The translations under genes and the position numbers were made by a program. 64,000 bases of DNA from Allolobophora icterica (Eukaryota > Annelida > Clitellata > Crassiclitellata > Lumbricidae). Location of the stretch: NCBI GenBank assembly GCA_963556255.1, contig OY744608.1, positions 7,039,523 to 7,103,522 of the forward strand, given 5' to 3'. Shown piece by piece: positions 1 through 64,000 of the stretch. The notes beneath the pieces are model-generated. The model saw only the letters and a list, made by a program, of their open reading frames with translations, had not been told where the DNA came from and searched no databases. Each line of letters opens with the position of its first letter. The first letter of the stretch is position 1.

Positions 1-89
1 CATAGTAGTCCTGACACGAGGAACTAAGAGGTCAAGACGATCAGAAGATCGGAGAGGACGCAGCGAAGCAGATCGGAGAGGACGCAGTG

Positions 90-487
90 TAGGTTATAAG
101 TTTTATAACCTAGATTATGGAAGTATGGAGGCCTAGACTTTATTAAGAAGAAACACTAAAAACGGAAGTGCAGCTGAAGTTTGAAGCCATTCGTATATAT
201 ACAGCATAAACAATTCCTGCGCAAGCAAAGATTATACATCGCTATAGACGAAGTTAGAGACGTCATTGACCACGTTGAATAAGCTTAGATTTTATTAGAT
301 ATCTATACTTTAATTTCCTGTATCGTCAGCGGCACGTTAAGAACACTTTGCCCAATCCACTGTCAGATCAACAATCATTACTGGTTTAATAATTCGAAAT
401 GGGCATATAAGTTTTCCCAAATAAACGAGTTTAGAGTCGCAGTTAAAAGACGTTAGATAACATATGCGCTTCACTTCTTTTAGTGTA
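90..487 (-). other. ZNFX1-A 3' untranslated/flanking region
   Basis: This stretch lies just beyond the former stop codon of ZNFX1 copy A on the minus strand. It matches the equivalent region after copy B (about 53985-54398) with few changes, so it belongs to the duplicated block and probably held the original 3' UTR. AATAAA-like hexamers occur on the minus strand near 139 and 291, but none is convincingly conserved in copy B. The first 90 bases hold two direct copies of an 18-bp motif (AGATCGGAGAGGACGCAG) and nothing else I recognise. Confidence 0.6.
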
Positions 488-553
488 TTAATCAAACATG
501 AACGGGCGCAGTTGCTCCTCGTTCATCACCATATTTGGGTTAAAAGCAGGTGT
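488..553 (-). pseudogene. Displaced C-terminal coding remnant of ZNFX1-A
   Basis: On the minus strand this encodes the last residues of the ZNFX1 protein (…NEEQLRPFMFD, then a TAA at 490-488), matching the end of copy B almost residue for residue. In copy A it is cut off from the rest of its exon by about 1 kb of inserted sequence (550-1572), and a stop codon now comes before it. It is therefore stranded coding sequence, unless a transcript splices around the insertion. Confidence 0.8.
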
Positions 554-1572
554 AGCGATTTCAGATTACCCCATTTCAAATTACCCCCGGTAACTTGAAA
601 TCGCGTTCAGATTACCCCCTACGATTTCACATTACCCCCTCAAATAAACAGAGCCCGTTCTTCGACTATCTCATAATAATAATAATAATTGTTAACATTT
701 ATCATTAAACTCTCATTACACCTTTAGTACATGATGTACAACAAACTATCTTTCTCTCTAGATCACAATTACATGAACTAGGTTGAATCTCTGAATAGCT
801 TATGTTTGTATGTAATACGTCAGGCACTTTGAACTAGCGTATGAGTGGTTCTAATTAGGGCTGTACCGAATATTCGCTTCGTATTCGCTTCGGGGCCGAA
901 TAGTGGGCCAAATAGCTATTCGGTATTCGGCCGAATAGTAGCGGTCGGACCGAATACGAATAGTGGTCATGGAACGATTGGTGTTCTTGAAAGCTAACCT
1001 AGCATTCATGCGATAACTGAGCTGTAAGTGACAATTTCTAAGTTTAGTTGAATCAGGTCCATTCCTAGTTAACACAGACTGGCAGAAGGATGCAAAAATT
1101 ACATGTAGTTTACTGTTTACTTTTAGTTTATGTATTAAATTTACTGAATTGAAACTTTTGCTTACATTTAAAATTTTGACTGTTGTCGGTAGACCTATTT
1201 TGTACACCATTCGTATTCGTATTCGTATTCGGCCGAATAGTTGGTCCAATTATTCGTATTCGGCCGAATAGTGATAATCACCTATTCGGTACAGCCCTAG
1301 TTCTAATACAGTTAACATTTTTTGACATTTTTTATTTTTTCAAATATTGAGACTAGCTTTCAATCTTGTATGTTTAACGTGTTTTATTCAATAAACATAT
1401 CATGACTTGTAAGCATAAGAATTTATCATTTTGGCTAAATCAGACAGAGGTAATGTGAACAGCGCAGGGGTAACTTGAAATCGCGTTCACGCTACCCCCG
1501 GGGGTAATGTGAAATCGATTTCAGATTACCGGGGGGTAACTTGAAATGGGGGTAGCCTGAAGTCTTTACACG
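550..1572. mobile_element. Insertion with imperfect terminal inverted repeats, in ZNFX1-A last exon
   Basis: About 1 kb present in copy A and absent from copy B at the same codon. Both ends carry related inverted sequences, with GTGTA at the outer edge followed by variants of TTCAGATTACCCCATTTCAA. Further copies of the ATTACCCC/TTTCAAGTTACC motif lie just inside each end. The edges are uncertain by a few bases; a GGTGYAGC octamer at both junctions (549-556 and 1573-1580) may be a target duplication. There is no coding capacity, so it is a non-autonomous DNA element of unknown superfamily. A second MITE (856-1299) is nested in it. Confidence 0.65.
856..1299. mobile_element. hAT-type MITE nested in the previous element
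   Basis: A 444-bp non-autonomous element with terminal inverted repeats TAGGGCTGTACCGAATA and its complement. It is flanked by a perfect 8-bp target duplication, GTTCTAAT (848-855 and 1300-1307). An 8-bp duplication with TAGGG-type ends is characteristic of hAT transposons. The subterminal regions repeat CGAATA/TATTCGG many times, as expected for transposase-binding subrepeats. No transposase is present. Confidence 0.88.
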
Positions 1573-1714
1573 GGTGCAGCGGCCCCATCCATTTCCGAGG
1601 CTAGACGATTGTCTCCTATTAGGGCGTGATTCTCTCCGCCGATTCCGGCCCCACACTCCGGGCATCTACTCGTTTGATTAGCTCGGCCGCAATTTCCGAT
1701 CGCGTAAACATGGT
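1566..1714 (-). CDS. ZNFX1: ZNFX1-A terminal coding exon (truncated)
   Basis: Last coding exon of copy A. An acceptor (TTTTCAG, ending at 1715) opens the exon, and a phase-1 junction joins it to the donor at 3742, completing an Asn codon. The exon encodes the conserved ZNFX1 C-terminal zinc-binding segment, with the pairs CG…CPECG and the block GGENHALIGDNRLASEMDG. Copy B has the same exon (54399-54601). In copy A the frame ends early at TAA (1568-1566), supplied by the inserted element, so the last 18 or so residues are missing. Vertebrate ZNFX1 keeps the same GG.NH.L…N.LASEMDGA ending, so the assignment is firm; whether this exon is still used is not known. Confidence 0.88.
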
Positions 1715-2027
1715 CTGAAAATGCACAACAAAACAACTCACGACCGATGCAGAAATTCATAAAAGACATTTGGGTTTCACCGAATTATTCTCAAATAAAC
1801 TGAAATTCAAAATCATTCTTCAAAAGATTGTGCCGGATCTGTTCATGTCTATTTTGCACATGTCAATCAAAGTCAGAACGCTAGGCCTATTAAGCTTATA
1901 AGTTGCTAGTATTAAAAAATTAAAAAAATTAATTTTTTTATTAAATAGGCATAAATAAATTGGACCTAATCAGGTATGGTTTCGAAGGGAACATCCTGGT
2001 CGTACGCTTCAGATCCTGCATCCGCCA

Positions 2028-2541
2028 TCGCTGATGGAATTTATACAATACAATACAACTGTAATTTGATAATGCCCTCCTTACAGGGTTCAGAAGTGCA
2101 CATTGAAGCCGGGTAACCGTTAAGAGCAATAGGCAGACTGGAACAGGTAAGTTTTCAGTTTAGAGCGAAAGATAGCCTCGCTAATAGAGTTGCGAACATG
2201 AGGAAGTAGAGAGTCCCAGATAGAGGGACCGGCAACTGTGAATGAACGCCGGCCAAAGACAAGACGTGTCCCAGGAACAACATACTTTCCAGCAGATGCT
2301 GATCGAAGCGAGGAGCGACGTTTGACAGAGTTGCAAGGTGTGACCATAGAAGATAAGTAGGATGACAGATGATCTGCACGTGCTCTGTACATAAAGAGTG
2401 CCAGCTTGAAGCGGACACGCTCACAGATAGGAAGCCAGTGTAGAGAACGAAGAGCAGCAGTGATGTGGTCTCGGTATGAGAGTCCAAGACAAAGTCTTGC
2501 AGCCTGATGCAGTACTCTGTATTTATAAGGCATTGTATTAG
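2028..2541 (-). mobile_element. 5'-truncated CR1/L2-like retroposon fragment
   Basis: Inserted into intron 2 of copy A; copy B runs straight through this site (near 54923). On the minus strand it encodes the conserved C-terminal tail of CR1/L2-type reverse transcriptases: AARL…L, DHITAALRSLHWLP, then RSFTVAGPSIWDSLLPHVR and a final FRSKLKTYLF. The stop is followed by about 70 bp ending in short TTGTA repeats (near 2042-2060), the usual microsatellite-like tail of this clade. Everything upstream of the tail is missing, as is normal for abortive reverse transcription. Confidence 0.85.
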
Positions 2542-2954
2542 GATAAGGCACCGCAGCAATGGATAGTTATAGTCTTACTTTTTAAAGTCAATAGAATATT
2601 CGAGGGCAACAGTAACCAGTTTTAGCCTTTCCATGGCAGAGACAGTTGTTTAAAATATTTTAACAAATTATATCAAGATAGTTCAATGAAGCCATATTCC
2701 AATGTTAGTCTAGTTACGTAATCGCATTCTTGGTATACCTTCAGTGCACAGAAAAGCATATAGGCGTAAATACAAGCGTCAGTGCTACCGAAATATGGTA
2801 TCAAAGTACTCGCCAAAGTCCATGAATATGTTGGATAGGTATTCGCTTTCCGAAATCGTTTTGAATAGGGAATAAAGAAATGAACCATAGAGTATAACGG
2901 TTCCCTATTCCAAGTTAAACCTAGAGGTCTCCCTTTCCATAATGGAACTTGAGG

Positions 2955-3185
2955 AAGCGCTTATTTTCTTTCATATGCCTTTGGGATGGCAGTGAAAGGT
3001 CTCAGACACGGGACCAGCGCATTGTTGGACCCACCGTTTACTGCAAAAGCTTACGCCAGTTCCAAAATCTATTGCCAGAGGCACGTGTGCGTAAAGAAGT
3101 CGCCCGGGGTCGTTACACGGAATCGAACTCACAACTTTATGTCCAGTGATCAAGCGTGTTAACGATAGACCCCGTATCTCGCAAT
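2955..3185 (-). repeat. tRNA-derived SINE in ZNFX1-A intron 2
   Basis: Read on the minus strand, a tRNA-like head contains a near-consensus B box (GAGTTCGATTCC) about 45 bases after an A-box-like segment. A tail follows with the phrases CGTGCCTCTG…GGCGTAAGCTT and CCCGTGTC. The same head and tail occur on the plus strand at 38411-38650 and, as a shared older copy, in intron 2 of ZNFX1-B at 55300-55570. The insertion therefore predates the gene duplication. Confidence 0.75.
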
Positions 3186-3189
3186 TAAA

Positions 3190-3741
3190 CTTAGTAGGTG
3201 TAGCTCAAACTTAATCAAGACTCAGGGAGTAACAAAGCAAAAGATAGACTTGTAACAGATGTATCGATTATTAGTGCGACTGTGTGGAAACGCTGGATGT
3301 TGTGACTGAAAACACAGTCAACCTTTCTCAGTGCTAAAATGCGCATCCACCGATAGCAGAGCGACACTAGATGCATTTACTGACATGCGTCGCACCTCAA
3401 CAATCTCCGATCGCATTAACGTGATCTGGAATTGCAAGAGCGTTTTATCAGACCCCATCGAGCGACGAAACCTTAAATGATATCGCTGATGGCTGACATC
3501 TGACTGAAATGCGGCAGAACGTCTTCTGCGCTAGATTGTAGATTTGTGGTGAGGTTTTGATTATAACGGGCAAATACAGATAAAAGAATATTTCCACAAA
3601 AACTTTGTAATCTTCGTTCATGACATATCATCTGTGAATCGAATACCTGGAGTGCCTTTCCCATAGAACCCAAAAGACATAAAGAAATTTTTTAAACCTT
3701 CCATAATTTTATGCAGGATACACAAATTGCAATATACTCAC
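3190..3741 (-). other. ZNFX1-A intron 2, remaining part
   Basis: Intronic sequence on the minus strand, homologous to copy B intron 2 (about 55570-56115). It opens with the donor GTGAGT directly after position 3742. It contains a short sequence resembling a spare copy of the terminal-exon start (near 3395-3440, compare 55765-55810), suggesting an old exon duplication that is no longer open. Nothing else is recognisable. Confidence 0.6.
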
Positions 3742-6700
3742 TATTTGGACACTTGAACCAGTGACCCTGTCTCATGCCCATGGCTGCAACGATCTGTACC
3801 CTTTCCTGGTCCGATATTCCAAGACCCACAAGCAACGGCTGTAGATCATTGGCTACCCGTTTAGCCTCAGCTTCAATGGCATTCGTTAACGGTTCACCGC
3901 TTCGAAGCTGATCTAGGCTCTGGAGGAACCTTCGGCGTACATCTTCCGTGACTTCAGGATTTCTCCCTGCGTTCAGTTTGCCCTCCAACTGCATGTACTT
4001 GACAAGCAGATCAAATCTCGTCAGTTCGAATCCGGCTTCCCGCAACTCCTGATCGCTAAATCGAACTCTCGGCCGCAGAAGCCACGAATGCAAAGGTTCC
4101 ATCTCTGACTTGAGCGCATACAGTTTTACTCTGACTTGCGGATTTGTCGTTTCTCCGATAACAGTGTCCATCTTTTTCTTCCAGTCTGTTACATGTTTCA
4201 AAAAATTCACGACGTTCTCAATGCAACTCACCTCATCGGTTGCAAGATCAGGACCGTTAAGTCGGTCCCTGTAGAACTTAATCTGATCCTCTGCGAATTC
4301 CATCAAACGAAGCCGCTCTGCAAGTTCCTTCTGCTTGGCCACGTTCCTTCTCCTGTCTCCCAGGATCAATGCTTTAACTCGTTCGATGTCGCAGAGAAGG
4401 GTATTGATGATAGTTCCGTAACGGAGGTTTCTGCGAATTGTGGTGCTGCACCTAGGGCATCGTTTCATCTGGATGTCGTTTGCCGGATTGGTGTCGGTCG
4501 CCATGTCCATCCAGTGGTCAAGACCGTCCACTTCAAAGATGTGTTCACAGTCTTCCAACTGGACAAAGCGCGCGTCGTCATATTCTTCGTTTCCAAAGAA
4601 AATTTCAGTGACCTCGTCCCTGTTGCAGATCCTGCACTTCATCGGACAAGGCTCTCCGCAAACACCAATACATCGATGACCGCATCCAAGGTGTTTCTCA
4701 CACGGAGCGTCACAGCGAGGACGATCACAAGGTTGATGGCACAGCATGGTACATTGATAATGTTGACACCTCCAATGACATTGCTCTCTGCACGGTTCAC
4801 ACGGACGTCCACAAATGCGAGGACACCTGTTGTGATAACATATATTCTCGCATGTCTCACTACAAGGCGGACAGTTCCTGGTACAAGGTTCGCTGCACTG
4901 ATGACCGCAAACGAGAGTCCGACCACAATCAAACTTGCATGGAACGTGCAGCCGACCCTGAAGGCAATTGTCGCACTGGCCTGGACACTCATGCTGGCAA
5001 TCTAGAAGTTTGCCACAAGGCTGCGTACAATGAATCGACTCATTTTGCAGAAGACACCTGACGCGAATCGAATGCCCACAGCTGAGGGTCTTCTCCACTT
5101 TTACCAGGCACCTTCTCGTATGTTCTTCACAGCATTTCATTCTGCACAAATGTCCACATCGAAGCTGATGATTGCACTCACCTTGACATTTGAAATCATG
5201 AGGAGACACAGCACATGGAACATGCTGCTGGTGTTCGCAGTTCGACAATACTGTCTGAACAGTTTTCTTGCACTTAGTACGTTCGCAGGCATGTCCACAG
5301 TCCAGTCGGAACCCACACGGGCGCAGACACCCCTTTTCCGGTACCTGGTCAAAGTCTTTCGCAGAGCGGACAACGATCCGGGCCTTTTCAGGATGATTCT
5401 GACAACAGAGAGTTAGTTCTTCCCCGAACTTATCCATAATTCTCGCCTTCTGGGTTATTTTGCTCCAAAGATCGCTGTGTTGTGCAATGTGGTCCAAATT
5501 TCCGATCACAAACAATCCCTTCTTGGCACGAGACATCGCGACACAGGCACGATTGTCGTCCTTCACAAACCCTATCTTCCCAATTGTGTTACTTCGAACA
5601 AGAGACAAGAGAACGATGTCGTTTTCCTCGCCTTGGTAATTGTCGACCGGACATACGCGAACCCCTTCGAACTGTTCTTTCGGCATGAGACGTTTGAACA
5701 GGAACATCTGACCCGTGTAAGGGGTGAGTATTGTTACCTGGCTTGGGTGGTAGCCTTGTAGGAGTAAATACCGACACAGTGCGACAACAAAAGTGGCTTC
5801 GTGGTAGTTCGAAACACTCTTCAGCTCCTCGTCCTTAAGTTCTTCCTCGTCGTGATTGATCAGGAACAGATTAGTTTCGATCCCTTTGATGTCATCATAG
5901 AGTTTAACGGTGTCATGATCTTTAAGCTCTGGGTAGATCAAGCGCACGAGTTCGGCAATCTCAGGTCGCATTCGATGCTGGTTTTCGAGTGTCTCGAAAG
6001 GTAGTTCGTTCAAAATAAGTCTCTCGAACAGCGAGTATTTGAGGTTATACTGTTCGGCCAGCTTATAGACATTTGCACTCGGTCTCAACTGCTTGTGATC
6101 TCCGATCAGGACCAGGTGCTCGCAGCCAGAGCTCAACGTTGTGATGACGTGGGCTTCCAAGACCACAGCCGCTTCCTCAACAATGACGATTTTCGGACTG
6201 ATCTGGCGGAGGGTGTTCTTGTAACGTGCAGCTCCACTTGTCGTCATACCGATGACGTTCATAGTCTGCATGATGGCCCTGTCCTCGTCCTCGAGTATCT
6301 CCCGTAAGCGATCAGCAGCAATCTGAAATTGCGTCTCACATTCCAGATTATTCTCCTTTAGGTCCTTCTTGTACAGACTGACCCAGTAGCGATACAGTCG
6401 CCATCTATCGGCAAGGTTCATGCCCCAGAGATTTCGGACACGACGCGTTTCCTCTTCTGGCATGACGTCCGTGCTTCTCAAATCTCGTTGCATCCGCTCA
6501 CGTCGTTTCTTCTTCTTGACTCTCTGGACTTGCCACTCTCCTTCTACCTCTGGCAGATTGTCGAAGTCGACGGCCAGTCGCTGGTTGGCCTGCTCCAGAT
6601 TTTTCCGGCGCCTCGCCTCCTCTTGATGTCTCCTCAAAGCCAGTTCGTCATCTTCTAACTCCAGTAGCCTCTCGGCCTCGATTGCAGCCACACCGTCTTC

Positions 6701-8282
6701 GATCTCGATTCTCTCAGCCGGAGCTTCAGCAAGTGCCCCATCAGGTGCACCAGCGGGCGCACCTTCACCACCATCAACATTCGCATCAGCTTCAACAGCT
6801 GGCTCCTCTTCCATGTGAAGCATCTCGCCCAGTCCCAGCCAGCCTGGAAGATAGGAAGGACCGAGACCCGAAGATTTATTACTGAAAACACCTCCTTGTT
6901 CCCCTTGCTCTAGGTGTACTCTTTCAGTCAGTGCCATATAGTGATCGTCTGACATTAAATCTTCGAGGATTTTCTCGTGTATCAGACCTCTTTCGGTGCC
7001 GTCTATCAAAGCAGCCGTTTTCTCGATTTCCACCTGCCATTTCTCCATCTCCTGCCGGATGTCCATGCGTGCGTGAAAGATGGCTCTAGGCACACTCCTC
7101 ATTTCTCTCACCTTGCGACGCAACTCCGAAAGTAGAAAGCCTTTCATTTTCTCGTTTTTGCTTCTCCCGCCGACCCTCACTATTCCGGATTTCAGAAACC
7201 TCGAAATTCCCTCAAGGAACTGATCGAGAGCGTGGTTTGTATAGCAGACTACAAGTACCGGGGAATTATCGGTTCCCCTCGGGTTCCAGACCCTTCGATT
7301 TAGATATAATGCTTCCACGATCTTTAGTCCTATATGGGTCTTGCCAGTTCCAGGAGGACCTTGTATGATGGTCAGCTCTCGCGTAAGAGCAGACTGAATT
7401 GCATGCATCTGGGAGTCATCAAGATGTAAGGTTTCAGAAGTAGGCCAGCGGTGAATCTGGAAAATTGGAAGAGCCGAAAATGGGGTTATTGCATAATCTT
7501 CATCGCTGTCATCATCGCTGTCGTGTTTCCGTCTTGTCAAGATATCCTGTTGGACGTCGGGGAAAATCGTCATGTCGCGAAAGTTGTCAGAGGATTGATG
7601 TTTTTTATGCACTCGTTTGGCCTTATTATTTTCAGGCTTTCCGTCTTTTCCCGTGTCTTCTGCTGACTTGCGGCCCATGTCTTTGGCGACGAGATCTCCT
7701 CTTTGAGCACACATTTCTTCGAGAGATGTTTCAATCTCGTCATCAATGACTGCAGTTCTCTGCCTAAGGCCTCGTACCACGAATTCGACGACAATAAGCG
7801 TTCCAAGAAAGACCTGGATATTTCCCGGAAAGCTTGTCATCAGCTCTTTAAAGAGAAACAGAGTGTCCTTAATCGGCTGGCTAAAATCTCTCAACTTTGG
7901 TGCCGAAGTCTCCATTTGCATGGCGTTGAGATATTCTGGCAGACCGTATTTCAGAAAAGTGGATGCTCTGATCTTATTCAGCAAGACAATGGTCGCTTGT
8001 GGGTTGTTTGTGCTTTTGAGAGCATTTTTGATAAGCGCCAGGATGGCACCCATACAGTCCGGCTTCTTCATCAATGGTTGATCCTCAAGTGCATGAGGAA
8101 AGCCACTGCGTTCTGTGCTGATGATGTTCAGCAACTCTTCAGGGGCAAGATTAGCCCAATCACGAAGTCGAATGTAACCAATTCTCGGTATAAAATGCTT
8201 TGGTTCTCCAATGTCCATTTCTTCATTATCCGCATCATCGACGTCCATAAAGTCGTCTCTCGGACGGCCTCCTTGTCTTGCC
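3742..8282 (-). CDS. ZNFX1: ZNFX1-A large coding exon (degenerate helicase/zinc-finger paralog)
   Basis: Minus-strand exon of 4541 nt bounded by a TTTAG acceptor (8283-8284) and a GTGAGT donor (3741). There is no ATG at its start; the frame enters from an upstream exon in phase 2. It encodes a ZNFX1-type SF1 helicase: Walker A GPPGTGKT (about 7338-7361), VEEAA Walker B, GDHKQLRPSANVY, QHRMRPEI, NYQGEENDIVLLSLVRS and VAMSRAKKG. A cysteine-rich NFX1-type zinc-finger array follows (about 4600-5340), then the conserved C-terminal region. Against copy B it has lost about 221 codons just before the helicase (junction near 7531) and about 37 codons inside the first NFX1 fingers (near 5265), both in frame. 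In Walker B the EEAAE of copy B reads EEAAV. Vertebrate ZNFX1 senses double-stranded RNA and nematode ZNFX-1 acts in small-RNA inheritance. Loss of the pre-helicase domain and exon-1 donor argues for a decaying paralog. Confidence 0.93.
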
Positions 8283-8530
8283 CTAAAGATCAAATAAGAG
8301 TCTGCACTTGAACATCTGTCTGTCTTGGTTAAAGTGAAACTCCGCAGCGGCTTTTAGAATGAATCTTAATAAACTTTGAAAGTTAGTGAGGCTATACTAA
8401 ACTTGACCATTCCAAGTCTCAGTCGAAAATGTAACAATGCAGGACCAGGTAAAGCCTAGTATTCAATTTCAGGTTGAGGTACCATATTTAGGGGTAGAAG
8501 AGACGGAAAGTTGTAGGTAAGTTCTGTTAA
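8283..8530 (-). other. ZNFX1-A intron 1, 3' part
   Basis: Intronic flank next to the large-exon acceptor, homologous to copy B 61431-61678. No feature beyond the acceptor itself (polypyrimidine tract then TTTAG on the minus strand). Confidence 0.6.
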
Positions 8531-9074
8531 CCCTTCGTCGGGCGTGGGGTCAAAAATGACCCCAGAGTGCATTTTCAAACCATGAATCGATGTTAAAAAC
8601 TGAAATGGCTGCCTTGGTCTTTTACGAGAATTATTGTATAGGTTGTCTCTACGTATTCCAGTTGAGTATGCATGCGAATTTTAGATGGAAAAAAATTACA
8701 AGACATTTATACACTTAAGGTCATGGGGTCATTTTTGACCCCATAACTAATAATTGATGTTTCTTTGTCATTAGACAGTCTAAAGTTGCACAAAACCCAC
8801 GATATTACTTGCTTATTTATTGTTCCTATTTACACAACGCTCAAGGTGCAATGATTTCAGGGCAGAGGCGTAACTTTGGTCTAAAAAGTGGGGGTACCAG
8901 TTTATTGCATACACGAAGCAAGGCCGAGACTGCGACCTCTGGGAAGGTGCGATAATAAAATATTGACTGGCATTGTTAAAAAAGTGGGGTGCGTACCCAG
9001 TCCAAGTGAGGGTGCGTATCCAGTCCAAAAATGGGGTTACGGGTACCCCTCGTACCCCCACAAATAACGCCTAT

Positions 9075-10036
9075 GTTCCATGGCCATTCCTCACAAATGA
9101 CGAAAGGCTCGCTCCAAATCGAGGTTGGTGCAAATTTGTACAATATAAGCCTTCAAAGCCGGCAAAATACGGCATAAAGTTATGAATGTGCTGCGACGCT
9201 GAAACGAAGTACGTGTAGACCTACAATGCCAGCACATATTGCAGGCAAAGAAAGCGCTGATGCAGCTTCAACCAAAGATCTGGGAGGAAACGTTGTCCGA
9301 CAGCTCATACAACCTCATGAATGTGGAGGTCGCAACATTACCACTGATAATTTTTGCACCTCGCTGGCCCGAGCTAGAGATGTTCTGAAGACAAAGAAAT
9401 CTACTTTTGTTGGTACTATTCGTACTAATCGAGTAGAGTTGCCCAAAAAATTTGTTTCTCCCAGAGGACGCGAGATTGTACTCATCCCTTGTCGGGTTCA
9501 ATGAGACCGGCGACTCGTCATTGCTTTCTTACAACTGTAAGAAAGACAACGTGGTCATCGTCTTGTTGACTATCCAATGGAACTTTTGGCGAAGCACCAA
9601 GGAAACTTTAAGAGGTTATCAACTTCTACAACAAGACCAAAGTAGTTGGTTGTGCTGACGAGATGATAGAAACGTTCTGCACGAAGTTCTCAACCAGCCT
9701 AGTGCTGTTCTGCAACCTGCTCGATATTGCGGCACTTCAGGCTTACGTCCTTCATGAGAAATTGAAGGTGGCTCCAGTGAGACAGCGTCATCAAGAAACT
9801 GGGAAAAAGACCTTTGCCAAGCGCTACAGGAACAGCGATGCAACTAATCGTGGACTGATTAGAGCACGACTGTTAGACGACACTAATCATCGAACCTCCA
9901 AGGAAACGAGATCGCTGCCAAGTTTCTCCCAGACAGACTGACAAAAAAGCCACGGCTGTGTGCAAGGAATGTCATAAGAATGTGTGTCCAGTCCACTGTC
10001 AAATCTTCTGTCAGACATGTCTTTCTGCTGATTGAT
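9075..10036 (+). pseudogene. piggyBac transposase remnant
   Basis: Frame-broken pieces of a piggyBac DDE transposase. A segment near 9135-9185 reads SKPAKYGIKL and stops at once. A second frame (about 9226-9504) contains GGRNITTDNFCTSL and ends in LPKKF, the central DDE core. A third piece (to about 9941) is followed near 9955-10036 by a cysteine-rich end with CKECHKN and CQIFCQTCL, typical of the piggyBac C-terminal zinc-binding domain. Several stops and frame changes separate the pieces and the N-terminal half is absent, so it cannot encode a working enzyme. Confidence 0.88.
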
Positions 10037-10059
10037 GAAATACTTTCTTAGGCTCCTAG

Positions 10060-10510
10060 CAGTCTCCTATGTTCATTCTAGCGTCATTTCATTGTATTGA
10101 GGGCACAATACAATAGTCTGAGAACAGTATTACAAGCCTATGCTTGTATGTGGCGTCATATCACTACGTGACGTTATGTCATGACGCCACGTCATGACGT
10201 TACGTAGCGTCATTACATTGTAGGCCCCTATTGAGGGCGTTAAACGTTAGCGTAAGAACAGTAGTACAAGCCTATGTCTGTATGTGGCATCATGACATCA
10301 TGACGTGACGTCATGTCATGACACCACGTCATGACGTCACGTCATGGCTTCATGTAATGAGGAAGCGTCATTATATTGTATTGATGGCGCTAAGCATAAG
10401 GGTAAGAACAGTATTACAAGCCTACGTATGTATGTGACGTCATAACATCATGACGTAACGTCATGCCATGACGTAATTTTATGACGTTACGTCATGAGGA
10501 AGTACAATAA
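10060..10510. repeat. Three-unit tandem array rich in TGACGT/TGACGTCA
   Basis: Three units of roughly 120-130 bp, each with a phrase like ACAGTATTACAAGCCTA followed by a cluster of TGACGTCA-like palindromes (CATGACGTCACGTCATG and variants). The array lies inside the piggyBac element, between the transposase remnant and the right terminal repeat. TGACGTCA is the binding site of CREB/ATF-type factors; whether any factor binds here is inference. Confidence 0.7.
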
Positions 10511-10660
10511 ATAATGACATTTCAGTGAAAATAATAATAATGACCTCCTCGTGCAATCTAAGTGCTTATTTTACTCGATTTACATGATAACTACTATGGG
10601 GTCAAAATTGACCCCACGCCCTTAGTTGTATAGTTTTTTTCCCGCCCGACGAAGGGTTAA

Positions 10661-11120
10661 GATGGATCTCTGTATCGTAAGCTAAAATCAGGAAAGGTAA
10701 ATCAATGTATCCTAAATTGATATACTACAGGCTGCTTTACTCGTATCCATTCATTTGTTAGCAGTGGGATTGCCTTCTAGATACTTTATCCTCAAGTGGT
10801 CATCATGAGCCCACTCAATCGAAAGCCTACTGTTCTTTCTGCTGATCCACTTGCGTTACTTTCTTCTCTACTTAAAACTTTTCTTTTTCATCATGCTCAT
10901 CTACCTAAACTGCTACTGTCTTGGCTTTCTGATCTTACGGAAGTTGGCATAATTACAGCTAGGTTTTTCGTGCGCCATCATTTGATACCACTGGCATTAC
11001 ACTTTGCGCGAAATATGTTGTCAATTAATAATACTAGCAAAAGCATATAGTAGTAATCAAAATGATAAGGATTATGGTCATGATAAGGTAAGTTCGGTTA
11101 ACATAGGGTTAGGGTTAGGT
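10661..11120 (-). other. ZNFX1-A intron 1, middle part
   Basis: Unique intronic sequence matching copy B at about 61680-61970. The homology fades near 10940-11000, after which the copies differ. No gene seen. Confidence 0.55.
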
Positions 11121-11293
<173 letters not shown>

Positions 11294-14200
11294 GTGGCGT
11301 TCTGCGCCCGCCCGGACGCCTGCACTCTCGTTGCGCCGGGCGGGTTTCGTGGTGGTGACTCCAGCCCACTGCCCGTCTGGAGCCACCCGAGTCACTGCCT
11401 TGTCTACTTCCAACGTAAAATGGCTGTTCTCTATCTCTGCTCATAGTGAACGTTCCTATCAGAGGAGATTCAGGATTGGCCGCTTAAGAAAGGCAACACC
11501 ATACAGTTCTGTCTCTGGGTCTGACTCTGCCTCTTCCGCGGTCGCCGGATGGGCAACGTCCTGAGGATGGCCGTCCTTCAGAACAGGGTTCGTTCTCTTA
11601 ATCAGCAGCAGTCTTCCCTCTTTGTGTGCCTTCTTAGCTATGGTTTTCTCTTACTCTCCAACCGATCTGAACTTTAACGTACCATTCTACATCTCGTGAC
11701 TCGAACTATCGCCATTTATAAGGGACACCAAACGTTTCTAAGTATCGGGAACAAGGAATACATGCGACAAGTCTCTGCATCACATCGTCCTAGAGACCGG
11801 TCTATTGGGCAACTGTCAATGGTACCTCTCTACGTCATGTCGTCTAGGCACCTGTCCATACGTCTTCCCACCGTACGTATCTCTCGCTCCATATCCGTGC
11901 AGGGCATACCGGCCTCACACGTATATTATCATGCACCACATTTACGGAGTAAGTTTCCTTACCCGTCCTCTGTGTTGGCAATTGTCAACCAACCCAGTGA
12001 TAAATTCTGCTTCGAAAGATAACGGTAAGGGTATCTACGGTACTCTGATAGTGAAGGTCCTCGCTCTATAACCTTCCTATCTACACACAGGACTTCGTTC
12101 CGACCTACGCACGAGGGGGCCCGGCCTCGCACTTCAGTCAGTTCTCAGAGCTGCATGTTACGACAAGCAAATATAGTTTTACCCGGGTATCCGACTACCC
12201 GGACTTTCGCGTATCGCTCTCTTGGTCTGCTTTATTACTTCCCTTCATACATGGGATTATCGTACTCCTCACCTAGGGACTCTGACTAGCTGAACTTCGG
12301 CTAGCAAAACGCGAACTTGTCTCTTTCGGACCTGGGTACCCGACTACCCGGCCCGAACTTTGAGGTTCATCTCTTCCTCTTGGTCTGATTTAATCTCTGT
12401 TTACCTGGAACTCGCGTACTCTTCACCTAGGGATCTGGCCCGCTTTATGTTCTCGATGCGGCGTATCCCAACCCGGTTTACATAACCTTTTACATGTACA
12501 CGGTTGTGTTTTCCCGGGAGCTCACAGACTCGTAGGCTTCATTTTTGAGTACACAGACTCGATTCTACTAACGGCACCAGTGGAGTAACTATCAGTACTG
12601 TTACCCCATTATTTCACACAGACCTGTGTTTTCACTTCCCACTGCGGGAAGTTTCCTGTCTTCCACACACCTGAACGAACCACGGTCAGATTGTTCGGGC
12701 AGTTCCCCGAACCGAGAAGTTTGCAGTTAGTTCCGCGAGCCAAGATTTTGCGGGTAGACCGCGAGTTAGGTAGGCCAAAGAAAGATATGCGGGAAAACCG
12801 CGGGAGAAATTATGACGGAGTAAAACAGCCAAAGGAAGACACCGTAGACCGCGAGTTAAGACGTATAAATGCATGATTGTTTATTGTGATTTGTATACTC
12901 TAGTATGTATAAGCTTTTATGTGTAGTTGAGATTTTTCGGTTTGACCGCGAGTTGAGAGATTGCGGTTTGTCCCGCGAGGTAAAAGAAAGGCGGGTAAGT
13001 TACCCGATGTTATCGAACGGAACCAACTGGGTCACCCTCCCCGTACATATCGAACTGTCACTATCGGGGTCTTGCCTTCCCCGTTTTTATACAGACCTGT
13101 GTATCGAACGGAACCACCGGGGTCTTGCCCCGTCTATATCGAACGTCATCAACGGGAGCTGCTTCCCCGTCTTTACCGACACAGACCTGTGTATTCGTTA
13201 TTACTCAAGATCGGTCTCCCCGAGGTTTACTCAGCCTGTTAAACTTCCACAATCGGGATTCAGACCGGCTCGCGATCTAACATCAGGGTGGGCCCCAGCC
13301 CTGTCGAATCGGCGGTCAATCCAACACCCAAGAGTGATTAGTTTTTGCTGTAACTCGGGATCACACTGCTCAGCTTTTTATGGACGATACTTTAACTGAG
13401 TTATCACCAACCGGATCTTTGCCCGTGTATCTCATACGGTTAACACCGGGTCCTTGCCCGTATAACTCTGACGCTCACCAGCGGGATTTTCCCGCGTGTA
13501 TATCTGACGCTCAACAGCGGGAACTTTGCCCGTATATCTCTAACGGTCAACGCCGGGTCTTTCCCCGGACCATCGAACAGTCACCAGCGAACCAGACACC
13601 GACGGGACCTATCCCGTTTATCTATCGAACGGAACCGCCGGGGTCGCCTTCCCCGGATTTTACCGACACAGACCTGTGAGTCTTTATCTCTCACGATCGG
13701 TCTTTCCCCGATTCAGCCTTCCATGATCAGACTCAGTACTGCTCGCGATCTACAACAGAGCGGGCCCTTACTCCGTTGGATCGGCGTTTGCCAGCACTGG
13801 TCAGACCGCCTTTGGAGCGGCTGTCACTCGGGAGCGCACTGATTAGCCTTGTGCCGGACGCCGTGTCCGTAAAATCATTCGTAGCCGAACACCTTACCAA
13901 CGACACTAAAGCACCGTGTCGTATTTGCAGAGCGCAACTTCGCCGCTCTACGTTATAAGCAATGCACCGTGTGGCAGGCTCTATACATCCGTCTGCATGC
14001 TAGAAACTGGCACGTATATTACATTCTGGCCTCCAGAGGAAGGCTAGATTCATTGGTCTGCACGACTATAAGTTAGTACGTAAATCAAATTCAGGCCTCC
14101 ATACTTATATATTAGCCCATGTACACCGTTTTAAATACGGGTGTCTAAAATATAGAAATCTAAATATTATACTAAGCGTCGCCCTAGCTCTAGGCATTAA

Positions 14201-14340
14201 ATATTTGACCGGAAGGAGTCTAATATTATTCTAATCAATAATTTAAATCGCTAAAGTGGGAAGAATACGCTAAAACTTAAATATTGGCTATTATGATATC
14301 GCCCTAGCGCTACCATCTACGCATCGGCCGTTGGTGCCCT
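11294..14340. repeat. Unidentified noncoding repeat block with short GC hairpins, in ZNFX1-A intron 1
   Basis: About 3 kb absent from intron 1 of copy B. No long reading frame. Two direct repeats of about 165 bp (near 12180-12300 and 12340-12440) share a CCGGGTA-loop-TACCCGG stem, TCTTGGTCTG and TTCACCTAGGGA. From about 12700 to 13860 the sequence is a chain of short GC stems separated by 25-45 bases, often followed by CCGACACAGACCTGTG or TATATCGAACGG. A larger duplication relates about 13236-13385 to 13720-13865 (CTCGCGATCTA…CGGGATCACACTG / CGGGAGCGCACTG). It resembles the noncoding part of a large mobile element, but I cannot name the family. Confidence 0.6.
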
Positions 14341-14423
14341 CTGATGCATTACGTCGCTGGATACCGCGTCAACAAGAAAGCTATTATTAATAAAACATGC
14401 ATTCAAGCCCTGTGGCCTGTCCG

Positions 14424-14465
14424 CCACAATGATGACGATGAAGATGATGATGATGACGATGATGA

Positions 14466-14499
<34 letters not shown>

Positions 14500-14573
14500 G
14501 GTGGTGGTGGTGGTGGTGGTGGTGGTGGTGGTGGTGGTGGTGGTGGTGGTGGTGGTGGTGGTGGTGGTGGTGG

Positions 14574-14666
<93 letters not shown>

Positions 14667-14669
14667 CGC
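14424..14669. repeat. Compound (GAT)n-(GGT)n-(GAT)n microsatellite
   Basis: GAT/GAC triplets, then about 30 GGT triplets (14484-14573), then about 30 GAT triplets. Copy B has a plain AAT array at the corresponding distance from exon 1 (63160-63272). The flank just after it (14690-14850) is homologous to copy B 63385-63540, so the two arrays probably arose from one triplet tract that changed composition. Confidence 0.95.
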
Positions 14670-14850
14670 GTCGATGATAATTATAATTTTGGTGCTCCAA
14701 ACAAATAATTCAATGCTAGTCAGATGTTCTGACATGAAGCTATTTGGAGTCCTTGAAATTGTTTTTCAAGTGTGAATCCGAACACAGAACTGTTTCAGAT
14801 TAGCATAGTCTAGCATAAAAGTTCTCTTCGCTACCAAGGCGTATTCCAAA

Positions 14851-14993
14851 CTATGCTGCGGTGGGGGTCCTGGTGCTCCTCCTCCTTCTCCTCTTCCTCC
14901 TCCACCACGTCTCTCACCAGGGCGACCACCACAACCATTCCCTCGCTCCCTTGCTAGACCGCCACGGTTTTCTCGCCTTGGCTGCTGAGCCAT
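14851..14993 (-). CDS. ZNFX1: ZNFX1-A first coding exon (donor site lost)
   Basis: Minus-strand ATG at 14993-14991 opens a 143-nt exon encoding a glycine/arginine-rich N-terminus (MAQQPRRENRGG…GGGAPGPPPQ) with RGG motifs, a likely RNA-binding tail. The exon matches copy B exon 1 (63543-63685) in length and sequence, and an acceptor-like TTCTATTTCAG lies just upstream of the ATG, suggesting an untranslated exon before it. In copy B the exon ends CCTAG then GTACGG; here the same point reads CATAG then TTTGGAA, so the GT donor is gone. A GT one base earlier would shift the frame of the large exon. Either the gene is silenced or it uses another start. Confidence 0.82.
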
Positions 14994-15440
14994 GATCTCA
15001 GAGTATCTGAAATAGAATTAATCCAAGTCATAGTTCGAAAATTCGTGACTTTCGATTTTAAAATTCGTTGGGCCATTGTTGGGCCTTTCTAACACTGACA
15101 GTGGCTTTTTCAAAAAACAGCGTAAACAACAACAGCAAAATGTGATGACGTCTTGATTTGTTGTGCTAAGCTCCTGTTTAAAATTTAATGTAAAATTCGA
15201 TATAAAAGTTTATTACGTAACGAGTTAATTTAGTTAAAACCTAATTTCTCAAAGATGAAAGGACATGGACTGGAGTGGAAGTAGGTCTACATGTATGACA
15301 TTGTTGTGATTTTGAAGGAGAAGGAAAAGGATAATCCGAAAAAACAGTGTTGATATCCGCGATTCGTGATCGTAATCGTAATCTCCAAACTTCTAAAGCA
15401 CCACTCGAAGGCCAAGCGCAGGGCACCAGCCTATTCACAA
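14994..15440. other. Upstream region of ZNFX1-A
   Basis: Sequence 5' of the first coding exon. The first 40 bases match copy B upstream of its ATG (63686-63725) and include a polypyrimidine-AG acceptor on the minus strand. Further out the copies diverge. No TATA box or other promoter element that I would defend. Confidence 0.4.
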
Positions 15441-15599
15441 GCGCTACGTCAAATCAGAGGGTGTTTCCAGAAGTAGTCCAAAAGAGATCCAAGTCCGGTT
15501 TCCAGGAGGCCAAATTAAATCAGAGGGGTTTCCAGAGAGTGGTCCAACAGAGGCCGTTGTCCAGTTTCCAGGGGTACAGATCAAGAGAGGAGGCAGAGC

Positions 15600-15905
15600 A
15601 GCTGTCAAGGCGGGTATCGTTTAGGGCGAGAATAATTGGAGGGCGGAGGATCAGATGAATCAGGGTAGGAGTTCTTGAAAAGGTGAGACTTCAGTTTCGA
15701 GGGAAATGCCCGGGGGGGTGATATATAGAGGAACATGAGAAGGAGGCTGAAGGTCGGGTTGCAATGATGATGGAGGCACTGAGAAACTAAGAAATTCAGT
15801 GGGGAGGTCATTCCAGAGGCGTGGTGCTGTGTTGGATATGGCTCGGTTGGAGAACTTGAGATGAGTAGTGACGGGTCGAGAAAGAGAGGTGGGGATAGGA
15901 TCAAG
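15600..15905 (-). mobile_element. Degenerate L2/CR1-like RT C-terminal fragment
   Basis: On the minus strand, with frame slips, this reads like the end of a CR1/L2 reverse transcriptase: an ASG/LWND-like block, then PPRAFPSKLKSHLFKNSYPD and a proline/serine tail. A related fragment lies on the plus strand at 33450-33655 and ends in the same way. Upstream (15455-15590) two loosely repeated TTTCCAG…GTCCAA(C/A)AGAG segments are seen, of unknown origin. Confidence 0.65.
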
Positions 15906-15954
15906 TTCGCATTGTTTGATGGAAAGAGGAGTTTATGAGGTTTTGGGGAGGGGC

Positions 15955-16335
15955 AGAGTTGACTGCTACCTCACGCGTCCACAGGTGGCGGATAGTGGAA
16001 CGGAACGGCCTCTAGATATAGAAGCTAGCTGCGAAATAAGCAGGTTAAAACCTGACGAATAAACAATCGCGGACCAACAGCGGCAGTGCTAGAAGGGCGC
16101 AGTGTGGGTCATGGGTGGTTCCATGTTCCACATTTTAAAAGCTGCAAGAGCACCTTGACGGCCTTGTGACATGGCGTGGGCAGGCGGCCATCCAAATAAG
16201 CCCCCGCTGCTTTGCGGGCAGGTGTTTATCGCCAAAAGCTAAGTCCACAGCCGTCAACTGTGGTTGACATCAGGAAGGGCATCCGGTCAGTAAAAAAACT
16301 GCTCCAAACTGCTCCAAACTTATCAAATGGATCCG
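15955..16335 (+). repeat. Dispersed repeat, copy 1
   Basis: About 380 bp, including CACGCGTCCACAGGTGGCGG, AGCTGCGAAATAAGCAGG, GCGGACCAACAGCGGCA and the end phrase GAAGGGCATCCGGTC. The same sequence occurs at 27140-27510 inside the Kolobok-like transposon. The GGGCATCC ending resembles the 3' UTR of a non-LTR retrotransposon, but no coding part is attached, so the family is unnamed here. Confidence 0.8.
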
Positions 16336-17809
16336 ACAGCGGGATGGGACTATCCCAGGCTGAAGGCAGAGAAGAGTTTAGGAGGAGTGACACTTCTGCT
16401 TCAGAGGCGGGAGAGAAAATTGGGAGCGATAACTTAGAGGCAGAAGAAGCAGGGTTGAGATTATGGGGTGAATCACTGCTGGATGAATAGGGACCTTTAA
16501 GAATTTTCGTTTTACATATTTTAATATTTAGTTAATTTAAACAGATATATTTCATGAATCATTTTCTGGTCAGAATGCATTTTTATGCAGACTCAAAATG
16601 CTCCAGGTTACCACGCATTCAAGCCTTATAAGCTCCTTAGTCCGCCGTTGAATAACAGTGCCCATGATAGGTGTGTAGCCTATAATTTGTTGGATCACCT
16701 CGTGCCTAATAACGTACTATTCTCTTTAGTTGACCCTATAGATGCAACATATTTTCCAGTACTGATCGAATCTAGAGCAGCATATGCTGCTTTGAGTATG
16801 CAATGCAGGGTCATTTTTAAATTTTTCAAATAACTCAAAAGTCTACTCAATCTAAAAATAGAAATGGTCCATGGCTGGGTGATAGGTCAAAAGCCTTTTG
16901 CGCAATGCAGGTGAAATATCAAACCTCCATTTTTACCTGCTTAGCGACGACCAAGTCCGTTCTATTCTGTTGGCAAAACGACTTCGAAAATTTTGAAAGT
17001 TTTTGCTGCCTGAGACAGGCTTTCAAATCGTTTTTCGAAAGCTGTTTTCTGCGAGGCAGAACAAGATGACGATATACGGAATATTTTCCAAGTTTCTCGA
17101 TTGCCTACTGGATTGAAAACTATCTCAGTAGAATTAACTCTTAATGATTTCGCTTTTGACAAAACCAGATGTAGCCTAGGCCTATCTATTTATAGTTAGA
17201 AAATCCCACGCTCTCACATACAGGACACCGAGACAATCGGCTCCATTATGACATTCGCACGAACATTACAACTTTCAAATTTGCAGCAAATTTAAGAATA
17301 TAATCCCGTGAAGTGAATTTTTCTATACTCGATACTGTGCACAGAACTAGATTTAAACATGCATGGTTGTCACAAATAAGCAATGGGAATACAACATTCC
17401 AGACCTATGTGGGTCATCCGATACCTTTTCAGTTGACCTATTGACCTTCTCGTTAGTAGTTGCGTAATTACTTACTGCAAAACTTCACTGATTTGATGCT
17501 GATGTTGACAAGTCAATACACCGATCTACAACCTGACTCTTGCGGGTTTGAATTGATATCGCGTCGGTGCTGTAGGCCTAACTGGTCTTATTGACGCGGC
17601 TTTTGTATGGCACTGAGACATTTTAAAGAGTCACATTGCAATACATTTCAGGTCTATCCTCTCGAACGAGTCTCCCGTCCTCCGTCTCCTCTTTCTACAC
17701 CAAATGTGTCGGATTTATTCCATTCGCCCTCGTGCACATGAATATTCTCTTCCTCCCAAAGATGACAAGAATTTCATCCTTTGCCTTTTGTATAGAAGCA
17801 TCTTCAATC
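16336..17809. other. Intergenic sequence without recognised genes
   Basis: AT-rich single-copy sequence. The longest open frames (for example 16585-16833) are short, lack recognisable domains and start without context. I see no RNA gene, repeat or conserved motif. Confidence 0.5.
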
Positions 17810-18117
17810 CAGGGGCGTCATTTCAGCTTTTTCAGGGGGGGGCAAGGACGTCAAAAAAGAGGTAAAAAAATTATCGCGGTCTGCAAGAAAATTTTTTAAC
17901 CATTTTTTGCTTTGCAAACTCTAGTTAATGATACTGAAAAATGATACTCAAATTCATAGATTTATTATATACTAGTAGGCCCTATATAATAAATCTATGA
18001 ATTTGAGTATCATTTTTTTCCTTTTTACCCCTTTCTTCTTCCTTATTTTTTTCCCATTCTCTCCATTTTTTTCAAAATCTGGGGGCAAATCCCCCTCACC
18101 CCCCAATGACGTCCCTG
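17810..18117. mobile_element. hAT-like MITE with a long central hairpin
   Basis: A 308-bp element with terminal repeats CAGGGGCGTCATT / AATGACGTCCCTG and a perfect 8-bp target duplication, CTTCAATC (17802-17809 and 18118-18125). Inside lies a perfect 35-bp inverted repeat (17937-17971 against 17983-18017) around an 11-base loop. G-runs sit just inside the left end and C-runs inside the right end. There is no coding capacity. Confidence 0.88.
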
Positions 18118-18139
18118 CTTCAATCCGTCTGACTAATTC

Positions 18140-18206
18140 TCAAATATTCCATTGTCTTATTTGGTTTCAGATGCCTTGTACGTGGAAAGCCGAGATGTGT
18201 TCACTG
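18140..18206 (+). repeat. Exon-like duplicated segment, copy 1
   Basis: About 65 bp nearly identical to 52052-52118. In both, TTGGTTTCAG, a good splice acceptor, is followed directly by ATGCCTTGTACGTGG and an open frame reading MPCTWKAEMCSL. After CACTG the two diverge, here within 10 bases of the LTR element that starts at 18216. It may be the edge of an exon of an unrecognised gene, or part of a repeat. Confidence 0.6.
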
Positions 18207-18215
18207 TGTTTCTTT

Positions 18216-20504
18216 TGTAAGAACATAGAATATTCTCACATGGGAAAGGATTTAAAATTTTTAAAATGCAATATTCCTCTTTAATAAATATTATAAAGTA
18301 ATCACAAATATTAGAACCAGGGTGTGAGGCGGCTGCGCGATGTGCGTGGGCAGAACTAGCGGTTCAGGAGAGAGAGATACGATTGGCTAGCCTATTTCAG
18401 ATACGACGTCCGTCAAGTCCACGTATGATGGTTTCACGGGGCAGCTGCCACCGATAATTAACATGCAAAAGAGATGCAGGGGAAGTTACTTGGACCGCCC
18501 ATCCAGGGTAAGGCACCGCGGCCGGCGAGGGTTACAGACAGCTGTCGATCGCTGTTTAGGCACGCTTAAGGTAAACAAGAGGTAATGATAATGGTCAGCC
18601 TATCAAGTAGAAGGGGTGGGACGGTCAACTAAACGGTCGAACACTTAATCGGGCCAGAGAGGAGCTAAATAAAAATAGCTCTGATTGGACAGCAAGAAGT
18701 CCGTCTACAGAAACACTTTAGAAGATTTTACTATAAAAACTCATGCAAGGAGAAATAAGTCAGTCTGCGGCGGAGAAGAATCACGGAGAACCTCAACGGA
18801 CGAAGAAGGAAGAAATCAACGGACGGAGAAGAACTAACGAGTTCACTCCAAATGCTACGAGAGTCGGACGCAGAGGACCTCGAGCAACTGAGCAGAGCCA
18901 ACACGAAGCTCACTCAACCTGACTTAAACGAGTCTGCTGCGGAGGAGAATCAACCACGGAACAAGCTCAAGGACGGAAGGAGAACCTCTACCGGGAAAAG
19001 GAAGCGGACGCCGAAGGACGCGAGCAACTGAGCAGAGCCAACACGAAGCTCACTCAACCTGATACTAGAGAAGACTGGAAGAATCTACAGCCGAAGGCGA
19101 TAGACGTCTACGTAGCAGAACCTTTGGACGTTCACTACAGACGAGGATCGACGGCGCCTCCTGTCGACGGCGTCAGGAAGCTTCCGGTACAGAGAGACGA
19201 GCATTCATCCGCGTTGACGAGACCAGACAATTCATCTGGAGACGATCAATTCATCCGTGCTGAGACGAGAACGAGTCCATTCATCCGCGTTGACGAGACC
19301 AGACAATTCATCTGGAGACGATCAATTCATCCGCGCTGACGAGACGAGACAATTTATCCGTTGCAGAGAGACGAGTCAATTCATCCGCGCTGACGAGACC
19401 AGACGATTCTTCCGTTGCAGACGAGACCAGACAATTCATCCGTTGCAGAGTACGAGACGATTCATCCGTTGCTGACGAGACGAGACAATTCATCCGTTGC
19501 AGAGAGACGAGTCAATTCATCCGTTGCAGAGTACGAGACAATTCATCCGCGCTGACGAGACGAGACAATTCATCCGTTGCAGAGAGAGGAGTCAATTCAT
19601 CCGTTGCTGACGAGACGAGACAATTCATCCGTTGCAGACGAGACGAGACAATTCATCCGTTGCTCTGACGATCCATTCATCATTCTGACGAGACGAGACG
19701 GTTAATTCATCCACAGCTCTCGGGACGTGCATTTTTCCGAGACGTATCATTCAACAGTCCAGCCACCATTCAGTCTATACCTTCATTCATCTGCCGCTTC
19801 AGCGAGTGAGTCACCTAAACGACTCCTATCAAGCCTGGAAACCCTGCGTCTGTCTTCATCGTGAGCGAATTCCGATTCATAGCTTCCAAACCGTTACGTA
19901 AGTCGTATTCGTAATATCTGATCTGCTAAAGTCGTCAACACGTCCACAAGGCCGCCATTGTGACCTACATCGCGTATCTACGTCTGCATTTCTGTCCATC
20001 CAGGGCCGACGAGCGAACGGCCTACGCGAAGCAACTCGAGCGACGTCTAGCGGTAACCCCTCTCCACAGTCACCGACGACAGCGACGCCTAGCGGTAGTC
20101 TGTGTATGCGTCTGCGATTGGTGAATAACCCCTCCTCCACACGAGCCCGGCACCTCGATTGCATTACCAATCAATCTGATCACTGCGGTATATAGATGTC
20201 TGTAGCAATTAAACTCCACCTAATTAGTGAATAAAAGAGTATATTGAAAAGCGAGCCAACGTGGAATTCACTGCAGCTCGAAGATTATAGAAATTGGGCC
20301 ATATTCAAATTCTAAATCCTATATTTATAAAACCGAAGCTGTCTGATCGCATAAAAGCTCATTCTTAGTGTAAGAACAGACCTTCCTCCCACACTTAATT
20401 AAGTAAGACAATACTGGACCAATTAGTTCTTTCTAGCGTATGTTTGTCGTGAATAAAAGTATAATCACATAAGACGCAGAGCCTTATCTTAATTGGATCT
20501 AAAC
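18216..20504 (+). mobile_element. 5' LTR and leader of gag-protease LTR element
   Basis: This segment recurs 11,998 bp downstream (30214-32502) with no difference that I could find, the expected picture of two LTRs. It starts TGTAAGAACATAG; the exact 3' end of the LTR cannot be set, because the repeated block also runs on into the gag frame in both places. A TATA-like GGTATATAG near 20188 and AATAAAAG near 20230 are candidate promoter and polyadenylation signals, which would put the LTR end somewhere in 20250-20400. A minisatellite (19195-19700) lies inside it, and a 43-bp phrase beginning GAGCAACTGAGCAGAGCC occurs twice (about 18880 and 19020). Confidence 0.8.
19195..19700 (+). repeat. Minisatellite within the LTR, copy 1
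   Basis: About 16 imperfect units of 25-35 bp built on CGAGACAATTCATCCGTTGC with AGAGAGACGAGT, TGACGAGAC or AGAGTACGAGA spacers. The identical array is present in the second LTR copy at 31193-31698. Confidence 0.9.
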
Positions 20505-23500
20505 ATGTCTCGCAGCAGCGTGAGCTCTTTAGATAGAAATAGCAAGGATGCGGGTAGTGAAAGTAGTGACAACGAGGTAGGCCCCAATCCACCTGTGATG
20601 CCACGGACACCTCCAGAAGACCCGTTGTCCCGCATCTATGAGGTGGTGAGTCATATAGCCTCTAGTTTAGCGGATGTGTCTGTACAACAGAAGTCCATGG
20701 ATTCTAGGATGATGTCTATAGGCCATCAGCAATCGGCCCTTTGCGAGTCAGTAGAGGACTTGACAAAGCGATTGAGCACAATGGAAGAAGTAAGAAGTCC
20801 CATTTTTGGTTTTAAGGACCCTAATTACTCACTCCAAGTAATTGCAGACCAATCGGCTGCCACGGCCAAAGCCACTCAGGAACACCACCCCTCGTCTGCC
20901 TTTGCGAGTACAGGTGCAAGCCTGGATAGAGGAGTTCTCGCATTGGACAATAACGGCCTTAGAAGGAGCGAAAGATTACGAGAAAAGCAATTAAGGCTTG
21001 GTAACGTGATAGCCCAGAATGATTATATAGCGCCTAGAAATACTCCCGAATCACCCCCTCCGGCTCTGAGGTATGAGAATCAATCAAGATACATTCCCCA
21101 ACCTGAATTAGCAACTCAGGTGTGTCTTGAGAGATTCAATCCATCTAGGTTCGATGACGTCGTGGACAACCAAATGGGCGGAAGTACGGTAGCAGGACGG
21201 GGAGCTGGCTTCCCTTCCAACAGGGAGACAGTGTCCTGGCTACCGGAAACAACAAACTTCCACACTGGCGGCGACGATGTTGGATGTAGAAGTCCAGAAA
21301 GGACGTCTTGCGAACAGATGGTTTATGGCGGCGAGGTAAACAGAGGAGAGGAGGTGAGACGGAGTCAAAATGGTAATAGGCGCAGTTTAAATAGACACAA
21401 TGGTGGGGAGCATGAAGAATTCATGGATACCAGCATTAGACGATCAGATTATGACCCGAGCAATGGTTTTGTAGAACCAATACAGAATCATGAGCTGAAC
21501 AGTGGAGCGGATGTAGGTAGCAGAAATGAGTATATGCGATCAGTAGGCAGGAATAAGGAAAATTTCGGAAATTTGGCAAATTCTGACAGATTTTGTAATA
21601 ATGATTTTGGTGCGAGAATGCGGCCTGTGCTTACCGAATTACCAGTTCTGCATCCGGAACGTCGTCAGTCTGCGTTTCAGCCAGTCAGTCGCAGAGATGA
21701 ACGGCCGACGCAAACAGAGGATCGTAGAAACGGCGACCACAGGGGACCAGTCCCAATGCAGCCAAATGACGTCACCTACGCTCCAGAAAGGGGAGGTGAT
21801 GGTTGTCGCGTAACGGACCACCGCAACAGACCAGCCTTTCTCACCGTTCAAGAAGTCGAAGCAGGCATCTTTCAGCCCTACGTCACTTCCGGTGCCGACA
21901 GTCGATTCCAGAATCCACATCCGCTACAGGTCACGTGGGAAGATCAACTTCCGGCGTCGTTAGCAACCGTGCTGCAACCAAATCTCCGGAGACCAGAACC
22001 TGTGAGGGGTGAGCAGCTCATATATTCGTCCGCACTAGGAGGATGTCGAACAAGCGTTGGGATGGGACCACCCTATACCGAAAGATTGCCGAATGGAAAG
22101 GAAGGGAGTCACCTTATCTATGAGCGACGGCAGGAGCAACCTGTTGCTGTGATGACCTCATATGATCATGTATCTCTAATGAACCCGGCTACTGATGTAC
22201 GTGATGGACCACGACCCAGAGGAAATGACTGGACGAGTCAAGTCCTTGGAAATGGTCATGCACTTTACGGAAATGCTGTGTCAAGACCGGAAGAGAGCGA
22301 TCGGCATGCACCAGCGACGGAGAGCAGATCTAAAGGTACGATTTCGTTATCCACCTATGACGGCTTGTCATCTTTAGATTTATTTTTAACACGATTCAAG
22401 ATATGTAGGCAACACAATAATTGGTCAGAAACTTCCAGCTGGAATCACTTAGTATGTGCGCTACAAAATAATGCAGCAGCGATTTTGACTGAATGGGATG
22501 CATCTGAATTGTCGACAGTGGATAAATTAATTGGTCGGTTAGAACAGCGTTTTGGTACGAGTTCCAGGACGAATTACTACCAGGCACAGCTTCAGCAAAG
22601 AACGCAGGCTGAGGGGGAGAGTTTTGAAGCCTTGGCTGCATCAATAAGACAACTTACATCATTAGCATATCGCGGTATGTCCTCGTCTCACAGTGACCTC
22701 TTAGCTAGGAAAAAGTTTGCTGATGCATTGTTGGACAGAAAGTTAGCAGCACAATTGAGTTTATATGAGTGTGACAGTCTTGAGTCATCCCTTGCTTTTT
22801 CACTCCGTTGGCAAAATATGATTGCCTTGGAAAAACAGCGACATAGGTCCCGCTCCCCGCCGCATAGACGTGTTAATTGTATACAGAACGTGGAAGCCAG
22901 AACAAGACGCAGACAACCGAAGCAGTGGCGCGACACGAATAGGCGCTACCCTAGAAACCAATCGTACTTTGCTCCGAGACCTAACGGAAGAGTCTACGTA
23001 CTCGAGAACGAAACTCCGACAGGGAACCAGATGGAACCTGCCGCGAATCCTTTATCGCCCAGACCTCCGAAACGCGTTCAACCGTTGATGGACATAATTA
23101 CGCGACGGCCACCTACCCACAACCATTGCCAATCGTCAACGAAATACAGACAAGAGCATGACGAGCATCGACCGAGATTGAGAAAGCGGTGGCTACGTGA
23201 AAGAAGAGATGACACGGAAGACAAAGTGTGCATCGAAATAGGTATATTTGGGAAGAAAGTTTTATCGCTTCTTGACAGCGGATCTAGATGCTCGATCGTT
23301 CCATCGCATTTGATCAACAGTAAATACATGCGACCTCCAAGACCAGAAATGTCGACTGCTAGCGGAGAAAAATTGTCTACCCTAGGCACGGCATTCATCA
23401 AATGTCTTGTGAACGACGTTCTGATTGACTTTCCTTGTGTTCTGTCAGATCAAGTTAGTTGTGTTCTAATAGGCTCGCAATGGCTTCATGATAATTCGGC

Positions 23501-24248
23501 GATTCTTGATTTTGGAAAGGGAACTTTATGGTTAGGAAAGCAGCAAATGGAAGTGCAATGTGTAAATCGCCCAAATCGAGCTGATGTGTTCAGTACGCAT
23601 TGTACGGAACTTATTCCAGAGAAGCGACCGTGCAGCAGTCAAGCGCCAGATACAGCTTTAATTAATGACCTTCCCTCGCCCACAGCTGTCCGTGAGCGAC
23701 GGAGACGAATGAATCGCAGACGAAGACTACAACGGAGACTCGCAGCTCTCAAGCCAGCTCAAGTTTCAAGCGCCGAGATCGCGACGATAAATCCTACTTC
23801 CCCCACACCAGATGTTAATCTTCAGCCAACCCTGGACGAGCAAACGGCCGAACCTGAGGTCGTGAGAAAGGGACGAGATGAAAATGCCTCGGAACAAGCA
23901 AATCCGCTGGGAAATATTTTAACAGTTTGGATAACTTTCCTGCTGGCTCTGTTGATGATGAACTGTAAACCAGCTAGTACTCGGAAACAAGTGAGCCGAG
24001 ACGAGACAAAGATAAAGGAAACAGACGAGCAATGTGCTGAAGGAGTCAACAGTGTTTGTAAGGGTGAGAATGAAGTCATTAAGGCTGCACTTAGCAAAGT
24101 GACTCAAACGCAATTAGCAGCAAACGAGAATCCTCAGACCTGGTATGCCCCGCCTTTCCCCGACAAGCAGTTTAAGTATGTTGAGTCAGAAGCAGAGATT
24201 TCTGATAAAAGGGCTATCGGTTGCGGAACTCCGCCAGAATTAGACTAA
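20505..24248 (+). CDS. Gag-protease polyprotein of an LTR retroelement (no RT)
   Basis: A 1247-residue frame from the ATG at 20505. Residues 1-600 are polar and low-complexity. About 616-800 form a Ty3/gypsy-type capsid region (LSTYDGLSSLDLFLTRFK, then an RFGTSSRTNYYQAQL block). A basic R/P-rich stretch follows with no zinc knuckle. About 915-1020 is a retropepsin: the active-site triad sits in LLDSGSRCSIV and a glycine-rich LIGSQWL follows. A basic tract and a single hydrophobic stretch (about 1138-1152, WITFLLALLMM) precede an acidic C-terminus. There is no reverse transcriptase, RNase H or integrase in this frame or in the 745 bp of element left after it. It resembles non-autonomous gag-only LTR elements that rely on a relative for pol. 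It is undisturbed by stops, so it is recent. Confidence 0.85.
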   Translation: MSRSSVSSLDRNSKDAGSESSDNEVGPNPPVMPRTPPEDPLSRIYEVVSHIASSLADVSVQQKSMDSRMMSIGHQQSALCESVEDLTKRLSTMEEVRSPIFGFKDPNYSLQVIADQSAATAKATQEHHPSSAFASTGASLDRGVLALDNNGLRRSERLREKQLRLGNVIAQNDYIAPRNTPESPPPALRYENQSRYIPQPELATQVCLERFNPSRFDDVVDNQMGGSTVAGRGAGFPSNRETVSWLPETTNFHTGGDDVGCRSPERTSCEQMVYGGEVNRGEEVRRSQNGNRRSLNRHNGGEHEEFMDTSIRRSDYDPSNGFVEPIQNHELNSGADVGSRNEYMRSVGRNKENFGNLANSDRFCNNDFGARMRPVLTELPVLHPERRQSAFQPVSRRDERPTQTEDRRNGDHRGPVPMQPNDVTYAPERGGDGCRVTDHRNRPAFLTVQEVEAGIFQPYVTSGADSRFQNPHPLQVTWEDQLPASLATVLQPNLRRPEPVRGEQLIYSSALGGCRTSVGMGPPYTERLPNGKEGSHLIYERRQEQPVAVMTSYDHVSLMNPATDVRDGPRPRGNDWTSQVLGNGHALYGNAVSRPEESDRHAPATESRSKGTISLSTYDGLSSLDLFLTRFKICRQHNNWSETSSWNHLVCALQNNAAAILTEWDASELSTVDKLIGRLEQRFGTSSRTNYYQAQLQQRTQAEGESFEALAASIRQLTSLAYRGMSSSHSDLLARKKFADALLDRKLAAQLSLYECDSLESSLAFSLRWQNMIALEKQRHRSRSPPHRRVNCIQNVEARTRRRQPKQWRDTNRRYPRNQSYFAPRPNGRVYVLENETPTGNQMEPAANPLSPRPPKRVQPLMDIITRRPPTHNHCQSSTKYRQEHDEHRPRLRKRWLRERRDDTEDKVCIEIGIFGKKVLSLLDSGSRCSIVPSHLINSKYMRPPRPEMSTASGEKLSTLGTAFIKCLVNDVLIDFPCVLSDQVSCVLIGSQWLHDNSAILDFGKGTLWLGKQQMEVQCVNRPNRADVFSTHCTELIPEKRPCSSQAPDTALINDLPSPTAVRERRRRMNRRRRLQRRLAALKPAQVSSAEIATINPTSPTPDVNLQPTLDEQTAEPEVVRKGRDENASEQANPLGNILTVWITFLLALLMMNCKPASTRKQVSRDETKIKETDEQCAEGVNSVCKGENEVIKAALSKVTQTQLAANENPQTWYAPPFPDKQFKYVESEAEISDKRAIGCGTPPELD

Positions 24249-24334
24249 AAGGAGTTACATAAAGGTAAAGGAAGAAAAGAGACACTCAAGTGACCGTGTC
24301 AAACGGCAATGTAAGAATTAGAGGTTTTGTTTAA
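24249..24334 (+). other. LTR element interior, left of the Kolobok-like insertion
   Basis: Untranslated interior sequence after the gag-protease stop. It ends at the TTAA target site (24331-24334) used by the nested transposon and resumes at 29548. Confidence 0.75.
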
Positions 24335-25083
24335 AGCCCTAGGTTTTAGGTTTGGCGGTTTCCCTCGTAGAATGAAGTGACCAACGACTGTAGGCGGTTC
24401 AAGTAAGCATCTGTCGGCCAATGGGCGTTGATTTCATTTTGGTTTACACATCTTACAAGCATAGGCTGCTGAATTTAATTATAATATTATGCATAGCCTA
24501 GGCAACATCGTCCGCTTTGTGGAATGGAGGCGAGGCGCAGGGACGGTCGGTCGATCGGTGGTAGCCCCCACCCTAGGCCCTTCACCCTCCCTCTGGCCTA
24601 CCCCGATCAATTGACCACTTGTATATATAACCGAGCTTTGGGTCGTAAACCTGTATATAAATGCCAGCTGTTGATGCTGTCACCGTTGCCTTATTATACC
24701 CGGAACACTAAAGACAATAAGCTGTATTTCATATTCTAAGAATTTGCACCAGTATCAGATGCTAATATACAGCCTAAGGAAGAGAGACTAGGTCACATGC
24801 CAAATTATGCTAATGAACTTAGGAAATGAACTTAGGAAATGTCCTTTCACAATTGAGTCTTGGTTTGCAGTACTCATTCTAGTTTGAATTTCGCTGCAGC
24901 AGAGTTGAGCTTCGTAATTTCTTCACTTCATAGCCATTTTAAATCGCATAGTCGATACAGCTTATATCTCGTGTCTGTATATTATATTATTATCTTATTT
25001 CAGTAGTGGACCTTATAGTAGTATAACATTGTATTTCGTTAGTGGACATATATTAGTATCATTATATCGAACTATTTCCAAAG

Positions 25084-26967
25084 ATGGATGGAGACTACGC
25101 TGTACCAACGACACCGACTTCAGGTGTTGCAGTTGGCAACATGCGAACATTTAAAAAACGGTTGTCTGATGGATCTACCAAGAGTTATAGCTACCCTTAC
25201 GTTTCTGTAAGGAAACATTTTGAATTAACTTTTACAACCGACAGTGATAAACTTAAATTTGAGCAAAAATGTGAGGACATTCGCTTGGCGTTGGGAGTAA
25301 AAAGTTTGAGAGAAGTTCTGGTGAAAGTCATAATGGATGTTGACACCAATAAGCTCTCTTCTGCAACTCAACATCCGCAGCAGACACTCACGATGTCTTC
25401 AGTCACGGAAGAAGTAAGTGAATCAACTTCACTGACTGATCCAGCATCTGTCACAGCAGCAATATCAGCAGCTCCAGCAACAGCTTTGGAGACTGCACAT
25501 GAGAATTTTGTTGGGCAGTGCTCCAGCATTGCCCAGTTGATCGACACAATCTCACAACATTCATCCACATGTGTGACGCCGTATTCAGTGAAGTCATGGA
25601 CACACAGTGGTCATGTGCTGTCGGTGGATATGGAGTGTGCGAAAAAACACTCCTTTCAGTGGAGTTCCTCATCCACAATAGACAGCGAGCGGAAGGAATT
25701 TGAAGTCAACCACCGAGTGATGTTGAGCTACCTGGCCTCTGGTATGACACCCATACAGTACGAGCGCTTTAGCGACTTCAGTCGGTTTGGACTATTGTCA
25801 GACCTTTTCCGCAGGAGGAATATGGTTACATTTAGTGCCATTTCTGAGAACCTGCGAAAGCAATCTATATTTGGCGCTAGAGCGCAGGAGTCTTCACTGT
25901 CGCCTGATGGAGCTATCTCTATAATGACTGACGCACGACATCATTGTAGACGAAATAGTTATCACACCGACCATGTTGCTATCGGGTTGAAAACTCACAA
26001 AGTCGTTGATATTCAACACATTAACGGGAATGATGATAACTGTTCACAGCGTCACGAGGCAGTGGGATTCGACAGGATGTACGAGAGCCTGGATCTCAGC
26101 AACATTAAAGTTGCCCATCATGTGCATGATCGAAACATGACAATCAACAAGCGCCTACGTGAGAGGAAGCAAGCCAGGAATTCCAATGACCGCTGGCACT
26201 GCACCCGTCCTATAACAGCCGGGGTGAAAAAAATTGGGCAAGGAGCACAAAAAAACATTGGAAAAACATGGCATCCCGAGCTTTCTGACAAGGGTGCTGC
26301 CATTCGAAACCACGTCTATTGGTGTATGGACAATTGCAATGGAGATGCCCAAACCCTGCGTAAGCTCATAGAATCATGCATCCCTCATTTTCAGAACAAC
26401 CACAGCAAGTGCCATGAAACTTCCCACTGCAAAGAGCCGGGGCATATGATTGAAGTTCGAATTGTTTCAAATGAGGCTGCAATTACAATGCTCCAGGACT
26501 TTCTTCGGTCGTTGGTAGTGTACAAGCACGCTGAAGATTATGTCAAAGGCCACGACACATTTTATGTGGAAAGTTTTAATAACGTTTGTCTGATCTATCT
26601 GGATAAACGGATACACTACGGGAATTTAATGTACGAGCTGCGGAGCAATCTGGCTGTCTTGGACTGGAACGAACACGTCGACAGACCATACACGTCTATA
26701 TGCACGACTGTTCGTTCGAAAAACCCACGTCGCCAAATCGGGAAAAAAGTGTATCGGCGCAAGACCTACGTATTTGTTGAGAACATTTGGAATTTGTACA
26801 TTGCCGTGTGGTCAGCATCTAAAGCAATATCGGAGTCTGTGACAGAAACTTCTGCAGATAAGGAGACCTGCCAGAGTGAAATCTCTTCGGACGAATCCGA
26901 TGACGACCAATTAGGAGACAGTGAGAGCTTTTCAAATGAAAGCAATGCACCCTACACAGTAGAATAA
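25084..26967 (+). CDS. Putative DDE-type transposase of the Kolobok-like element
   Basis: A 627-residue frame from ATG 25084 with no internal stop. Recognisable parts: an S/T-rich N-terminus, then a catalytic-like core with TDARHHCRRN (about 281), an HVHDRNMTINKRLRERK block (about 347), DRWHC and a VKKIG block (about 380), and a C/H cluster CHETSHCKEPGH (about 442). The acidic tail begins about 580. The order 'DxR…VV…D-R-x6-R…WH…KK' matches a widespread family of uncharacterised animal transposon proteins. The two Asp residues at about 282 and 349 are the candidate metal ligands; the third acidic residue is not certain. Start chosen as the first ATG, about 430 bp inside the left terminal repeat. 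It could still be active. Confidence 0.75.
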   Translation: MDGDYAVPTTPTSGVAVGNMRTFKKRLSDGSTKSYSYPYVSVRKHFELTFTTDSDKLKFEQKCEDIRLALGVKSLREVLVKVIMDVDTNKLSSATQHPQQTLTMSSVTEEVSESTSLTDPASVTAAISAAPATALETAHENFVGQCSSIAQLIDTISQHSSTCVTPYSVKSWTHSGHVLSVDMECAKKHSFQWSSSSTIDSERKEFEVNHRVMLSYLASGMTPIQYERFSDFSRFGLLSDLFRRRNMVTFSAISENLRKQSIFGARAQESSLSPDGAISIMTDARHHCRRNSYHTDHVAIGLKTHKVVDIQHINGNDDNCSQRHEAVGFDRMYESLDLSNIKVAHHVHDRNMTINKRLRERKQARNSNDRWHCTRPITAGVKKIGQGAQKNIGKTWHPELSDKGAAIRNHVYWCMDNCNGDAQTLRKLIESCIPHFQNNHSKCHETSHCKEPGHMIEVRIVSNEAAITMLQDFLRSLVVYKHAEDYVKGHDTFYVESFNNVCLIYLDKRIHYGNLMYELRSNLAVLDWNEHVDRPYTSICTTVRSKNPRRQIGKKVYRRKTYVFVENIWNLYIAVWSASKAISESVTETSADKETCQSEISSDESDDDQLGDSESFSNESNAPYTVE

Positions 26968-27139
26968 CCGTAAGAGCTGTGACAATATTGTATGATACAC
27001 TAAAATCAAACATATCAGTGCTACATAACCATCAACCGTCATTACACATAACCACCTTAGCATTCTGCTGTCTACTCTGCTTGACCTCCCCGGATTTTGG
27101 CCTGGCATAGGACAGAGAGATGTGTGGCAGAGCTGATGT

Positions 27140-27510
27140 GTGGCAGAGCTGACTGCTATCACACGCGTCCACAGGTGGCGGATAGTGGAACGACCTCTAG
27201 AAATAGAGGTCAGCTGCGAAATAAGCAGGGTTATATCTGACGAATAAGCAGTCGCGGACCAACAGCGGCAAGGCTAGTAGGGCACACTGTAGAAAAAGAG
27301 TGGCATTTTGCTTGACAACTAAAAGCTGCAAATATCCAATAACAGCCTTGTGACATGGGAGCACATGACTCAATTTAAATAAGCCTGATGACCCTCTGCC
27401 TAGCGGGCATGTGTTCATCACCAAGACTAGGTCCACAGCGGAAAACTGTGGTTGATGCCACGAAGGGCATCCGATCTGTAACAAGATGCTCCAATCTGTA
27501 TAAAAATGAA
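27140..27510 (+). repeat. Dispersed repeat, copy 2 (inside Kolobok-like element)
   Basis: Matches 15955-16335 over its length, including CACGCGTCCACAGGTGGCGG and GAAGGGCATCCGATC. It lies between the two convergent genes of the transposon, probably as a later insertion. Its presence there and outside the transposon shows it is an independent mobile family. Confidence 0.78.
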
Positions 27511-27887
27511 TCTGTGGCTTACCCCCCCTCAACGAGGTCCTAATCCAAGCAAGAAAAAAAGAAGATTGAACGGACAAGGGACTGTGGCCATTGCAAAATT
27601 GATTTGACATAGCACTTATGAAAAACCTAGTCTCCGTAACGTGGTTTTCGTGTGGCGCCGAGCAATTGAGGGCAATTCAGGTTTAAATCCACCTCTGAGT
27701 AGGAATCTTGAAGAGGCGCTATATAAATTTAAAATGGGGGAATGTTATGTTACATTGAATCATAGCTATGACAGGTGTACATAAGCAGCTCACAATCGAT
27801 AAAATTCTGCTTTATGTCAGAAAGTAAGTGTACAATAAAAATCTCTCTGTCTAAACAAAGTCCGGCGAATTATCCAAAGTATCAATG

Positions 27888-28360
27888 TTACTCCCACTTG
27901 TGGCCCATGTAAGGCGTGCCTGTTGGATTCGGATACAACGATCTCACTTTTCGCACTACGCAATCTGGCATTATTTCCCGCATGTGAAGTACACCGTTCG
28001 ATTCCGTTAGTTTCTTGGCCAGATATAATGGGCTCGTCCACCCACCCAAGTTGCAAATGATCTTCCAATATTTTCCATAAATTACTCTTCGTATTGGACT
28101 GTTAGCTGCATGCGCTGCTTGTCCTCCGCCAAGCCAACCTGGAGATGCAGAACCCACGCACGGAGAGAGAAAACAAAGAGGACAGGCGCCTTCCGATTGA
28201 TGATTTTCACCCTGCAGCTGCAAATGATCAGCTGACACTTGAATGTCATGACTGTTTTGAGCCTCAATTTCTGACTCTGTACTATTTCCATTGGACGCGA
28301 CCAAGACCTCCTTCGAAGCGGCATCCATACAAGATTTTCTTCTCTTTGGTGGTTCCAACT
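27888..28360 (-). CDS. Accessory ORF of the Kolobok-like element (probable exon)
   Basis: About 157 codons on the minus strand, convergent with the transposase. The frame has no ATG at its start; it begins right after TTCCAATTGCAG, a good acceptor, so this looks like the last exon of a spliced gene. The protein starts with a nuclear-localisation-like PPKRRKSC. It then has a C-x2-C pair (CPLCFLSPC), then WLGGGQAAH, NSPIRRVIYGKYWK and a conserved-looking end, MPDCVVRKVRSLYPNPTG. I recall similar proteins beside transposases of this type in other animals, but their function is not known to me. A candidate first exon is at 28853-28971. Confidence 0.6.
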
Positions 28361-28795
28361 CTGCAATTGGAACAAAGGCAGTTTCGATTGGTTGGAGATA
28401 TATTTATAATGTCATCAACATACAATTAGCTCTTTCGACTTGACTTGAACGACAGCTTAGCTGGGTTATGCATATGTTTATTGTCTTATTACATATCGTA
28501 ATAATAATAATCATGGTAATTTTAATAATTACATTTTTAATTGGCCATTTATTATCATTACTGCTGTTACTGCTGTTCACATCAGTTGTCATTATACTAA
28601 CATTGCTGATGTTATTATTACTATGTATTTCTATAGCATGGTTTGAGCTAAATATTTGCAAGGATAATAAATGCAATTTAATTTAATATTTATAAATCTT
28701 AGTTCAATCTTATTTGCGCACGTATAGCGCTACCTGAAGAACAATAGGGCCTACTTGTACAGGGTTCACCACACAAAACAATTTATACAATTTCA

Positions 28796-28796
<1 letters not shown>

Positions 28797-28852
<56 letters not shown>
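28797..28852. repeat. (TA)n microsatellite
   Basis: About 28 TA dinucleotides, inside the Kolobok-like element and directly against the candidate exon. Confidence 0.97.
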
Positions 28853-28855
<3 letters not shown>

Positions 28856-28971
28856 GCATCGTCTTCATAATTACCAATTTTTTCAAAATTCCAGTTGTTG
28901 TGAGCAAAAAATGCCCGTATGGCTTCCTCTTGATCGCCATCTACCACAATAGTAAGTTCGTATTTGTTCAT
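28853..28971 (-). CDS. Candidate first exon of the accessory gene
   Basis: A minus-strand ATG (28971-28969) opens MNKYELTIVVDGDQEEAIRA followed by FFAHNNWNFEKIG, after which the frame runs into a (TA)n microsatellite. The wording is protein-like rather than random, and the strand and order fit the ORF at 27888-28360. The donor and the intron phase do not resolve cleanly, possibly because the microsatellite expanded over the junction. Confidence 0.4.
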
Positions 28972-29551
28972 GGCAATCTAATCGCATATAGAAACTACAG
29001 ACTTGTTTCTCAACCCTGTAAGTATCTTCATAGCAATGAACTCCATAGTAATATGAGTGTATGGGGGGGTAAATTTGGATAATTGGAACAACTTGTATAC
29101 ATTCTAGAAGTACAGGTATGACCTCTAGCCAGCTTACCTGGCTTTCGTATACACAAATTAGTCGACCCACAGCTCGGTTATATATATACAAGTGGTCAAT
29201 TGATCGAGGTAGGGCCTGTACGGGGTATGCCCTGTCGGGTCTAGTCTGCCCTAGCGATGCATCTCCATCCATCCGTCCGACCGCTAGAGGGCCAGAGGGA
29301 GGGTGAAGGGCCTAGGGTGGGGGCTACCACCGATCGACCGACCGTCCCTGCGCCTCGCCTCCATTCCACAAAGCGGACGATGTTGCCTAGGCTATGCATA
29401 TAATTAAATTCAGCAGCCTATGCTTGTAAGATGTGTAAACCAAAATGAAATCAACGCCCATTGGCCGACAGATGCTTACTTGAACCGCCTACAGTCGTTG
29501 GTCACTTCATTCTACGAGGGAAACCGCCAAACCTAAAACCTAGGGCTTTAA

Positions 29552-30213
29552 GGAACAGATGCTACTGAGTAAGGTAATTAGCGAGTTATAAGATGTGCAA
29601 TTAAGTAGAAGCAATTAAGCCTAGGGCTATGAATACGAGAAGCAAGCCGCATACGAATCAGATAATGACTGATGTGCGTGAGAATTATTGTGAATCAAGT
29701 AATGTACTAGGCTAAGAGTAAGAGAGATAGGCCTAAGGATATATAATAAGATGGCTATAAGAGCAATATAGAGTTGTAACATGGGACGTCATAAATGATA
29801 AGTAGGCCTATGGGACAATAAGCAAGTGTTGGTCCGCGAACGGAAGAAGTATGAACTGATTAAGAGACACGACAAGCTGAGGAGGAAGCAGAATTCAGGC
29901 AAGAGAACGAGACTATTACAGATTTTTCGTAGAGCGTATATTTTAGTTATTCATGTACTCACTCCGTAGATCTAGGCATGACATTATAGATTGTCAGTAG
30001 GATATGTAGCACACGCAGCCACTTTTCGGCGGAGTAATTAAGATTTTTTGTAGAGCTTTAGAATCCACACGGTATGTGAACAATATTGCTATGATCAAAC
30101 AGTATTAGTGAACCGTGAGAAGAATGTAACAGGACAGTCTGGTTAAAGGAATTATATGTCGATAATCTTACTAGCAGATGCGGCGCATCAGCTGAAGAGG
30201 TGGTGGTAGGCTG
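29552..30213 (+). other. LTR element interior, right of the Kolobok-like insertion
   Basis: The host LTR element resumes here. There is no coding frame. It ends with a purine-rich GAAGAGGTGGTGGTAGG, a plausible polypurine tract, one to two bases before the second LTR copy at 30214. Confidence 0.7.
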
Positions 30214-32502
30214 TGTAAGAACATAGAATATTCTCACATGGGAAAGGATTTAAAATTTTTAAAATGCAATATTCCTCTTTAATAAATATTATAAAGTAAT
30301 CACAAATATTAGAACCAGGGTGTGAGGCGGCTGCGCGATGTGCGTGGGCAGAACTAGCGGTTCAGGAGAGAGAGATACGATTGGCTAGCCTATTTCAGAT
30401 ACGACGTCCGTCAAGTCCACGTATGATGGTTTCACGGGGCAGCTGCCACCGATAATTAACATGCAAAAGAGATGCAGGGGAAGTTACTTGGACCGCCCAT
30501 CCAGGGTAAGGCACCGCGGCCGGCGAGGGTTACAGACAGCTGTCGATCGCTGTTTAGGCACGCTTAAGGTAAACAAGAGGTAATGATAATGGTCAGCCTA
30601 TCAAGTAGAAGGGGTGGGACGGTCAACTAAACGGTCGAACACTTAATCGGGCCAGAGAGGAGCTAAATAAAAATAGCTCTGATTGGACAGCAAGAAGTCC
30701 GTCTACAGAAACACTTTAGAAGATTTTACTATAAAAACTCATGCAAGGAGAAATAAGTCAGTCTGCGGCGGAGAAGAATCACGGAGAACCTCAACGGACG
30801 AAGAAGGAAGAAATCAACGGACGGAGAAGAACTAACGAGTTCACTCCAAATGCTACGAGAGTCGGACGCAGAGGACCTCGAGCAACTGAGCAGAGCCAAC
30901 ACGAAGCTCACTCAACCTGACTTAAACGAGTCTGCTGCGGAGGAGAATCAACCACGGAACAAGCTCAAGGACGGAAGGAGAACCTCTACCGGGAAAAGGA
31001 AGCGGACGCCGAAGGACGCGAGCAACTGAGCAGAGCCAACACGAAGCTCACTCAACCTGATACTAGAGAAGACTGGAAGAATCTACAGCCGAAGGCGATA
31101 GACGTCTACGTAGCAGAACCTTTGGACGTTCACTACAGACGAGGATCGACGGCGCCTCCTGTCGACGGCGTCAGGAAGCTTCCGGTACAGAGAGACGAGC
31201 ATTCATCCGCGTTGACGAGACCAGACAATTCATCTGGAGACGATCAATTCATCCGTGCTGAGACGAGAACGAGTCCATTCATCCGCGTTGACGAGACCAG
31301 ACAATTCATCTGGAGACGATCAATTCATCCGCGCTGACGAGACGAGACAATTTATCCGTTGCAGAGAGACGAGTCAATTCATCCGCGCTGACGAGACCAG
31401 ACGATTCTTCCGTTGCAGACGAGACCAGACAATTCATCCGTTGCAGAGTACGAGACGATTCATCCGTTGCTGACGAGACGAGACAATTCATCCGTTGCAG
31501 AGAGACGAGTCAATTCATCCGTTGCAGAGTACGAGACAATTCATCCGCGCTGACGAGACGAGACAATTCATCCGTTGCAGAGAGAGGAGTCAATTCATCC
31601 GTTGCTGACGAGACGAGACAATTCATCCGTTGCAGACGAGACGAGACAATTCATCCGTTGCTCTGACGATCCATTCATCATTCTGACGAGACGAGACGGT
31701 TAATTCATCCACAGCTCTCGGGACGTGCATTTTTCCGAGACGTATCATTCAACAGTCCAGCCACCATTCAGTCTATACCTTCATTCATCTGCCGCTTCAG
31801 CGAGTGAGTCACCTAAACGACTCCTATCAAGCCTGGAAACCCTGCGTCTGTCTTCATCGTGAGCGAATTCCGATTCATAGCTTCCAAACCGTTACGTAAG
31901 TCGTATTCGTAATATCTGATCTGCTAAAGTCGTCAACACGTCCACAAGGCCGCCATTGTGACCTACATCGCGTATCTACGTCTGCATTTCTGTCCATCCA
32001 GGGCCGACGAGCGAACGGCCTACGCGAAGCAACTCGAGCGACGTCTAGCGGTAACCCCTCTCCACAGTCACCGACGACAGCGACGCCTAGCGGTAGTCTG
32101 TGTATGCGTCTGCGATTGGTGAATAACCCCTCCTCCACACGAGCCCGGCACCTCGATTGCATTACCAATCAATCTGATCACTGCGGTATATAGATGTCTG
32201 TAGCAATTAAACTCCACCTAATTAGTGAATAAAAGAGTATATTGAAAAGCGAGCCAACGTGGAATTCACTGCAGCTCGAAGATTATAGAAATTGGGCCAT
32301 ATTCAAATTCTAAATCCTATATTTATAAAACCGAAGCTGTCTGATCGCATAAAAGCTCATTCTTAGTGTAAGAACAGACCTTCCTCCCACACTTAATTAA
32401 GTAAGACAATACTGGACCAATTAGTTCTTTCTAGCGTATGTTTGTCGTGAATAAAAGTATAATCACATAAGACGCAGAGCCTTATCTTAATTGGATCTAA
32501 AC
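30214..32502 (+). mobile_element. Second LTR copy and leader of the gag-protease element
   Basis: Repeats 18216-20504 at an offset of 11,998 bp with no difference noticed, including the minisatellite (31193-31698). Placed after the polypurine-like tract, it serves as 3' LTR. Because leader and gag sequence follow it, it is also the 5' LTR of a second, broken copy: an LTR-interior-LTR-interior tandem. Confidence 0.8.
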
Positions 32503-33264
32503 ATGTCTCGCAGCAGCGTGAGCTCTTTAGATAGAAATAGCAAGGATGCGGGTAGTGAAAGTAGTGACAACGAGGTAGGCCCCAATCCACCTGTGATGCC
32601 ACGGACACCTCCAGAAGACCCGTTGTCCCGCATCTATGAGGTGGTGAGTCATATAGCCTCTAGTTTAGCGGATGTGTCTGTACAACAGAAGTCCATGGAT
32701 TCTAGGATGATGTCTATAGGCCATCAGCAATCGGCCCTTTGCGAGTCAGTAGAGGACTTGACAAAGCGATTGAGCACAATGGAAGAAGTAAGAAGTCCCA
32801 TTTTTGGTTTTAAGGACCCTAATTACTCACTCCAAGTAATTGCAGACCAATCGGCTGCCACGGCCAAAGCCACTCAGGAACACCACCCCTCGTCTGCCTT
32901 TGCGAGTACAGGTGCAAGCCTGGATAGAGGAGTTCTCGCATTGGACAATAACGGCCTTAGAAGGAGCGAAAGATTACGAGAAAAGCAATTAAGGCTTGGT
33001 AACGTGATAGCCCAGAATGATTATATAGCGCCTAGAAATACTCCCGAATCACCCCCTCCGGCTCTGAGGTATGAGAATCAATCAAGATACATTCCCCAAC
33101 CTGAATTAGCAACTCAGGTGTGTCTTGAGAGATTCAATCCATCTAGGTTCGATGACGTCGTGGACAACCAAATGGGCGGAAGTACGGTAGCAGGACGGGG
33201 AGCTGGCTTCCCTTCCAACAGGGAGACAGTGTCCTGGCTACCGGAAACAACAAACTTCCACACT
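32503..33264 (+). pseudogene. Truncated gag N-terminus of the tandem copy
   Basis: Repeats the first 254 codons of the gag-protease frame at 20505 without change, then stops abruptly at 33264 (…ACTTCCACACT), where a non-LTR fragment begins. No capsid or protease is left. Confidence 0.85.
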
Positions 33265-33660
33265 TTGTCATAGCACTGGAAACATATTCTTTATTATCAT
33301 CATTACAATAACTCCCTACAATACTCCCAACCACAGTACCTTCGAGAACGCTTCACCATCCAGCCAACCCGCTTCTACCCAATTTGCCTCCTATCTCGCT
33401 CTTTCCCGTCCCCCATTCACTACTAGCCTCAAGTTCTCCAACTGATCCATATTCCACACTGCACCTCAACTCTGGGACGAAATTCCTCTGAATTCCGCAC
33501 ATTCTCGGTTCCTCCACCAATACTGCCACACACTTACCACATCATCTGCCTCAGGCTTCTCTACTTATGACCCCACAGACTTGCCACTCCAAACTTAAGT
33601 GTCACCTTTTTAAGAATTCCTACCCTAATCCACCCGATCCTCCGCCTTCCTAGCTTTCTC
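33265..33660 (+). mobile_element. L2/CR1-like RT tail fragment
   Basis: In broken frames on the plus strand this reads PQLWDEIPLNSA, then after stops a region like 15600-15905 read from the other strand, ending CTACCCTAATCCACCCGATCC. The 5' junction coincides with the end of the truncated gag copy, so a truncated retroposon probably inserted there or ended up there by deletion. Confidence 0.6.
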
Positions 33661-34081
33661 GTCCTCAACGAAACCAGCCAAAATAGCCACTCTGCCTCCT
33701 CTCTCTGGTCTCTTTGGCAACCGGACTCGGACATCTTTCTCTGGACATCCCCTTTGATACGACGCTCGTGAATAAGCTGGTGACCTGCGCTTACCTTTAG
33801 AGTAGCGCTTTAGAAATTTGGAGATTACGATTACGAATAAACAATTACGAGATCTTATTTCACATTCGAGCATAGAAGTTGGAAAAGTGATCCGTTTGTT
33901 TATGGCATTCAAGATCTGTCCTGTGTCAAGTGGCCTGGACCGGTGGCGTCTACCAATGAGGGAGGTTGGGAGAGCAATCTCCCAAGGTTGCCAGAAATGG
34001 AGGTTACCATGCATGATGGCCAGCAGTGGTTGTGGGTTGGTTTGCCATGCATTATCCTGATGTACGTATATAATACTCAAG
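33661..34081. other. No recognised feature
   Basis: Mixed sequence between the retroposon fragment and the TAATA array. Short open frames only, with no recognisable domain. Confidence 0.45.
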
Positions 34082-34285
34082 AATAATATAATATAATAAA
34101 TATAATATAATATAATATAATATAATATAATATAATATAATATAATATAATATAATATAATATAATAATATAATAATATATAATATAATATAATATAATA
34201 TAATATAATATAATATAATATAATATAATATAATATAATATAATATAATAAAATAACTATATAATATAATAACTATATAATCAGT
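34082..34285. repeat. (TAATA)n microsatellite, left part
   Basis: Long pentanucleotide array with a few interruptions. The same array resumes at 35941 after the non-LTR element, so the retroposon inserted into it. Confidence 0.95.
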
Positions 34286-34289
34286 AACT

Positions 34290-35940
34290 ATATCAACAGC
34301 TTTAATCTAATTCACCACTCTCAGCATGGATTCCAATCGGGCCATTCCACTTATATGGCCCTAATCGACATGGAGGACAAAATCACCAAAGCTATTGATT
34401 CTAACGAATACTCAGTGGGTATTTTCATCGACCTAGCCAAGGCCTTCGACACGGTCGACCATTCCATATTATTAAAAAAAATTAGAAAATATCGGAATCA
34501 GAGGCCCAATTCTCAAATGGTTCTACAGTTATTTCCTGAACCGCACTCAAAAAGTTCTATGCAATGGTGTACTGTCAGAAAGTCGCTCAATCTTATATGG
34601 GGTCCCACAGGGCTCCAATCTCGGGCCCTTACTATTTCTTTTATACATTAATGATCTAGCTACGATCTCAAAAACTCTTCACTTTATCCTATTTGCCGAC
34701 GATACCAATATTTTTTATGCTCACCAGTCTTGGCAAACCCTAATGGAAACCATAAATTCAGAATTAAAACTTGTAAACTATTGGTTCACGGCAAATAGGC
34801 TCACCCTCAACGTTGACAAAACCAACTTTATAATTTTTAAATCCCATAGGAAAATTACACCTATTGATATCACCCTGGAAATAGCGGGAACCCCTTAGCC
34901 CAAGTTGAGTCTTCCAAATTCCTGGGTGTGATTGTTGATAGGCACCTATCTTGGAAAGAACACATTGATTTCATTGCACAAAAAATTGCGAAAAACATAG
35001 GCATTATAAAAAGGATCTCCTACCTACTTCCTGAGACTATCAGACTGAACCTTTACCTTTCCTTAGTCCTACCGTACTTAAGTTATTGTAATTTAATCTG
35101 GGCATCCACCTACGACTCCAGACTTAGTAAATTAATAATTCTTCAAAAAAGAGCAGTTAGAATGGTTGCCGGTGTCCCCACTGGCACCCATACTAGTCCA
35201 ATTTTTACTAGACTTAACCTTCTAGACATAAAGCAACTTAGATCTTCACAGATAGGAAAGTTCCTCTACCTGTCTGAACATAACAGTCTACTAGCTTCAT
35301 TTCAGAATTACTTTATAGCCGGCTCGCAGATTCACATCCACAATACTAGGAATGCTAGCTCACTCAGACCTACTAAAGCCCGCACAAACACACGAGCATT
35401 TAGCATAAAAGTTTTCGGACCTAAATTATGGGCGAAGATTCCTCCAGACATTCGCCTCTCTCCAAATATTGATTTATTTAAGACCCGTTTGAAATCGTTC
35501 CTAATGAGTTCTGTCGCAATTGAACTTTAACATTGAACGCACGGGGTGTCGTTGCGCTGTGTGGTTCACGTGTACGCACGTGGGCCACTTCTACTCCCAT
35601 TTTTTTACTCGCCAGTGATTCTTATTCCTTTCTACTTTTCTTCACCGCTTTAGTTAGTTAGTTAAGCTTAGTAAGATAGTTAAGATTAGTTAAGCAGTTT
35701 TGATTTGCCTTACTTTCTTTCTCCTCCTTGGTTTCTTTCAAGACAGCCATACTGACCGTGCTACTTAATCCAGTAGGTGTCCCTGCCCAGCGGGAATTCT
35801 TCCCTTTGGGGCCACCTTTTGCCTCAACAGGCGTGACCTGCGAATAATTCTTGTTTTAATTGTTTTTGAAATTTTGGTTGTCATTACGTCTATTGAGATG
35901 CAATAAAATGATTTGATTGATTGATTGATTGATTGATTGA
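34290..35940 (+). mobile_element. Jockey/CR1-superfamily non-LTR retrotransposon, 5'-truncated
   Basis: Contains the 3' half of a reverse transcriptase in at least three frames. Blocks: QHGFQSGHST, FIDLAKAFDTVDHSIL, GVPQGSNLGP, the catalytic FADDTN box (near 34694) and KFLGVIVDRHLSWKEHI. A clean 200-codon end (34928-35530) finishes in KLWAKIPPDIRLS…FKTRLKSFL. Frame breaks lie near 34490 and 34895. About 390 bp of 3' UTR follows, then a (TGAT)n tail (35911-35940), typical of CR1-related elements. The endonuclease half is gone, so it is dead. Confidence 0.85.
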
Positions 35941-36050
35941 TAATATAATATAATATAATATAATATAATATAATATAATATAATATAATATAATATAATA
36001 TAATATAATATAATATAATATAATATGATATAATATAATATAATATAATA
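35941..36050. repeat. (TAATA)n microsatellite, right part
   Basis: Continuation of the pentanucleotide array interrupted by the retrotransposon. Confidence 0.95.
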
Positions 36051-36054
36051 TAGG

Positions 36055-37515
36055 CCTAATACTTACTCAAGAAGCCTAATCTTGACACAAACCTCTGCAA
36101 AAACTACCGTCCAATCTCTAATCTATCATTTCTCTCCAATACTCTTGAACGCCTTGTCTCTCTTCAACTTCTTCCCTATCTGGAACAATCTGGTCTTTTG
36201 GCTCCTTTCAGTCAGAGCTCACCACTCCACTGAAACTGCCCTTCTTTCTTTGCTTTCTGAAATTTATTCAGCTGTTGATAGGTCCGAACTCACTCTTCTG
36301 CCGCTGATGTCTCCTCAGCCTTTGACATGGTCGAACACACCATTCTTCTACAGCGCCTTGAGACATCTTGCGGTCTCAAGGGCCCTCCTCTCCGGTTGTT
36401 CCGGTCATACCTATCTGATCGCACTCAGATGGTTATCTATGGTGAATCTAGAACTCTGTGGGTCCCTGTTAAAATGGGTGTTCCGCAGGGCTCTGTTTGG
36501 GCCCTCTCCTCTTTATTTATACACGGCCGGTATCCCCTCTCTACTCCCCATCCATGGGGCTCCAGGCCACCTCTTTGCTGACGATGTCCAGGCTTACGTT
36601 GATGGGCCTCCTTCCTCTCAACTTCTTCTTGCTCAGCGCATCGAAGCTCTTTCTCATGATCTTCATACCTGGATGTCTTGCAATTGCCTCTCCCTCAATT
36701 CGTCCAAAACCCAATTTATCTGGTTTGGCACTCCTCAGCAACTTCAAAAACTCGACTTTGCTGTGCTGTCTCAAAGGTTTCCGTTTTTCACTTTCTCGTC
36801 TAGCGTTCGTGATCTAGGAGTGACCCTTGACAATTCTCTCACCTTTACTGAACACATTTCCAAACTCACTCGCACTTCCTATTTTCACCTAAGGCGCCTT
36901 ACAGCTATCCGTCGCTCTCTCTCATCTCCAATTTTCACTTAAATTGTCCTTGCATTTGTCTGCTCTAGACTTGACTACTGCAATTCCATCCTCATTGGTC
37001 TGCCCAAAGTCCGTCTTGCTCCTCTTCAGTCCGTTCTCAATGCTTCTGCTAGATTAATTGCCCGTCTTCCTCGATTCTCTCATATCACCACCTTTATGGC
37101 AGAAGAACTCCACTGGCTCCCGCTTTCTGCCCGCATCCAATTCAAGGTCCTCATCCTTATCTCTAAGGCTCAACTTGGTTTCGCTCCAAAATATTTATGT
37201 GATTTAATTCATCGCCCTCACTCAGCAGAGTACTCTGCTGCTTCTCTTCGTCCTCTTCGTTCATCTGACCGTTTGGACCTCCTCGTTCCCCGTGTCAGGA
37301 CTTCTCTGGCTCAATCTAGGTCTTTTGCCCCGATTGGCCCCGCTCTTTGGAATGAGCTTCCTCCGTTCGTTCGTTCTTCTATTCTCTCAGGTAACGTCTC
37401 TTCCTCTTTTACCTTTCTTAAAACTTGCATTTTCTCTCGGGGTCTCTCGCACTGGGAGCGCTTCTGAATGGCCCTCCGGCTAGAAGCGCTTTATAAATAT
37501 CTGAATACAATAATA
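36055..37515 (+). mobile_element. L2-like non-LTR retrotransposon, 5'-truncated and frameshifted
   Basis: Reverse transcriptase pieces in alternating frames: AHHSTETALL, AFDMVEHTILLQRL, SYLSDRTQMV, GVPQGSV, HLFADDVQAY (catalytic box near 36570), then SSSVRDLGVTLDN, a stop at 36940, SRLDYCNSILIGLP and a last open stretch from 37096 to 37467 with EELHWLPLSARIQFKVL and ALWNELPPFVR. This order and wording are those of L2 elements. It ends with AGCGCTTTATAAATA…AATACAATAATAAA near 37515. Not functional. Confidence 0.85.
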
Positions 37516-37744
37516 AATTACTTTACAGTTCTGAGTGACTTCTGAACCTCTTCTATATAAGCTGGCCAGAGTGGGGCTTTGTTCTCCCATTCCAGGTGGG
37601 GGGAGACGTTAGACGACACTGGCCTGGACAGTTACTACGCTATAATATCTGGATTATTTAATAACGCCTAAACAGCTCAGCTAACAAGCTAGGATACATC
37701 GCGGGAACCAGATTATTCACAGTTTACGTTGGTGCAATATTATA

Positions 37745-37865
37745 CAGCGTGGCGAAAGAAACACGAAATCTCAAACAACTTGCCCAAGGTCTGTATACGG
37801 AGCAGAACCCGCAGCCGCATGATTAGTGATCAAGTGTGTTACCGATAGACCACAGCGTTGCACAT
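37745..37865 (-). repeat. tRNA-derived SINE, partial
   Basis: On the minus strand: GTGGTCTATCGGTAACACACTTGATCACT…GCGGGTTCTGCTCC followed by ACCTTGGGCAAGTTGTTTG. Same head and body start as the SINE at 38411. The preceding 37516-37744 holds nothing I recognise. Confidence 0.7.
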
Positions 37866-37925
37866 TATGAATGAATTAAAGACGTTTGCGAAGCCGATTC
37901 TAAGAAGATTTCGGTGTTAGTCTAG

Positions 37926-38150
37926 GCAGGCCCGGTTCGTCCATATGGGCAACTGGGCAGCCGCCCAGGGCCGCCGATTTTTAGGGGGCCGCAAATTTTC
38001 CATTTTTCAAAAGTTATTTAATTATTATTCGTAAAAAGAGGTGAATGACTAAAAAAAGGTCATAAACTTTTTTGTGCTTAGGGCCGCCGGTTTGCCTAGG
38101 GCCGCCGATTTGCCCAGGGCCGCCAAATGTCTTGAGCCGGGCCTGTACTG
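37926..38150. mobile_element. Probable MITE with GGCCGCC motifs
   Basis: About 225 bp with opposed ends CAGGCCCGGTTCGTCC and its imperfect complement (…GAGCCGGGCCTG), and four internal copies of GGGCCGCC. No clear target duplication and no coding capacity. It is widespread in form, but the superfamily is not resolved. Confidence 0.55.
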
Positions 38151-38410
38151 TCTAGGTTCCATCGATCTTGGTTTTGAAGATATCGATCTTTCGGATTCCG
38201 AATGGTCGAAGGAGCTGGACAAATTCATCAACACGTTTTGAGGTAATTCTCTTGATAAAGTTCTAACCTAACTGTTGTCATCATCATCATCGTCTTGATC
38301 AACAATAATTATCATCATAATCATCTTCATCATCTGTAGATTTTTGTGACTAGAGGATGTGGACGTGCAAGACTCTCTAATTAGTTTGATATCGCCCTTG
38401 TAATACATAA

Positions 38411-38650
38411 GTGCGGCACGGTGGAGTATCGGTAACGCGTTTGGTCAATAGATCATGCGGTCGCGGGTTCGACTCCTTGCAACGACCTTGGGCAAGTTGT
38501 TTGCGCACGCCGTGCCTCTGTTACCAAGCAGTATAATTTGGTACCGGCGTAAGCTGGGAAGTAAACGGCAAGTCCTGCAGGGATGCACTAGCCCCGTGTC
38601 CAGGACCTTGGGATTCGTCCATTGCCGGTTCAATAGCTAAGAAAAGGAGA
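38411..38650 (+). repeat. tRNA-derived SINE
   Basis: Head with an A-box-like GGTGGAGTATCGG and a perfect B box GGTTCGACTCC (about 38466), then CCTTGGGCAAGTTGTTTGC and a tail with CGTGCCTCTG, GGCGTAAGC and CCCCGTGTCC. RNA polymerase III would transcribe such an element from its internal promoter. It shares its tail with the SINEs in both ZNFX1 genes. Confidence 0.8.
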
Positions 38651-39125
38651 TGAGCGCCTCACCTACGTCCCACTTGGGATATGGCCTGACTTTAATACAT
38701 AGCTAATAATATTAATAACTTCTATCGGGCTGGTGTCTGATGCACAAGGCATCAACTGATGTACAAAAACGAAGCCGTAATCGCAATAGGGCCTATATAA
38801 TTATATATGTCAACATTGCAGAATCTGAAATGAAGTTAAATGCAGTGCCAGTTACACTGACTCAACCTCTTTATGCTGCACTACTGCAGACGAGCATCGA
38901 TGAACGATTTGGACAATAAATACATAAATAAACAATAAATACATAAATACATAAAAAAATTGATAAATATATAAACAATAAACAAATAAATGAATAAATA
39001 AATACAAACATTAAAAATATCATTTAAATTCTGAGGCCATGAATCCGAGGATATGTCACACTAGCGCAATCAATAATAATATTCTTTATTATTTCAAACT
39101 GACAGACGCAGTAAGATTACATTGA
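38651..39125. other. No gene; AT-rich low-complexity tract
   Basis: Contains an A/T-rich stretch of AAATAAATACATAAA variants (about 38915-39010) and otherwise unremarkable sequence. Confidence 0.55.
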
Positions 39126-39179
39126 AACATGAAATTACAATCAAGATCTTAATTAAGATCTTGATTGTAATTTCATGTT
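39126..39179. repeat. Perfect 54-bp palindrome
   Basis: Two 27-bp arms with no spacer, centred at 39152/39153 on TTAATTAA (arm starts AACATGAAATTACAATC). No mismatch. Confidence 0.95.
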
Positions 39180-39313
39180 CCAATAAATTACATAATTACA
39201 CCGTCCGTGCCATCGCCTACGGGAGACCTCGTATGCCCTCCGCCCTATAGGCCTCAACAATTCACCCTTCCTCTAACAATTTTATTTCCAGGAAGTTATA
39301 TTAAGGTATCTAC

Positions 39314-40079
39314 TGTCACAAAATGGTCTGTATAACTAAAGACCTTTACCTGAGGATAGCACACCTGTAAGGTTAGGCTAGATTGAGGTAGGCGGAGACG
39401 ATCGCATGAACAATTAGAGGATGGGTTAGAGGTCAGTTAGAAGACAGTCGGACAGAGATAGTCGGTGAAGACAGATGGTCCGCTGAGGGGAATCCGAAGA
39501 AGACGTCGGGGAAGGTCGGAAGGACGGACGGACTGACGACGTAGTGGACGGCAGGAAGTTTTAGCTTCGTCGTAGCTTCGTATTCCCCGGTGAGGGTGAT
39601 ACACAAGTGGTGAAGAGGACGCTGGTGGCGACGTGGTGTCTGGAACGTGGTGACGTGGAAGACGTGGTGTCTGGAACGTGGTGACTGGAACTGGAACCTG
39701 GTGTCTGGAACGTGGTGACGTGGAAAACAGGATGACGTGGAGGAGACGAACCTGTTGAGCGACGGATGGTTTGATCCAAGTTTCGAGTATCGACGGGTGT
39801 GACCAAGTTTAGAGAGCGCCTCTTAAGCAGAACAATTGGGAGGGTTGTGGGTTTTGTGTTTTTCGTGTTTTGGTTATGTTGAGTGTGGGTTTGGCACTCC
39901 AGACTGTGTGTATACTTTTGAACTGTAGAGTAGGTTAGTAGGTTGTATTTTTCATGTTAACCCAAAAGAAGGGATCCATTTTGGAACTTTGTACATATAA
40001 TGTAAATAAATATGTTTTATTTTCTTCTTTTATCTTTGAGTTAGAATAAGTTAGAAAACTAGAATAAGAACTCGTGACA
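39314..40079 (+). mobile_element. LTR 1 of Gmr1-like element I (5' LTR)
   Basis: A 766-bp LTR, TGTCACAAAA…CTCGTGACA. It is matched at an offset of 4,094 bp by LTR 2 (43408-44167) with only two substitutions noticed (one each near 39434 and 40010). Two bases after it comes TGGCGACCCTGACGAG (40082-40097), a primer-binding site that ends in the complement of a tRNA CCA terminus. Confidence 0.93.
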
Positions 40080-40081
40080 TT

Positions 40082-40097
40082 TGGCGACCCTGACGAG
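40082..40097 (+). other. Primer-binding site of element I
   Basis: TGGCGACCCTGACGAG, complementary to a tRNA 3' end (…GGTCGCCA). The same sequence follows LTR 3 at 47502. The tRNA was not identified. Confidence 0.75.
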
Positions 40098-40254
40098 ACC
40101 CTTCTTTTGTAGGGTAGATGTTTGTAGGCCTATAGTAGGATAGGGTGATAAAACTTTGCTTGGGTATAGCAGGATTGTATAAAGTAGTAGTCCTATAGAA
40201 AATAATAGGATTGAATTACATTTTTTTTGGCTTCTGTTGAATTGTAAATTTGAA

Positions 40255-43230
40255 ATGGCAACTGTGCATGAACTAAAGGAAGTAGGGGAGAGTATGGGTT
40301 TACAAGGGGATTCCTTGCAGGCGTTTATTAAGGAACAGCAGGCAGAGGAGAGGGATAGGAGAAGTATGGAAAGAGAAGAACGAGTAAGGATTTTCGAACT
40401 GGAGAAAATGAGGTTGGAAAAAGATCAAAAGGAATTGGAAGCTAGTTTAGAAAGAGAAAGAATGAAAGCTGACTCGTCGAAAATGTTTCGGTCATCTGGA
40501 GGAAGTAGGGATGATGAGGATGATGGAAGGGAAATATTGATGAAATGTCGGGCGAAAATTCCCAAGATGCCATGTTTTGATGAGGATAAGGATTTCATGG
40601 ATTCATATCTGAACCGCTTTGAGCGTTTCGCACACGCCAGCGGATGGAAACGTTCGGAATGTGCCATTTATCTGAATGCACTCCTCAAGGGAATGGCTCT
40701 GGATGTGTATTCTCGTTTGCCTCCAGAAGAAGCTGAGAATTACGACAGCTTGAAGCAAGCGCTTCTAAAGCGATATCAATTGTCGGAAGAAGGATTCAAA
40801 ACACGTTTTAGACAAGCCAGATCGGAAAAAGGGGAATCACCACCACAGTTCCTTACTAGGTTGGATAGCTACCTACAACGATGGATTGAATTGTCAAAAG
40901 TAACTCAGAGCTATGAGGGGCTAAAGTTGCTAATGATAAAGGAACAGTATTTGGATGCATGTCCGAAAGATTTAGCTTTGTTTTTGAAGGAACGGGCGCC
41001 TGACAATGTTGCTGATCTGGGCAAGTTGGCTGAACAATATACAGATGCGCACAACGAGAAGGTTTGGATAAGAGAAGAAATTAAGAATCGGACGGATAGC
41101 CAACAACAGTCTGAAGCTGTTAGGAAATGTTACAATTGTGGAAGCACTTCGCATGTGCAGAAGTTTTGTACGGTCGGTAGGAAAGGGGTGACAGTAGGTC
41201 AGCGTAATGGTACGCAGAAGGACAGAAAATGTTTCATATGCGGAAAAGGAAATCATTTGGCCCGCAACTGTTTCATGAACCCAAAAACAGGAGCAATGCT
41301 GACGGCAAGAACTGCGTCTCAAGAAGGATTTGAACAGTTTGAGCACAGGAAGAAAAATCCATCGACCAGTGAAAATAGGTTGGGAAGCGATAATAATGGG
41401 AAGCCACATGCTGAACGAAGAGATTCAGAATCGCAGACAGGCGATCACCACTGTTGTGGAATGATGGCAGCAGGAGGACTGGGGTTGAAATGTGGATGCT
41501 TCTACCCGATTGTGTCTGAGGCGTGTTTCACTCGACATATGTCAGACTCGACTACAAAGATGCCGGTCAGTGAAGGACGACTAGATGGAAACCGCGTTTG
41601 TGTTCTTCGAGATACGGGGTGTTCTACGGTGGTAGTGAAGAAGAGTTTGGTGGCGCCACAACATTTTACCGGACTAAATGAATTTTGTGTGCTGATTGAT
41701 GGGACCGTAAGACAAGTTCCGGTAGCAGTAGTTCCTCTGGAAACGCCATACATTACTGGAATGGTGAAAGTGGTTTGCATGAAAAATCCTTTATATGATG
41801 TCATCATTGGAAACGTTCAAGGAGTTAAGGATACAGTAAGGGAAACACCCGAACCGGAAGAAAAGGAAATTAGAATTCAACAGGAAAACCCTGTGGCTGC
41901 AGTGGTTACCAGGAGCCAGGCTATCCCCATCAAGATTAAACCGCTTACAGCGATGAAGGAAATAGAAACAAATATCTCAAGGAAAGACATGATAGATATG
42001 CAGAAGGAGAAGATGGTGGCGTTCCTTGGGTCGTTGGCTACGGAGCCAGGAATGGTCGGGAACCAGATGCAACAGGTGGAGTTACTTCAAGAAGAGCTTG
42101 CAACACAGCAGAATCAATACGAGCAGTTAATTCAAAAGGGATTAGCCATCTTGGATCGGATCGAACCGGATTCAGCAGATGCAAGCCAGATCAACCAGCA
42201 GATCGAAGAGATCAACATTGGATGGGACAAGCTCAACAGTCGGCTCGGCGAGCGCCAAGCTGGGCTCACTAACATGCTCGAACTGAGCACGGGCTTCTAC
42301 AATGCGCTGCAGGAACTGAGCGAGTGGGTGCCAACCAAGACGGACTTTGTCGAAGGACTTGCGAGTCAAGTTGGAGCTCAGGTGGATGCGCTCACTGAGC
42401 AGAGATTGCTGCTCAAGAATCTGGAGCAGGAGATGAAGTCGAAGAGGCAGTTGATTGAAAAGGCGCAGAACGAATGCCAACAGATGTGCGATGCTGTCAA
42501 AGAACCACTGACAAAGTTCGACTTGAAGAATAAATTCGCCTCCATCGAGAAACCGTTCAAGGACCTCGAAAGGAAAATCGAGGAACGAGAGACTTCGCTC
42601 GACTCCGCAGAACATGAAGGAACCAAGTTCCAATCAGCACTTGATGACGTTATCCAGTGGATTGACACGACAAATCGACGACTCGCCTCACTCGATCCTG
42701 TCTCAGGCGACAAGGAACGACTGAGACAACAAGTCATAGAGAACGAGGCGATCCAAAATGAGATGACATCCCGTGAGCCAGAGCTGCGCCTGCTCTTTGG
42801 AAAAGGCCAGAAGATGGCAGACAGCGTTGACTCGTCCTCCAACCTCGGCAACCGACTGGACTCTACCAAAGCCTCGTGGAACAGAGTGCGCGAAAAAGCG
42901 ACGGAAAAGAACGCAAGGGTGAAGGAGATTTCTAAGCAGGTGGCCTTTGAAAGTCGCAAGTTGTTACCCCGAGAAACGCATTATGCCACGATTGAACGAG
43001 AATGTTTAGCAATCGTTTGGGGGGTTAAGAAATTCGAACAATATTTCTATGGGAAAGAATTCATTTTGGAATGTGACCATCAACCATTGCAATACCTAGG
43101 CCGGTCGCAGTATCAGAATGGTAGGCTTATGCGTTGGGCATTGGCACTGCAACCTTATCGAATGACGTTAAGGTCAATACACGGTAAAGAGAACGTGGGA
43201 GCAGATTTCTTAAGTAGGCATCCGTGTTAA
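40255..43230 (+). CDS. Gag-protease-[spectrin-repeat capture]-RNase H fusion of LTR element I
   Basis: One unbroken frame of 991 residues from ATG 40255. In order: charged coiled-coil N-terminus (1-85); SCAN-like capsid region (about 105-260); two zinc knuckles, CYNCGSTSHVQKFC (about 292) and CFICGKGNHLARNC (about 325); retropepsin with DTGCS (about 454) and VIIGN. Then about 586-895 (42010-42939) has nothing retroviral. It is helical and spectrin-repeat-like, with W-centred helices such as INIGWDKLNSRLGERQ and VIQWIDTTNRRLASLDP, resembling spectraplakins (dystonin/MACF1/Shot). Its third positions are GC-richer than the flanks and it has no introns, so it was probably copied from spliced mRNA. 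At 42940 the frame passes into RNase H (VAFESRKLLPRE, ERECLAIVWG, ECDHQPLQYL, GADFLSR) to the stop. Integrase and reverse transcriptase are missing. The product would be a capsid-protease protein with a cytoskeletal rod. Confidence 0.85.
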   Translation: MATVHELKEVGESMGLQGDSLQAFIKEQQAEERDRRSMEREERVRIFELEKMRLEKDQKELEASLERERMKADSSKMFRSSGGSRDDEDDGREILMKCRAKIPKMPCFDEDKDFMDSYLNRFERFAHASGWKRSECAIYLNALLKGMALDVYSRLPPEEAENYDSLKQALLKRYQLSEEGFKTRFRQARSEKGESPPQFLTRLDSYLQRWIELSKVTQSYEGLKLLMIKEQYLDACPKDLALFLKERAPDNVADLGKLAEQYTDAHNEKVWIREEIKNRTDSQQQSEAVRKCYNCGSTSHVQKFCTVGRKGVTVGQRNGTQKDRKCFICGKGNHLARNCFMNPKTGAMLTARTASQEGFEQFEHRKKNPSTSENRLGSDNNGKPHAERRDSESQTGDHHCCGMMAAGGLGLKCGCFYPIVSEACFTRHMSDSTTKMPVSEGRLDGNRVCVLRDTGCSTVVVKKSLVAPQHFTGLNEFCVLIDGTVRQVPVAVVPLETPYITGMVKVVCMKNPLYDVIIGNVQGVKDTVRETPEPEEKEIRIQQENPVAAVVTRSQAIPIKIKPLTAMKEIETNISRKDMIDMQKEKMVAFLGSLATEPGMVGNQMQQVELLQEELATQQNQYEQLIQKGLAILDRIEPDSADASQINQQIEEINIGWDKLNSRLGERQAGLTNMLELSTGFYNALQELSEWVPTKTDFVEGLASQVGAQVDALTEQRLLLKNLEQEMKSKRQLIEKAQNECQQMCDAVKEPLTKFDLKNKFASIEKPFKDLERKIEERETSLDSAEHEGTKFQSALDDVIQWIDTTNRRLASLDPVSGDKERLRQQVIENEAIQNEMTSREPELRLLFGKGQKMADSVDSSSNLGNRLDSTKASWNRVREKATEKNARVKEISKQVAFESRKLLPRETHYATIERECLAIVWGVKKFEQYFYGKEFILECDHQPLQYLGRSQYQNGRLMRWALALQPYRMTLRSIHGKENVGADFLSRHPC

Positions 43231-43391
43231 GGATGTTGGTTTGGTTTACAAGCAAATTTAGTTGTTTAAGTCGTATGTTGTTTTAAAAGTTGTTAGATTA
43301 ATAGCGTTAACATAGCATTGCATATTTTTTGGTTTATTCGTAGTGCATTTTGTAATTCTTTGAGTGAGAAAAAAAATAAATTTTGTTTCTT

Positions 43392-43407
43392 GAAAGGAGG
43401 GAGGCAA
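43392..43407 (+). other. Polypurine tract of element I
   Basis: GAAAGGAGGGAGGCAA directly before LTR 2, the expected plus-strand primer. An identical tract precedes LTR 3 at 44863-44878. Confidence 0.85.
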
Positions 43408-44167
43408 TGTCACAAAATGGTCTGTATAACTAAAGACCTTTACCTGAGGATAGCACACCTGTAAGGTTAGGCTAGATTGAGGTAGGCGGAGACGATCGCA
43501 TGAACAATTAGAGGATGGGTTAGAGGTCCGTTAGAAGACAGTCGGACAGAGATAGTCGGTGAAGACAGATGGTCCGCTGAGGGGAATCCGAAGAAGACGT
43601 CGGGGAAGGTCGGAAGGACGGACGGACTGACGACGTAGTGGACGGCAGGAAGTTTTAGCTTCGTCGTAGCTTCGTATTCCCCGGTGAGGGTGATACACAA
43701 GTGGTGAAGAGGACGCTGGTGGCGACGTGGTGTCTGGAACGTGGTGACGTGGAAGACGTGGTGTCTGGAACGTGGTGACTGGAACTGGAACCTGGTGTCT
43801 GGAACGTGGTGACGTGGAAAACAGGATGACGTGGAGGAGACGAACCTGTTGAGCGACGGATGGTTTGATCCAAGTTTCGAGTATCGACGGGTGTGACCAA
43901 GTTTAGAGAGCGCCTCTTAAGCAGAACAATTGGGAGGGTTGTGGGTTTTGTGTTTTTCGTGTTTTGGTTATGTTGAGTGTGGGTTTGGCACTCCAGACTG
44001 TGTGTATACTTTTGAACTGTAGAGTAGGTTAGTAGGTTGTATTTTTCATGTTAACCCAAAAGAAGGGATCCATTTTGGAACTTTGTACATATAATGTAAA
44101 TAAATGTGTTTTATTTTCTTCTTTTATCTTTGAGTTAGAATAAGTTAGAAAACTAGAATAAGAACTC
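43408..44167 (+). mobile_element. LTR 2 (3' LTR of element I)
   Basis: Nearly identical to LTR 1 but missing the last six bases; it joins pol sequence of another copy directly at 44168. It therefore also stands as the 5' LTR of a second, internally deleted element. Confidence 0.92.
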
Positions 44168-44701
44168 ATCCCAAATTTTGCTGCAATTGCTGGACCTTTG
44201 ACCGATTTGACTCGGAAAGGAACTCCTAATGAAGTTGTTTGGGGGGATGTGCAGAACAGAGCATTTGAAGAGCTTAAGGTGCATATTGCGAATCCGCCCG
44301 TGCTTAAGCTGCCAGATTTCAATCGACTGTTTATATTACAGACAGATGCCTCTAATGTGGGTTTAGGCGCTATTTTGATGCAAGAGGGTGATGATGGCAT
44401 GAAGCATCCGGTGGCCTTTGCGAGTCGCAAGTTGCTACCTCGAGAAACTCATTATGCCACGATTGAACGTGAATGTTTAGCAATCGTTTGGGGGGTCAAG
44501 AAATTTGAACAATATTTGTATGGGAAAGAATTCATTTTGGAATGTGACCATCAACCCTTGCAATACCTAGGCCAGTCGCAGTATCAGAATGGTAGGCTTA
44601 TGCGTTGGGCATTGGCACTGCAACCTTATCGAATGACGTTAAGGTCAATACACGGTAAAGAGAACGTGGGAGCAGATTTCTTAAGTAGGCATCCGTGTTA
44701 A
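44168..44701 (+). pseudogene. RNase H end of pol, element II
   Basis: Open frame from the junction to the stop at 44701 encoding the end of a Ty3/gypsy pol: connection segment (FAAIAGPLTDLTRKG), then RNase H with acidic residues in TDASNVGLGAIL, ERECLAIVWG, CDHQPLQYL and GADFLSR. There is no integrase after it; 161 bp later comes the polypurine tract. The same RNase H, about 95% alike by eye, ends the fusion frame at 43230. Ending pol with RNase H fits Gmr1-like elements, in which integrase lies before reverse transcriptase. Confidence 0.88.
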
Positions 44702-44878
44702 GGATGTTGGTTTTGGTTTACAAGCAAATTTAGTTGTTTGAGTCGTATGTTGTTTTATAAGTTGTTAGGTTAATAGCGTTAACATAGCATTGCATAATTT
44801 TTGGGTTATTCGTTGTGCATTTTGTAATTCTTTGAGTGAGAAAAAAATAAATTTTGTTTCTTGAAAGGAGGGAGGCAA

Positions 44879-45328
44879 TGTCACAAAATAGCCTGTATAA
44901 TTAAGACCTTTACCTGAGGACAGCACACCTGTGAGGTTAGGCTAGACTGAGGTAGGCGGAGAAATTTGCATGAACAATTAGAGGATGGGTTAGAGGTCAG
45001 TTAGAAGACAGTCGGACAGAGATAGTCGGTGAAGGCAGATGGTCCGCTGAGGGGAATTCGAAGAAGACGTCGGGGAAGGTCGGAAGGAAGAACGGACTGA
45101 CGACGTAGTGGACGGCAGGAAGTTTTAGCTTCGTCGTGGCTTCGTATTCGTAAGTTTATTAAAGAATATATTTCAGTGGTTTTGGAAACATAAATAACTG
45201 AATAGTGTAAAGAATGTTTGAACTTTCGAAGCGTTCGTGTAGGAACTTTGTTTTGTAAGGGCATATGAGCCTATAATTATATATAGTTAAGACTTTGGAT
45301 TTGTTCTGGAAATAGTTTGATAAATATA
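44879..45328 (+). mobile_element. LTR 3, left part, plus extra sequence
   Basis: Starts TGTCACAAAATAGCC and follows LTR 1/2 to about 45149 with more differences than they show to each other. From 45150 it departs into sequence absent from LTR 1/2 (45150-45328 and, beyond the mariner element, 46708-47006), about 478 bp in all. LTR homology resumes at 47007. LTR 3 is thus either a longer variant LTR or one that received an insertion. Confidence 0.75.
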
Positions 45329-46707
45329 CACTGTGAACGGAAAAAAACCATACCTCTACCATAAATAGGGAAATTAACACCAAATATTGAAAATGTTATT
45401 GAGCTTAAAACTATTTTATTCCAAACTATAATCTCAGATAATAATGCGCTAAAGCAGTTAAAAATTGACGTGCCCGTGACGTCATTTGTAATAAAAACAT
45501 CCGTTACAAAATGGCGTTCAGTGAAGAGGATAGAATCGTAATACAATATTTACGCCAGAATCAGGATTACAGTGCAAAACGTTTTCTTAGGGAATTTCCG
45601 GGTAAAGCATGGAAACTTGGTGGACTACAGTACCTTCTGCAAAAGATTGATAGAACTGGTTCATGCAAGCGTCAAGTGGGCAGCGGTAGACCTCGTACTG
45701 CAAGAAATAACGAAAACATCCAACAGGTGCAAGATCTTGTGTTGAGTCAAGAAGACAGGCCACAAACTCATCTCACACAAAGAGAAATAGCACGAGAGGT
45801 AGGCATTTCTCAAACGTCTGTGAATGAAATTGTGAAGATTGATCTTCGTTTAAAATGTTTTAAGAAACGAAGAGCGACTGAACTTACGGAGGCCAACAAA
45901 CAGGCACGGCTTGAGCGATCAAGGCAGTTGTTGATTCGCTATCCTGCTAACTTAGTACATTTCATTTGGTTCACCGACGAAAAGCTGTTCACTGTTGCTT
46001 CACCTTCAAATAGTCAAAATGATCGCCTGTATGCTGCCCTCGGAACACTGAAGAAAAACATCCCTGCGAGTCGATTGCTACGCACACGCTCGACATTCAG
46101 CAAGACAGTAATGGTTTCGGTCGGTGTGTCGGCGCTTGGCAGAACAGCGATACACTTCGTGGAACCTGGGGTTAAAATTAATGGTGCGTACTACGGTGAT
46201 GTTTTGTTGCTGCAGAAATTGCTACCAGATATCCGAGAGTTGTCTGAATATTATACGTTTCAACAGGATGGTGCTCCGGCACACCGAGCTCGCGATACTG
46301 TTGAACTTCTTACAAACGAAACTCCAGATTTCATACCCCCTACACTTTGGCCTCCAAATAGCCCGGACCTTAATCCCGTGGACTACAAAATCTGGGGTGT
46401 GATGCAAGAAAAAGTTTACAAGACAAAGGTGCGCGATGTCGGAGAACTGCGTGAACGTATAACTCAGGCATGGGATGAATTTGATCAAGCTGTAATCGAT
46501 TCAGCAATTAGTCAGTGGCGAGCGCGTCTTTGTGCGTGTGTTGAGGCCAAAGGAGGATATTTTGAACACACATTATAACTAAAAAATAATAGTTATATGA
46601 TTCATATCCTTTAAACTGAAGTTCCACCACGTTTTATTAAAATATGCAAATTATTACACAAATTATCGTAGTAATAAGAGAGGTATGGTTTTTTTCCGTT
46701 CACAGTG
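45329..46707 (+). mobile_element. Intact Tc1/mariner-superfamily transposon (DD37D type)
   Basis: A 1379-bp element with 29-bp terminal inverted repeats that match perfectly (outer 20 bases CACTGTGAACGGAAAAAAAC; 45329-45357 and 46679-46707) and a TA target duplication (TATA on both sides). It has a single uninterrupted transposase gene. Perfect ends plus an open gene indicate very recent movement. It lies within LTR 3. A deleted relative sits at 62571-63147. Confidence 0.95.
45511..46578 (+). CDS. Tc1/mariner transposase, DD37D
   Basis: 355 residues from ATG 45511, the normal length for this family. An N-terminal paired-like helix-turn-helix region includes SGRPRTARN (about 55) and REIAREVGISQTSVNEI (about 90). 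The catalytic domain has D1 in WFTDEKLF (about 154), D2 in FQQDGAPAHRA (about 253) and D3 in SPDLNPVDYKIWG. By direct count 37 residues separate D2 from D3, so it is DD37D, the spacing of the maT group, rather than DD34E (Tc1) or DD34D (mariner). It would cut and paste the element at TA sites. It has no stop or frameshift and both terminal repeats are intact. Confidence 0.94.
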   Translation: MAFSEEDRIVIQYLRQNQDYSAKRFLREFPGKAWKLGGLQYLLQKIDRTGSCKRQVGSGRPRTARNNENIQQVQDLVLSQEDRPQTHLTQREIAREVGISQTSVNEIVKIDLRLKCFKKRRATELTEANKQARLERSRQLLIRYPANLVHFIWFTDEKLFTVASPSNSQNDRLYAALGTLKKNIPASRLLRTRSTFSKTVMVSVGVSALGRTAIHFVEPGVKINGAYYGDVLLLQKLLPDIRELSEYYTFQQDGAPAHRARDTVELLTNETPDFIPPTLWPPNSPDLNPVDYKIWGVMQEKVYKTKVRDVGELRERITQAWDEFDQAVIDSAISQWRARLCACVEAKGGYFEHTL

Positions 46708-47498
46708 TATATTTACCTATCAAGTGTACGGACTTTCGGCGCGTCTGCGTGACCATACGAGTTTCGTGTACGATACTTGGCTAAGGCATGAGAGTATATA
46801 TATAAGTATATATATATGTGCGTGTATATATATGCGTATGTATATATATATAAGGAATGTATAGAAATAAACTCTGAAATGATGTACAGTATATCGTTTA
46901 GTATAAGTGCTGTATGACTTAGGAAGTGTGTTAAAATTGTGATAACATTGTAGGCCTAAAGTTGCTGTGTTACGTGAAGCTTATAAGGTTACTTGTTTCT
47001 TTAAGCCCGGTGAGGGTGATACACAAGTGGTGAAGAGGACGCTGGAGGCGACGTGGTGTCTGGAACGTGGTGACGTGGAAGACGTGGTGTCTGGAACGTG
47101 GTGACTGGAACTGGAACCTGGTGTCTGGAACGTGGTGACGTGGAAAACAGGATGACGTGGAGGAGACGAACCTGTTGAGCGACGGATGGTTTGATCCAAG
47201 TTTCGAGTATCGACGGGTTTGACCAAGTTTAGAGAGCGCCTCTTAAGCAGAACAATTGGGAGGGTTGTGTCTCTTTTGTTTAGTGTTTGGTTGTGGTTGA
47301 GTGTGGGTTTTGGCACTTCAGACTGTGTGTATACTTTTGAACTGTAGAGTAGGTTAGTATAGGTTGTTTTCATGTTAACCCAAAAGAAGGGTCCATTTTT
47401 GGAACTTTGTACATAATGTAAATAAATATGTTTTTTTTCTTGTTTATCTTTGAGTTAGAATAAGTTAGAAAACTAGAATAAGATAAGAACTCGTGACA
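46708..47498 (+). mobile_element. LTR 3, right part
   Basis: The first 299 bp are the remainder of the extra segment, including TA-rich repeats at 46795-46852. From 47007 (CCCGGTGAGGGTG) the sequence follows LTR 1 to its end at 47498 (CTCGTGACA), and a primer-binding site TGGCGACCCTGACGAG follows at 47502. It thus acts as the 5' LTR of element III. Confidence 0.82.
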
Positions 47499-47573
47499 TT
47501 TTGGCGACCCTGACGAGACAATAAGTTAGATAAGGAAGTCGAACGGCTTGAGCTGGAAAGCAAGCGTCTGCAG

Positions 47574-49628
47574 ATGGAGAGACAATCGGCTGGGCGTGAG
47601 GCGGCATCCTCGTTGGGTACATGTACCTCGTTTCAAGGGCAGTATAGAGTAAAGGGACCCAAGATGCCTGCTTTTGAGGAAGGGAAGGATAACATGGATT
47701 CATACATAACACGGTTTGAGAGGTATGCAGAAGTACAACAATGGGATCGAAGGGAATGGGCGATCTTCTTATCCGCTTTGTTGAAAGGGAGTGCGTTGGA
47801 TGTTTACTCCAGGTTGCCTGCGGAGAAGGCCATGGATTATGACTATTTGAAGGAGGCGTTGCTGAAAAGATTTCAGTTGACGAAAGAAGGATTTAGACGA
47901 AAATTTAGATCGGTGAAGGCGGATGTAGGAGAGACACCGGCGCAATTTTTGGCGAGATTGGAGTCTTATTTGCTGCGATGGATGGCGCTGGCGAAGGTGG
48001 ATGCAACTTTTGAGGGCTTGCGGGATTTAATTGTCAGGGAACAATATTTCAACACGTGTTCCAGTAATCTAGCAGTGTTCCTAAAGGAGCAAGCTCCGAC
48101 CACCTTGGAGGACTTGGCCCGTTTAGCTGAGAATTACCTGGACGCTCATGCTAATGATGCAGCGTCAGGTACTGGTCGGACGGAGGAAGAAGGTAGAGTT
48201 GGGTCGCTAGAGAAAAGCGGGAAGACGTTCCTTCCGAAACAAAACACGGGTCGACGTTGTTTCATATGTGGAAAGGGGAATCATATTTCCACAAATTGTT
48301 TCTATAAGAATCGAACGGGGGTTAGGTCGGTGAACGGTTTTCGATCGGGATCATCGCAGGTTGGGTTTCAGAAAAAGGGGCCGCAGGCCAATGGTTCTAT
48401 ATCTGGAGAGGTGGATTCTTCAAGAAGACAACAAGAAAGAGAGGGACAGTTACGGGAAACTGAGTCGGCTCGATGTGTGGAACATCGGTGTGGGGCAGTA
48501 ATGGCTAATGAGGTTGAATTAGTTTGTGGTTGTAAGCTCCCGGTGGTGGCGTGTGCGTCGCATACCCGGAGAAATTTGATGCCAGTAGTGGAAGGATTGT
48601 TGGGTGAACGAAAGGTGGAAGTGTTGAGAGACACAGGTTGTTCCACAGTAGTGGTAAAGACTGAGTTGGTGAGAAAGGAACAGTTCACAGGGGAACAAAC
48701 GTGTGTATTGATCGATGGGACGGTTCGCCGGGCACCTATGGCAGTGGTCGATTTGATTACGCCGTACTTTAGTGGATCTGTGAGGGCTTTGTGCATGAAG
48801 CAGCCCCTGTATGACGTTGTAATTGGGAATATTCCGGGAGCAGAAGATTCAAGTCGTGTACCTGTACTCAATGATGGGATGACAGGAAATAATGACAGAC
48901 AGGAGTTGGTAGAGGAAAGTCTGGTAGTGGAAACTAGACGACAGAGGGCTAGTAAATTGAAGGCGGTACCATTGAGGATACCTGGCCACGTAGGTAGCAA
49001 TGTATTGCGGGGAGAGCTGATGAAGGAGAACAAGGTAGATGAATCAGAGGAGAACAAGGTAGATGAATCAGAGGAGGACAAGGTAGATGAATCAGAAAAG
49101 GACAAGGTAGATGAATCAGAGGAAAACAGGGTAGATGAATCAGAGGAAAACAAGGTAGATGAATCGGAGGAGAACAAGATAGATGAATCAGAGGAGAACA
49201 AGATAGATGAAGCAGAGGAGAACAAGATAGATGAAGCAGAGAAATACAAGATAGATGAATCACAGGAGAACAAGATAGATGAATCAAAGCAAGACGCGCT
49301 AGATGAATCAAAGAAAGATGCAATAGATGCCTCTAATGGTTGTGTTTTGCTTCAGGAGAATGATGAGTGGCTTAAACATCCCGGGGCTTTTACAAGTAGA
49401 AAATTGCTCCCGAGGGAGGCGAGATATGCGACACTAACAATTGAAGAGATGTTTATTATTGTATTGTCACATTTTGTATTGGAGACGGATCATCGACCTT
49501 TTCAGTATATGGGGAAGTCCCAGCACCAAAAGGGTAGATTGGTAAGATGGGCGCGGTCTCTCTCCATCCATATCGTTTCACTATTCGAGAAATTCGGGGA
49601 AAAGACAATATCGGAGCGAAGTATTTAA
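47574..49628 (+). CDS. Gag-protease-acidic repeat-RNase H remnant of LTR element III
   Basis: 684 residues from ATG 47574; the homologous frame is open upstream to about 47519, where it abuts the leader, so the N-terminus is truncated against element I. Contents: SCAN-like capsid region (about 25-180); one zinc knuckle, CFICGKGNHISTNC (about 229); retropepsin-like DTGCS (about 353) and VVIGN. Thirteen 8-residue acidic repeats based on ENKVDESE follow (about 484-586, 49027-49320). It ends in a corrupted RNase H stretch that keeps TSRKLLPRE, ETDHRPFQYM and GRLVRWA but not the glutamate motif or GADFLSR. Integrase and reverse transcriptase are absent, with the acidic repeats in their place. Not a functional element. 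Confidence 0.82.
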   Translation: MERQSAGREAASSLGTCTSFQGQYRVKGPKMPAFEEGKDNMDSYITRFERYAEVQQWDRREWAIFLSALLKGSALDVYSRLPAEKAMDYDYLKEALLKRFQLTKEGFRRKFRSVKADVGETPAQFLARLESYLLRWMALAKVDATFEGLRDLIVREQYFNTCSSNLAVFLKEQAPTTLEDLARLAENYLDAHANDAASGTGRTEEEGRVGSLEKSGKTFLPKQNTGRRCFICGKGNHISTNCFYKNRTGVRSVNGFRSGSSQVGFQKKGPQANGSISGEVDSSRRQQEREGQLRETESARCVEHRCGAVMANEVELVCGCKLPVVACASHTRRNLMPVVEGLLGERKVEVLRDTGCSTVVVKTELVRKEQFTGEQTCVLIDGTVRRAPMAVVDLITPYFSGSVRALCMKQPLYDVVIGNIPGAEDSSRVPVLNDGMTGNNDRQELVEESLVVETRRQRASKLKAVPLRIPGHVGSNVLRGELMKENKVDESEENKVDESEEDKVDESEKDKVDESEENRVDESEENKVDESEENKIDESEENKIDEAEENKIDEAEKYKIDESQENKIDESKQDALDESKKDAIDASNGCVLLQENDEWLKHPGAFTSRKLLPREARYATLTIEEMFIIVLSHFVLETDHRPFQYMGKSQHQKGRLVRWARSLSIHIVSLFEKFGEKTISERSI

Positions 49629-50022
49629 GCAGAAGTGTCTGTACATTGTGTTTTTATTATAGATCTATGTTGTTTTATCATGTGTTGTGTTCTCGAGTAT
49701 TGTGTTCTTTTGAGTAAAGAAAAGAGTAAAGAATGTTTGTTAAAAAAAACATATACAGGATTTTAAAAAGAGACAAAAAAATTAAAAAAGACTGTTGTTC
49801 TGTAAAGTGTCTGTATTCGCATTAAACCAGTTTTGATGAATTAGGAATGACTGTTGCGCCATGTTTGTTGTGATGCCGAGTTCATTATTAAGTAGTTGTT
49901 CTCATTAGGTCGGGAAGTATAGTGATATTTTTTGTGTGAATAGTCGTTTCATTTGTGGTTTGTTTAGTTAAGTTGAAAGTACTGTGCATAAGAGATGTGT
50001 CCTTCTGGGAAAGAGGAAGGAG
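49629..50022 (+). other. 3' untranslated interior of element III
   Basis: AT-rich sequence between the ORF and the next LTR. It ends in GGGAAAGAGGAAGGAG (50007-50022), a good polypurine tract. Confidence 0.65.
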
Positions 50023-50720
50023 TGTAGCGAATATGGATTTATAGCGCTACAGCATAAGGCTAGTCACGGTTGGGCTGGTCGAAATTAGGCGAAAGTGAAG
50101 CGTACGTTGAAGCAGGTGAACGTGATAAGTGCAGGTGGGCGTATTTCGGAAGGGAGTGCCGAGAAGAGAAGACGTCTTTGAAGGACGAGTGAGAAGCTGT
50201 GGCTAGGGAAGAAGTAAGTTGTGCTATGTTCGATAAATTATTTGTGTACTATTGCGTTTGTGTAGAAGAGAATGATATGTAGTGTTTAGGACGTTAAATG
50301 GAGATTATTGTTCACGTACATGTAAAAGACGAATAAAGTAATGCTGCTTTTATGTAGAAGAAACTGTTGAGTAATGTATAGAATATTAGAGACTATTCGT
50401 CTGAGAATAAAGTTATATTGCGGTTGTGTAGAAGAGACTGTTGAGTAGTGTATGGAACGTTAAATAGATATTGTTGTAGAGGTAACGGACGAATAAAGTA
50501 ATATTGCGTTCATGTAAGAAAAGACTGTTAAGTAGTGTTTATAATGTTAAGTGGAGTTTATTGTAAATGGAACGAGAGGACAGTAAAGTGTAGTAACTGG
50601 AATATGAAAATGTTTCGTTGTATAATGTGTTGTAGAAACCCTAGCGGTCGGTGTGACCCTAAGGTGAATTAAACATGAAATGGCTCAACTGGTGTCGTGT
50701 TTATGAGTCGTTTTGTTACA
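50023..50720 (+). mobile_element. Putative 3' LTR of element III, unrelated to LTR 1-3
   Basis: Starts TGTAGCGAATATGG right after the polypurine tract and ends TTTTGTTACA at 50720, giving 698 bp with TG…CA ends. Four degenerate subunits of about 100 bp inside it share AAGAGACTGTTGAGTAGTGTATGGAACGTTAA-type phrases (about 50260-50560). It does not resemble LTR 3, so element III has mismatched ends, implying recombination between two families. The boundaries are inferred from one copy only. Confidence 0.55.
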
Positions 50721-51174
50721 AACTTCGTAACTGCACAGACTGTAAAATACTAGTAGCAAACAATGCTTTGACCGCATATCTCTTGTTATGTATTGCGTTT
50801 TGGCAATAAGAGATTGAATTAAACGAATATTCTATTCTATTCTAACATGTAATGTTATTCATGATAGTAATTCATTTATATCATTTATATAGCTCCTTTC
50901 GAGCACCTCCCGGTAGCTGATCTGCTGATCTAATTGCTCATTCATTCATTCATTCTAAAAATGTATATAGCGCCCCTTCACGATACCTACTCAGGAGCGC
51001 TCCCAGTCCAGCCACGGCTCAGACCTAGGTTCAAATGTAATTGTAATCTGACGCTTAAAAAGCACCACTTTAAGGAAAACACTCATAAGTGGCGCTGAAG
51101 GTAATCAGAAAATGTCTGCTAAGATGAAACGATTGAAGTAATTCGAATATATACTGGAGCGTATTTACGCATCT
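50721..51174. other. Small repeat fragments, no gene
   Basis: Includes a short (ATTC)n run near 50942 and phrases such as TATATAGCGCC and AGGAGCGCTCCCAGTCC reminiscent of L2-type 3' ends. No coding frame. Confidence 0.45.
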
Positions 51175-51948
51175 AGACACTTTGTGCGGACGACATAGTG
51201 TTAATGGCAAGCACGGAAACGGAACTGCAGGAACTGGTGTCTCGATTGGACAGAGAAGGACGAAAGAAGGGCCTGGAGATCAACATGAGCAAAACAAAGT
51301 GTATGGCGCTGACAGGGAAGCAGTGTAACATCAAAGTACAAGGCAGCAAGATAGAACAAGTGGGAACTTTCGTGTACTTAGGCTCACTCATAACTGAAGA
51401 CGCAGAGTGTAGCAGGGAGATAAGTATAAGAAGTGCAAGAGGACTTGGAATAGGAGCAGATCTGAATAAATTGTGGAAAAACCATAACATAAAAATTCCC
51501 ACAAAGTTAAAGTTAATGAAGACACTTATATGGCCAGGGATGATGTATGGCTGTGAGAGTTGGGCAATCAAAAAGAGGGAGGAGGATAGAATAAAGGCAT
51601 TTGAAATTAAATGCATACGAAAAATCCTTGGAATATCATGGACAGAGAAGAAAACAAATGAATGGGTACTGGAGACGGCGGGGGTGGAAAGGAACCTATT
51701 GGAATCAGTCAAAAGAAGAAAGATGTCATACTTTGGGCACATAATGAGGAAACAGGGTGATTGCCTAGAGAAAGAAATTATGCAGGGAACGGTTCCAGGA
51801 ACAAGAACAAGAGGAAGACCAAGGAAGAGGTGGATGGACAACATTGGCGAATGGTTGGGATTATCAACTTAGAGGTTGCTGCGAGTAGCCGAGGACAGGA
51901 AAGGATGGAGAAGAATCGTCTACAATGCGACCAACCCTCGATTCGAGG

Positions 51949-51950
<2 letters not shown>
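51175..51950 (+). mobile_element. RTE/BovB-like reverse transcriptase C-terminal half, 5'-truncated
   Basis: Open frame beginning at the catalytic box CADDIVLMAS (51183) and running to 51872: MSKTKCMALTG, FVYLGSLITEDAECSREI, IWPGMMYGCESWAIKKRE, FGHIMRKQGDCLEKEIMQG and RGRPRKRWMDNIGEW. These blocks in this order mark the C-terminal part of an RTE-like non-LTR reverse transcriptase. After a short spacer it ends in a (GA)n tract, a typical 3' tail. The frame is clean but lacks the endonuclease and most of the RT, so it is a dead-on-arrival copy. Confidence 0.85.

Positions 51951-51952
<2 letters not shown>

Positions 51953-51987
<35 letters not shown>
51953..51987. repeat. (GA)n microsatellite tail
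   Basis: About 17 GA dinucleotides at the 3' end of the RTE-like fragment. Confidence 0.95.
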
Positions 51988-51990
<3 letters not shown>

Positions 51991-52051
51991 TGTGTTGCTC
52001 CTTTTGGTACCTCTATTTGTGTCACATATTTATTACATTGGCAACAATACT

Positions 52052-52118
52052 TAATATTCCATTGTCGTAATTGGTTTCAGATGCCTTGTACGTGGAAAGC
52101 CGAGATGTGTTCACTGAC
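52052..52118 (+). repeat. Exon-like duplicated segment, copy 2
   Basis: Matches 18140-18206: TTGGTTTCAG then ATGCCTTGTACGTGG. After CACTG it continues into single-copy sequence. See the entry at 18140. Confidence 0.6.
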
Positions 52119-53984
52119 CAATTGAATATGACTGGTATACCTTTCAAAACAACAATTCCATTGACATGAAGTTCCATTGGTTTATCACTGGCATGCTGCA
52201 ATCTGAGATCGCTCCACTGAAAATGCCTGCGTTAGATAAATTACCTTCGTCGGTAATGTAATCGGCAGACGGTGAAGAAGAACGAGGCGCAAGTTTTGTA
52301 GCTTTGCAAACAACAGTAACAGCAAGAGTAGTTTCTCTGATGTGGCGCTGCATAAATTGTATATTAGTGGCAATAATTGCCCTCACAGTTCTGTGAAAGG
52401 CATTATATAAAGCAAGCGCGACACTACGAAACGTCTTTGTCAGAACAATAGGAATTTGAGAAACCTTGAGATTTAATTAACGAAAATCGACGAAACGTGC
52501 ATAATTTGGATGCGACTTAAACAAAATGATCGGTGAAATTACTAGACATAGGCTAACATTCATAGCGTCTTAGCTCATGATATTTGCTCGTGACCAACTT
52601 TTAGGCTCTACTTTTGACAGCCCATAAACATCACTCACGACCACCTGAGCGAAACGTGTTCCAAACTACCTGTAAAGTGTATAGTTAACAATTGTCTTTA
52701 GTGTATCCAAGACTTTGTGGCATGCGCTTGAACGGGCTGATTAAATTAGTATGCTTTACAGAGTTAGTGACACGCTGCAGATTTATATAAGGAAGTTGAC
52801 GTTTATTTTGTATGGCTACATAGTTTTCCAAACTTTGGCTACTTGTTGATATGGATAAAACATTGGCAAGCGCAATGACGTTAACGACCATCGAAGTTAT
52901 GGGACCATCCGTGAAAGATCAGGGGACGAGTTCGTCGTTTCTTGAGTTGCACTGTTGATATGGTGAATGTTTCGCAGCTTCAAAAGGTTCCTAAAAGGTG
53001 CATCTGAGTCAACTCAGCCCTTCATGTCTTCATGAGTGCCAAAGAAAGTTGACAGATTCCAAGAAGGTGCCGTATAGATCTCCAGGTGCACTTATACCGT
53101 GCCACCTGGACCAACCCAGCCCTCCATGTCGTTATTAATTATTAAAGGTTAAAGATTTAAAAGGTGTCTAGCTGTCGTTGGACTGACGTGGTGGTGGTGT
53201 TGTTGCGTCTGTCTTCAGAAATCGGAACAAACGCTGCGATATAAAGGTTCTCAAGAGAATTGTAAACAAGGGGAAAATGTCTAATTGATTTCGACTTCCC
53301 TTCTCAAATGGACCACAGCTTGTGACTATAGAGTTTTAATACAAGTGATCGCCGATATTGTGGTCATTCGATTAGATTTGAATAAAATGACAATCGTCTA
53401 TTTTTTTTAGTTTAATCGCAATCACAACCATCGAAACGAAAATACGTAAATGTCTGAAACGAAAATACACCTGTCCATGAATTGACCGCACACTTTAAGG
53501 GAAAAAAATCAAAAACAATTATTTACATGAGCCCTCTCATCGGTCTTGCTCGTCTCCTTAACGCGATGCTAAAACTTATGCAACGGTGATGATAGGTATC
53601 ACAAAAAGCACGACACACGAGAAAGGCAAATGCAGTAGTATAGAAACTAAACCTACTCCGTGAGTTACGGTAGTGAAACGAGCTGCAACGCTATCTACTG
53701 TGTAGCTATTTCTGTCACTGATTGAATGACAAACGTGAGGGAAGGCATGCAGTAGCTTTTATTGATGACGATTATGACGATGAAATTGACGATGTTGATA
53801 CTGATGGTGATTGTTTAGTGGTGGCGATGATGACGACGACGATAATGGTCATGATGATGATGATGATGGCAAATTTACAGTTGCAAAGTTTGGCTGGAAG
53901 TTCCAACTATCTGAGATCATAAACGAAGCGTATAATAATTATTATTATACGCTTTAAAATTCTACAACTATCTCCACAGCAATG
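52119..53984. other. Intergenic sequence without recognised genes
   Basis: About 1.9 kb with no convincing open frame. It contains two loosely repeated CCAGGTGCAC/AAAGGTGCATC…CAACCCAGCCCTCCATGTC phrases (about 52985-53125) and scattered GAT/GAC triplets (53755-53870). A near-palindrome AAGCGTATAATAAT…ATTATTATACGCTT (53926-53954) lies about 30 bp before the duplicated ZNFX1 block begins. Confidence 0.5.
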
Positions 53985-54398
53985 TAGGTTATAAGTTTTA
54001 TAACCCAGATTATGGAAGTAGGTAGGTCTAGACCTTATTAAGGGGAAACACTGAAAACGGAAGTGCAACTGACATATGTTTGAAGCCATTCGTATATATA
54101 CAGCATAAACAATTCCTGCACAAGCAAAGATTATACATCGCTATCGACGCAATTAGAGACGTCAGTGAATACGCTAAATAAGCTTAGTTGTTAATGAGAT
54201 ATCTAAATTAAATTTTAATTTCCTCTGTCGTCAGCGGCAGGCTAAACACTTTGCCCAATCCAAAGCCAGATCAACAATCATTATAGCGTTGATAATTCGA
54301 ATATGCATATATGTTTTCGCAAATAGACGAGTTCAGAGTCGCCCTTGAAAGACGGTAGATAACATAAGCAATTCACTTCCTTTAGTGTATTTACTGTA
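53985..54398 (-). other. ZNFX1-B 3' untranslated/flanking region
   Basis: Follows the ZNFX1-B stop on the minus strand and matches 90-487 after copy A. The duplicated block begins here. Confidence 0.65.
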
Positions 54399-54601
54399 TT
54401 AATCAAACATGAACGGGCGCAGTTGCTCCTCGTTCATAAACACATTTGGGTTAAACGCCGGTGCAGCGGCCCCATCCATTTCCGAGGCCAGGCGATTGTC
54501 TCCTATTAGGGCGTGATTCTCTCCTCCGATTCCGGCCCCACACTCCGGGCATCTACTCGTTTGATTAGCTCCGCCGCAGTCTCCGATTGCGTAAATGTGA
54601 T
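54399..54601 (-). CDS. ZNFX1: ZNFX1-B terminal coding exon
   Basis: Acceptor CATTTTCAG opens the exon at 54601. The phase-1 junction with the donor at 56116 restores an Asn codon, and the frame runs 67 codons to TAA (54401-54399). It encodes the conserved ZNFX1 C-terminal zinc-binding segment (HIYAIGDCGGANQTSRCPEC, then GGENHALIGDNRLASEMDG) and a complete tail ending NEEQLRPFMFD. Copy A has this exon but is cut short by an insertion. The ATG at 54606 in the opposite orientation is unrelated. Confidence 0.92.
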
Positions 54602-55081
54602 CTGAAAATGTTCACAACAAAAGAATTCAAGACCGATGCAGAAAATCAGAAAAGATATTTGGGTTTCACCGAATTAATCTCAAAGAAACTGAAACTCAAA
54701 AAGTCAAAAAACATTCTTCAAAAGAATTTGCCGGACCTGATCATGTCTATTTTGCACAAGTCAATCGAAATCAGAACGATATTGTAAGTTGCTTATACTA
54801 AAAATTAAATAAATTAAAATTGTTATTAAATACTAATAAATAGGCATAAATAAATAGGACCTAATCAGAGGTGGTTAAGAAGGAGACATCCTGGCCAAAC
54901 ACTTCAGACCTGCATCCGCCACTAGGGTAAGGCACCGCAACAATCGAAAGGTTTACCTTTTCAAGTCAACAGAATGTTCGAGGGCAACATTTGCATAGCA
55001 TGTGGATAATCGCATTCTTGGTATTTTTCTTCAACGCACAGGAAAGCATAGGTGTAAATACAAAGCGTCAATGCTCCCGAG

Positions 55082-55225
55082 ATATGGTATCAAAGTACTT
55101 GCCAAAGTCCATGAATAATATTCATGGACTTTGGCAAGTAGCCTACTTTGATACCATATACGATTTCGGTAAGCGAATACCCATCCAACAAATTATGTTG
55201 GATGGCTATTCGCTTACCGAAATCG
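55082..55225. repeat. Two adjacent fold-back palindromes
   Basis: Palindrome 1 pairs 55082-55117 with 55119-55159 (36 bp, with a 5-base GCCTA bulge). Palindrome 2 pairs 55161-55190 with 55196-55225 (30 bp, one mismatch, 5-base loop). At the same place copy A (about 2793-2866) has only the outer halves joined directly (…CATGAATA then TGTTGGAT…). Copy B thus carries 78 extra bases made of the reverse complements of its two flanks. Confidence 0.93.
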
Positions 55226-55299
55226 CTTTGAATAAGGAATAAAGAAATGAACCGTAGAGTATAACGGTTCCCTATTCCCAGTTAAACTTAAAGGTGCCT

Positions 55300-55570
55300 C
55301 TTTTCATGATGGGGCTTGGAGAAGCGCTTATTTTCTTTCAAAGGCCTTTGGACTGGCAGTGGGTGAATCACATGGTCTCCGAAATGGGACCAGCGCATTG
55401 TTGGACCCACTGTTTACTGCAAAGCTTACGCCAGTTCCAAAATCTATTGCTCGGTGACAGAGGCACGTGTGCGTAAAAAAGTCGAATGGGGTCGTTACAC
55501 GGAATCGAACTCAAAACCGTCTGACAAGTGATCAAGTGTGTTATCGATAGAACCCGTATCTCACAATTAA
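55300..55570 (-). repeat. tRNA-derived SINE in ZNFX1-B intron 2
   Basis: Same SINE at the same place as 2955-3185 in copy A, with more substitutions in the B box (GAGTTCGATTCC retained). Confidence 0.72.
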
Positions 55571-56115
55571 ACTTAGTAGGTGTAGCTCAAACTTAATCAA
55601 GACTCGAGAGTAACAAATCGAAAGGTAGACTTCTAATAAATGTCTTGATCATTAGCGAGGCTGTGTGGGAACGTTGGATGTTGTGACTGAAAACTCCGTC
55701 AACCTTTCTCAGTGTTAACATATACGTCCACCGATAGGAGAGTCGCACTCTGGGCATTTACTGTCGTCGACGGCCGCACCACAATCTCCGATCGCATAAA
55801 CGTGGTCTGGAACTGCAAGAGCCGTACATAAGACCCATCGAGCGACGAAGATTTAAATGGGTTGATATCTGACTGAAATGCGACAGAACGTCTTCTGCGC
55901 AAGATTGTAAATTTGTGGTAAAGTTTTGACTATAACGGGCAAATACAGACAAGAGAATATCTCTAGAAAACCCTTGTAATCTTCGGTCATGACATAGGCT
56001 ATCATCTGTGAATCGAATATCTGGAGTGCTTTTCCCATAAAACACAAAAGTTAGAAAGAAAATTTTAAAACCTTTTATAACTTTATGCAGGATACACAAA
56101 TTGTAATATACTCAC

Positions 56116-59100
56116 TATTTGGACACTTGAACCAGTGACCTTGTCCCATGCCCATGGCTGCAACGATCTGTACCCTTTCCTGGTCCGATATTCCAAGACC
56201 CCCAAGCAACGGTTGTAGCTCATTGGCTACCCGTTTAGCCTCAGCTTCAATGACATTCGTTAAAGGTTGACCGCTTCGAAGCCGTTCTAGGCTTTGGAGG
56301 AACCTCCGGCGTGCTTCTTCAGATACTCCGGGATTACTGCCTGTGTTGAGTTTGCCCTCCAGCTGAATGTACTTGACAAGCAGACCAAACCTCGTCAGTT
56401 CGAATCCGGCTTCCCGCAACTCCTGATCGCTGAATCGAACTCTCTGCCGCAGAAGCCACGACTGTATAGGGTCCATCTCTGACTTGAGCGCATACAGTTT
56501 TACTCTGACTTGCGCATTAGTCGTCTCCCTGATAACAGCGTCCACCTTTATCTTCCAGGCTGTTACATGTTGCAAAAAATTCACGACGTTCTCAATGCAA
56601 CTCACCTCATCGGTTGCAAGGTCAGGACCGTTAAGTCGGTCCCTGTAGAATTTAGTCTGATCCTCTGCGAATTCCATCAAACGAAGCCGCCCTGCAAGTT
56701 CCTTCTGCATGGCCACGTTCCTTCTCCTGTCTCCCAGGATCACGGCCTTAACTCGTTCGATGTCGCAGAGAAGGGTATTGATGATAGTTCCGTAACGGAG
56801 GTTCCTCCGAATCGTCGTCTTACACCGAGGGCATCGTTTCATTTGGATGTCGTTTGACGCCTCGGTGTCGGTCGCCATGTCCATCCAGTGGTCAAGACCG
56901 TCCACCTCAAAAATGTGTCCACAGTCTTCCAGCTGGACGAAGCGGGCGTCGTCTTCTTCTTCGGTTCCAAAGAAAATCTCAGTGACTTCATCTCTGTGGC
57001 AGATCCTGCACTTCTTCGGACATGGTTCTCCGCAAACACCAATACATCGATGACCGCATCCAAGGCGTTTCGGACAGGGAGCGTCACAGCGAGGACGATC
57101 ACAGGGTTGATGGCACAGCTTGGTACACTGATAATGTTGACACCTCCAATGGCATTGCTCTCGACACGGTTCGCACGAACGTCCACATTCGCGAGGACAC
57201 CTGCTGTGATGACATCTGTTCTGGCATCTCTTACTGCAAGGCGGACAGTTCCTGGTACACGGTTCGCTGCATTGGTGACCGCAAACGAGGGTCCGACCAC
57301 AATCAAACTTGCACGGAACGTGCAGCCGGCCCTGCATGCAATCTCCGCACTCGCCTGGACACGGATGGTGGCAATCTAGCAGACTACCACAAGGCTGAGT
57401 GCAATGAATCGACTCTTTCTGCTGGTGACATTTGACACGAACCGAATGTCCACAGCCGAGTTTCTTCTCCACCTTTACCAGACACCGTTTCGTATGTTCA
57501 TCGCCGCATTTCATGTTGCACAAGTGACCACATAGAAGTCGATGATCACACTCACCTTGGCATTTGAAATCATAGGGGAACACACCACACGGAACCTGCT
57601 GCAGGTGACCACAGTTCGGCATCACTCTTTGAACCGTTTGCTTGCACTCACCACAAGGGTCCTGGCAACGCTTCCTACACACGTGATTATTGACACATAT
57701 CACTTTTCGGCATGGCTTCTTGCACCTGTAGTTCGTATGGTCTCTGTCGTAGGAGTGGCAAACCCGTTCACAGGCATGTCCACAGTCCAGTCGGAACCCA
57801 CACGGTCGCAGACACCCTCCTTCCGGTACCTGGTCGAAGTCTTTCGCGCAGTGGACAACGATCCGGGCTTCCTGAGGGTGATTCTGGCAACAGAGAGTCA
57901 GTTCCTCCCCGAAATTACCCATAAGCCTCGCTTTCTGGGTTATCTTGCTCCAAAGCTCGCTGTGTTTTGCAATGTGGTCGAAATCTCCGATCACAAACAA
58001 TCCCTTCTTGGCACGAGACATCGCGACACAGGCTCGATTGTCGTCCTTGACAAACCCTATCTTCCCAATTGAGTTGCTTCGAACAAGAGACAAGAGAACG
58101 ATGTCGTTTTCCTCGCCTTGGTAATTGTCGACCGGACATACGCGAACCCCTTCGAACTGTTCTTTCGGCATGAGACGTTTGAACAGGAACATCTGACCCG
58201 TGTAAGGGGTGAGTATTGTAACCTGGCTGGGGTGGTAGCCCTGTAGGAGTAAATACCGACACAGTGCGACAACAAAAGTGGCTTCGTGGTAGTTCGAAAC
58301 ACTCTTCAGCTCCTCGTCTTTAAGTTCTTCCTCGTCGTGGTTGATCAGGAACAGATTAGTTTCGACACCCTTGATGTCCTCATAGAGTTTAACGGTGTCG
58401 TGATCTTTAAGCTCTGGGTAGATTAAGCGCACGAGTTCGGCAATCTCAGGTCGCATTCGATGCTGGTTTTCGAGTGTTTCGAAAGGTAGTTCATTCATAA
58501 CAAGTCTCTCGAACAGCGAGTATTTGAGGGCATACTCTTCGGCCAGCTTGTAGACATTTGCACTCGGTCTCAACTGCTTGTGATCTCCGATCAGGACCAG
58601 GTGCTCGCAGCCAGAGCTCAACGTTGTGATGACGTGGGCTTCCAAGACCTCAGCCGCTTCCTCAACGATGACGATTTTCGGACTGATTTGGCGGAGGGTA
58701 TTCTTGTAACGTGCAGCTCCAGTTGTCGTCATACCGATTACGTTCATAGTCTGCATGATGGCCCTATCCTCGTCCTCGAGTATCTCCCGTAAGCGATCAG
58801 CAGCAATCTGAAATTGCGTCTCACATTCCAGATTATTCTCCTTTAGGTCCTTCTTGTACAGACTGACCCAGTAGCGATACAGTCGCCATCTATCGGCAAG
58901 GTTCATGCCCCAGAGATTTCGGACGCGACGCGTTTCCTCTTCTGGCATGACGTCGGTGCTTCTCAGCCCTCGTTGCATCCGCTCACGTCGCTTCTTCTTA
59001 TTGACTCTCTGGACTTGCCACTCTCCATCTACTTCCGGCAGATTGTCGAAGTCGACGGCCAATCGCTGGTTGGCCTGCTCCAGATTTCTCCGACGCCTCG

Positions 59101-61430
59101 CCTCCTCTTGGTGTCTCCTCAGAGCCAGCTCGTCGTCTTCCAACTCCAGTAGCCTCTCGGCCTCAATTGCAGCCACATCGTCTTCGATCTCGATTCTCTC
59201 AGCCGGAGCTTCAGCAGGTGCTTCGACAGGTGCATCAGCGGGTGCGCCCTCACCACCTTCAACATTTGCATCAGCTTCAACAGCTGGCTCCTCTTCCATG
59301 TAAAGCATCTCGCCCAGTCCTAGCCAGCCTGGAAGATAGGAAGGACCTAGACCCGAAGATTTATTACTGAAAACACCTCCTTGTTCCCCTTGCTCTAGGT
59401 GTACTCTTTCAGTCAGTGCCATATAGTGATCGTCGGACATTAAATCTTCGAGGATTTTCTCGTGTATCAGACCTCTTTCGGTGCCGTCTATCAAAGCAGC
59501 CGTTTTCTCGATTTCCACCTGCCATTTCTCCATCTCCTGCCGGATGTCCATGCGTGCGTGAAAGATGGCTCTAGGCACGCTCCTCATTTCTCTCACCTTG
59601 CGACGCAACTCCGAAAGTAGAAAGCCTTTCATTTTCTCGTTTTTGCTTCTCCCGCCGACCCTCACTATTCCGGATTTCAGAAACCTGGAAATTCCCTCAA
59701 GGAACTGATCGAGAGCGTGGTTTGTATAGCAGACTACAAGTACCGGGGAATTGTCGGTTCCCCTCGGATTCCAGACCCTTCGATTTAGATATAGTGCTTC
59801 CACGATCTTTAGTCCAATGTGCGTCTTACCGGTTCCAGGAGGACCTTGTATGATGGTCAGCTCTCGCGTAAGAGCAGCCTGGATTGCACGCAGCTGGGAG
59901 TCATCAAGATGTAAGGTTTCAGCAGTAGGCCAGCGGCGAATCTGGAGAATCGGAAGAGCCGAGAATGGGGTTATTCCATAATCTTCATCGCTGTCATCAT
60001 CGCTGTCGTGTTGACGAAAAGCAGGTGGCCGATGACCGTCAATCAAAGGCTGGATGTTGTATGTGGGCTCGGCTGCTGTGAGCAGATATCGAGGAGGATT
60101 TACTGTTGCTTCGCATTTGATGATGTTTTCTCTAAATGGAATGTCTATTTCCTCCATAGTCTGGAGAGCTTTAAGAACGTGCCTATATGCCTCGAAGTAG
60201 GCGGACGTTTCCACCATGAGGAATCTCTCGTCAGGCTGGATGCGACGAACCGCATCTGGATCCACTTCGAACTTGACCTGGAGATATCCTTCCTGCAACA
60301 TCTCCGGTTTTCGATCAGCCACAGTAGCGATGTAGATGGTGTTGAACTCATCCTTTGATAGACACAACAGCGACCCATATATCAGTCGCTTACTGTAGCG
60401 CCAGTTTATCTGCTTCATCCGGGTCACGTCAAACCGGATCTTGTACTGGATCCCCGAGTGAGTACAGATCGGCATCAGAACTGAGACATCATGGTAGACG
60501 CGGATGTCTGCCAGTCGTACCCTTCTGCCAGTCTCTTTCTGGAGGTCAAGGTATTCCCTGATGCCCTGGCGCAGTGGCTGCACAAAGTCTTCACGCAACA
60601 AGCGGAATTGTACGTCGAGGTAGTGACCAACATTCTCGTAGCCACCTTTGATGACGTTGGGTCTGAGAAACGGTTTGCGTCTTGTCATGATATCCTGTTG
60701 GACATCGGGGAAAATCGTCATATCGCGGAAGTTGTCCGGGGGTTGTCTTATATCCTTCACCTGCTGGACATCATTGTTCTCAGATCCTCCTTCGTTTGCT
60801 GCCGCTTCTGCTGTCTTGCGGCCCCTCTCTTTGGCTACGAGTTCCTCTCTTTGAGCACACATTTCATCGAGAGATGTTTCAATCTCGTCATCAATGACTG
60901 CAGTGCTCTGCCTGAGGCCTCGTATCACAAATTCGAATACAATAAGCGTTCCAAGAAAGACCTGGATATTGCCAGGAAAACTTGTCATCAGCTCTTTAAA
61001 GAGAAACAGACTGTCCTTAATCGGCTGACGGAAACTTCTCAACTTTGGTGCCGAAGTCTCCATTTGCATGGCGTTGAGATATTCTGGCAGACCATTTTTC
61101 AGAAACGTGGATGCTCGAATCTTATTCAGCAAGACAATCTTTGCTTGTGGGTTGTTTGTGCTTTTGAGAGCAGTTTTGATAACCGCCAGGATGGCACCCA
61201 TACAGTCCGGCTTCTTCATCAGTGGTTGGTCCTCAAGTGCATGAGGAAAGCCACTTCGTTCTGTGCTGATGATGTTCAGCAACTCTTCAGGGGGGAGATT
61301 AGCCCAATCACGAAGTCGATTGTAACCAATTCTCGGTATAAAATGCTTTGGTTCTCCAATGTCCATGTCTTCATTGTCCGCATCATCGACGTCCATGAAG
61401 TCGTCTCTCGGGCGGCCTTCTTGTCTTGCC
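56116..61430 (-). CDS. ZNFX1: ZNFX1-B large coding exon (helicase and NFX1 zinc fingers)
   Basis: Minus-strand exon of 5315 nt with acceptor TTTAG (61432-61431, phase 2) and donor GTGAGT (56115, phase 1). There is no ATG at its start; exon 1 at 63543-63685 supplies it. Full-length numbering: N-terminal ARM-like region (about 80-260); conserved pre-helicase domain (about 304-525; PFLRPNV, RLLREDFVQPLR, FLMVETSAYFEAYRHVL); UPF1-like SF1 helicase (about 550-1190) with Walker A GPPGTGKT (about 576), VEEAAEVLEAH, GDHKQLRPSANVY, QHRMRPEI, NYQGEENDIVLLSLVRS and VAMSRAKKG. NFX1-type C/H zinc fingers span about 1255-1525. A C-terminal domain ends in SDQERVQIVAAMG…GHWFKC. With its other exons it gives about 1886 residues, near vertebrate ZNFX1 (about 1900). 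ZNFX1 binds RNA: it is an antiviral dsRNA sensor in vertebrates and a germ-granule small-RNA factor in nematodes. All helicase motifs are intact. Confidence 0.96.
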
Positions 61431-62570
61431 CTAAAGATCAAATAAGAGTTCTACACTTTACTTCTATCTGTCTTGGTTTCAGATAATCGCCTCAGCTGCT
61501 GTTAGTATGAATCCTAATAAATTTGGAAGTTAATTAGGCTATATTTAACTTTACCACTCAAATTCTCATTTAGAAACTGTAACAATGTAGGACCAGGTTA
61601 AGCCTAGTATTCCATTTCAGGCTTAGATTCCACAGTTGGGGGGGGGGGGGAGAAGAGACAGAAAGTTTAAGGTAAATTCTGTTAAGATAGGGTTAGATAA
61701 GGTAAGGTAAAATCAGGAAGGTAAATCAACAGATCCTAAATTGATGTACAAGTGGCTGCTTTACTCGTACCCATTCATTTATTAGCAGTAGGATTACCTG
61801 CTAAACAGCTTACCCTCGAATGGACATCATGAGCCCACTCAAGCGAAATCCTACTGTTCGTTCTGTTCATACACTCGTGTCATTCCCTTCCCTACTTAAA
61901 ACTTGTCTTTTCAAATTGCTCATCTACCCTAGTCTGTTACTCTCTTGGGGTTCTATCTTCCGGAAGTTGAAACGTTAATTTAAATATACCATAAAAAGAG
62001 CTGCTCTTTTAAACTAAAGACTTAAAACTGACTTAAACTAATTTGCTTAAGTGGCGAACAGGCTGAAACGAACGAGCTTAACTGATTTAAACGGACCAAT
62101 TTACCTAGGCCGCGCATGCCGAAAGCTTGCTTTCATTTTAATCGCCCGATCCCCGTTAGTCGCTGTTTACAAATGGCGAGTTTCCAACGGATGTTCGTTT
62201 CAAACTTAATTCAACGTAAATTTAAATATACCATAAGCGGCTGTTCATTTAAACTAACGGCTTAAAACAGGCTTAAACTAATTTTCTTAAGTGACGAACA
62301 GGTTGAAACGAAGGAGCTTAAAGGGATTAAACTGGCCAGTTTATTTAGCCAAACTTTACGTTGCACTATCAAGATCTAAGAATCCACAAAATTGAAAGTA
62401 TCCATCAAAGAGGGCAATCTTCACGAAAAACTTCAAAACAACGAAACAGCTTTTATGTAAAACATTGTTTACAGTGAGATTTTCACAAATTTTTAAATTA
62501 TGAAGGAAAATACATTTTTAAATACATTTTTTAATTGCTTTTAAACCGTCTTAGGACGGGCAATAATCTA
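61431..62570 (-). other. ZNFX1-B intron 1, proximal part
   Basis: Intronic sequence with the empty TTAA site matching the piggyBac insertion in copy A (near 61680), and a G11 run at 61639. A direct repeat of about 135 bp follows (61974-62105 and 62213-62345), sharing TTTAAATATACCATAA, TTAAACTAA and GAAACGAA. No gene. Confidence 0.65.
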
Positions 62571-63147
62571 CACTGTGTCCTGGAAAAAAGGAACCTCTTC
62601 CGCTAATATGAAAATAACTAGTAAATATTCATCGATTTTTTAAATTCCAAAACCGTTTCAATCCTGACATAATAATCAACAAATTTGTAACTTGTGAACG
62701 GGCCCGCTATAAAATTACGTCAAAGTGACGTCGCTAAAATAGAAATTTAAACAAACTGTTAGAAACTGGCATTCAGCCAAGAAGACAAAATTACTATAAA
62801 ATTGTTACGGAAAAACAAACATTTTGGAAACTATGAACACAAGTTGTAGTCTAATATTATTCAAATATAAAAATAAAATTAAGCTATAATTTAATATTGA
62901 TAAATAAGTTAAAAATAATATTCAAATGCTTTTAGATAATTTTTGATACCGTCCTTAACACTTTAATTTTGAAGCAAATAACGTCATTATGATGTCATTA
63001 TTGGATGCCAAGAACTTTTATATTTAACCTGTATTAGCTAATAATGTCAGGTTTAAAACGGTTTTTGGAATTTAAAAAATCGATGAATAGACTATTTACT
63101 ACTTATTTGCATGTTATCAAAAGTGTCCATTTTTTCTGGACACAGTG
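62571..63147 (+). mobile_element. Deleted Tc1/mariner relative (577 bp)
   Basis: Ends CACTGTGTCC…GGACACAGTG with TA on both sides (62569-62570, 63148-63149); the terminal repeats are imperfect. Near 62766 the frame reads LAFSQEDKITIKLLRKNK, clearly related to the N-terminus of the intact transposase at 45511 (MAFSEEDRIVIQYLRQNQ), after which coding homology is lost. It is an internally deleted, non-autonomous relative. Confidence 0.82.
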
Positions 63148-63149
63148 TA

Positions 63150-63275
<126 letters not shown>

Positions 63276-63542
63276 GTAAACATAAAAATAATGATGAGCC
63301 TGATGACTCTGACTCTGACTCTGATGATGATAGTGGTTGTGATGATAATGGCGATGATGACGCAACGATAATAATTATAAATTTGGTGCTCCAAACAAAT
63401 AATTGAATGCTAGTGAGATGTTCTGACATGGAGCTATTGGAGTCCATGAAATTGTTTCTCAAGTGTGAATCCGAACACAAAACTGTTTCAGATTAACAAG
63501 TCATAGTCTAGCATAAAGGTTTACTTCAGCACCAAGCCGTAC

Positions 63543-63685
63543 CTAGGCTGCGGTGGAGGTCCTGGTGCCCCTCCACCTCTTCCTCTTCCTCCTCCACCTC
63601 GTCTCTCACCAGGGCGACCACCGCGACCGCCCCCTCGCTCCCCTCCTCGACCGCCACGGTTTTCTCGCCTCGGCTGTTGAGCCAT
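63543..63685 (-). CDS. ZNFX1: ZNFX1-B first coding exon
   Basis: ATG at 63685-63683; 143 nt, ending CCTAG before the donor GTACGG (63542), phase 2. It joins the large exon in frame (P-R-A-R-Q…). It encodes an RGG-rich, low-complexity N-terminus (MAQQPRRENRGGRGGERGGG … GPPPQPR), expected to bind RNA and to favour condensates. A polypyrimidine-AG (CTGTTTCAG) lies 13 bases before the ATG, so an untranslated exon probably precedes it outside the window or in 63700-64000. Confidence 0.88.
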
Positions 63686-63698
63686 GACCTCACCGTCT

Positions 63699-64000
63699 CT
63701 GAAACAGAATTAATTCAATTCATGCTCAACATGCATATAAAGGGTCTATATAAGTAAGTAAGTAAGTAAGTAAGTATGGAAGTAAGTCATTAAGTAAGTA
63801 AGTCGTCAAGTTGTCGCTAGTTGCATCGGACAAGTGCATGAGCAATGAATACTTGGCCTCCGTAAAAGAGAATGCTATCAACAATCATTAAAACGCATGA
63901 GCCTTGAATAAAATCTATCAAATTCTCCTTCTAGTGAAAAAACGTACAAGGTTCTTCTGTTAGATCGAATATCTCCTTGAGTTACAATGCCCAGCATGCG
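63699..64000. other. Upstream region of ZNFX1-B, incomplete
   Basis: Contains the acceptor-like site just before exon 1 and a (TAAG)n microsatellite (63752-63775). No promoter element is evident; the window ends here. Confidence 0.45.

What the first reader, a model, noticed from the sequence alone, without database searches (positions are those of the whole stretch)
39314..44167. LTR retrotransposon that appears to have captured a spectrin-repeat host mRNA in frame
Between two nearly identical LTRs, one open frame of 991 codons runs gag, zinc knuckles, protease, then about 310 codons of spectrin-repeat sequence, then RNase H. The middle part has the W-centred three-helix pattern of a spectraplakin rod, different third-position base use and no introns. 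It replaces integrase and reverse transcriptase exactly, with the frame kept at both junctions (near 42010 and 42940). Host-gene capture in this form is well known for transforming retroviruses and rare for LTR retrotransposons (maize Bs1 is the classic case). The two noticed LTR differences in about 760 bp imply a recent event.
Basis: partly seen in the sequence, partly recalled or inferred. Interest (0 to 1): 0.92.

Follow-up and report, generated by a model that had tools for sequence, protein, structure and literature searches.

The report
Retrotransposon carrying a captured cytoskeleton gene
A family of jumping elements in this animal genome carries, in frame inside its own protein, a spliced piece of a cytoskeletal host gene in place of two of its own enzymes, and several copies have inserted and recombined, so an unusual kind of host-gene capture can be followed step by step.

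Summary
Window 39314-44167 is an LTR retrotransposon whose single frame runs SCAN-type gag, zinc knuckle, protease, spectrin repeats, then an N-terminally cut RNase H. The same genome holds the matching gene, a spectraplakin, 4.9 Mb away: the 939-base cargo equals five of its exons, with four GT-AG introns exactly missing. In a cargo-free relative, integrase and reverse transcriptase (Gmr1-like order) occupy the cargo's place; 2436 bases were replaced. Both joints lie on microhomology between element and host mRNA (9 and 6 bases, in phase). This indicates template switching onto a spliced mRNA. Eight cargo copies were found (lower bound); LTR pairs are 99.0-100% alike and 5 have exact 5-base target duplications. 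Copies are mosaics, so the cargo moved between diverged gag backbones. Gag is under purifying selection; the cargo is only weakly constrained. Cargo and resident gene differ by dS about 0.27 with host-like constraint, so the source may have been another lineage or species, or the cargo was once constrained. Insertions are recent; the capture is older. The mechanism is known; this multi-copy, in-frame, recombining form is a new variant.

The parts
39314..40079 (+). 5' LTR, TGTCAC...GTGACA
40082..40099 (+). probable primer binding site (TGGCGACC...; resembles the complement of a tRNA-Arg 3' end, recalled)
   Evidence: sequence; the same 18 bases in 5 of the 7 other copies, small changes in L021 and L022; tRNA assignment recalled
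40255..42000 (+). gag-protease part of the single open frame (SCAN-type capsid 40789-41058, zinc knuckle 41224-41274, protease motif DTGCS 41611-41625, the last read by eye)
42001..42009 (+). left switch point: CAGAAGGAG shared by cargo-free element and spectraplakin exon
42001..42945 (+). captured spectraplakin mRNA piece (5 exons, introns absent); three spectrin-type repeats, the first one partial; ends shared with the element by microhomology
42940..42945 (+). right switch point: GTGGCC shared by host exon and element RNase H
42940..43230 (+). RNase H remnant (profile positions 29-105; N-terminal part lost) and stop
43393..43404 (+). polypurine tract before the 3' LTR
   Evidence: sequence
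43408..44167 (+). 3' LTR, last 6 bases (GTGACA) missing
44168..44701 (+). fragment B: RT end and complete RNase H of a cargo-free relative, followed by an LTR (44879-45149 and 47006-47498, split by an insert)

Best explanation
A Gmr1-like Ty3/Gypsy element (order gag-PR-IN-RT-RH) captured part of a spliced spectraplakin mRNA. Both RNAs were in one particle; minus-strand synthesis began on element RNA, left it in RNase H at a 6-base match, copied about 940 bases of the mRNA, and returned to element RNA at a 9-base match just after protease, skipping IN, RT and the start of RH. Both matches are in phase, so one long gag-PR-spectrin-RH frame resulted (structure shown; order of copying inferred). 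The chimera kept LTRs, PBS, PPT and gag-PR but has no RT or integrase (one rearranged copy, L022, has an integrase region), so it must be copied and inserted by enzymes of cargo-free relatives (inferred; such relatives are in this genome). It then inserted at several loci (shown) and exchanged pieces with relatives by further template switching, so that the same cargo now sits on several gag backbones (mosaic shown; route inferred). The cargo protein most likely does little; the open frame may persist because it was born in phase and the copies are young.
For: Donor gene: cargo matches 5 exons at C7:2151872-2154739; introns of 551, 434, 222 and 716 bp, all GT-AG, are absent from the cargo. Gene identity: EF-hand exons (9.7e-7, 9.3e-8) and GAS2 exons (1.2e-20, 2.1e-5) downstream on the same strand. 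Parent element: two pieces of one cargo-free relative on C4 give PR end-Integrase_H2C2 3e-21-rve 1.8e-12, and RVT_1 1.6e-29-RNase H; CAGAAGGAG at C4:1559465 and GTGGCC at 1561901, so 2436 bp are replaced. Microhomology of 9 and 6 bases against both parents; rough chance at a random joint 3e-5 and 1.4e-3, for equal base use. Mobility: 8 copies with LTRs, pairs 99.0-100% alike, exact 5-bp target duplications in 5 of 8. Left joint at 6 sites with up to 2 mismatches, reversed control 0. Mosaics: L019-L020 differ at 66 of 1916 bases of 5' UTR-gag-PR and 0 of 1392 of cargo-RH-3' end, p 2e-16. Gag dN/dS 0.06-0.35 over all 28 copy pairs; cargo 0.44-0.95 over the 25 of 28 pairs that allow a ratio. Possible helpers: besides B, 9 places with RT-end-RNase H at 94% or more, open frames of 396-1514 codons, five of them above 1490.
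Against: Cargo and resident gene differ by dS about 0.27, more than expected if this very locus was copied shortly before the copies spread. No transcripts, reads or expression could be examined. The window copy itself has no visible target duplication and a cut 3' LTR. L022 has a different left joint and an integrase region, so the history had at least one further rearrangement. Integrase and RT were seen by domain scan in one cargo-free relative only; the other relatives are known by RNase H match and frame length.
Confidence: 0.95

Rival explanations
1. The source was not this genome's own lineage: the element captured the mRNA of a related species' (or a long-separated lineage's) spectraplakin and came in by horizontal transfer or hybridisation.
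For: Differences of all 5 distinct full-length cargo sequences from the resident gene: 40 silent, 16 replacing; differences among them: 15 silent, 35 replacing; p 3e-5. So the stem evolved like a constrained host gene. Third-position GC is alike (0.636 in the gene, 0.623-0.636 in the copies) and the shared third-position changes are balanced, 19 each way plus 2 neutral.
Against: No outgroup was available to place the changes on the host or the element side; past constraint on the cargo would give the same pattern. No second source gene appeared, whose list scores only the best candidates; a dedicated search for one did not complete.
Confidence: 0.3
2. The spectrin part serves the element (for example in Gag assembly or transport on the cytoskeleton) and was kept by selection.
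For: The six full-length cargo copies have no stop, and the deletion shared by L019-L021 is 15 bases, in phase; host-like constraint on the stem. Some cargo ratios overlap those of the protease-linker part (0.16-0.55).
Against: Among copies the cargo has dN/dS 0.44-0.95, above gag (0.06-0.35) over the same copies; L022 and L023 have lost large parts of it. Open frames are also expected in young copies.
Confidence: 0.12
3. A LINE-type processed pseudogene of spectraplakin inserted into the element.
For: Introns are absent.
Against: No poly-A at the right joint, no duplication seen at the joints, an internal mRNA piece only, 2436 bp of pol missing at the same place, microhomology at both joints.
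Confidence: 0.02
4. Assembly artefact.
For: The window copy has an irregular 3' end.
Against: Same left joint at 6 loci on 5 contigs, target duplications of different sequence, copies differing from each other.
Confidence: 0.01

Closest known systems
LTR-mediated retroposition in animals (Tan et al. 2016, as told in PMC5408686 and PMC9674220, passages seen; the paper itself is not held)
   Same: Spliced host mRNA, LTR retrotransposon on both sides, microsimilarity at switch points, template switching.
   Different: Here the fusion is in frame over the whole element, it forms a multi-copy family, cargo, matching gene and cargo-free relative are all in one genome, and cargo is swapped between backbones.
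Maize Bs1 (PMC13317346, passages seen)
   Same: LTR element carrying host gene pieces joined with its own gag-like frame (the gag detail is recalled).
   Different: Bs1 carries pieces of three genes in a plant; here it is one piece in an animal Gmr1-like element with cargo-free relatives at hand.
Gmr1-like Ty3/Gypsy elements (PMC3587641, PMC2774666, passages seen)
   Same: Integrase upstream of RT; SCAN-type gag (that this is typical of Gmr1-like elements is recalled).
   Different: IN and RT replaced by host sequence in the cargo copies.
Non-autonomous gag-only LTR elements such as TR-GAG (search listing only; features recalled)
   Same: LTRs, PBS, PPT and gag without RT and IN.
   Different: Carries a host coding sequence fused in frame; animal.
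Transforming retroviruses with host oncogenes (recalled)
   Same: In-frame gag-host fusion, helper-dependent.
   Different: No envelope and no growth-promoting gene; found as genomic copies.

Membership tests
LTR-mediated retroposition | intronless copy of a multi-exon gene | tested here: met
   4 GT-AG introns absent
LTR-mediated retroposition | LTR element sequence on both sides and LTR-type integration (5-bp target duplication) | tested here: met
   8 of 8 copies with LTR sequence on both sides (L022's 5' LTR incomplete), 5 of 8 with exact 5-bp duplication; the window copy has none
LTR-mediated retroposition | microsimilarity at switch points | tested here: met
   9 and 6 bases against host gene and cargo-free element
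LTR-mediated retroposition | chimeric cDNA made in a particle | not testable with these tools
   inferred from structure
Gmr1-like Ty3/Gypsy | integrase upstream of RT | tested here: met
   PR-IN piece and RT-RH piece of one relative on C4; integrase after protease in L022
Gmr1-like Ty3/Gypsy | RT groups with the Gmr1 clade | not tested
   no reference RT sequences held
Non-autonomous LTR retrotransposon | LTRs, PBS, PPT, no RT or IN | tested here: met
   window copy; L022 is an exception with an integrase region
Non-autonomous LTR retrotransposon | moved by enzymes of a relative | not testable with these tools
   candidate relatives exist
Spectraplakin | spectrin rod followed by EF-hands and GAS2 in the donor gene | tested here: met
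Spectraplakin | N-terminal actin-binding and plakin domains in the donor gene | not tested
   upstream exons were not scanned for them

The most novel reading that the evidence does not exclude
A recombining retrotransposon family acts as a vehicle for a coding piece of a cytoskeletal gene: the piece was taken from the spectraplakin of another species or long-separated lineage, carried into this genome in frame with gag, and passed among different element backbones by repeated template switching.
Probability: 0.25. Interest if true: 0.9.

Novelty: new variant of a known kind. Interest (0 to 1): 0.76.

Why it matters
In the accounts I saw, host-gene capture by LTR retrotransposons appears mainly as retrocopies whose parents must be inferred. 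Here the matching gene, a cargo-free relative, both switch points and eight copies are in one genome, so capture, spread, recombination and relaxation of constraint can each be measured. It is an animal retrotransposon parallel of helper-dependent, host-gene-carrying retroviruses, and raises the question whether such elements carry coding pieces between species.

Tried and rejected
Relatives in viral contigs (cargo, gag-PR, RNase H) and in genome contigs (RNase H): none confirmed. LINE-type insertion: rejected. Assembly error: rejected by the loci. Dating the capture by the LTRs: rejected, they date insertions. The '5 mismatches' that one search prints for the window copy include bases beyond its cut 3' LTR; 2 in 760 is the right count. 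The GC3 change-point alone puts the left edge at 41908, about 90 bases too far left; the exon alignment settles it. Dropped before counts: L020 (cargo identical to L019) and partial L022 and L023 in the table; L022 in the window table. Three of the 28 cargo pairs (among L019, L020, L021) have no replacing difference and give no usable ratio; ratios with L022 and L023 rest on partial, gapped sequence.

Full report
What is there. Window 39314-44167 is an LTR retrotransposon with a 5' LTR (39314-40079), a primer-binding-site-like stretch, one open frame of 991 codons (40255-43230), a polypurine tract and a 3' LTR (43408-44167). The LTRs differ at 2 of 760 positions. Pfam finds SCAN-type capsid, zinc knuckle, spectrin repeats and an RNase H that begins only at profile position 29; protease is read by eye from the DTGCS motif. 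The spectrin segment alone scores 5.6e-21 in three stretches. A single-sequence AlphaFold2 model is all helical (mean pLDDT 74.6, pTM 0.37). Its 12 best Foldseek hits are spectrin, dystrophin/utrophin, plectin and actinin structures, though none reaches E 0.001 (best 0.049) and unrelated helical proteins follow. By sequence the PDB gives dystrophin at 4e-15, spread over many repeats, best single stretch 23.7 bits. A recalled human spectraplakin rod gave a best collinear stretch of 70.3 bits, which served as a lead only.

The donor gene. The whole genome (1.118 Gb, 328 contigs; the window lies on C7 at 7.04 Mb) gave 15 matches to the segment (only the best candidates are scored, so counts are lower bounds). 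Five of them are exons of one locus, C7:2151872-2154739. The cargo follows these exons at 96.3, 94.7, 93.9, 88.8 and 90.5% identity; the four introns (551, 434, 222, 716 bp, all GT-AG) are absent from the element. Downstream on the same strand lie more spectrin repeats, EF-hands and a GAS2 domain. Spectrin rod plus EF-hands plus GAS2 marks the C-terminal half of a spectraplakin (recalled).

The parent element. A search with the RT-end/RNase H of the neighbouring fragment B (44168-44698) found, besides B, nine further places at 94% or more over the full query, with open frames of 396 to 1514 codons (150 of 6455 candidates scored, so a lower bound). In one of them, on C4, two pieces read apart show protease end-integrase (H2C2, rve) and RT-RNase H. 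The other eight were not read. This is the integrase-first order described for Gmr1-like elements (PMC3587641 and PMC2774666, passages seen). In the C4 relative CAGAAGGAG stands at 1559465 and GTGGCC at 1561901. The host exons have the same nine and six bases at the ends of the captured stretch. The element thus lost 2436 bp (integrase, RT, start of RNase H) and gained 939 bp. Because both matches are in phase, the frame runs through.

The family. The other ten matches are the window copy and seven further loci. All seven have LTR sequence on both sides. LTR-pair mismatches: L017 7 of 730, L018 2 of 1238, L019 1 of 764, L020 0 of 1344, L021 0 of 1235, L022 1 of 865 (5' LTR incomplete, beside a gap in the assembly), L023 1 of 706, with one to three gap events in six of the seven. 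Exact 5-bp target duplications: L017, L018, L019, L020, L023 (5 of 8); L021 has a 5-base match displaced by two bases; L022 cannot be judged; the window copy has none. A pattern over the left joint occurs at six sites with up to two mismatches, control zero; L023 has a small deletion there and L022 another joint. The frame is open from gag to the RNase H end in 3 of 8 copies and from gag through the cargo in 4 of 8; others are broken by stops or short indels, or by deletions in the cargo.

Recombination. L019, L020 and L021 have nearly the same cargo-RNase H-3' end (0 to 2 differences in 1392 bases) but differ at 66 (L019-L020), 39 (L019-L021) and 79 (L020-L021) of 1916 bases in 5' UTR-gag-PR (p 6e-17 to 2e-7). 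L018 and L021 are identical over 480 bases of gag and differ at 18 of 240 just before the cargo. LTR lengths also differ. In the protease-end piece, the cargo-free C4 copy is closer to L021 (dS 0.054) than to the window copy (0.132). L022 joins protease and integrase to the 3' part of the cargo. Cargo and backbone have been reshuffled repeatedly; template switching between co-packaged RNAs is the simplest route (inferred).

Selection and age. Gag has dN/dS 0.06-0.35 over all 28 pairs of copies; the protease-linker part has 0.16-0.55. The cargo has dS 0.025-0.103 and dN/dS 0.44-0.95 in the 25 of 28 pairs that allow a ratio, so its constraint is weaker than gag's but overlaps that of the protease-linker part. 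Against the resident gene the cargo copies have dS about 0.26-0.38 and dN/dS 0.12-0.20. Changes shared by five distinct full-length copies against the gene are 40 silent to 16 replacing; changes among those copies are 15 to 35 (p 3e-5). Third-position GC is 0.636 in the gene and 0.623-0.636 in the copies. If the element's stem had evolved as loosely as the copies do now, it could hold only a small share of that divergence. So either the source was a diverged spectraplakin (another lineage or species), or the cargo was constrained earlier. No outgroup was available to decide.

How it works, most likely. Capture by two template switches, loss of IN and RT, then movement with enzymes from cargo-free relatives, which this genome holds. 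Shown: exon structure, gene order in one relative, both microhomologies, multiple insertions, mosaics. Inferred: co-packaging, order of the switches, trans-mobilisation. Function of the fusion protein: no support beyond open frames and the constraint on the stem; weak constraint among copies speaks against a strong role.

Known or new. LTR-mediated retroposition with microsimilarity is known in animals (PMC5408686, PMC9674220: passages seen; the original 2016 paper is not held). Maize Bs1 is the classic plant case (PMC13317346, passages seen). The listings of my ten literature searches (spectrin and spectraplakin named in 39 and 59) showed no title on a spectrin or spectraplakin capture by an LTR element; the library is open-access only, and most listed papers were not opened.

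Noticed in passing
window 44879-49628: A second, diverged SCAN-gag element (C) sits behind an LTR and PBS 94% like the window element's; Pfam finds no integrase or RT there and a 24-bp minisatellite (49024-49329) fills the place before a partly degraded RNase H: apparently a second loss of the same enzymes.
   Followed up: partly
window 44160-44180: The 3' LTR loses its last six bases and is fused to the RT end of fragment B, so the stretch reads LTR-element-LTR-fragment-LTR-element; probably a deletion or recombination between neighbours.
   Followed up: partly
window 45150-47005: Insert within the LTR behind fragment B holding a transposon with 55-nt inverted ends (85% complementary, 45321-45375 and 46661-46715) and a 355-codon frame with a DDE_3 match just under Pfam's cut-off.
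   Followed up: partly
window 18216-21266 and 30214-33264: 3051-bp direct repeat, 100% identical, 12 kb apart, containing the start of a 1251-codon frame with a protease-like motif (by eye) but no Pfam hit; very young giant LTR or assembly duplication.
   Followed up: no
window 2827-8530 and 55194-61685: Two ZNFX1-like helicase paralogues (name recalled; Pfam run on the first only); 2248 bp are 95.0% identical without gaps while flanks are about 87%, as after gene conversion.
   Followed up: no
L022 (C13:5124500-5132000): Cargo copy with an integrase region between protease and a shortened cargo, and a different left joint.
   Followed up: partly
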